Origin: a virus
Length of the DNA: 32,617 nt
Virus record (IMG/VR): IMGVR_UViG_3300043409_000859
Location: 1 to 32,617 of that record
Direction: 5' to 3' (one strand)
This document shows positions 1 to 32,617 of this stretch, piece after piece. The position numbers were made by a program, and so were the translations under genes. Each line of letters begins with the position of its first letter. Within the stretch, counting starts at the first letter, position 1. Below the pieces are notes generated by a model. That model worked only from the letters and a program-made list of their open reading frames with translations, was not told the DNA's origin and ran no database searches.

Positions 1-98
1 TCAGACGGTAGCAAATCACATGACCAAGCATCGTGGCCGAGTGCCGCGAACGCATCGCGCACCACTCCGCTGTATTCACATGCTGCCAGGATTCTCAT
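1..98 (-). CDS. DNA methyltransferase-like protein, N-terminus only (truncated by window edge)
   Basis: The reverse strand opens with an ATG at 98 and stays open to the edge, giving 32 codons that begin MRILAACEYSGVVRDAF and continue to a WSCDLLP motif. This is the opening Rossmann strand and SAM-binding loop seen in a family of phage proteins usually annotated as DNA (cytosine) methyltransferases or DNA methylases. A GGAGG sits 13 bases before the ATG. Only the first nucleotide-binding element is present, so the catalytic motif cannot be checked. It diverges from the plus-strand early genes. The family call rests on a short N-terminus, so the target base and exact class are open. Confidence 0.6.
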   Translation of the reverse strand, partial: MRILAACEYSGVVRDAFAALGHDAWSCDLLPS

Positions 99-105
99 TT
101 CGCGG

Positions 106-134
106 ACTCTACCTCCACGATTTCACGCCGTCAA
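106..134 (-). promoter_or_regulatory. Possible promoter for the left-edge methyltransferase-like gene
   Basis: Read on the minus strand, TTGACG (129-134) and TAGAGT (106-111) are separated by 17 bases. The predicted start of transcription would fall at or just before the ATG at 98, so the leader would be almost absent. The match is modest (5/6 and 4/6 to sigma-70 consensus) and the GGAGG lies inside the spacer, which argues for caution. Confidence 0.25.
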
Positions 135-154
135 TCTTTTTCTTGTCTTTTTTA

Positions 155-183
155 TTGACTGGGCATCTGTGTGTCCTTATTGT
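155..183 (+). promoter_or_regulatory. Possible early promoter driving the rightward genes
   Basis: TTGACT at 155-160 and TATTGT at 178-183 are spaced by 17 bases, in a T-rich stretch between the divergent genes. Transcription would begin near 190, the A of the first ATG, so the first rightward message may have almost no leader. This fits its lack of a Shine-Dalgarno sequence. Seen by eye only. Confidence 0.35.
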
Positions 184-189
184 TGATCC

Positions 190-357
190 ATGACTGAACC
201 CGAACTCAAGATTTGCAGATGCTCCGATCATTTTGAGATAGAGATGCAGACCAATAGCGACTGCATCGAGTTCGTTTGTGCTACGTGCAACGCGGAGGCC
301 GCTGCTGACGCGAAACGAGCGCAGTGGAAGGATGAGGTGCGTTTCCCGGATATGTGA
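190..357 (+). CDS. 55-residue Cys-rich micro-protein, possible zinc-binding
   Basis: A 55-codon ORF starts at ATG 190 and ends in the TGA at 355-357. Cysteines at positions 9 and 11 (CxC) and 30 and 33 (CxxC) form a spaced pair of pairs, as in small zinc-ribbon proteins. The rest is acidic and short, with no membrane segment. The stop overlaps a GTG (354) of the next frame, consistent with a tightly packed early operon. No Shine-Dalgarno is evident; the candidate promoter just upstream may give a leaderless message. Function is unknown; a DNA- or RNA-polymerase-binding role would be a guess. Confidence 0.5.
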   Translation: MTEPELKICRCSDHFEIEMQTNSDCIEFVCATCNAEAAADAKRAQWKDEVRFPDM

Positions 358-371
358 ACCAAATAAAAACT

Positions 372-707
372 ATGAACACACCAACACCACGAACGGATGA
401 CTTCTGCAACGGATTACGCTCTAACTGTCTTGAAACAACTCAAGGTGCAGTGGACTTGGCAAACTTCGCCCGCCAACTCGAACGAGAGTTGAATGAGGCT
501 CGCCAGTGTTTCGAGATTAGCAAGGGCAACACTGAGGCGGCACTCAACTCATTTCATGCTGAGATGAAGCAGAGACGCAACGCAGAGGCTGAACGCGACC
601 AACTCAGGAGGGTTGTGGACGAATTTGCTCGTCAGTCGCCTGGTGACGATAAATGGCTGATGGCAGACTACCGCGACCTGCCTCACGTCAGAGCAGCTCC
701 ACGATAG
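372..707 (+). CDS. Small early phage protein with central coiled coil
   Basis: The start MNTPTPRTD, followed by an LERELNEAR helix and a long charged helix rich in Glu, Arg and Gln, matches a type of short hypothetical protein that recurs in environmental phages. The product is 111 residues if started at ATG 372; a GTG at 354 would add six residues and would overlap the previous stop. The central part, about residues 33-90, looks like a coiled coil. There are no cysteine clusters, signal peptide or membrane segments. Function is not known. Confidence 0.6.
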   Translation: MNTPTPRTDDFCNGLRSNCLETTQGAVDLANFARQLERELNEARQCFEISKGNTEAALNSFHAEMKQRRNAEAERDQLRRVVDEFARQSPGDDKWLMADYRDLPHVRAAPR

Positions 708-710
708 AAG

Positions 711-739
711 TATTTTAAGCGGATACAGATTTATATAAT
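711..739 (+). promoter_or_regulatory. AT-rich promoter candidate before the J-domain/RusA operon
   Basis: The 72-base gap between two early genes is strongly AT-rich and contains a perfect TATAAT at 734-739. A -35 box is weak (tatttt at 711-716 with 17-base spacing). Transcription would start near 746, giving a leader of about 35 bases before the ATG at 780. It would serve the four overlapping genes from 780 to 2873. Confidence 0.4.
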
Positions 740-779
740 AAGAAATAGAAAAAAACGTCTTAGTTTACATTGTAATAAT

Positions 780-1328
780 ATGAAAATAGCAACCCTACAA
801 TTAGCAAAACCGATTGACTCCGCGACTCTACTCAGCCGCCAGATTCTTAAAGCGAACCCAGGACTAGGCGCAAAAGCGGAAGAAGCCGCAAAGGTGTTGT
901 CTGATTCCGGCATAAGTCGTGCGCTCGGAAACATGATTGTATCAGCCGTCTATTCGCCAGATAACGGCGGACGCGGGCAAGCGACAAAATCACACTGGTT
1001 CGTTGAAGCGTTAAAAAATTCCAGCTACGCCAACCGATTGGACTACATTGGATCAAACAAAAACGCCCTACAAAGATTTGTCGCTGAGATGTCCGCGATT
1101 GACGACTCGCGTGAAGCTTTGGCGTCGTATTGCTCGTTCTCGTTCGCTGATTGCTTCCTCCTGTCCGAGGCTGGCATTGGCGAGTCTGAGGCGAGCGCAA
1201 TCATGTCCGACTGTGAATCAGACGGCAAAACCACGTACCAAGCTAAAAGGGTTCTGATGAAAGCCGCAAGGTCAGTTCTTAGCAAGGAGTGTTCAACCGT
1301 GGAGTGCGCCGTTCAAATGCTCAAATGA
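780..1328 (+). CDS. Hypothetical early protein, first gene of an ATGA-overlap operon
   Basis: A 182-residue, mainly alpha-helical protein with no motif I recognise. It has several cysteines in its second half and no signal peptide or transmembrane segment. The first 50 residues read like helical, Ala-rich segments; a polar stretch with SPDNGGRGQATKSHWF follows near residue 60. It is the first gene after the AT-rich promoter candidate and its stop overlaps the next start by four bases, so it is probably translationally coupled to the J-domain gene. The neighbourhood suggests a role in early DNA metabolism, but nothing in the sequence proves that. Confidence 0.6.
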   Translation: MKIATLQLAKPIDSATLLSRQILKANPGLGAKAEEAAKVLSDSGISRALGNMIVSAVYSPDNGGRGQATKSHWFVEALKNSSYANRLDYIGSNKNALQRFVAEMSAIDDSREALASYCSFSFADCFLLSEAGIGESEASAIMSDCESDGKTTYQAKRVLMKAARSVLSKECSTVECAVQMLK

Positions 1329-2320
1329 AAACACTCGAAACAGTTTTAGAATCAAACCAAGGGTTGTCCGCCCATATCCTCGGCGTGGACGGTTGGCTTT
1401 TACGCACTATCCCAGAGGATCGGCGCACGGTGTTCCTGCGCCTCTACGAGAAAGCGATCCGCACGGCATTGCACCCCGACCTGATCCGGGACGACAACAA
1501 GAAAAAGTTCTATGACAGGTATATTGGCCGGGTAGGAGAATCAATAGCGGCCATGTGCGCCGATGCTGCCGCGTTTGAATCTATGGCGGAGTTTGTGCCA
1601 GCAGCTAAAAATAGAAGCATCGACATGGACGCGCTTTTGGCTGAAAGGGATCAGACTATCGACATTCTGCGAGCCGAGTTAAAAGCCAAGGAAGAAGCCT
1701 TCAAAGTGGAGTCAGAACACTTCTCTCGTGTGGAGACGCAAAGCAAAAACGCCGCAAAGATAAACGCGAATCGTTCAGCGGCGACTTACGCTGTTTTCTC
1801 TCAATATCGATCGCTCGCTGAAAACAACCAATCGCACTCACTCAATCACAAGTTTTTCCAAATAAAAGGCCATTTTGTGGAGATTGATTTCACAATCGAC
1901 GGGATTGTTGAGAAGGCAATGGGGGAGTGTGAATTGAAGAAGAACACTAAATCTACGAAGGAAACAAAACTTGGTAAGGTGGATATTGTCGGTGCGTCTA
2001 CCCTTGGTGGCATAAAGCATTGCTGGGAAACAAACATTATTCCGAACGCCGAAATGAAGGAGTTGATTCAAACATTCTCACCCCACGCATGTGATGATAG
2101 GACGCTTCAATTTAATCATTACGTTGTTGGATTTTTTAAGGTTGGAATGATTCTTATTGTAAAGCACGGTGGACGCAACCGCTTCATTAAGATCAAAGCG
2201 GTGGACGTGCTAGACGACAAAGCAAAACTTGAAGTCATGAGGCTCAACAACATAATAAAATCACTCAGAAAAGAACTCGAAAGAACAAAGAGGTGGATGG
2301 TGAAAGCTGGCGTTGTATGA
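1325..2320 (+). CDS. J-domain-like protein with coiled coils
   Basis: The start at 1325 overlaps the previous stop (ATGA) and gives 331 residues. Residues 16-80 resemble a DnaJ J-domain: an AHILGVD opening, a helix RLYEKAIRTAL, the diagnostic His50-Pro51-Asp52, then a Lys/Asp-rich loop and a helix FYDRYIGRVGESIAAM. J-domains stimulate Hsp70 (DnaK) ATPase through the HPD loop. Residues about 105-145 form a coiled coil and a second lies at the C-terminus (about 300-325). The middle, 165-290, is beta-rich and unfamiliar. No zinc-finger or Gly/Phe region of classical DnaJ is present. A likely role is recruiting host DnaK to a phage complex, by analogy with chaperone use in phage replication; the client is unknown. 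Confidence 0.6.
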   Translation: MKTLETVLESNQGLSAHILGVDGWLLRTIPEDRRTVFLRLYEKAIRTALHPDLIRDDNKKKFYDRYIGRVGESIAAMCADAAAFESMAEFVPAAKNRSIDMDALLAERDQTIDILRAELKAKEEAFKVESEHFSRVETQSKNAAKINANRSAATYAVFSQYRSLAENNQSHSLNHKFFQIKGHFVEIDFTIDGIVEKAMGECELKKNTKSTKETKLGKVDIVGASTLGGIKHCWETNIIPNAEMKELIQTFSPHACDDRTLQFNHYVVGFFKVGMILIVKHGGRNRFIKIKAVDVLDDKAKLEVMRLNNIIKSLRKELERTKRWMVKAGVV

Positions 2321-2682
2321 GTTTCAAACTAAATCAATTCAATGAACGCACACAAGCCAAACTCCGCGCCCAACTCGACGTTGATCTTCGCGCTAAAAAT
2401 GCCGGGCCGGCTGCCAAGCTGGAACGCACTCCTTGCGATGCACCACTGGAAGCGAAAAAAAACCAAAGATCGGCTAGCTCAAGATTTCTTGTCCGCATTG
2501 AAAGCCGCAGAAAGAGATTACTTGACGAAGATAACATCTGCGAAAAATACCTCGTTGATTTGCTTCGATATAGCGGCATCATCGCTAACGACTCACCTGA
2601 CCAATGCCGTATTGAAGTCGCGCAAACGAAGTGCAGAAAAGGCGAGCCGGAAGAAATCACGATAGAAGTGATGAGGCTATGA
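2317..2682 (+). CDS. RusA-like Holliday-junction/endonuclease family protein
   Basis: The ATG at 2317 overlaps the preceding stop and gives 121 residues, close to the usual size of RusA-like proteins. The C-terminal half has the family pattern: an Arg-rich RRKRLLDEDN with Asp70 and Asp72, a Lys77, an Asp81 in VDLLRYSGII, and Asp92 in ANDSP, then a beta strand and a hairpin ending EEITIEV. In RusA these aspartates bind metal and cut Holliday junctions. The N-terminal 50 residues are less conserved and Lys/Ala-rich. The location next to RecT supports a recombination role. This subfamily is often found in phages and its cleavage activity is assumed rather than shown. Confidence 0.75.
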   Translation: MSFKLNQFNERTQAKLRAQLDVDLRAKNAGPAAKLERTPCDAPLEAKKNQRSASSRFLVRIESRRKRLLDEDNICEKYLVDLLRYSGIIANDSPDQCRIEVAQTKCRKGEPEEITIEVMRL

Positions 2683-2873
2683 CCATCACCCCCATTGACC
2701 ACGAGCCGACGCGCTTTTGGGTTGAGTCACAGACTCAGCCAGGCGTGACGCATTTGGTTGACCTAGACGACAACGGCAAGCCGGGTTGCTCCTGCCATGA
2801 CTTCATGTGCCGGGAAAAAGAGTGCAAACACATCCGCGCCGTGATGGAAAGAACACCACAAAAAAAACAATAA
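2679..2873 (+). CDS. SWIM-type zinc-finger small protein
   Basis: Starting at the ATG in the ATGA overlap (2679), this is 64 residues. It carries the SWIM signature CxC...CxH: Cys37, Cys39, Cys49 and His51, in GCSCHDFMCREKECKHIRAVM-like order, with an extra Cys44. SWIM domains bind zinc and mediate DNA or protein contacts, often beside helicases or transposases. Residues 8-35 would form the strands that precede the finger. A longer in-frame start at 2631 lies inside the RusA-like gene and is less likely. It is the last gene of this overlapping block. Confidence 0.7.
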   Translation: MTITPIDHEPTRFWVESQTQPGVTHLVDLDDNGKPGCSCHDFMCREKECKHIRAVMERTPQKKQ

Positions 2874-3027
2874 TAGTTGTTGCACTGCTTCCGCCTTCTG
2901 TCATACTCCCTTTGTAACTGCATCGCGTTTGATAAACGCTGACTTTGATAATGAGGTTTCGGTGTCAGGTTCGGCTTGTCCGCCTAATCCGGTCTGTTAA
3001 TACCTCGGTGCGGTTCGTGTTCAGTCT
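2874..3027 (+). promoter_or_regulatory. Non-coding gap with a perfect GCGTTT/AAACGC palindrome
   Basis: This gap between the SWIM gene and the RecT module has no convincing gene. It contains GCGTTT-gat-AAACGC at 2925-2939, a perfect 6-bp inverted repeat with a 3-base centre, followed by GATAAT (2947-2952). There is no T-run, so it does not look like a terminator. It may be an operator near the RecT promoter, but no good -35/-10 pair with standard spacing is visible. Confidence 0.35.
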
Positions 3028-3138
3028 ATGAAAAACATCATCCACATCATCCGGTGGGCGTTCTGCGAAACGCCGCCGATCAACACAAAGAAACATTCGC
3101 TAGTCAAGTGGCTGGCGTTCCACAATCAAATCACCTAA
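3028..3138 (+). CDS. Possible 36-residue basic micro-protein ahead of recT
   Basis: ATG 3028 opens a 36-codon frame starting MKNIIHIIRWAF, ending in TAA six bases before the RecT start. It is basic (several Lys, His, Arg) with an amphipathic N-terminus. A longer ORF in another frame over the same bases (3054-3251) runs into RecT and looks spurious. The position fits a small coupled cistron or leader peptide. No Shine-Dalgarno supports it, so it could be chance. Confidence 0.35.
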   Translation: MKNIIHIIRWAFCETPPINTKKHSLVKWLAFHNQIT

Positions 3139-3144
3139 AACATT

Positions 3145-4188
3145 ATGAGCAACACAAACATTGCCACTACTCAAACCCGAGTTCCGCAAACCTTGCGGCA
3201 ACAACTATCCGGGGATTACTTCAAGCAACAGGTAGCACTTGCGCTGCCTAAGCACATGACGGCGGATCGCTTTGTCCGCGTCGGACTGACTGCCATACTT
3301 AAAACGCCAAAACTGGCAGACTGCACCCCTGAATCTGTCATTCAGTGCATGTTAAACTGTTCCGCGCTCGGACTTGAGCCGGATGGTCGCCGCGCGCATC
3401 TGATTCCGTACGGCAACGTCTGCACCCTGATTGTGGACTATAAGGGTATTGTGGAGCTTGCCAAACGGTCTGGCGATGTTGCCAACGTGTTCGCCCAGGT
3501 TGTTTGTGAAAACGACTCATTTCAGTGGGAGAATGGCGAAGTCAAACACCAGATTGATTTCAAGCGTGAGCGTGGCGCAATGTATGCCGCGTATGCTACG
3601 ATCACATTCAAAGACTCCACCAAACAAACCGACGTAATGACAAAGGCCGAGGTTGACGCCATTCGCCGCCGCAGCAAAGCAAGCGGTTCAGGCCCGTGGG
3701 TAACGGATTACAACGAGATGGCCAAGAAAACGGTGTTTCGCCGTGCCTCCAAGTGGATCACACTTTCGCCCGAAGTAGCAGAAGCCTTGGAAAAGGAGGA
3801 TGCCCCGTTCTCGTCTGCTGCCCTTGTGACTGACTTGCAGCCTGCGCCCGTTCACATTGAAATGCTGCCACCGCCAGTAATTGAGCAAGACGACGTGCCG
3901 ATGGGTGAACCAACATCGCAACCAGAACCCGCAAAGCCAACACCATCACCGGCACAGAAGCCAAAGCAGGAAGGTGAATCGTTGCAGGATCAGCTTGCTA
4001 AGGTGTGCAAGGATGGCGGGTTCGACTATGATGACTTTGGAAAATGGGCAATCGAATCCGGCAACGTGCCTGACGCCGACAGCCGCGACGGGTTTGGTGA
4101 AGTCCATGAGGCTATCTGCAAGCGTTTGCTGCGCTCGCAAGTCGGTATGCTCAAAGGTATCGCCACCGTGAAAGGAATGACTGTATGA
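3145..4188 (+). CDS. recT: RecT-family single-strand annealing protein
   Basis: A 347-residue protein with the RecT core. The N-terminal part has LPKHMTADRFVRVGLTAI, then SVIQCMLNCSALGLEPDG, then HLIPYGN and LIVDYKGIVELAKRSG, and the block RRRSKASGSGPW followed by DYNEMAKKTVFRRASKW. This order is characteristic of RecT/lambda Bet-type recombinases, which anneal complementary single strands during phage recombination. The core spans about residues 15-215; a Pro/Glu-rich linker (about 230-280) leads to a small C-terminal domain. The stop overlaps the next gene's ATG. A partner exonuclease was not seen nearby; it may lie outside the window. Confidence 0.92.
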   Translation: MSNTNIATTQTRVPQTLRQQLSGDYFKQQVALALPKHMTADRFVRVGLTAILKTPKLADCTPESVIQCMLNCSALGLEPDGRRAHLIPYGNVCTLIVDYKGIVELAKRSGDVANVFAQVVCENDSFQWENGEVKHQIDFKRERGAMYAAYATITFKDSTKQTDVMTKAEVDAIRRRSKASGSGPWVTDYNEMAKKTVFRRASKWITLSPEVAEALEKEDAPFSSAALVTDLQPAPVHIEMLPPPVIEQDDVPMGEPTSQPEPAKPTPSPAQKPKQEGESLQDQLAKVCKDGGFDYDDFGKWAIESGNVPDADSRDGFGEVHEAICKRLLRSQVGMLKGIATVKGMTV

Positions 4189-4904
4189 GCGAACAAGCAC
4201 TGATTGCCCGCAATGACGCGGCATTAACCGTCTCGTTCACTGACGCAGCCATTGCGCTCCGCAACGCGGCACTTGAAATATCTGGCGTTGTGGGCAGGGT
4301 TACTAACCCCGACGAGAACACCGGCGCAGTTGTAGCGCAAACCGAAATCCATAAGATTAGGACGATGGCAGAGAAAGCGCGCAAAGCAGCCAAAGAGCCT
4401 GTCCTTGAATATGGCAAGCGCATTGACAACGCCGCCAAGGAGTTTGTCAAAGAACTCGATGAAGAAATGCTCCGTGTTTCTACTCTGGTCGGCAACTATC
4501 AAGCCTTGGAGCAAGCTAAGGAGCGTGCGCTTGAACAGTTGAGGGCGCAGGAGATTGCCAAGATTGAACGCGAGAAAGCGGAAGCCATCGCCAAGGCCAC
4601 AACGCACGAAGCTGTTGACGCAATCCAAGCGCATTACTCCGAGGTTGCACAACAAACCGCAGCCGTAGCCGCTCCTGCTCCACCAGTTCGCGCCGAGGGG
4701 CAGATAGTTCGCACTGATTGGGAAATAACCATCACCAACCCCTACGACTTGGCGAAGTTTCACCCGGCCTGCGTGAAGATTGAAGCGCGCTTGAGCGAAA
4801 TCAAAATGTTGCTTAATGAAGGAATCACCGTGAAAGGCATCACGGCCACAAAAGTCACTAAAGCCACCATTCGTCTTGGATCGGTAAAAGCGATTGAAGT
4901 CTAA
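4185..4904 (+). CDS. RecT-associated coiled-coil protein
   Basis: A 239-residue protein beginning in the ATGA overlap with recT. Residues about 60-145 are a long charged helix with a Lys/Glu/Ala-rich repeat, probably a coiled coil; about 150-165 is an Ala/Pro linker. The C-terminal domain (WEITITNPYDLAKFHPACVK-type start, then LNEGITVKGITATKVTKATIRLG) resembles the small domain found in phage proteins next to RecT or other recombinases. It may modulate annealing or bind single-stranded DNA, by position only. The intrinsic terminator follows 33 bases after the stop, so this is the last gene of the module. Confidence 0.55.
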   Translation: MSEQALIARNDAALTVSFTDAAIALRNAALEISGVVGRVTNPDENTGAVVAQTEIHKIRTMAEKARKAAKEPVLEYGKRIDNAAKEFVKELDEEMLRVSTLVGNYQALEQAKERALEQLRAQEIAKIEREKAEAIAKATTHEAVDAIQAHYSEVAQQTAAVAAPAPPVRAEGQIVRTDWEITITNPYDLAKFHPACVKIEARLSEIKMLLNEGITVKGITATKVTKATIRLGSVKAIEV

Positions 4905-4937
4905 ACATTGACAGCTTGACGCTAGCGCACGGCAAAG

Positions 4938-4973
4938 GCAGGGTTGGACATTGAATGTCTGACCCTGCTTTTT
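4938..4973 (+). terminator. Strong rho-independent terminator ending the early operon
   Basis: A 14-bp stem (4938-4951 with 4955-4968) closes on a TGA loop and is followed by TTTTT. Two of the pairs are G-U wobbles on the plus-strand transcript. On the minus strand the same positions become A-C mismatches, so the hairpin is stronger for the rightward message. It separates the early operon from the leftward late operon that converges here. Confidence 0.85.
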
Positions 4974-5020
4974 GCATTAAAGAGTCATTCCATAAAGATT
5001 CATGGCAACCAAGAGCAGCC

Positions 5021-5221
5021 ATGACGTTAGGAGATTACCTGTCAGCATGGCTATTTGTTGGCGTGTTAATCATTTCCGTGCTGGCGATTCGGCTGACCAT
5101 CCTCGTAAATCCACCGGGATTGCCGCCGCCTTCTCCATTGATCGCAGTTTTGGCTCAGGAACACCCAGCATTTGCAAATCTTTCAACGCCTGCTTGTAGA
5201 GTGCTTTCAAGTCCTCCTTAG
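5021..5221 (+). CDS. Possible small membrane protein overlapping the 3' end of the giant gene (doubtful)
   Basis: A 66-codon plus-strand frame starts with MTLGDYLSAW and has a hydrophobic helix at about residues 8-31, then a Pro-rich tail. Its last 150 bases lie antisense to the giant gene's 3' end. The membrane helix is encoded mainly outside that overlap, which is the reason to keep it. No ribosome-binding site is seen, and it sits beyond the terminator. It may be chance. Confidence 0.2.
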   Translation: MTLGDYLSAWLFVGVLIISVLAIRLTILVNPPGLPPPSPLIAVLAQEHPAFANLSTPACRVLSSPP

Positions 5222-8200
5222 TTTCCTTCTCGTAAGCCGACGCCTCAACGCCCTTGACGACACTCTTGCGCTCGTTCTGATTCTGGTAGGTCGTGGCGTT
5301 ATTGAACCGAGCCGCCAACCCGCGAAGGACGTAAGGGGCTGCTTTCTCCACATCTACCGTGCGTTGCCGTAATCCTGCCAGTTTTGCGCCTATTTCGCTA
5401 AAGCTGTATTCCCGCCCAAAGTCGCCCGATTGTCCAGTTGCCGCGCGGTAAGCCTCCTGCCCCATGCGGAAAGCGCGAGGTGTGAAGTTCTCAGCCACAT
5501 AGCCAAGCCTGTCAGCTACGCCCCTTGATCCTTCTGCCATTGTAAGCGGTCGGCGTTGCCCGATGCGGATGTTAAACGCACCTTCCGCCAACGGCCCAAT
5601 GACTGCACCCGGACCAACGTAATCCGCCGCCCAACCGGAAGCCGCATTGATAATAGCCTCGTCAGGGTTTGGATCATTTACCGCGTTCCAGATGGAATAA
5701 CCTGGGCGACTTAGTTCGAACGTCGGGAATATGTAGCCCATTGGCACATATCCGTATTTTGTGCCGTCAACTGAGACGTAAGCAAGGTCATCGCTACGAT
5801 CCCACGGAGCAACAATCCAGCGTTTTAACGCCTTGTCCTCCTCATCGTCCACGTCTTTTAGTCCACGCATCAAAGCCGCCAGTGCGAACGGCGCGAGCGT
5901 CATTGTGGTTAAAGCCGCAGCTTTGCGGTATCCGTCTGCTTTTAGTTCTGCGTTGGTGCTACCCATTCCATCTTTGGCATACTTGCCGATCCACCACGCA
6001 TTGCGGAACACTTCCGCCTTGAACGAAACGAAGGTATTCAACGCGCCAACCCTGCTGGCATCTCGGATAATCTTGGGAAGCCGGTCGTAATTCTGGTAGA
6101 TGTTGCTCGCCCTATCCGCTGCCCATTCAACTTGCTCATTAAACGACATTTCGGGGTGCGCTTTCTTTGCAAGGTGCAACTCATCGAAGAACGCCGACAC
6201 TCGGAATACGTCGTCATAGAAGCGAATACCAATTTCGCCCGGTGTGCGCCAGAAATCGGAGATTGCCTGACGCAAGCGAACGTACGCCCCGCCCGCTTTC
6301 GGATCGCTCAATATGTCTTTAATTGCCTTGATTGCGCGGCGAGTCACTTGTTTGCCCACTTCCTGCCGGGTATTGGCCTGCACATCGCCCAGCATAATAC
6401 CCTTGCCAACCAATCCTGTGCGAGTAGCCAACAGGTAATCCGCTCGCGCAACCAAGTTGCGATGCGTGGCGTTCACATCAATCAATCCACCGAGAGAAGC
6501 AAATCGTTCCGGGATTGTCTTAAACCCTTCCGCCTTGTTGCCGCGGCGTACCGCGCTATATGCCCGTGCTAGATTTTGAGTGAACACGATTGGCGAATAC
6601 ATGCTTGCCGCCATGCGGTTGACCAATCCGCCCAAGGTGTTGACGCCCCATGACGCGGGATTCCACGCCACTAACGCGCCCTTTTGGTAGTTCGTGATAC
6701 CCATGAACGTGCGCCCGACCACGCTTTGAAAGTCCAGAACACCGAGGATGTTGTTCATCTTGGCGTCAAACTCATCCAGCGCCGCCTTGAACTCCGGCGT
6801 AGTGTAATAGCCGGACAAGGGTTCGTGCTGCCGATCCACCCGCGTCCGATAGCTGCCAATCTGTTCGCCTTCCTCAGTGGTTCGCGCTTCGCCTTCTTCG
6901 TCGCGTTCGGGAGTAAATACCCGTTCCGACTCGTAAAGCTGTTCGGTAAATACGCCCGTCTTTGTCTCGCTCAAGACTCCCATTTCCAAACCGATGCGGG
7001 CAAACCTTCGTTGCGTGAGGTTGCGCGTGATGAATTGAGCCAGCCATTTACCAGACTGCAACACCTTGGCGTAAGGGTCTTTGATTTCACCCATCCATTC
7101 CCGCACTTCTGGCGAGAGATTCTTACGCCTGAGCAACGATGTTGTGTCCACGGCAATGCGTTTGCCAGTGCCGCCCATTTGACGCGGCGACATTCCAAGA
7201 GCGTCCTCAACCTCCTGACGATTGATAAGCGAACGCATCTCCGCTTCAATCTGGCCGTCGTCCATGTTCGGATTCTGACGCTGCAAATAATTCTCGATGT
7301 TGTCCCAAATGCGAGAAACCTCTACGTCACCCTTATCTTTGCGCCGTTTCAGTGTGTCGTAATTCCAATCAGACGTAGAATCGAACGCGAGATAGGTGCG
7401 CTTGAGCCATTCACCACTATTGTTAAGCCACGTCTCCGCCATCTGCCCGCTGACAAGTCCTTCGCTTACGGCCATTGCGCTCAAGTCGTCTATCGCTTTT
7501 CGAATTTCGGTAGCTCGCAACTGAATGATAGGCCCGCCAATGGTGGACGCGTCAGCCTCGCCATTGAGAAACGAGAGCAATCGCTCATTAGCTTGATCCT
7601 GCTCGGCCTTGGTCTTGAACTCTGCATTGATCGCGCTTCGCAAGTCGTCCAACGCCAGCCGGATATTTTCCTCGATGTATTTCTGGTCTGACAAACCGCG
7701 CTCGCGCGCCTCGACAAACGCCTTTGGCGCAGATGCACCGCGCACGACTTGAGACAAGGCGCGCTGAATAAGATTCTTTTGAAACGGCTTTGTCTTTTCG
7801 GGTTGTGTCTGGTCGTTCTTTGGGAGCTTTGACGGCTTTGACAGTTTTCTTGTTTCAGATTCTAAAAAGCTAATTGTTTCCGCTTCGTTAAAACCTTTTA
7901 GGTTTTTGGCTTTGAGAGCCGCCACGCCCGCGCGAATAGCTTCCGCCAGTGATTTACCCGCCTTGATCGCCAATCGCACTGCGCGCAAAGCCACGTTCAA
8001 CCCGCCCTTCGTCATCCAGACAGGTGCGCTTAATACACCTTCAAGTGTCTTGGTCTGGTCGAAGTCCGTCCGGGCTATCATCTGATCCAGCCAGTCCATA
8101 AACGACGATTCGCGCGGCATCTCGCCGCCTTCGTAATCCATTGCAGATTCACTTGGTTCTGCTGCCGTTACTGCTGCTACCGGTTCGCTTTGCTTTTTGT

Positions 8201-11200
8201 GTGGACGCAACTTAGAGGTTGCAACCTCAATGGCTCTGCCTGCCCAATCGACGAACACCATAGACTGGTCGTGATGCGTGCTTTGAACCTTTCCGATAAA
8301 AACAGTTCCACGATCATCAGTCCATTCAACCATGCGCCCGACGCCAATCGCTGCCGCAGGCCCGGCATCTGGTGGAGCGACAAATTTGACAGGCTCAAAG
8401 ATTGGCCTTCCCGCCTCGTCTAACACCTTGGAATAATCAACAGGGCGCATCTCCTGCTTTGCGTCCATGTAAAGTATCCACCAGCCATTTTCATCCCACC
8501 TGTGCGCGGCTACGTCGTGAGATACAAGCTTGCCGTCTGTTCCCTTGAGATAAAACAATGAGCCTTGCGGTGCTGTGGTTCGTATCCATGACGGCACTGG
8601 AAACGGTGAGGCTTGAATCTCGGTTTCGATCTGGTCTAGGGCACGCTTGAGAGAGTCTAATTTTTCTGCGCCAGAAAACGGGGTGTCAGCCATCGTTTGC
8701 AAGCCGCTGATTGACTCGCGTGATCTGTTTATTTCGGCAATCTTGTTTTCCAGCTTGGTGACAATGCTCCGCAACGTGGCTTCCGCGCTCGCAATGGATC
8801 GCGTTCCCATGTCGTATCTAACCCCGCTCGGCCCTTCCATGTAATGAGAGTAGTCTTTGTAGAGATACAACTTAAACGGGCCAAGCGCGCCCATTTGCGT
8901 GATCGCGTTTTGCAGTGGCGTGGCTTTCAATGCCGCGTCCGCTAAATCCCGATCCGTGTAAGTCGTTCCCTCAATCTCAAACTCAAACGGCTTTCCGGCT
9001 ACTTGTGCCCGATACGCCTCCAAATCCTTCGTCAGTTTTGCAACCAATTTGCCGCCAGATTCATTGTCTGACTGTATCTGCTTCACCTTATTGCCCGCCT
9101 GCCACGTCGCGGAAAAGTGATTGCTCCGCTTGATTTCGAGATTCTTAACCTTCTTCTCAAGAGCAACCCGCAACATCTGCCGGGGATCGCCTGCCGCCGC
9201 GCTGAACGTGGCTTCAAAGCTTGCCACTGAATCAGTTTCATCGGATGCGTCTGCGCCGTCACCTTCCAATGTCCGCTCTCCCTTGCCTTCGCCGTTCAAT
9301 AGTTCAATAAATCGGGTGATGAATCGCACCTTGTTAAGCAACACCTGCCACCGTTTTCCGTCGCCGCTTCCTTCAACGGTATAGCGATGCTCTATAACAG
9401 TATTCCACTTGTTGCCTTGACGCCAACCGCGCCCGTTGCGTTGTTCATGTGAACCAGGCATCCAAGGCGCGTCAACGTGGTGCATCGCCCTAAGATAGTC
9501 CTGAGCATTGACGCCTGTTCCCATCGTTTCAGTCTGCCCAAAAGCAACGCGCACGCTCTTGTCCCGCATCATTTGGGATATGTCCTCCTTCGACACCGCG
9601 CCTGTCACGCGTACCACGCGTCGGAGAATGTCATTTGGCCGCATTGCAATCGGATCAAGCGACATATTTGCAAACACGGCAACTTGCTCAGGTGGTATCC
9701 CTTTGGCTTGAAGCTTTTCAACCATGTCCCGCAGCACGTTAAACTTAATGACGCGCTCTTTGTCTTTTATTACGTTGCCGTCTGCGTCGGTAATCGGTTT
9801 TCCATTTTCATCTTTTCGAGTTTTTAACCTATCCGTGAAATCATTAAACCCTTGCTCCATGAACACCATTTGCGTTGTGTCTGGTGATTCGTGGTAAATC
9901 GTGGAGATGTTGCCGACAACAGCGTTGGCTTTGCTGCCTTCCCAATCTGTCGCAAAACGGTCAATCAGCCGATAATCCAACGCGGACAAGCTGGCTTCCG
10001 TGCTGAGTTGCAACGGGCCATCCTTGCCCTCAAGCATGATCTCTCGCCGGGCTTTCCCGTCCGCGTTCATCCATGCCCGGTATCTTGTGCGGATGTTCTC
10101 CAAGTGTTCCAACTGCATCTTGGACATTTCGAGAATTACAGGCTTGATCTGCTTGCGTGGTCGCCCTTCTGGATTCTCCGTCATCCCCTCGTCACTCGCA
10201 CGTGGTTTGAACTCCGGCATGTCTTTGCCTAGAACAATGTCAAAATACCGGCCAGCCATCCGCGCCAATTCAGGCACATTGATGAACGCGCGCAACCGCT
10301 CGACCGCTTCATAGATGCCCGCGTCGTTCATCTCTACCTCTGTCGCTGCATCCGCAAAGAGGTTAAACCAATCATCAAACCGCTCGATACCAGCGTCAGC
10401 CATGTCCGACGACATGACATATTTCATCATGTTGTAAGCCTCGTTGAGCGTGTTGGTGATCGGCGTTCCCGTAAATAGGAAAGTGCCTTTGCCTGCGTTC
10501 CGCGATTTAACGTAGTCGGTCAATAACGACAAAGAGAACCCAATGCCGGATTCTGCCTTGTTCAACCCTTTAATTTCTTTGCGGGTCGCCAGTGCTATCT
10601 TTTTGAAGATATGCGCCTCGTCCACAAATATGGCATCAACGCCCAAATCCTCAAAGAATACTGCTCCTTCTTTGGAAGCCTCTTGCGCTTTCTTTCTAAT
10701 GCGCTCCTTGATTCGCGCCCTTGCTTTTACAAGTTGCTTTGCCGTCGTCATCCCCTCTTTGCGTCCTGCCCATCTTGCGAACTCTTTCGGATCATCTAAA
10801 ATATCACGCGATGGCGGCGACTGTCCTGCGTCTGCCAATTCCGCCAAGACTTCATCTTCTAACGCCTGAATCTCCTTTGCCGCCAGTTCGTTTAGAGTTT
10901 CCTCGCGCAATGTAAAACGATCAATTAACGAGTGAGGAACAACGATAGCGTCCCAATCGTCCAAGACGATCTGCCGCAGCTTTGCGGATCGCTCTTGTGG
11001 GGAAAGGCTGTCTAAGTGAAGAAACTTTCCAGCGGGATACGCTTTGCGGAAGTCTGCGACAACAGACGAATGGTTAGCATTGTGAGCGAAAATAAGCGGC
11101 TTGCGGAATACACCCAATCGCCTGCCTTCCATTGCAAGCCCGGCCATTGTGAAGGTCTTTCCTGTGCCTACCTCATGCCCAAACATTCCTTTGCCGTCTT

Positions 11201-14200
11201 GCACTCCGCGCCACACTGCGTCTTTTTGGTGCTTTCTGAAATCAAACTCTCCACGCCCCAGCGTCAACGCCAACCCTTCAAGCATTAGGTGCGAGCCGTC
11301 CCGGTCTGGTGCAACCATTGAGTTTGCAGCCTCGTTGTATTCGTTTGATAACCGCGCGATTCGCTCCGAATCCTGCCAAATCCACTTCTGAAACTCCTCA
11401 CGTATTGCGTCAATTTTACCATTTGCTTCCTCGGTAAATGCCTGGCTTGGCACTAAGTTGCCATCGCTATCTTTTACTTTGACGACAACAGAAGTTCCAT
11501 TCATTGCAGCATTCAGCAAACGCTTAAATGATGTTTGTGGGATGCCCCATAAAGTCGTCGCTTCTGGACTTTGTGTTGCTACATCGTCATTGACTTTGAC
11601 ACGCCATCCGGTTGATTGGCGTTCAATGGTAATGTACTTGGTTTGAGTCTTAATCAGATGGACAACGAAGTCTTTGTAGTCGTCGTGCGATACCCAATTT
11701 GCGCCCATTCGAACATCAATTTCGAAGTAAGGCGTGTCCTTGGGTTGAACCGCCTGCAATGCCTCGATGTTCCGCGCCATGTCCAAACCCTGCTCCTGCG
11801 CTGCCTGTGCCTCGCGCAACTTGCGCCGCACGTTGTCAGACAAGTATTCGTCTCGCGCCTGCCACGTTCCATCTGGTGCTTTGTAAATCTGATTTAACTC
11901 AGTCAATTTGCTGATAACGTCTGCCTCTGATCGTTTTGCAATCTCTGACACGTCCTGCACGGAGAAGTGAACCGATCGGTTCCGTTGAATCGCGTAGGCG
12001 TCCTCGATGCTGGATGCTGCACCCGGCACTTTCTTTCTGAGAATGTTTTGTTCTAGGATTGCGCGAGGCTTGCCGCTTTCATCTTCAAGATTGAGAACGC
12101 TCGTCATACCAGAGTCGCCCGCGCGCTCCATGACCTCAATCATTTTTGAGCCGCGCACCAACCCGTGTTTCTTCTTGAATCCAGCATACGCCGCCGCCAT
12201 TTGCTTGCGCGCCGCGTCAACGTCGCCACCCTTGCGATAGGTGTCCATCATTGCGTCGTAACTGTCGCGAATGGCGATTGCGCCAACTGCTTCGGACATA
12301 CGGTTCTTGGTCGCTGCTGCCCCGGAAACCTTCCACTTCTTCAAATCGTGCAACAATGCCAGTTGTTCACCCTGCACTTGGTAAAGGTCGCCGTCCTTCT
12401 GGATGATAGCGAATTGCCGTGAGCTGGCAGGCACGCCCTGAATCATTGTTACTTTCCCCTCTGGCCGCATCCACGGCTTGAACACGTCCGCAGGCACGCG
12501 CGTAGCGATGGCTTCCATCGCCTCTTGATGGTTCGGGGGAGCAATCACCATCATGCCCGCGCGACCCTTGGTTGATCCGCTGCCAAAGCCAAGCGTTCCG
12601 ATGATCTGCGCGGGGTTTGTCTGGTAATACTTGTTCAGCCTGATCTTGCCGCCCTTCAACTCAAGTTCAACTGTATCAATCCAATCGTCGGTGGAGTTTT
12701 CAAGCTTGGTTTCTCGCTTACGAAGAATAACCAAGTCCGTGACAACGGCTGTTCCTGCATAGTCGCCAAACGTCCCGGCTGGCAATCGGAATGAGGCAAT
12801 CAGTTCTCCGCGCGCCGCGAGGTATCGCCGCACGGTCGGGTTGGCTTTGTCCATCGTTCCCGTGCTGGTGATGCCGACGACCAACCCGCCCGGCCTGACC
12901 TGATCCAATGCCTTCAAGAAAAAGTAGTCGTGAAGAACTGGCGAGAAATGGTTATACCGGCGGTCGGCTGGCTTAACATCCGCAAACGGCCAATTGCCTA
13001 GAACAAGGTCGTAGAAGTTATCTGCCGTCAGACTGTCTTGATACCCCTTGATTGAAATGCTTGCCTTGGGATGCAGCATTTTTGCAATGCGCCCCGTCAG
13101 TTGCTCTAGCTCGATGCCGGTCAATACGCTGTTCCGCATGACTTCGCGCGGCATGAGTGAAAAGAAGTTACCGATGCCGACGGACGGCTCAAGCACTCGC
13201 CCTCCCTTGAATCCCATCCGTTCAATGGCCCGCCAGATTGTTGAAACCGTGATCGGGTCGGTGTAATGCGCGTTGATGATGGACGTTTGCGCCGACTTCC
13301 AATCCGCTTCCCCCAGGTGTTCGCGCAACCAAGCATCTTCTTTTTCCCATGAAGGTTTCGGGGCTGGATCATTCCAAGCTCCGTTAAATAACTCCTGACC
13401 GAACGCGCCCCAGCCGGTGTAAGCCGCTAACACATCCAAGTCTTGCGGGTTGGGTTCTTTGTTTTCAGCAATCAGCCGTTGAACAGTTTCAATGGCCTGC
13501 TGATTCTTTTTGAAGCGTGCCTTGGGGCCACCGCCGACGATGGATGCCGGGTCTTTTAGCCAGTAGTTCTCTCGCCCGACTGAGTTATCTGGCTGAGAAA
13601 TTGAGCTTCCGTCTCCGGGTTGTGTGGGATTAGTTCCCGCTCCGCCTGCTGCCGGGCTTCCGAGTATTCCCCCGGCATCTTTCGCGCCGCCTGCAACGAT
13701 TGATGATCCAGAACGCTTGCCGCCAGTTCCAGTGCGTTTGCCGCGCTTAGAACCTGCGTCAGCTTGGGGCAGGCTTCCCGCCACATCCGCACTATCGCTT
13801 GCGGTCGGTGGTCCCGCAGGCTCATTCCGTCCTGATTCATCAGGGTTTGTTCCGCCCTCAGATGTTTCAGATATGTCGGGTTTAGTGTCATCGCTGGCCT
13901 CTGGTTTAATTTCCGCCTCTGTGCTTGGTTTGTCAATATCCGAGATGATGCTCTTGGCCTCGTCCCGGCTTACGTCCTCAAGATTGTCGCTGATGTCGGT
14001 CGCCGTCGCCCACGCGCCGCGCAGGTATTGCTTCAATGAATCCCAAATTTCAGGCAAGTCCGCTTTGACGCGCCGCGCAAAGTCTCCAAACTTAACAACA
14101 CCCTCTTGCGCGTAGTTCACCGCTAACTCTGCTGCAATCGTCGCTACTTCTGGATCAACGCCAAGGTTGGTCTGCTGCCCCAGCTTCTTGCGTAGGCGCG

Positions 14201-16838
14201 CTTTCAATTCCTCGCGCTTGGCAAGGATCGCCGCCATCTTCGCATCGGTTGCGGTAGGTGCGGTGGGTGTTTGGGTTGGTGTTTCATTGCCGCGCTTTGC
14301 ATTGCGTTTTTTCCACGCCGCATCAAACGCCCTCTTTGCTTCAAATATCGCCTCGGCCTCTGTCTGCCCCTTGCCGTCAATAGCAAGAAAGCCGCCTTGA
14401 TTGCTGGTTGCTACCGCTTTGAACTTATAGCCCGCCTTAGCATCAAAGCCAGTTGCCTTGCTGACTGCCATCTCTGGCGGTTGATAGTCTGTTGCCTGCT
14501 CTACAACTACTTTGGGCTTTCTTGCATCTTCAATACGCGGCGCATCTTGGGCAACAATCGGCTCTCCCTCTCCACGCTCAATCGCGCCGGTAACTTGGTT
14601 TTGTAATTCCTTGAGAGGGGCTGATCTTGTGTCCGGCTTGGCAATCTTCTTTGGTGATGTTCCTTGCGCCGGTGCAGTCATCGGCTTCCCGCTGGCATCT
14701 ACTACGTAATACTCCGTCCGCTTCCCTCTGACTTGAACTCCTGCGCGAGACGGCACGATTGCTGCCGTGTTGTAAATGGCGTCAACCTTGCCTTGCTGCG
14801 TCTTTCCGTAGCTGTCCACATATTCAATCCAGTCGCCCGCGGTTATCTGTTCAGGTGTGACCGGCGACGGCAGGGTGGTTTGTTCCACCTGCCCCGGCGT
14901 CGTACCCGTTCCTTGGACTGTGGAAGATTGCTTCTTGTTGACTAAATCAAAGTTTGGCCCTTTACGGTTTGCTCCCTCAATCGCACCATTCAACCAGACA
15001 ACGCGCCCCTGATTGGCAAACGATGCTGTGTCATCTCCGCGCATGATGGCATTTAACGCAGCCTTTTGCGCTGCATCTCGCATCTGTTCAAGTCCGGGAA
15101 CGGCGGATGTGTCCAGCTTCATTCCAGCTAGAACAGCATCGTATTGCGTGGCGTTACCGCGTTTCTGGTTTGATTCAAAGAACTTTCTGGCGTCAGCGTC
15201 AGACAATGCAATCAACTCTTGCGCGGTTACATCACCTGGATTGCGTTCTGTTAGTTGCTGAGATGGCGTCGTGACCGTTCCTTGTGGGGGAGAAGATTCT
15301 AGCTTTGCGGCTGCTGGCGTGGCGTCAATGGAGTCATCTCCAAACACCGACCGTTGCCACTTTTCAAACGCTGCAAGTTCCTCTGGTGAATAGCTTGATG
15401 TGTCAAACGCCTCTTGTTTGAGTGTTTTTTCTGGCGGCAAAACCTCTATCTCGGCTGGTTTTGCCGGTGTCACACTGGCAACCACTGCCGGTGTGGATGC
15501 CTTCGGCGCAAGCTGATTGCCTTTCAATGCCGCCTGCAACTCCGTCACCATGTTCGCCAAATCACCCTTGGTTGCCGGTGCTGCGGCCTGCTCTGGCGTC
15601 AGCTTCGGCTCAGTCGCTTTAAGCATCCCTTCAAGCTGACTGGCTACCTCTGTTTTGGTAGAAGCACCCGGCGCGGGAGAAGTCGCTTGCACCGCGCCGG
15701 ATGTTTGTTGTTCAGTCGAATCAGCAGTAATCAGAACGTCAGAGGATGATGGAGCTTGCGACTGTGAGATTGGTTCGTCCGCCATGTAGGGGTTTGATTT
15801 GCTCGCGTTAAACGTGCGCGCAATTCCCCGCATTGTGTCCGCATTACCGTCTGATTCAGGAGTTACAACCGCTGCCCCGCTTGGAATGGTTGCCTCTAAA
15901 GCTTGTCTGTTTGCGATGCTCTCAGATTGTCGCGCAAAATTACGTTCCGCCGCGCGCTCGCTCAAAGCTTGCTCTCCTACACCGACCACACTTGCGCCAC
16001 CACCAGCCGCGCCACCGAGCAACGCGCCCGCTGCCATAGCTGTAGGAACGCCAACCCATATACCACGCTCAGGATCGTAGGTCATTCCTGCCGCTGCGTT
16101 CTGTCCGACCTGCTCAAATCCCTCTTGCAACGCCTCGCGACTTGAACCTTTAGCGATTGCTTTGCCGATGATCTTCTTGGCGGTTTCCGCTCCGACTCTT
16201 GCCGTGCGCGCTGCCCTGACAAGCCGGAAGATGTTTGCGCCAACACCAAGCAACGCCTCGCTCGTCGCGCCGATGCCTAAGTTAATCAGGAAAGCTTTGT
16301 CGGCCTGATCCTCGCGCCCGGCATCAATCGCCGATTGCGCTTCGGATTGTCCGGCAGATAATCCGTACTGCAATCCGCCAGCTACCACGCCACCTGCACC
16401 AGCCGCCGCAATCGTGGGCACCATTGCCCCGGCACTGGAAGGGATTGTGTCAGCCCAGAACTCACCTTTGAATTTCGGGTTGGTTGGGTAAGCCTCTTTC
16501 GCGCCTTCGGCCAATGCTTCGCCCGCTCGGTAAAGTCGGCTTGCTTGGATTTCCGCTTGATTCTGTTCCGGTGTTAAGCTTCGGCGTCTGGCGACTTCCG
16601 ACCGGATTCGGTCATCTACCCCGCCAACGACTTCAAACCCTTCCGGCATACCCAGCAAGGAAGATGGTCGCAGCAAACGCTCTGCGCCTTGAATAGTTTG
16701 GCCCGTAGCAACGCCACCGCCTTGCATGAACGCATTGGCAGCAGAAGCAAGCCTGCTTTGCCCGCTATCTGGCGCGTCTTCCAGATAGGGATTTGACTCT
16801 GCAACTGTTGGTGCATCTTCCAGATATGGATTGCTCAT
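5070..16838 (-). CDS. Giant polyvalent ejection-type protein: N6A methyltransferase, SF2 helicase, large C-terminal domain
   Basis: This uninterrupted 3922-residue frame is the last late gene. Residues 3-10 and 16-23 repeat NPYLEDAP, with a variant at 349-356. Gly/Ala-rich, membrane-like segments lie near 130-165 and 255-290; low-complexity linkers fill 300-880. A helical domain (about 895-945) precedes an N6-adenine methyltransferase: motif I RVLEPSVGIGNFF at 1214 and motif IV Asn-Trp-Pro-Phe at 1282. The SF2/SNF2 helicase has Walker A GHEVGTGKT (1887-1895), DEAH (2073-2076), FTGTPITNT (2122) and QRNGRGWRQG (2466). Then come coiled coils (2560-2760), an SH3/KOW-like patch (about 2830), and a 900-residue C-terminus including an LPD38-like block near 3500-3620. 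The layout matches phage polyvalent proteins related to P1 DarB. Ejection with the DNA, protecting or remodelling it in the new host, is inferred from position. Confidence 0.85.
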   Translation of the reverse strand: MSNPYLEDAPTVAESNPYLEDAPDSGQSRLASAANAFMQGGGVATGQTIQGAERLLRPSSLLGMPEGFEVVGGVDDRIRSEVARRRSLTPEQNQAEIQASRLYRAGEALAEGAKEAYPTNPKFKGEFWADTIPSSAGAMVPTIAAAGAGGVVAGGLQYGLSAGQSEAQSAIDAGREDQADKAFLINLGIGATSEALLGVGANIFRLVRAARTARVGAETAKKIIGKAIAKGSSREALQEGFEQVGQNAAAGMTYDPERGIWVGVPTAMAAGALLGGAAGGGASVVGVGEQALSERAAERNFARQSESIANRQALEATIPSGAAVVTPESDGNADTMRGIARTFNASKSNPYMADEPISQSQAPSSSDVLITADSTEQQTSGAVQATSPAPGASTKTEVASQLEGMLKATEPKLTPEQAAAPATKGDLANMVTELQAALKGNQLAPKASTPAVVASVTPAKPAEIEVLPPEKTLKQEAFDTSSYSPEELAAFEKWQRSVFGDDSIDATPAAAKLESSPPQGTVTTPSQQLTERNPGDVTAQELIALSDADARKFFESNQKRGNATQYDAVLAGMKLDTSAVPGLEQMRDAAQKAALNAIMRGDDTASFANQGRVVWLNGAIEGANRKGPNFDLVNKKQSSTVQGTGTTPGQVEQTTLPSPVTPEQITAGDWIEYVDSYGKTQQGKVDAIYNTAAIVPSRAGVQVRGKRTEYYVVDASGKPMTAPAQGTSPKKIAKPDTRSAPLKELQNQVTGAIERGEGEPIVAQDAPRIEDARKPKVVVEQATDYQPPEMAVSKATGFDAKAGYKFKAVATSNQGGFLAIDGKGQTEAEAIFEAKRAFDAAWKKRNAKRGNETPTQTPTAPTATDAKMAAILAKREELKARLRKKLGQQTNLGVDPEVATIAAELAVNYAQEGVVKFGDFARRVKADLPEIWDSLKQYLRGAWATATDISDNLEDVSRDEAKSIISDIDKPSTEAEIKPEASDDTKPDISETSEGGTNPDESGRNEPAGPPTASDSADVAGSLPQADAGSKRGKRTGTGGKRSGSSIVAGGAKDAGGILGSPAAGGAGTNPTQPGDGSSISQPDNSVGRENYWLKDPASIVGGGPKARFKKNQQAIETVQRLIAENKEPNPQDLDVLAAYTGWGAFGQELFNGAWNDPAPKPSWEKEDAWLREHLGEADWKSAQTSIINAHYTDPITVSTIWRAIERMGFKGGRVLEPSVGIGNFFSLMPREVMRNSVLTGIELEQLTGRIAKMLHPKASISIKGYQDSLTADNFYDLVLGNWPFADVKPADRRYNHFSPVLHDYFFLKALDQVRPGGLVVGITSTGTMDKANPTVRRYLAARGELIASFRLPAGTFGDYAGTAVVTDLVILRKRETKLENSTDDWIDTVELELKGGKIRLNKYYQTNPAQIIGTLGFGSGSTKGRAGMMVIAPPNHQEAMEAIATRVPADVFKPWMRPEGKVTMIQGVPASSRQFAIIQKDGDLYQVQGEQLALLHDLKKWKVSGAAATKNRMSEAVGAIAIRDSYDAMMDTYRKGGDVDAARKQMAAAYAGFKKKHGLVRGSKMIEVMERAGDSGMTSVLNLEDESGKPRAILEQNILRKKVPGAASSIEDAYAIQRNRSVHFSVQDVSEIAKRSEADVISKLTELNQIYKAPDGTWQARDEYLSDNVRRKLREAQAAQEQGLDMARNIEALQAVQPKDTPYFEIDVRMGANWVSHDDYKDFVVHLIKTQTKYITIERQSTGWRVKVNDDVATQSPEATTLWGIPQTSFKRLLNAAMNGTSVVVKVKDSDGNLVPSQAFTEEANGKIDAIREEFQKWIWQDSERIARLSNEYNEAANSMVAPDRDGSHLMLEGLALTLGRGEFDFRKHQKDAVWRGVQDGKGMFGHEVGTGKTFTMAGLAMEGRRLGVFRKPLIFAHNANHSSVVADFRKAYPAGKFLHLDSLSPQERSAKLRQIVLDDWDAIVVPHSLIDRFTLREETLNELAAKEIQALEDEVLAELADAGQSPPSRDILDDPKEFARWAGRKEGMTTAKQLVKARARIKERIRKKAQEASKEGAVFFEDLGVDAIFVDEAHIFKKIALATRKEIKGLNKAESGIGFSLSLLTDYVKSRNAGKGTFLFTGTPITNTLNEAYNMMKYVMSSDMADAGIERFDDWFNLFADAATEVEMNDAGIYEAVERLRAFINVPELARMAGRYFDIVLGKDMPEFKPRASDEGMTENPEGRPRKQIKPVILEMSKMQLEHLENIRTRYRAWMNADGKARREIMLEGKDGPLQLSTEASLSALDYRLIDRFATDWEGSKANAVVGNISTIYHESPDTTQMVFMEQGFNDFTDRLKTRKDENGKPITDADGNVIKDKERVIKFNVLRDMVEKLQAKGIPPEQVAVFANMSLDPIAMRPNDILRRVVRVTGAVSKEDISQMMRDKSVRVAFGQTETMGTGVNAQDYLRAMHHVDAPWMPGSHEQRNGRGWRQGNKWNTVIEHRYTVEGSGDGKRWQVLLNKVRFITRFIELLNGEGKGERTLEGDGADASDETDSVASFEATFSAAAGDPRQMLRVALEKKVKNLEIKRSNHFSATWQAGNKVKQIQSDNESGGKLVAKLTKDLEAYRAQVAGKPFEFEIEGTTYTDRDLADAALKATPLQNAITQMGALGPFKLYLYKDYSHYMEGPSGVRYDMGTRSIASAEATLRSIVTKLENKIAEINRSRESISGLQTMADTPFSGAEKLDSLKRALDQIETEIQASPFPVPSWIRTTAPQGSLFYLKGTDGKLVSHDVAAHRWDENGWWILYMDAKQEMRPVDYSKVLDEAGRPIFEPVKFVAPPDAGPAAAIGVGRMVEWTDDRGTVFIGKVQSTHHDQSMVFVDWAGRAIEVATSKLRPHKKQSEPVAAVTAAEPSESAMDYEGGEMPRESSFMDWLDQMIARTDFDQTKTLEGVLSAPVWMTKGGLNVALRAVRLAIKAGKSLAEAIRAGVAALKAKNLKGFNEAETISFLESETRKLSKPSKLPKNDQTQPEKTKPFQKNLIQRALSQVVRGASAPKAFVEARERGLSDQKYIEENIRLALDDLRSAINAEFKTKAEQDQANERLLSFLNGEADASTIGGPIIQLRATEIRKAIDDLSAMAVSEGLVSGQMAETWLNNSGEWLKRTYLAFDSTSDWNYDTLKRRKDKGDVEVSRIWDNIENYLQRQNPNMDDGQIEAEMRSLINRQEVEDALGMSPRQMGGTGKRIAVDTTSLLRRKNLSPEVREWMGEIKDPYAKVLQSGKWLAQFITRNLTQRRFARIGLEMGVLSETKTGVFTEQLYESERVFTPERDEEGEARTTEEGEQIGSYRTRVDRQHEPLSGYYTTPEFKAALDEFDAKMNNILGVLDFQSVVGRTFMGITNYQKGALVAWNPASWGVNTLGGLVNRMAASMYSPIVFTQNLARAYSAVRRGNKAEGFKTIPERFASLGGLIDVNATHRNLVARADYLLATRTGLVGKGIMLGDVQANTRQEVGKQVTRRAIKAIKDILSDPKAGGAYVRLRQAISDFWRTPGEIGIRFYDDVFRVSAFFDELHLAKKAHPEMSFNEQVEWAADRASNIYQNYDRLPKIIRDASRVGALNTFVSFKAEVFRNAWWIGKYAKDGMGSTNAELKADGYRKAAALTTMTLAPFALAALMRGLKDVDDEEDKALKRWIVAPWDRSDDLAYVSVDGTKYGYVPMGYIFPTFELSRPGYSIWNAVNDPNPDEAIINAASGWAADYVGPGAVIGPLAEGAFNIRIGQRRPLTMAEGSRGVADRLGYVAENFTPRAFRMGQEAYRAATGQSGDFGREYSFSEIGAKLAGLRQRTVDVEKAAPYVLRGLAARFNNATTYQNQNERKSVVKGVEASAYEKETKEDLKALYKQALKDLQMLGVPEPKLRSMEKAAAIPVDLRGWSAESPARK

Positions 16839-16844
16839 GTGAAA

Positions 16845-17660
16845 TCACGGTTTCGGAAAGTCTTTGCCTGTCCGCGCCTTGAATCGTGCCGCCACTTTTG
16901 CAAACGGCACTTTTGCTGTAATCGCTTCATTTGCGAGCTTTAACTCTGTGTTGTAATCAGCGACTTTTTCCGGCGTGGCAACGGTCATATCTCCACCCAT
17001 CAATTCCTCGTCCCGCTTCCGCACGTCGCCCATGACTGGCACTGTTTCCTTTGGCGTCACTTGGTTTATGATCTTCTGCGCGCGTTCCATTGCGCCAGCA
17101 TCACCGGAAAGCTCTGCGTCAATAGCTGCTTTCTTTGCCGCGCTCAAGCGCGGGTCAATCTCTGGCTTTGCAGGTTTGCCTGTGAACGACATGAAATCGT
17201 TTAGCTGTTGCGATGCTGTCGCCTTTTCTTCTGGCGTTGTCGCTTGCGCTACTGCCTGACGAAGCTGCGTCAGAATTTCAAGATTGCGCCCCGGTGCGGT
17301 GTTGAATTGTCCCGGCTGCTTCGGTATCGGTTTGATTAACTGAATACCTGTCCCGCTCAATTTCGGATGCGTGGCAATCCATTGGTTTGCCTTCGCGCGG
17401 CCTGCATCATCTAAACTTCCTTCCGCGTTGGCTTTGATGATGGTCTGCAACTGCTGCTGATCCTCGTTCTGCGTGCGCCATTCATTGTTTGCCGTCGTCG
17501 CTTCCTTCCGCGCCGTGACGTTCTCATTGAACATCCGCTCCCGCATCGCTCTATCCTCGCCGCGCTCGGCCTGCTGCTGCTTCATCATGCGGTTTTGCAG
17601 TAAGGTGTTGCCAAGCTGGTCAGCCTGACCCAATGCCATTGCGAAGTCTTGTCTTAACAT
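16845..17660 (-). CDS. Alpha-helical putative internal virion/ejection protein
   Basis: A 271-residue, soluble, charged, Gln/Ala/Lys-rich helical protein with no membrane segment. Residues 1-80 look like a continuous helix or coiled coil; a Pro-rich region around 110-120 separates it from a second helical half. It has no catalytic motif I recognise. Six bases separate it from the giant gene and four from the gene before it. In T7-like phages a helical core protein (gp15) sits between the small and the large ejection proteins; this gene occupies that slot. The analogy is by order and composition, not sequence. Confidence 0.55.
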   Translation of the reverse strand: MLRQDFAMALGQADQLGNTLLQNRMMKQQQAERGEDRAMRERMFNENVTARKEATTANNEWRTQNEDQQQLQTIIKANAEGSLDDAGRAKANQWIATHPKLSGTGIQLIKPIPKQPGQFNTAPGRNLEILTQLRQAVAQATTPEEKATASQQLNDFMSFTGKPAKPEIDPRLSAAKKAAIDAELSGDAGAMERAQKIINQVTPKETVPVMGDVRKRDEELMGGDMTVATPEKVADYNTELKLANEAITAKVPFAKVAARFKARTGKDFPKP

Positions 17661-17664
17661 AAAT

Positions 17665-18957
17665 TCACACTGTTTTCTTGTTTGCCGCGCTTGCGTTTGC
17701 CGCGCTCAACAGTCCGCTCAACCCCATCATCCACGGACTCACTTGCTGTTGCGCCTGCTGAATGTTTGCGCCGTAGGTGTTCAATGCGCCTTGCGCGCCT
17801 ACCGCCGCTGAATTGCCCGGCATCTGTGCGCCACCCTGAACCTGCGCTTGCGGTGCTGCTCCCGGTGCGCTCAAGCTGGCAAACTGGCTTTGTGGCGTTC
17901 TGGCGTTGACCAGTGCGCTCAGGTTGCTCATGTTTTGTTGCGTGTCTCGGTACGCCGCATCTTGCGGTGTTGCCCCGCTTGTAAGCCAGCTTAAACCTTT
18001 CTGCATCGCCGCATCCTTCCGCGCCGCGCCTTGATAGCCGGTCGTTAATGGGTCGGCAAAGTTCGCGCCTGCATCTAATCCGCCTCGATCATTCCCAGCC
18101 CGTCTCACGGCATCGTCTAACATGGATTGCGTTTCCGCATCCAACCCGCTGCCTGCGTCCAACTGTCCTTGAATCTGCCTGTCTAAAGTGTTGGCAATGC
18201 TCCTGTCTGGTGTGCGATTGATCTGACCTTGAATCAACTCATCCATCTTTTGACGCGCCGCGTAGCCTTCCGGGTCGGATAGCTTCGCCTGTTCCGCTGC
18301 GGTCTTGGCGAAGTCCTCTCCGTACTTCGCGCCTAAATCCAGTTGCACCTTTGCCATCTGTTGTGCAACGGCTGCGTTTGCGTCGGCCTCGCCAAACCCG
18401 GTAAAGTCAAAAGTCTTTGGCCCTTTGGGAATGGATTCGCTGCGGGTGATGATGGAGCTATCGGATGGTTTCGGCTGGTTTGCATACTTGCCGCCTGCTT
18501 CCCAATCCTTTGGATCGTAGGGGATGTAATCGTATCTCGTCTGCTGTCCACCGCTTTTGCCGCCGAAAAGCTTACTGATTGCCTTGCTGACTGGCTCTCT
18601 TGAAATGAATCTTCCAACGTCGCCACGAATAACGCCCGCCGATGTCAAAGCCCCAAGCGGATCGCCACTGCTGCCTTGCCAAACAGATTGCGCGTAGCCG
18701 TCCTTGTCAGTGTAGCTACCATTCGCCACCTGGATGTATTGCCTGTCCTCAGTATGCGCCGGGTAGTTCTGGATGGTCGCCTTTCCGCCCTGCTTGGCTG
18801 CTGCTTCAAGCGCGCGACGGATCGGCAACAACTCCGCGTTCGTGTTGGACATCTCGCGGCTCGAAGATGCCAAGTCGGGTGCGTCCGGTTGGCCTTGTTT
18901 GGCCGCATACGATGCCCCTACGCTAATGACTGCTCCTGCTACGGCTGCCCAACTCAT
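17665..18957 (-). CDS. Putative ejection/internal virion protein, paralogue of the gene at 20266-21315
   Basis: A 430-residue protein. Residues 1-19 form a hydrophobic helix (MSWAAVAGAVISVGASYAA), as in small podovirus internal virion proteins, and a second hydrophobic segment lies near the C-terminus (WMMGLSGLLSAANASAA). Between are helical Gln/Ala/Gly-rich stretches. The central and C-terminal parts align by eye with the protein encoded at 20266-21315: shared FDFTG-GEADA, DPEGYAARQ, TPDR and Q(V)SPWMMG-type blocks. Its start overlaps the cupin stop and has a good GGAGGAC Shine-Dalgarno. A membrane-pore or ejection role is inferred. Confidence 0.55.
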   Translation of the reverse strand: MSWAAVAGAVISVGASYAAKQGQPDAPDLASSSREMSNTNAELLPIRRALEAAAKQGGKATIQNYPAHTEDRQYIQVANGSYTDKDGYAQSVWQGSSGDPLGALTSAGVIRGDVGRFISREPVSKAISKLFGGKSGGQQTRYDYIPYDPKDWEAGGKYANQPKPSDSSIITRSESIPKGPKTFDFTGFGEADANAAVAQQMAKVQLDLGAKYGEDFAKTAAEQAKLSDPEGYAARQKMDELIQGQINRTPDRSIANTLDRQIQGQLDAGSGLDAETQSMLDDAVRRAGNDRGGLDAGANFADPLTTGYQGAARKDAAMQKGLSWLTSGATPQDAAYRDTQQNMSNLSALVNARTPQSQFASLSAPGAAPQAQVQGGAQMPGNSAAVGAQGALNTYGANIQQAQQQVSPWMMGLSGLLSAANASAANKKTV

Positions 18958-19394
18958 GATTGTCCTCCGGTTAAAGCGCGCATTATGTCCTCGCTCAAGT
19001 GTCCGCCCGTGCTGACTTCGTAAGGCTCGATGATTTCCGCCTCAATATCGTCCACGTCCAGCTTGTCCGTAGGATGAAACGTCACCCACCGACAATCCTC
19101 ATGCGCGAATCCGATCCGCCTCGTGCCTGGCTTGGTGATTCCGATATGCCCCGCCGATACCTGCTGCACCCCGTTTTCTGCATCCCACACGGAAAGCTTG
19201 CCAGATAATACCACAAAGAAATGTTCCGTCTTGTGAATCTTGGAAATCGCCATTACGCCCTTAGGCAACAACATCTCCCTTGCGTAACAACCCGGCGCAA
19301 ACCGATGCGTTACCGGCACCTCGGCAGGTGGCAGCGTCGCCAGATACCGATGCACTGCATCAACGCGGCTGTTGGTTTGTGAGAGTGATGTCAT
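18954..19394 (-). CDS. Cupin-fold protein in the virion module
   Basis: Start ATG 19394 lies two bases after the previous stop; a longer upstream frame would read through that gene. The 146-residue product has YAREMLLPKGV, then a cupin core: His54, Glu57 and His58 in IHKTEHFFVVLSGKL, a turn AENGVQQVSAG, and PGTRRIGFAHED with His98. This resembles cupin-type proteins often found among phage virion genes (YAREM...HKTEH...PG-R-G pattern). Cupins are small beta-barrels, often metal-binding; the enzymatic or structural role in phages is unknown. It lies between the two paralogous ejection genes. Translation is coupled to the next gene by an ATGA overlap. Confidence 0.7.
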   Translation of the reverse strand: MTSLSQTNSRVDAVHRYLATLPPAEVPVTHRFAPGCYAREMLLPKGVMAISKIHKTEHFFVVLSGKLSVWDAENGVQQVSAGHIGITKPGTRRIGFAHEDCRWVTFHPTDKLDVDDIEAEIIEPYEVSTGGHLSEDIMRALTGGQS

Positions 19395-19396
19395 GG

Positions 19397-20269
19397 CTAA
19401 TCTAAAGTCACGCGCAAACTCGGCGCGATGGTTGCCGTGCTGAACGCTGGGATCACCAGCGATGAAATGGTCGCGTTGGCTACGTTCGTCAGAGCGTTCA
19501 CCGTGGCCTTGGTGAACACCGCACCGCCAAGCATGTCGTAGCTCAACCCCACGCACGTCGGCTGCGTCGTCAGGCTCGCGCTGCGAATACCTGCCCACAG
19601 ATGCGTGCCCTGCGCGATGCTGACCGCCATGCTTGTCACGTTGGATTTGATTCCCGTGCTGCCTGTGGAAGTCTGCACGCCAGAACCCGCAAGTCGCGTC
19701 AGGGTTTGAACAGTGGAATTGGGAGCTTGCGGCGACGAGAATAGCGCAACCTCATTCGTGGCCGCTGCGTTGCCTGCGCCTGTGACTTGGAATTGCACGC
19801 GCGCAAACGTGGTAGTTTTCTCCACCTTGCCGATGTAGCAGAAGTATCCTGTGTTTGAAACGAGCGCGATAGTGCCGCCCGCGACAAGTTGCGGCGATGG
19901 CGGGAAGATGCGTTGCAGTGGCGAGACGATGACTGTGCCGTTAGTGTGAAAATCAATGGCGTTGGAGTAGCTAATGTTGCCTGCGTTCGTCACGCCCGCG
20001 AGCGCGATGTTTGTTTGCGTTGTGTAATTCGATGGATTGCCAGAAAGATAGAACGCCGCCGCATTGGAATAGGCTGCTGTGCCTGCGTTTGTCACCCCTG
20101 CCACAGAGATATTCGTTTGCGTGCCACCGACACTGGATATTTCCAACCGTCTCCGCGCTTCGGCTGCGTTGGGTGCGCGCAACACCATCTCCATGTAATC
20201 AGTTGGATACGCTGCCACAGCTTCAAACGCCATGAACGCCGCAAATAAGATTGCGATGATTGTTTTCAC
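19397..20269 (-). CDS. Tail-fibre-like protein with N-terminal signal peptide and internal repeat
   Basis: A GTG start overlaps the preceding stop (GTGA). The 290-residue product opens with a textbook Sec signal peptide (MKTIIAILFAAFMAFEAVAA, likely cleavage after residue 20). Residues 29-45 (VLRAPNAAEARRRLEI) match a short helix common at the N-terminus of phage tail fibres. Two 24-residue repeats, residues 50-73 and 84-107, begin TQTNI and contain AGVTNAG-YSNA. The rest is beta-rich and Thr/Ser/Asn-rich. A surface fibre or adhesin-like role is likely, but the signal peptide is unusual for a virion protein assembled in the cytoplasm. Confidence 0.6.
   Translation of the reverse strand: MKTIIAILFAAFMAFEAVAAYPTDYMEMVLRAPNAAEARRRLEISSVGGTQTNISVAGVTNAGTAAYSNAAAFYLSGNPSNYTTQTNIALAGVTNAGNISYSNAIDFHTNGTVIVSPLQRIFPPSPQLVAGGTIALVSNTGYFCYIGKVEKTTTFARVQFQVTGAGNAAATNEVALFSSPQAPNSTVQTLTRLAGSGVQTSTGSTGIKSNVTSMAVSIAQGTHLWAGIRSASLTTQPTCVGLSYDMLGGAVFTKATVNALTNVANATISSLVIPAFSTATIAPSLRVTLD
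19949..20122 (-). repeat. Two tandem coding repeats in the fibre-like protein
   Basis: The coding sequence repeats about every 102 bases: residues 50-73 and 84-107 share TQTNI, AGVTNAG and YSNA at equal spacing. The conservation of polar positions suggests a repeating fibre element, as in phage fibre shafts, rather than random low complexity. Confidence 0.7.
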
Positions 20270-21315
20270 TGGTATTGACTAGCAATAGAGTCGTATTGCG
20301 CTTGTTGTCCTGGCGTTCTGTTCACCGACCACGCCCCGCTTGGACTGATAGCGTAATTCCCATAAGCGTTACTTGATGTCGCTCCGCCAGTCGCCCCACT
20401 ATTTCCCCACCCCGCTTTTTGTCCAAGGTTGTAGCCCGCAATTCCGCCGCTTATTCCCGCCATCCACGGATTAACCTGGCTGTTTGCCCAATTCTGTTGC
20501 TGGCTGTAAAGGTCGAGCGCATTGCCCATGCCCATCTGAGTCGCGTTCGGATTCAACTGCGCTTGGTTCGTCGCCCCGGTCTGAAATGGTACCGCCCCGT
20601 TGCTTGCGCTGCTCAAGCTTTGGAATTGATTTGTCGGACTCGCCCCGCTGGTGAAATTGCCCAGGTTGCTCAATGACTGTTGAATCTGGCGATACTGCAC
20701 ATCTTCCGGCAATACGCCACTGTTTAAGATGCCAATGCCTTGCTGCTGCCGCTTCGTGCGTTCGGCCTCTCCCGCGCTTACCACCGCGCCCGCTTCCTCG
20801 CTCGTGGCCGCGTTGCCCAAGAATATGCCTTGTCGTAGTTGCTTGCCCCTGACGCCTTGCTGAACCTGCTCAGTCTGCCTAGAGTCTAGCTTGCCGCCTT
20901 TCGCCAACTCCTCTTGCACCATCGCTTGCAAGCGGTTGTTCATTGGGCGATCCGGCGAGGCGTCTGCATCGGCCATGATCTGATCAAACAACTGTTGCCG
21001 CGCTGCGTAGCCGGTCGGGTCTGCCGCTTTCAACTCCGCCAGCTTTTGCTTGATGAAGTCCGGCCCGTATTGCTTCTGTAAGTCCAGAAGCGTTTGCGCC
21101 ATCTTATCGGACATTGCCGCCGTCGTGTCCGCATCACCCAACCCGGTAAAATCGTAAAGCTTCCCGTTGATCGTCGCCTTTCCGCCCATTTTGGCGAGGC
21201 TGTTGATCTGATACTCAAACGGGTAATTCTCCATGTCCGCCACCGCACCAGCAATTGCCGCCTGATTCGGGTCAGGAGGCGCGTCTTGCTTAAAAATATC
21301 GGATAGCCATGACAT
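20266..21315 (-). CDS. Putative ejection/internal virion protein, paralogue of the gene at 17665-18957
   Basis: A 349-residue, Gln/Ala/Gly-rich helical protein. Shared blocks with the 430-residue paralogue include KATI(N/Q), (Y/F)DFTG-G(D/E)AD, DPTGYAARQ, SPDR, a Q-rich helix with ILNSG...SLSNL, and an INPWMAGISGG-type hydrophobic C-terminal segment. It lacks the long hydrophobic N-terminus of its partner (MSWLSDIFKQDAPPD instead). It is the first of the ejection-type genes in transcription order, and its TGA overlaps the GTG of the fibre-like gene. Divergent duplication is inferred from the alignment by eye. Confidence 0.55.
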   Translation of the reverse strand: MSWLSDIFKQDAPPDPNQAAIAGAVADMENYPFEYQINSLAKMGGKATINGKLYDFTGLGDADTTAAMSDKMAQTLLDLQKQYGPDFIKQKLAELKAADPTGYAARQQLFDQIMADADASPDRPMNNRLQAMVQEELAKGGKLDSRQTEQVQQGVRGKQLRQGIFLGNAATSEEAGAVVSAGEAERTKRQQQGIGILNSGVLPEDVQYRQIQQSLSNLGNFTSGASPTNQFQSLSSASNGAVPFQTGATNQAQLNPNATQMGMGNALDLYSQQQNWANSQVNPWMAGISGGIAGYNLGQKAGWGNSGATGGATSSNAYGNYAISPSGAWSVNRTPGQQAQYDSIASQYQ

Positions 21316-21319
21316 AAAG

Positions 21320-22885
21320 TTATTTAGTTTTCATCGGTCGCACTCTTGCGGAAACGCTCAGATTGCGAAGTTCCCACCAACCGCTTGCGCTTTCGATCTT
21401 CAAATACATCTCCCGGAAACTTGGCAAATCACGCAGGCTGCTCGATACCAGAGTCGGACTGGTGGACTGCAATAGAAACGGCAATACATCTGTGCCTAGA
21501 ATATCGCCATTAGGCTCAAAACTCCTAGACCACGTTTTCATGTCTGCATCATCACCAATGGCTGTAAATGTCAAGTTAGCATTGCCTGCGTTGAAACGGA
21601 GTCGGCAGTTGAACGCCACCTTGTCCGCTTCCACATCGCCAAAGCTCATGTTGCGCGTCCAAACCTTCGTGACATAACCCGATCCGTTATCGGTGTAGGT
21701 CGAGTCCGTGTCCGCGTCGTCGTTGTCTTTCCACTGGTTCACATATCCAGCCACGTCCCCAAACACCAATCGTTGCTGTCCTGCAAACCGTGTGATTTCC
21801 CAGTGTTGAGGCGTCCATCCTTCCCAAACTCCAATCCACTTCCCAAGTCTGCCATTGAACACAAGCACCGTGTCTGGCGTGGTCGCGCTGTCAATCGGCA
21901 CGGCGAACAATATCAACTCTTGATACTTCTTAACCGCAATCGTGCTTTGCGCGGCTGCATTGATCCTGTCAATCCACGGCTGTATCGGCTCGCTGATAGG
22001 TGCGGATAGTTCGTACTGCGATGCTGCTGCCGCCATGCGCCGCAGTGTGCGTATCTGACGGTCAGGCGATACTATGAAGATGTCATTGCCATACACGTCC
22101 CACGCTTCCGGCCCGCACACTCCCGCGCCGTAGTTGACGGATTCACTCACTTGGGACGCTGAAAAGTCCGCAGGCTCGTTTGCTGGGTCGGTTTCCACCA
22201 GCCAAACGCTGTTCTCCTTGCCGACTGCCATCGTAAAACCAACAAAGCTCTTGAGTGCTTTGATCGGATCGCCTTCGCCGCCACCCACTCGGAAGCTGCG
22301 CGTGGTGTGATTCCATTGGCCGGTACCGAACGCCAACCGATTGCTGACCCATACCGTATCAGGCGCAGTCGCCTTACCGCTGGCGAACATCCTCCCTGTG
22401 TGCCAGCAAAGGATTGTCGCCTCAACGGGAGGGTCGCTTGTTGTGCTGCCCAATGCCGCCGACCACGCCGCACCGCTCCATGTACGCATCTGGTTCGTGC
22501 CGTCACTCACAAGCACCGTGTCCACGCCTTGAGCCATCGCAATCCGCGCGCTTGCTGGGGTGTAACCGCCCATTGCCGTCCATGCCGACCCGTTCCAGTG
22601 TTGAAACACCTGATTACAACACGCGATCAACTGTTCGTAGCTCGGAGTATCGAAGTAAAACAAGCCTTTGATTGGAAACGCTGCCAGCACCGCGCCGCCC
22701 AAGCCGTCCGCGCCCGGCCTTGTCCGTGACTTCGCTTTGTCCCGTATCAGGACGTTGATGAGTTTGGCCGATGCTGTGGGCGCAAGTTCAGCCGGATCGC
22801 TGAACGCATCCATGCCGCCCGCGCAATTCCGTATCTGTTCCCATAACAAAGGCAAATCGCTTGAGTTGTTGGCAATGGATGGCAT
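21320..22885 (-). CDS. Large tail/nozzle-like protein (P22 gp10 or T7 gp12 role)
   Basis: The start MPSIANNSSDLP at 22885 lies one base after the previous stop; a longer frame extends into the upstream gene and is a shadow. The 521-residue product begins with a conserved-looking segment (DLPLLWEQIRNC, RTRPGADGLGG), then a series of beta-rich blades with Trp/Gly motifs (QHWNGSAWTA, MRTWSGAAWSAAL, FNGRLGKWIGVWEGW), suggesting a beta-propeller. It is adjacent to the connector-like gene, the order typical of podovirus tail tube or stabilisation proteins. The assignment is by order, size and fold impression. Confidence 0.55.
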   Translation of the reverse strand: MPSIANNSSDLPLLWEQIRNCAGGMDAFSDPAELAPTASAKLINVLIRDKAKSRTRPGADGLGGAVLAAFPIKGLFYFDTPSYEQLIACCNQVFQHWNGSAWTAMGGYTPASARIAMAQGVDTVLVSDGTNQMRTWSGAAWSAALGSTTSDPPVEATILCWHTGRMFASGKATAPDTVWVSNRLAFGTGQWNHTTRSFRVGGGEGDPIKALKSFVGFTMAVGKENSVWLVETDPANEPADFSASQVSESVNYGAGVCGPEAWDVYGNDIFIVSPDRQIRTLRRMAAAASQYELSAPISEPIQPWIDRINAAAQSTIAVKKYQELILFAVPIDSATTPDTVLVFNGRLGKWIGVWEGWTPQHWEITRFAGQQRLVFGDVAGYVNQWKDNDDADTDSTYTDNGSGYVTKVWTRNMSFGDVEADKVAFNCRLRFNAGNANLTFTAIGDDADMKTWSRSFEPNGDILGTDVLPFLLQSTSPTLVSSSLRDLPSFREMYLKIESASGWWELRNLSVSARVRPMKTK

Positions 22886-22886
22886 G

Positions 22887-24107
22887 TCAAATGTGGCGAT
22901 ATGGCCCGACACCAAACTCCGGCCCGTATCCGTCCTCCGGCGTAAATCGGCTGTTGTTCGCCGCCTGCAATGCCTCGATCTGTTCCACTTGCTTGAGCAG
23001 GGCGTTGGCTTCTTGAAATTCCAGTTGAGCCGCACCGTTCTCACCGCCGCGCCGCTTCAAGCTGCCACGGATAAACGCAAGCAAGGAGTTCGTGCAGTTC
23101 CGTAACGCAGGCTCTTGCTGGTCAAAATCCAACGGTTCGTACTTCGCTTTGCCCAAGACTTTAAGGGTGAAGTCTGCGGTCGGGATCGGGAGTAGGCGCA
23201 GGCGTTGGTAGGAGGGGCTGTGTGTTTCTGTGGCGGTTAAAGTGCCGGAGATTGTCAGAGTGGCTAACTGAATCGTTCCGGTGACAGCAACCCCGGCATA
23301 AGCTGGATCGAGAGCCGGTGCCGCAAACGTCACGCTGCCAGTGGTCGCTGTGAAATATCCCGCGCTGATCGGACTGGCTACATTCCCCGGACTGATCAAA
23401 CCACCCTGCCCCGCGCTTTGCTCGTTGCCAGGGGTGTAGTAATACGTTAGCCCCGGCGTCAATCCGGTAAGCGCGTAAGTGGAAAACATACCGGTATACG
23501 ATCCAACAACTAAATCAGAACCCAGCACATACGCTTGTAAGTTTACCGCTGCGCTCGTCGTCACCTTGTACACCGCAAGCACCGTCACCGAATCCTCGGA
23601 TGCTGGTTCAAGTTGCGATGCCGCTCCTACGGTCGTTTGTGTTACCGTTCGCTTGCCCGCACCATCTAGCCAAACAATTTTGATTGCTGATGTGGAGTCG
23701 CCAGCCACGCCGGAAACAGTCAGGTAATTAACCGCATCACTCCATCGCCATGTGAACCACGCAGGCGGCAGGATGTTAAACTCAATCGGTGTTCCAGTCG
23801 CCTCAAAACTATCAAAGTCCATCCGGTAGTAATGCTCTTGCCCGTGTATTACAATTTGATTGTTTGTTGATCTGACGGCCACCACACGGTCTATGACTTC
23901 CGGCAGGAACACAACGCCTTCCGCGTGGTCGTCGTTTGTGGCTGGTGTCACCGCCACGTCACACACTACGAGCGCATCTTTCCAGAGCGCATAATTCCAA
24001 ATGTGTTCATCCCAATGACGCGCAAACTTCTCCGCCGCCGAAACGTCGTCGGTATCGTTGTAGCCGGATTCCAGGCACGCCCGTTCAACTAAGGTTTCTA
24101 AGTTCAT
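22887..24107 (-). CDS. Head-tail connector/tail-tube-like protein (P22 gp4 or T7 gp11 role)
   Basis: Start ATG 24107 overlaps the preceding stop (ATGA) and gives 406 residues. The N-terminus (LVERACLESGYNDTDD...HWDEHIWNYALWKDAL) has the helical pattern with a tryptophan-rich end seen in podovirus adaptor or tail-tubular proteins. Residues about 120-330 are an inserted Thr/Gly-rich beta region of Ig-like appearance. The C-terminal part is helical again (AALRNCTNSLLAFIRGSLKRR-like, then LEFQEANALLKQVEQIEAL), consistent with the rest of that family, ending in a Gly/Tyr-rich tail. The internal beta insert is notable. Confidence 0.55.
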   Translation of the reverse strand: MNLETLVERACLESGYNDTDDVSAAEKFARHWDEHIWNYALWKDALVVCDVAVTPATNDDHAEGVVFLPEVIDRVVAVRSTNNQIVIHGQEHYYRMDFDSFEATGTPIEFNILPPAWFTWRWSDAVNYLTVSGVAGDSTSAIKIVWLDGAGKRTVTQTTVGAASQLEPASEDSVTVLAVYKVTTSAAVNLQAYVLGSDLVVGSYTGMFSTYALTGLTPGLTYYYTPGNEQSAGQGGLISPGNVASPISAGYFTATTGSVTFAAPALDPAYAGVAVTGTIQLATLTISGTLTATETHSPSYQRLRLLPIPTADFTLKVLGKAKYEPLDFDQQEPALRNCTNSLLAFIRGSLKRRGGENGAAQLEFQEANALLKQVEQIEALQAANNSRFTPEDGYGPEFGVGPYRHI

Positions 24108-25387
24108 TGTGTTCTCGCATACACCCGATAAACCCACTTTGTTTCATCAATATCAACACCTTGCCCTGTTGTTTTACTTCTAACAAAAAACAAAGACGAT
24201 GCTCCTTGTATGACAAAGACGTTTGTTGAATTGGCAACCGCTGTTATAGCAAATGATCCTCTATGGTCTGTGCTTGCTGGTGTGCTTGGGTCAAACACAC
24301 CTTGAAAGTCAACCTCGTCGCCCGGTGCGTATCCGGCGTCCGCAGAAGTGCAGGCGATAACGCCCTTCACAATCTTTGGGGTGCTTTGCAATCCGTGCGG
24401 AACATCAAGGTATTTACCGGCAACCAACCCGTTAAGGTTGGTATTGGGTGACGTAAAACTGCCGCCAAATATCGAATTGCTGAACGTGTTGACCATGTTC
24501 GCGTAAGTGATCAGCTTCGGCGTACCGTTCGTGATCGTGATGTAGTAATCGCTCGCGCCGTTCGTTGTCGTCGCCGTCAGATTCGTAAAAAACCCGCTCA
24601 ATGTGGTGTATTTGTTTGTCCCTGCCGTGCTATCCCAAATCAAAAGCCTGTCCGTGTTCGTTGGCGCAGTGTGTTGGGCAAGGTTCGTAAACGGGGCGCG
24701 ATAGGTGAAGTTCAACCAAAGGTTTGTGACTTCAATTTGTGCATTTGTTCCGCTGTGACGCACCCACATGGTTGCGCTCTGAGTCAGGTTCGTGATGCTC
24801 GGCAGGACGGCAATCAGGTTCGTGTTATAGATTAAGTTCGTGATGCTAACCTTGGCAAAGCTTGATGCGCTGGCGTCGTACGTCAGAACGTAATCGTTGT
24901 ATGCCGGGTTTGGATCATCGGTTTGCGTCGTAATCAAACCCGTGTTCGCCATGAGCAACGTGGACAACGTCATCTTGGTGTACACCCCCGCGCTTGTGTC
25001 ATAAACCAAGACGTAATCCGCCGCCTCAACAGTGCTGTTGAGGTTCTTACCGGTCAGGAACGTCGCGCCGATGCTTGCGCCGTCCACGAGGGTATGCAGT
25101 TGCGCTGCCGTAATGCGTTGCCCGTCGCTGAATGTGATGCTACGCGTCAAGTCGCCCGCGTTCGCCGTGGTCGCCAGCAATGCCGTCAGAAACGTCAGCA
25201 TGTTCCAGATGCGTTTTATTGCTTTAACGCTAAACCCGCTATCTCTGGAAATCTTGCTTGAGCCTTGTGTCTGCTCTAATTCCTTGAACGCACGAGGCAC
25301 AGCCTTTTCCGGCAATGACGGATCAATCGCCTTGGTGTTGCACCCTGGCGCAATGCCAAGCTTGATAATTTCAGCTAATTTGCTCAT
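24104..25387 (-). CDS. Fibre-like repeat protein with internal hydrophobic signal segment
   Basis: Start ATG 25387 lies five bases after the lipoprotein gene and gives 427 residues. Residues 54-77 (KAIKRIWNMLTFLTALLATTANA) are a typical Sec signal; Met63 (ATG at 25201) could be the true start, giving 365 residues and a plain cleavable signal peptide. Three imperfect repeats of the DYVLVYDTSAG-TKMTLSTLL type occur near residues 122, 161 and 242, as in phage fibre shafts. The protein is Asn/Thr-rich, with a C-terminal beta domain (DVPHGLQSTPKIVKGVIAC onward). A host-recognition or surface fibre is likely. It ends in an ATGA overlap with the connector-like gene. Confidence 0.55.
   Translation of the reverse strand: MSKLAEIIKLGIAPGCNTKAIDPSLPEKAVPRAFKELEQTQGSSKISRDSGFSVKAIKRIWNMLTFLTALLATTANAGDLTRSITFSDGQRITAAQLHTLVDGASIGATFLTGKNLNSTVEAADYVLVYDTSAGVYTKMTLSTLLMANTGLITTQTDDPNPAYNDYVLTYDASASSFAKVSITNLIYNTNLIAVLPSITNLTQSATMWVRHSGTNAQIEVTNLWLNFTYRAPFTNLAQHTAPTNTDRLLIWDSTAGTNKYTTLSGFFTNLTATTTNGASDYYITITNGTPKLITYANMVNTFSNSIFGGSFTSPNTNLNGLVAGKYLDVPHGLQSTPKIVKGVIACTSADAGYAPGDEVDFQGVFDPSTPASTDHRGSFAITAVANSTNVFVIQGASSLFFVRSKTTGQGVDIDETKWVYRVYARTQ
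24584..25025 (-). repeat. Three imperfect fibre repeats (D-x-V/L-L-x-Y/W-D motif)
   Basis: Residues about 122-148, 161-187 and 242-268 of the product each contain an acidic residue, a V/L-L-x-Y/W-D core, a T/S-A-G or S-A-S turn, a Lys/Thr-rich strand and a hydrophobic end. The spacing is uneven and the copies are diverged. Seen by eye in the protein; the DNA is not closely repeated. Confidence 0.5.
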
Positions 25388-25392
25388 AGTTT

Positions 25393-25608
25393 TTACTTTG
25401 GCGGCGGCCCGGCATACCAACCTTCCGGCAACGTCACCTTGCCCGTCTTTGTCCACGCACCGGACTGCCACACATACACGTTCCCGCGCACGTTGCCGCC
25501 CAATCGCACCACATCACTTTGACTGTCCAGCACCACCGTCCTTGTCGCGCAGCCGCTCCCGCAGAGAAGCAGACCAACGATCCCGAATAGTCTGAGGTGT
25601 GTTCGCAT
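25393..25608 (-). CDS. Small outer-membrane lipoprotein, possible o-spanin (Rz1-like)
   Basis: A 71-residue protein with a signal peptide ending in a lipobox (LLLCGSGC, lipidated Cys20) and a mature part of about 50 residues ending GWYAGPPPK. It lies in a cassette of small membrane proteins, and its first 95 bases overlap the gene at 25514-25690 in another frame, as Rz1 overlaps Rz. Those features suggest an outer-membrane spanin subunit that helps fuse the envelope at lysis. The mature part has Gly/Val/Trp strands rather than the Pro-rich Rz1 form, so a different lipoprotein is possible. Confidence 0.6.
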   Translation of the reverse strand: MRTHLRLFGIVGLLLCGSGCATRTVVLDSQSDVVRLGGNVRGNVYVWQSGAWTKTGKVTLPEGWYAGPPPK

Positions 25609-25690
25609 CTTCGATTGTCCTCGGCGCGCTGGCTTTCTTGTCTAGGAACGCCATCAACGCCTCAAGCAACGGTTTTAGCCAATCCCACAT
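25514..25690 (-). CDS. 58-residue cassette protein, possible i-spanin-like partner
   Basis: The ATG at 25690 overlaps the holin-like stop (TGATG). The 58-residue product has an amphipathic, hydrophobic start (MWDWLKPLLEALMAFLDKK) and then a charged Asp/Arg-rich helix (TIRDRWSASLRERLRDKDG). A longer in-frame start at 25783 is less plausible because the short form fits the overlap. An N-terminal membrane-touching helix plus a charged tail, with a nested lipoprotein gene, resembles an i-spanin layout, but it is much shorter than classical Rz. Confidence 0.5.
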   Translation of the reverse strand: MWDWLKPLLEALMAFLDKKASAPRTIEDANTPQTIRDRWSASLRERLRDKDGGAGQSK

Positions 25691-25890
25691 CACTTTGCGG
25701 CGGCTTGCTCGCTCGTCACCTTGTTGTCCCGCGCGAATAGCAGACCCACGCACACGCTGATGGACGCAATCACGCTCGTCCAATCAGGGTTTGTCGCCGG
25801 GTTGCCGTCCGCCAGGGCGTTGATTGCCGCAATCAAAACCGCCACAATTCCGCCTGCACCAAACAATGTCGTTCTCCAGCTTGCACTCAT
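25690..25890 (-). CDS. Holin-like protein, two membrane helices
   Basis: A 66-residue protein with a short N-terminus, a first membrane helix (about residues 8-28, FGAGGIVAVLIAAINALA), a polar loop with GNPATNPDWTSV, a second helix (about 38-53, VIASISVCVGLLFA), and a charged tail ARDNKVTSEQAAAK. This layout is common among small phage holins, which permeabilise the inner membrane at lysis. It overlaps the genes on both sides (ATGA before, TGATG after). A role in lysis timing is inferred from family appearance and position. Confidence 0.65.
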   Translation of the reverse strand: MSASWRTTLFGAGGIVAVLIAAINALADGNPATNPDWTSVIASISVCVGLLFARDNKVTSEQAAAK

Positions 25891-25970
25891 TTCTTTTTAC
25901 CTTTCAGTTTCCGATTTCGCCGCACAATACGACGAACAAAATCACACACCCGTTGAGCCAACCGCTTCAC
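25887..25970 (-). CDS. 27-residue Arg/Lys-rich micro-protein
   Basis: A GTG-started 27-codon frame (KRLAQRVCDFVRRIVRRNRK core, ending GKKK) fits exactly between two genes: its GTG overlaps the previous stop (GTGA) and its stop overlaps the next start (ATGA). About half its residues are Arg or Lys, with a central hydrophobic stripe (VCDFV..IV), so it may be an amphipathic, membrane-binding peptide. It is far too short to be recognised by homology. The double overlap is the main support. Confidence 0.45.
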   Translation of the reverse strand: MKRLAQRVCDFVRRIVRRNRKLKGKKK

Positions 25971-26203
25971 GATTGCCCAAACACTTTTGCGAGCAACGCC
26001 TTGCCGCCAATCATTGCGCTACTCACGATGCCACTGACCACCGCCGCTTTGACCGTGATAGAGTTACGCCACGACTTCATCTCCTTCATGTCATCCACCA
26101 AGCCGTTCAGTCCGATGGCTTTGTCGCCCAGCACCGCCTGTTTGATTTCGCGCACATCGGATGCGATCTGTTCCCTTAGTCCCTGCTGCTCGTGTTCGCT
26201 CAT
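25967..26203 (-). CDS. XhlA-like cassette protein, coiled coil plus membrane helix
   Basis: A 78-residue protein: an acidic helical start with SEHEQQGLREQIASDVREIKQ, a GDKAIGLNGLV turn, a KEMKSW helix, and a C-terminal hydrophobic helix (about 49-74, ITVKAAVVSGIVSSAMIGGKALL) before GQS. Such a soluble helix plus C-terminal anchor resembles XhlA-type holin accessory proteins. It overlaps its neighbours by four bases at each end. The function is inferred from topology. Confidence 0.6.
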   Translation of the reverse strand: MSEHEQQGLREQIASDVREIKQAVLGDKAIGLNGLVDDMKEMKSWRNSITVKAAVVSGIVSSAMIGGKALLAKVFGQS

Positions 26204-26289
26204 AATTCATTATTCCCAAACGTGTCGCACCACTTGACCACGCACCCGTAAATCGTCACGCACACGACGATGATTTGCCACGTCGTCAT
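26200..26289 (-). CDS. 29-residue single-pass membrane micro-protein
   Basis: A 29-codon frame (MTTWQIIVVCVTIYGCVVKW, then a short Cys/Asp/Asn-rich tail) links the exported FnIII-like gene and the XhlA-like gene with ATGA overlaps at both ends. Residues 4-19 form one membrane helix with two cysteines. It is too short for homology-based naming; a minimal holin, antiholin or lysis regulator is plausible from position only. Confidence 0.5.
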   Translation of the reverse strand: MTTWQIIVVCVTIYGCVVKWCDTFGNNEL

Positions 26290-26729
26290 TCCCAGCCCGT
26301 TGTGATGTTTGCCACGCCCCAGAACCTCATGGCCTCTGGTGGCGCATTGGTGAACCGCTCCAACCTGACGATGTTGTTCGTCCTGTCAGTCAGCCAAATC
26401 TCCCCGATACGATTGCTCGGCCAGAGCGAGGGCGTCGGGCTTTCCGCTCCGTTCGAAACGCTCCACACGGCATAATGCAGATTGTTTGTCAGCACGAAGC
26501 GGTTAGTTGAGATGATGAAGCTGTTCGTCCAGACGCCTCGTTGTGCGCCAACCTGAACGCGATACGCTGGTGCTACGTTGTCCCATTTCAGCGACATTAA
26601 GCGCGCTGGTGCAGGTGCGAGAGTGAACAGGCTCACGGGCTGAGTAGCCACTGGCGTCAATGTGCCACGTTGAGCTAGGCACGTTGCCGCTGTGAGCAGC
26701 ACTAGAATGATGTTCCAGTTGAGTTTCAT
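26286..26729 (-). CDS. Exported protein with FnIII-like domain
   Basis: A 147-residue protein with a clear signal peptide (MKLNWNIILVLLTAATCLA, likely cleaved after residue 19). The mature part looks like a fibronectin type III domain: MSLKWDNVAPAYRVQVGA, a Trp-Thr strand, then Asn/Thr-rich strands and LHYAVWSVSNGAESP. A final segment includes NRIGEIWLTD and a Trp/Thr end. FnIII domains in phages often act in adhesion or as virion decorations. It sits at the head of the small-gene lysis cassette. Whether it is secreted or virion-borne is unclear. Confidence 0.6.
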   Translation of the reverse strand: MKLNWNIILVLLTAATCLAQRGTLTPVATQPVSLFTLAPAPARLMSLKWDNVAPAYRVQVGAQRGVWTNSFIISTNRFVLTNNLHYAVWSVSNGAESPTPSLWPSNRIGEIWLTDRTNNIVRLERFTNAPPEAMRFWGVANITTGWE

Positions 26730-27022
26730 CTATTCGCTCGCACGAAATCTCTGACAGTTGACCGATGGACACCGAGTAATTTCGCCGCCGCAGTCTGGTT
26801 GCCGTTCGCCTCTTGGAGTTTCAACGCAATCGCATCTCGCTTTAACTGCTTCATGCCGCCGCCGTTCAGGTGTAGATTGTTCACAACTCCAACTTGTTTA
26901 TTCTGACTCGGCCAGCCAGTCAATACACACAGCCGATGTCGAGCGATCTGCGCGAGATACTCAGCACGGCCAAGTTGAAACGCAGCGGCCATACCGGGAA
27001 TGGTGTCGAGGTGCGGGGTCAT
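26726..27022 (-). CDS. Fis-type helix-turn-helix protein inside the late operon
   Basis: With ATG 27022, one base after the previous stop, the product is 98 residues. The C-terminal 42 residues are a Fis/HTH_8-type motif: KLQEANGNQTAAAKLLGVHR then STVRDFVR, the classic pattern of NtrC/Fis DNA-binding tails. An internal Met57 (ATG 26854) would leave the HTH alone. The N-terminal half is helical with no receiver or ATPase domain. It overlaps the next gene (ATGA). It may regulate late transcription or bind DNA during packaging; neither is shown. Confidence 0.6.
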   Translation of the reverse strand: MTPHLDTIPGMAAAFQLGRAEYLAQIARHRLCVLTGWPSQNKQVGVVNNLHLNGGGMKQLKRDAIALKLQEANGNQTAAAKLLGVHRSTVRDFVRANR

Positions 27023-27023
27023 G

Positions 27024-28928
27024 TTACAAACGAATCATCGCGGTGTTAGTAATCAGCGTGCCGCCGCCGATGAAAGTGATATTGGGACTGTTCGTTTGAT
27101 TACACATCACAGTGCCAAGAATCGTCACCGACTGAGCAGACCCAGCCGTGATGCACTGTGCGCCCGCAGGAGCGAACAATATGCAGTCCTTGAGAATCAA
27201 TCCCGCCGCGCTGACGCTGACCGGATTGTTCGCGGTGTTCGTAGTCGTCGCCGTATCAATGTAAAGATTCTCTGCAAATGTTCTTCCGCCTTCGTGTGAA
27301 ATGCCTTTTCCGTTGCCGATTTTCGCGCGCCCGCCGTGAATAATGTTTGTGCCTGCAGCAGTTAAGAATCCTATCGCGCCGCCAGCTGTCCCGGTGGCTT
27401 CGTAGTGTTGCGCGGTAATATCCAGCGTTCCCGCTTGCCCCGATGCCAACCAAACAAATTTCCCATCAACACATGTAATTTTTTCGGAAACGATCCACGC
27501 CTCCGGTTTTCCGTTTGAAGCCAAATTGATAGTTGTCCCGCCACTAAGTTCCGTAGAAATCTTTTGCGCTGTGATGTAGAAACGCTGGTCGCCGAATAGT
27601 GCGATGGCTGGGTTAGCGATACCCTTGACTTCCTTCGCGGTAATCCACATTCGATAGTTATTTGTGTTTCCTACGGTGTAAATCGCCGCGCTGCCGCTGC
27701 TGACGATTTCATGAGCCGTCATCCAAAAGTTCTCGACGGTATCACGTGCGGGGTTTGAAGCCTGTGCGTAAAACCCGTACCCATATCCCTTAATCGTGCC
27801 GACGTTCACGGTCATTTCACCGTGGTCCCAATAAACTCCAGCGCCTGCAGATTGAAGCGTTACATCATCATCAAATTCATCCTTCCCGACATACACATTA
27901 GGACTCAGCCAGAGTGGGTCAATGATTTGACCCACATTAAATACGGTGTTGGTGCAATCCTTCACATATATCGCCGCTGTTGTATTGGCGTTTCCAACGA
28001 TGGAGTGCTTGATTGTGTCCACATCAATGCGAATGTTTGCAGCGGGATTAGTTATGTAGATAGGAGCGAAAGCGTTAAAGTTCACAAAGGGATTTGTGTC
28101 TGAAATAGCATCACCTGACTGCAATACCTGACTTCTGAAATCAATCAGCTTGATGCCTTTTACCGTGTTAGTTATCGCACCCTGTCCACGGTCGTCAAAC
28201 GGAGCAAGTGGAAGTCCCGCAGACTGTGGGATTTGATTAGAGTGCGTAAGCGTGACGCCAGTGAAATCATAGTCCACGCCATTCTTGAGCAGGTTCGTTG
28301 CTCCGACATTGAGAGCCGTGGCCGTTATGACATCACCAGAAGCAGCCGCCGTTTTCGCAGCGGACAAAGAGGAATAGTTGGTTGCGAGTCCAGAAGGTTT
28401 TGCCAACCAAACAGAGTGAGCCTGCGCATAACTCCCCGCCGCGAGGCCGGATTGGGTTGCTCCATCCGTCACTGTAGCCGCATTGCCTGCGCTCGTCGCA
28501 AAGCTAACGCTGCCATTTGTCGCAACGTAAAGCAGTTGTTGTTGTCCATCGGTTGCCGTCGTAGTCAACCCAATAAACTTCCACCAACCTCCTGGCGGCA
28601 CCTTGAAGCTGATTGTATTGCTCAATGCCGTTATTGTTGCCACCTCGTTTTGATAGTGAAAAAACAATGTGGCGTCCGAGTTTGTCACGGCGCATTGGAT
28701 ACGACCCGCAGTCGATGTTCCAAGCCGCGCCTCGCCATCAATCCAATGCGGTGTGCTGTTGGTGTAGAAATTGGCAATGACTGCCGCAACAGTGTTGTTG
28801 GTCAACACCCCACCTGTGCCGCCTGATCCACCACCACCGGGCGTCACGGTTAGCGCGCCATTTGCCGCCAAAGCAAAAGACATGGCAACCAACCACAAAT
28901 ACCGCTTGAATTGAGAATAGATTTTCAT
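27024..28928 (-). CDS. Tailspike-like beta-helix protein with signal peptide
   Basis: A 634-residue protein. The first 25 residues (basic start, YLWLVAMSFALAANGA) are a Sec-type signal; a Gly-rich hinge follows (TPGGGGSGGTGG). Residues about 180-620 are a series of short Asn/Thr/Gly-rich strands with motifs such as AAIYVKDCTNTVF, SSGSAAIYTVGN and TAQHYEATGTAGG, the look of a right-handed parallel beta-helix as in pectate-lyase-type tailspikes. No catalytic residues can be named. It is the largest surface-type gene and lies next to the head proteins. The signal peptide is the odd point. Confidence 0.6.
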   Translation of the reverse strand: MKIYSQFKRYLWLVAMSFALAANGALTVTPGGGGSGGTGGVLTNNTVAAVIANFYTNSTPHWIDGEARLGTSTAGRIQCAVTNSDATLFFHYQNEVATITALSNTISFKVPPGGWWKFIGLTTTATDGQQQLLYVATNGSVSFATSAGNAATVTDGATQSGLAAGSYAQAHSVWLAKPSGLATNYSSLSAAKTAAASGDVITATALNVGATNLLKNGVDYDFTGVTLTHSNQIPQSAGLPLAPFDDRGQGAITNTVKGIKLIDFRSQVLQSGDAISDTNPFVNFNAFAPIYITNPAANIRIDVDTIKHSIVGNANTTAAIYVKDCTNTVFNVGQIIDPLWLSPNVYVGKDEFDDDVTLQSAGAGVYWDHGEMTVNVGTIKGYGYGFYAQASNPARDTVENFWMTAHEIVSSGSAAIYTVGNTNNYRMWITAKEVKGIANPAIALFGDQRFYITAQKISTELSGGTTINLASNGKPEAWIVSEKITCVDGKFVWLASGQAGTLDITAQHYEATGTAGGAIGFLTAAGTNIIHGGRAKIGNGKGISHEGGRTFAENLYIDTATTTNTANNPVSVSAAGLILKDCILFAPAGAQCITAGSAQSVTILGTVMCNQTNSPNITFIGGGTLITNTAMIRL

Positions 28929-28933
28929 GGTCG

Positions 28934-29263
28934 TTATTGGATGATCGCCACAATAGCGCAGTCCGCAGAGCCAATCGTTTTGGTCGCTGCCGTGCTGCTG
29001 TTGCTGATGGATACCGCGTCCATGTCAACGCCGTTCAGGAAGTCGAATTGCACCGTTGAGCTTGCGCCGACGTACACCGCAGGCAATTCCGGCACTGCTC
29101 CATTAGCGGGCACGGTTGCGCTTTCAAACACTTGGATGTATTGAGCCGCACCCGTGTTAAGCACGATAATGCTCAAAAGTTTGCATGGTGACGTTGCAAT
29201 AACCCGGCTCGCAACAAGTGCGCCTCCGTCCGAGTTCGGGATTTTTCGCGCGTTGTTATTCAT
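28934..29263 (-). CDS. Small virion decoration-type protein
   Basis: A 109-residue beta-rich protein with a motif series often seen in small phage virion proteins of unknown role: LLSIIVLNTGAAQYIQVFES, then AVPELPAVYVGASSTVQFDF and STAATKTIGSADCAIVAI. It has no signal peptide and its start overlaps the previous stop (ATGA). By position it may be a head decoration or tail accessory protein. Confidence 0.55.
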   Translation of the reverse strand: MNNNARKIPNSDGGALVASRVIATSPCKLLSIIVLNTGAAQYIQVFESATVPANGAVPELPAVYVGASSTVQFDFLNGVDMDAVSISNSSTAATKTIGSADCAIVAIIQ

Positions 29264-29598
29264 ATCATCATTCCTTCGGCTTCTTGCTGCAACGCGGCAT
29301 AACCATCATCCGCGCTGGGTTCTTCCGTTTTCTCCGCAATCGGCTTTCCGTTCGCCGTCTCAACCGTCACGTACGCCTTGTCTCCCTCGATCCGTGAAAT
29401 CTTACCTTCAACAGTGTAGCTAACTACATCGCCCACTTCTGGCGTGACAAGTTGCTCACTGTCGTCGGGTTGTTGCAACGCTGCCACTGGCACGCATTGC
29501 TCATTGCTGTCCATCATGGAAAGCATCGGGTCTTGAGGCATCGGCGGCATGTCGCTGCCTTCGCTAAAGGTTTCGCCTGTCGGAAGATTCGGATTCAT
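29260..29598 (-). CDS. Hypothetical head-region protein
   Basis: A 112-residue acidic protein. The N-terminus is Met/Pro-rich and disordered (about residues 1-50); the middle has a small beta domain (VGDVVSYTVEGKISRIEGDK followed by AYVTVETANGKPI); the C-terminus is acidic. It lies directly after the capsid gene, as in other N4 gp56-type capsid operons, where a small protein of this kind is often next to the capsid. Function unknown. Confidence 0.5.
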   Translation of the reverse strand: MNPNLPTGETFSEGSDMPPMPQDPMLSMMDSNEQCVPVAALQQPDDSEQLVTPEVGDVVSYTVEGKISRIEGDKAYVTVETANGKPIAEKTEEPSADDGYAALQQEAEGMMI

Positions 29599-29625
29599 AA
29601 AGTCAAATTGTTGTTTGTTTCAGAA

Positions 29626-29653
29626 GGGTGCGACGGTGTTACCCGCCGCACCC
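29626..29653 (-). promoter_or_regulatory. Hairpin after the capsid gene (possible attenuator or processing site)
   Basis: On the minus-strand transcript GGGTGCG pairs with CGCACCC (7 bp) with additional inner pairing, 20 bases beyond the capsid stop. No run of T follows, so full termination is unlikely; partial attenuation or RNA processing could separate capsid expression from that of the genes beyond. Confidence 0.4.
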
Positions 29654-29673
29654 GTGGATTCAATCGTCACCGA

Positions 29674-30819
29674 TTAGAACGTGGACTTGGTGCGCAACTG
29701 TACGTAGTGCGGCACATCGGATGTTTCCGACGTGTGCAACGCTTTGCACCCGAAGAACGCTTTCCAACCCAACACCGTCTTGAGGTTGAGCGGATCCGCC
29801 TTGTCAGGCGTGGCGTTCACGATGAGTTTCGGACCCATCATCGAACTGCCAGCGCGTTTGTCGTTCAGTTCAACGCAACCGAACGCATCACGACCGAGAT
29901 ACCACGTCGAATAAGACGGGGTGTTCGTGCCGGTGATGGCGGTTGTGCCAAGCTGCGTTTGGTAGGTGTCACCCTCGATACTCGCGTTGTCAGACTCAAC
30001 AAACACCGCACCGTCCAGCTTGATCGTGCCGCGCTTGTACAGGTCTTTGGTGTCAACCGATTGAGCCGCGAGCAACCAAGTGGCGTCTTGGCGCAAGTCG
30101 TGCATGACTTGAGGCGGTGTGATGGCGACGTATTGGCCGCCGATGGTCGGCACGTTGGCCGCGCGCAACTGCGTTACGCATCCGAGATGCGCCGCCCGGC
30201 TGATCTTGCCTGCGCTGTTTGAAACAGTGCCAGTCACCTTGTAGGTGTCGTAATCGGTCGAGCTATCGCCGGTCGGTGTTCCCAAACCAGCAAACCGCTC
30301 AAACGGATGCAATGCGCCGTAGGTCGTGTCCGAGTTAGTCAAGCCAAGCATCAACGCCTGACGCACAATGCCGTCCAGACCGAGTGCGGCATCTTCACCC
30401 AGCGTCTTGCTGTGCAGTTTGACCATGTTCAGCAAGTCAATCGCCTGTGCGATGTCGGACATGCTGCTGATCTGGCCGCGTTGCTTGAGTTGAACGTCCA
30501 CATACCCAACGCCCACATCTGTCATGCGGGTAGGGGTCGTGCCTTCCGTCAGGGTTGTGGCTGTTCCAGCCCGGCCCGGCCCGGCAGACTCACCGGCAGT
30601 CAAGCCAAGCAAGCCGTCCGTGTTGGCCTTGCGCGCACGGAAGAAACGCACAGTGTCCCCGTGGATCGGGTAACTAGCTTTCATGCCGTATGTGGCAAGA
30701 ACGAGTTGAAACTGCAACGCCTCCAACAAATCCTTGTTGAAGAATGTTTGCAGACGATTTGCGAAGTCCGCCGGTGCTGGCGTCCCGCCTTGATTAAAGA
30801 TTGCGATTGTATTTGCCAT
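29674..30819 (-). CDS. Major capsid protein, N4 gp56 family
   Basis: A 381-residue protein with the N4 gp56 pattern: an N-terminal helix (FANRLQTFFNKDLLEAL), a Gly/Ala arm with TTLTEGTTPTR, then YVDVQLKQRGQISSMSDIAQ and a helix ending ALGLDGIVRQALMLGL; the rest is an HK97-like mix of strands, with TIGGQYVAITPP and MHDLRQD and the C-terminal GCKALHTSETSD. It forms the icosahedral shell. No cleavable prohead domain is obvious. It follows the scaffold-like gene after about 20 bases. The start ATG lies in one arm of an 8-bp inverted repeat. Confidence 0.85.
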   Translation of the reverse strand: MANTIAIFNQGGTPAPADFANRLQTFFNKDLLEALQFQLVLATYGMKASYPIHGDTVRFFRARKANTDGLLGLTAGESAGPGRAGTATTLTEGTTPTRMTDVGVGYVDVQLKQRGQISSMSDIAQAIDLLNMVKLHSKTLGEDAALGLDGIVRQALMLGLTNSDTTYGALHPFERFAGLGTPTGDSSTDYDTYKVTGTVSNSAGKISRAAHLGCVTQLRAANVPTIGGQYVAITPPQVMHDLRQDATWLLAAQSVDTKDLYKRGTIKLDGAVFVESDNASIEGDTYQTQLGTTAITGTNTPSYSTWYLGRDAFGCVELNDKRAGSSMMGPKLIVNATPDKADPLNLKTVLGWKAFFGCKALHTSETSDVPHYVQLRTKSTF

Positions 30820-30835
30820 GATATTTACATGGCAA
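30813..30835 (-). promoter_or_regulatory. 8-bp inverted repeat covering the capsid start codon
   Basis: TTGCCATG (30813-30820) and CATGGCAA (30828-30835) form a perfect 8-bp inverted repeat with a 7-base spacer; on the transcript the capsid ATG sits in the 3' arm, and the 5' arm contains AUG followed by UAA. It could hold the start codon in a hairpin. No Shine-Dalgarno is visible upstream. Confidence 0.45.
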
Positions 30836-30840
30836 GGGCA

Positions 30841-31872
30841 TTACCGAAGCGGCATCCCGGTAGCCAAGCGTTCCAATTCGTTCATTTGTTCCTCACGGGA
30901 ACGCTGTTCAAATGGAATCTCACCTGTCAACTGTGTATGTTGACTCGGTGCGCCAGGCGATACCAAGGCTTCCAACTCCTTAACCCTTGCCTCACTCTGG
31001 CTCAACTTCTTCTTCATATCCGGCACACCAGCCGCCGCAGTCTCCATCGCGGTCATGCGTGTCACCAAGTAGATGCTTCTCGGATCGCGCAGAATCCCCG
31101 GCGCATACGTTTGTATTTCGCTCAAGTTCTGTGCTACCGCCTTTTGAAACTCACTGCCGTCCTTTGCCAGTTCCGGGAAGTCCTGCGCTGCTTTCAGCGT
31201 CCATTCCTTCTTCTCCGCCTGCATCCGCTCGTTCCGCTGAACGATGTTTGCCGGTGGATTCTTCCGCAGTTCTTCCGCTGCCTTGGTCGCCTTGCGGATG
31301 TCCGTCTCTGCGTCCCTTGCGTCCTCACGCTTGGCTTCCGCTTCGTCGAACTTCCCGTCTGCATCTAGCCTGTCCGCCTCCGCTTTGAGATGATCCGCCC
31401 GCGCACTCATCTGTGCCGCGTAGCCTTCATACTTCTCAGGTGTCACCGCGTTCTCAGCCTCTGCTGCTTCGCGTTCCGCTTTCCATGCGTTGCGCTCCGC
31501 TTCAAATGCCTGACGTTCTTTGGTGAAGGATTCCTTGTCAGCGTTCAACGCTTTCCACGTTGTATCACGCCGTTGTTGATCCTTGGCGAACTTGCTGCCC
31601 TTGGCTTCTGGCTCTGTCTTGGCTTGAGTTTCTACCGTTGCATCTGTCTTTGCCACCGCTTGAACCTCGGTTTTCTCTGGTTCTGCCGTGGCTGGTGTGT
31701 CGGTTAATTGATTCAGTTGAGCCTCAGCATCACTTAATCCATCCGGTTGATCCGCGCGTTGATCTGTGTTCGCGCTGGCAGGGGTCGTGTCCGTTGCCGC
31801 CCGCTCTGTTTCCAAAGCGGTCAATGCGGTCATGGCGTCCTCGACTCCTGTTAATCCAGATATTTCAGTCAT
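30841..31872 (-). CDS. Scaffold-like protein preceding the major capsid gene
   Basis: A 343-residue, highly charged, mostly helical protein. Residues 1-90 are an acidic, Thr/Ala/Glu/Pro-rich disordered region; 95-215 is a long coiled coil rich in Glu, Lys, Ala and Arg; the C-terminus is a charged helix (QMNELERLATGMPLR), as in the capsid-binding ends of scaffold proteins. Scaffolds guide assembly of the shell and leave it. Position one gene before the capsid supports this; no protease domain is seen. Confidence 0.7.
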   Translation of the reverse strand: MTEISGLTGVEDAMTALTALETERAATDTTPASANTDQRADQPDGLSDAEAQLNQLTDTPATAEPEKTEVQAVAKTDATVETQAKTEPEAKGSKFAKDQQRRDTTWKALNADKESFTKERQAFEAERNAWKAEREAAEAENAVTPEKYEGYAAQMSARADHLKAEADRLDADGKFDEAEAKREDARDAETDIRKATKAAEELRKNPPANIVQRNERMQAEKKEWTLKAAQDFPELAKDGSEFQKAVAQNLSEIQTYAPGILRDPRSIYLVTRMTAMETAAAGVPDMKKKLSQSEARVKELEALVSPGAPSQHTQLTGEIPFEQRSREEQMNELERLATGMPLR

Positions 31873-31887
31873 GCTATTTTCTCTCTG

Positions 31888-32286
31888 TTAGGGCGAATAA
31901 AGTTCGCGCAGCAAAGCATCGCCCTTTTGCTCCTGCGCGGATGTTGCAGACTGATCGGCGTCTGCTCCCGAAATTGTTTCAAACTCGATGCGTGCCTGGC
32001 TTTCAAGCCATCCCAACGCATCGTAAAATCCTGACGTTCTGCCCGCACTGTGCGCCGTGTGCATTACATCGCCAGCACCTTGCCGCGCCATCTCGCCCGC
32101 TACGCACCGCATACGTTGCATCAAACAAATGCCAGTAGCCGATGCCATGAAGTTGATGAGAATATCCTTGTCGGCAGGCGTCCATCCGCGCGCCACGAGA
32201 ACCGGAAGCGATGGAGACGGTTTGGCTGGCTCGCCCCACAACAAGCGAACCAGCCACCGTTTCACCTTGCCCACAACACCAATCAT
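31888..32286 (-). CDS. Small head-region protein of unknown function
   Basis: A 132-residue helical protein. It has a basic amphipathic N-terminus (MIGVVGKVKRWLVRLLWG), then a pattern LVARGWTPADKDILINFMAS and a GRTSGFYDALGWLESQA helix. Similar short proteins recur beside portal, scaffold and capsid genes of environmental podoviruses; I know no function. Five bases separate it from the gene before it. Confidence 0.5.
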   Translation of the reverse strand: MIGVVGKVKRWLVRLLWGEPAKPSPSLPVLVARGWTPADKDILINFMASATGICLMQRMRCVAGEMARQGAGDVMHTAHSAGRTSGFYDALGWLESQARIEFETISGADADQSATSAQEQKGDALLRELYSP

Positions 32287-32291
32287 ACAAA

Positions 32292-32609
32292 TTACTTCTT
32301 ACGCTTAACCGGCGCAGGCTCAATCTCTTTGTTCCCCACCCCGACAACTTCCGCTTGTGGCTCAGTCGCTGCACTCTCGACCTTTACGGTCTGAGGTTTC
32401 TTGGCCCAATCCGCCAACGTCACCAAGCTCGGCAACTCCCCGGCTTGTAGTTGCTCAATGGAAAATTCCATGCCGTCGCTGCCGTGGCTCACAAATCGGG
32501 GATTGTCCCACACGACCGCAACAGTCTTGCGGTCTGCGCTCAATGTCGCGCTATGGATGAATGTTCCGCGAGGCGCGTTCTTTAGCAGCGCGTCAATGTC
32601 CACGTTCAA
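32292..32609 (-). CDS. Small hypothetical protein at the right edge (start uncertain)
   Basis: The frame is open to the window edge. A TTG at 32609 overlaps a TGA in another frame (TTGA), matching the 4-base coupling seen elsewhere; a GTG at 32603 is an alternative. With TTG it is 105 residues: a short beta-rich part (IHSATLSADRKTVAVVWD, SHGSDGMEFSIEQ) and a Lys/Pro/Glu-rich disordered C-terminus ending PVKRKK. Function unknown. The last bases before it (32606-32617) would be the end of a further upstream gene. Confidence 0.45.
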   Translation of the reverse strand: MNVDIDALLKNAPRGTFIHSATLSADRKTVAVVWDNPRFVSHGSDGMEFSIEQLQAGELPSLVTLADWAKKPQTVKVESAATEPQAEVVGVGNKEIEPAPVKRKK

Positions 32610-32617
32610 TGTCGTAA

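Follow-up and report, generated by a model that had tools for sequence, protein, structure and literature searches.

A DarB-like giant polyvalent protein at the end of a phage late operon, with a tandem N-terminal motif and end modules related to those of a sister-phage giant

A single open reading frame of 3922 codons closes the late operon of a virus in the IMG/VR collection, known from metagenomic DNA, and, with a probability of about 0.8, encodes a polyvalent protein of the DarB-like kind from a short-tailed phage, which would be produced late, packaged in the head and ejected together with the DNA, and which can be read as three parts: an N-terminal delivery module, a methylase-translocase core and a helical C-terminal module. 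The window, i.e., the whole stretch of DNA analysed here, is one complete IMG/VR virus record (32,617 bases, linear), which is probably a fragment. DarB-like giants of short-tailed phages have already been published (JC1, 2022), and the protein described here is a further, differently assembled member of a class for which packaging is established. What is new in this analysis and worth pursuing is the apparent cargo swap with a sister phage and the tandem motif at the N-terminus.

The frame spans positions 5070-16838 on the minus strand, starts with ATG and is free of internal stops, in agreement with the single frame reported in the first-pass annotation. It is the final gene of a minus-strand late block that starts at the capsid gene and runs through the tail genes, which supports the late-operon position, and it lies 6 bases after the preceding gene (g16845). 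The plus-strand genes on the recT side (RecT, phrog_148) run toward it and are thus convergent. The major capsid protein is encoded at 29674-30819 (minus strand; phrog_1357, major head protein) and a candidate P22-type tail hub at 21320-22885 (minus strand). The latter matches an annotated 'phage stabilization protein' with 98% of its length covered, which supports a short-tailed particle. The genes around the giant are capsid and tail genes and not transfer genes, and the possibility raised earlier that it belongs to a conjugative element therefore found no support.

Most genes between 17665 and 24107 have counterparts with 73-92% protein identity over the aligned parts in a sister phage, L003 (IMG/VR contig 3300020045_005328), with lower values for the genes at 16845 (48%), 19397 (46% over part) and 24104 (61%). 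The first of these (16845-17660, minus strand) is the 271-aa gene directly upstream of the giant, which has no family match and whose L003 counterpart occupies the same place. Two late minus-strand genes, 17665-18957 (430 aa) and 20266-21315 (349 aa, 92% identity to L003), are paralogues, with 36-38% identity when compared through L003, and the product of the 430-aa gene is possibly an ejection protein. They flank a cupin-domain tail-fibre/adhesin-like gene (18954-19391; phrog_12032, phrog_24280). The late operon also holds a small gene (26726-27022), the C-terminal end of which resembles a Fis-type helix-turn-helix (NGNQTAAAKLLGVHRSTVRDFVRANR). The upstream genes had been described as resembling internal virion proteins, a claim that gained no independent support, the Pfam and PHROG matches of these ejection-type neighbours all being at noise level. 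Megablast against the phage collection returned no close DNA relatives of the window, and no host prophages were found with the tail gene across bacterial genomes. The capsid and tail proteins show 22-27% identity to other phages, the Bcep22-like ones absent, which together with the lack of a megablast match places the phage outside the Lessievirus/Bcep22-like group.

The centre of the giant is a DarB-type N6-adenine methylase/SWI2-SNF2 core (residues ~1100-2750). Residues 980-2745 match phrog_10089 'DarB-like antirestriction' (E=0), and Pfam by itself returned weak helicase matches only in the 3922-aa protein. The N6-adenine methyltransferase proposed by the first-pass annotation lies at residues ~1104-1414 (12597-13529, minus strand) and retains both motif I (LEPSVGIGNF) and motif IV (NWPF, residue 1282). 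Similarly, the predicted SF2/SNF2 helicase (residues ~1865-2505; 9324-11246, minus strand) is borne out by an intact Walker A (GTGKT, residue ~1893), DEAH (residue 2073), TGTPI and motif VI (EQRNGRGWRQ, residue ~2466), and the profile of the core matches structures of SWI2/SNF2 remodellers. Motif IV reads NWPF and not NPPF, and is NVPF in P1 DarB. NWPF as a sign of a dead methylase was ruled out, since it is the most frequent form in the DarB family (43 of ~80). The methylase and the SNF2 ATPase thus form a DarB-like dyad in one chain of DarB-family homology, while the combination of unrelated domains in one giant chain and a late/virion neighbourhood agrees with the description of polyvalent proteins (Iyer et al. 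2017, PMC5512222). How labour is divided between methylase and helicase is predicted, even for P1 DarB.

The core was detected by tblastn in 114 phage records, with the best match in Pseudomonas phage USP_18 (41% identity across all 1651 residues), and is present in at least 423 IMG/VR viral contigs. An exceptional size of the 3922-aa protein was ruled out by its relatives, which have a median length of 4651 aa and a maximum of 7099 aa. The longest (L088:1292-22591; IMGVR_UViG_3300046474_000370) exceeds Pavtok gp27 (5007 aa), described in 2021 as the longest phage protein known (PMC8402733), and the DarB-like protein of Agrobacterium phage Atu_ph08 has 4877 aa (PMC6630229). An HExxH peptidase motif, present in 39 of 61 complete relatives, is absent from the window giant. 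A zincin-like metallopeptidase, which would serve self-processing, is frequent and not obligatory in the polyvalent class, so its absence does not exclude membership.

The N-terminal module (residues 1-393; 15660-16838, minus strand) is common to the giant of L003, with 79% identity by BLAST and 83% by MAFFT. It holds Gly/Ala membrane-like helices and a EALQEGFEQVGQNAAAG...VGVPTAMAAGALLGG block that recurs in other giants: the 60-80 residues around it align to the N-termini of ~14 of them (hhalign probability 78-95%), compared with at most 5% for the reversed N-terminal sequence used as control. The membrane-like Gly/Ala segments noted earlier were recovered as hydrophobic peaks at residues 135-157, 260-287 and 3639-3657. 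Modelling of separate domains had been advised; the C-terminal model is described below, and the AlphaFold (AF2) model of residues 1-363 was discarded as unusable (mean pLDDT 46, pTM 0.25). A low-complexity linker rich in Pro/Ser/Thr/Gly/Ala/Gln/Glu/Lys (residues ~393-1100; 13539-15662, minus strand) leads to the core.

The first residues of the giant read MSNPYLEDAPTVAESNPYLEDAPDSG and contain NPYLEDAP twice, at residues 3-10 (16809-16832, minus strand), a candidate virion-loading tag, and at residues 16-23 (16770-16793, minus strand), with synonymous differences from the first copy in 3 of 8 codons. A diverged third copy, NPYMADEP (residues 349-356; 15771-15794, minus strand), is identical in L003. 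The tandem motif of the window giant has p=5e-5 in 20,000 shuffles. Other N-terminal duplications among 80 relatives include DQKPWESF twice in USP_18, LKPWEEY twice in L049, NPYAKY twice in L088, NPFDQFD/NPFDVFD in L025 and FKPVDYDPFA twice in L052, with more besides. The lowest possible shuffle p (0.0025) was reached by 12 of 55 non-redundant DarB giants and, among the other late ORFs, by 4 of 312 (Fisher 5e-8), in a test that was post hoc, the pattern having been noticed beforehand. The same test on the giants' own C-termini gave 0 of 50, and on other ORFs of 400-1150 aa 5 of 183, none of them near the start. In a second set, consisting of giants without DarB core that had been gathered for another purpose via the C-terminal module and of which a few N-termini had been glimpsed ahead of the test, 13 of 44 reached the lowest p; for internal stretches the figure was 4 of 230 (Fisher 1e-8). 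Some giants carry 3-5 copies of their motif (L120, L141 and L095, with LTPEEEEELA, ITFDDE and ELDIQPV). Four C-module proteins (L094, L097, L159 and L162) lack a tandem motif and begin with a small MPTYRVTDSKTG..GDSPPTEEELEEIF domain, which is perhaps an alternative leader. A motif common to several proteins of one phage was also considered and ruled out, as no further copies occur in other open frames of the same phage across 21 contigs.

P1 DarB resides in the virion head (37 peptides), and its N-terminal 30 residues suffice for capsid targeting. Together with T4-type signals these residues are among the known head-targeting signals, and the Dar proteins share no consensus (PMC9024508). Packaging of P1 DarB via its first 30 residues (PMC9024508) makes a loading tag the natural reading of the tandem motif, and by this analogy we propose that the lineage-specific tandem N-terminal motifs may be cargo-independent virion-loading tags. 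A neutral duplication in a disordered tail, without any signal, is a serious possibility although somewhat doubtful: many relatives have no tandem copy, the packaged JC1 (L005) included. In addition, short tandem duplications are frequent in disordered regions. However, the copies are old and not recent DNA duplications, because their codons differ at 68 of 151 identical degenerate residues, near the 78 expected if they were independent. Moreover, copy 1 begins at most 12 residues from the protein start in 18 of 20 cases, and the tandem pattern is not seen further inside these proteins or at their C-termini.

The C-terminal LPD38-type module (residues 3014-3879; 5202-7799, minus strand) matches two stand-alone genes, one in Pseudoalteromonas phage Y3 (1027 aa), where it adjoins the 3421-aa DdrB-like giant of that phage, and one in phage C75C1 (1343 aa). 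The Y3 homologue belongs to phrog_22602 'virion structural protein' (2.7e-80). The Y3 and C75C1 proteins, and probably LPD38-type proteins, are homologous to the window module; unlike the window giant, they are encoded by separate genes and lack a DarB core. In Y3 (L006), both the end of the giant (13010-13516, residues 3249-3417) and the next gene (13557-16640) match the same stretch of the module, a double match at the sequence level which suggests a duplicated or split C-terminal module. Exact peptides revealed no further relatives, and an alignment-based search found relatives encoded in 217 viral contigs. No DarB core was seen in the surrounding DNA fetched for the best 80 of these 217, and among the DarB giants examined the module is common by sequence to L036 only.

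The AlphaFold model of this module is mostly helical (pLDDT 69, pTM 0.66), and its predicted fold matches viral 'large polyvalent protein associated domain' proteins, two of them (E 4.9e-9 and 1.2e-8) annotated as 'Large polyvalent protein associated domain 38'. The LPD38-like block proposed by the first-pass annotation thus has a match by predicted fold, but no Pfam hit. Foldseek returned nothing from the PDB at E<=0.001. After re-alignment, the best solved structure was 8vb2_A, a PhiM1 ejectosome protein (Z 7.1, rmsd 8.5, 244 residues), which was not used as evidence because this Z lies within the chance range for unrelated helical models.

The giant of L003 (L003:10001-19081, 3026 aa) continues after the 393 matching residues into an unrelated body without the DarB core. 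This protein carries HELSHYIE, a zincin-type HExxH motif. At the DNA level, the match between the two phages ends at window position 15660, with two short islands past it. Over its final ~830 residues, the L003 giant is distantly related to the window C-terminal module (hhalign 84.5%, E 7e-6). Start and end are therefore related and the middle is different, which from the sequences of this one phage pair would represent a cargo swap between delivery modules.

A DarB-type polyvalent protein delivered with the DNA, as first suggested for this gene, is supported by homology, gene order and the proteomics of relatives. The podovirus DarB-like protein JC1 gp69 (4515 aa) gave 51 unique peptides in virions and was second-listed by score (PMC9144972), and in JC1 and USP_18 the DarB-like giant likewise terminates the morphogenesis module. 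By analogy, the particle probably contains the window giant and injects it along with the DNA. Such an injection from a podovirus-type particle had been called remarkable, a judgement overtaken by the JC1 virion proteomics of 2022 and by phage N4, which ejects a ~3,500-aa, 383-kDa RNA polymerase via a ~35 Å channel, explained by a beads-on-a-string build in which a membrane-type N-terminus and an enzyme are followed by a large C-terminal domain (PMC12633501, preprint). In the three-part reading, the duplicated NPYLEDAP tag of the delivery module would load the giant into the procapsid and the Gly/Ala amphipathic helices would aid its passage through tail and membrane. The methylase, coupled to the SWI2/SNF2 translocase, would travel in cis on the entering DNA, methylating or clearing it, and thereby protect it from (type I) restriction. 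The C-terminal module is helical, of LPD38 type and widespread among virion-type giants of phages, and would probably act in loading or in the ejection conduit. Polyvalent proteins and the methylase-helicase dyad were described by Iyer et al., who proposed translocation-coupled methylation of entering DNA, and P1 DarB is known to shield DNA in cis from EcoK-type enzymes (PMC5512222).

It is unlikely that the giant is mainly a structural protein of the ejection-conduit or tape-measure kind, in which the methylase-helicase would power DNA entry and not antirestriction. SWI2/SNF2 proteins are a dsDNA translocase family (PMC5512222), which is compatible with such a role, but P1 DarB is a known antirestriction component. 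The best solved match of the C-terminus is indeed an ejectosome protein, although a Z of this size is to be expected even between unrelated helical proteins and is not significant by the calibration of the tool, and Foldseek found no PDB match at E<=0.001. Injection of a giant of this kind from a podovirus-type particle was reportedly described by Gill et al. in 2011 for Bcep22/BcepIL02, and a role in DNA entry is said to have been suggested there. Far less probable still is a cytoplasmic late enzyme, i.e., an unpackaged orphan methylase-helicase for which the late position would reflect expression timing only: the relatives JC1 gp69 and P1 DarB are packaged, both end modules occur in giants with other cargo, and the C-terminal module is tied to the 'virion structural protein' family (phrog_22602).

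The packaged DarB-like protein favoured here differs from known members in its assembly. P1 DarB shares the methylase-translocase dyad and an NxPF motif IV; it is packaged and protects in cis against type I restriction. It differs in having ~2255 aa with the core almost at its start, and in coming from a long-tailed phage in which five Dar proteins serve as helpers. The giants of Bcep22-like podoviruses (JC1 gp69, BcepIL02, BcepMigl; Lessievirus) share the methylase and SWI2/SNF2 core (~29% identity over the core) and are also the last gene of the morphogenesis module, that of JC1 being found in the virion by mass spectrometry. The window giant differs from them in its N- and C-terminal modules and has no HExxH; the lytic transglycosylase described in the literature at the Bcep22 N-terminus was not detected in it. 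The 4947-aa giant of Pseudomonas phages vB_PaeM_USP_18/25 has the closest core of an isolated phage, its own duplicated N-terminal motif and a profile match to the N-terminal module, but a different C-terminus (hhalign 0.2%). N4 gp50, the virion RNA polymerase, has an analogous giant three-part build with a different enzyme.

More generally, and with less than even confidence in the reading as a whole, giant ejected proteins may carry a cargo-independent tag, a short, lineage-specific and often aromatic/acidic motif that is repeated 2-5 times right at the N-terminus and that, in many DarB-type giants, precedes a Gly/Ala helical block, such that any cargo in the middle would be packaged and injected. 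The window phage and L003 would then represent a natural cargo swap on such a chassis. If the tandem motif is a loading signal, it would be recognisable by eye in many phages and would predict which unknown proteins get injected, and delivery by phage particles would become directly testable.
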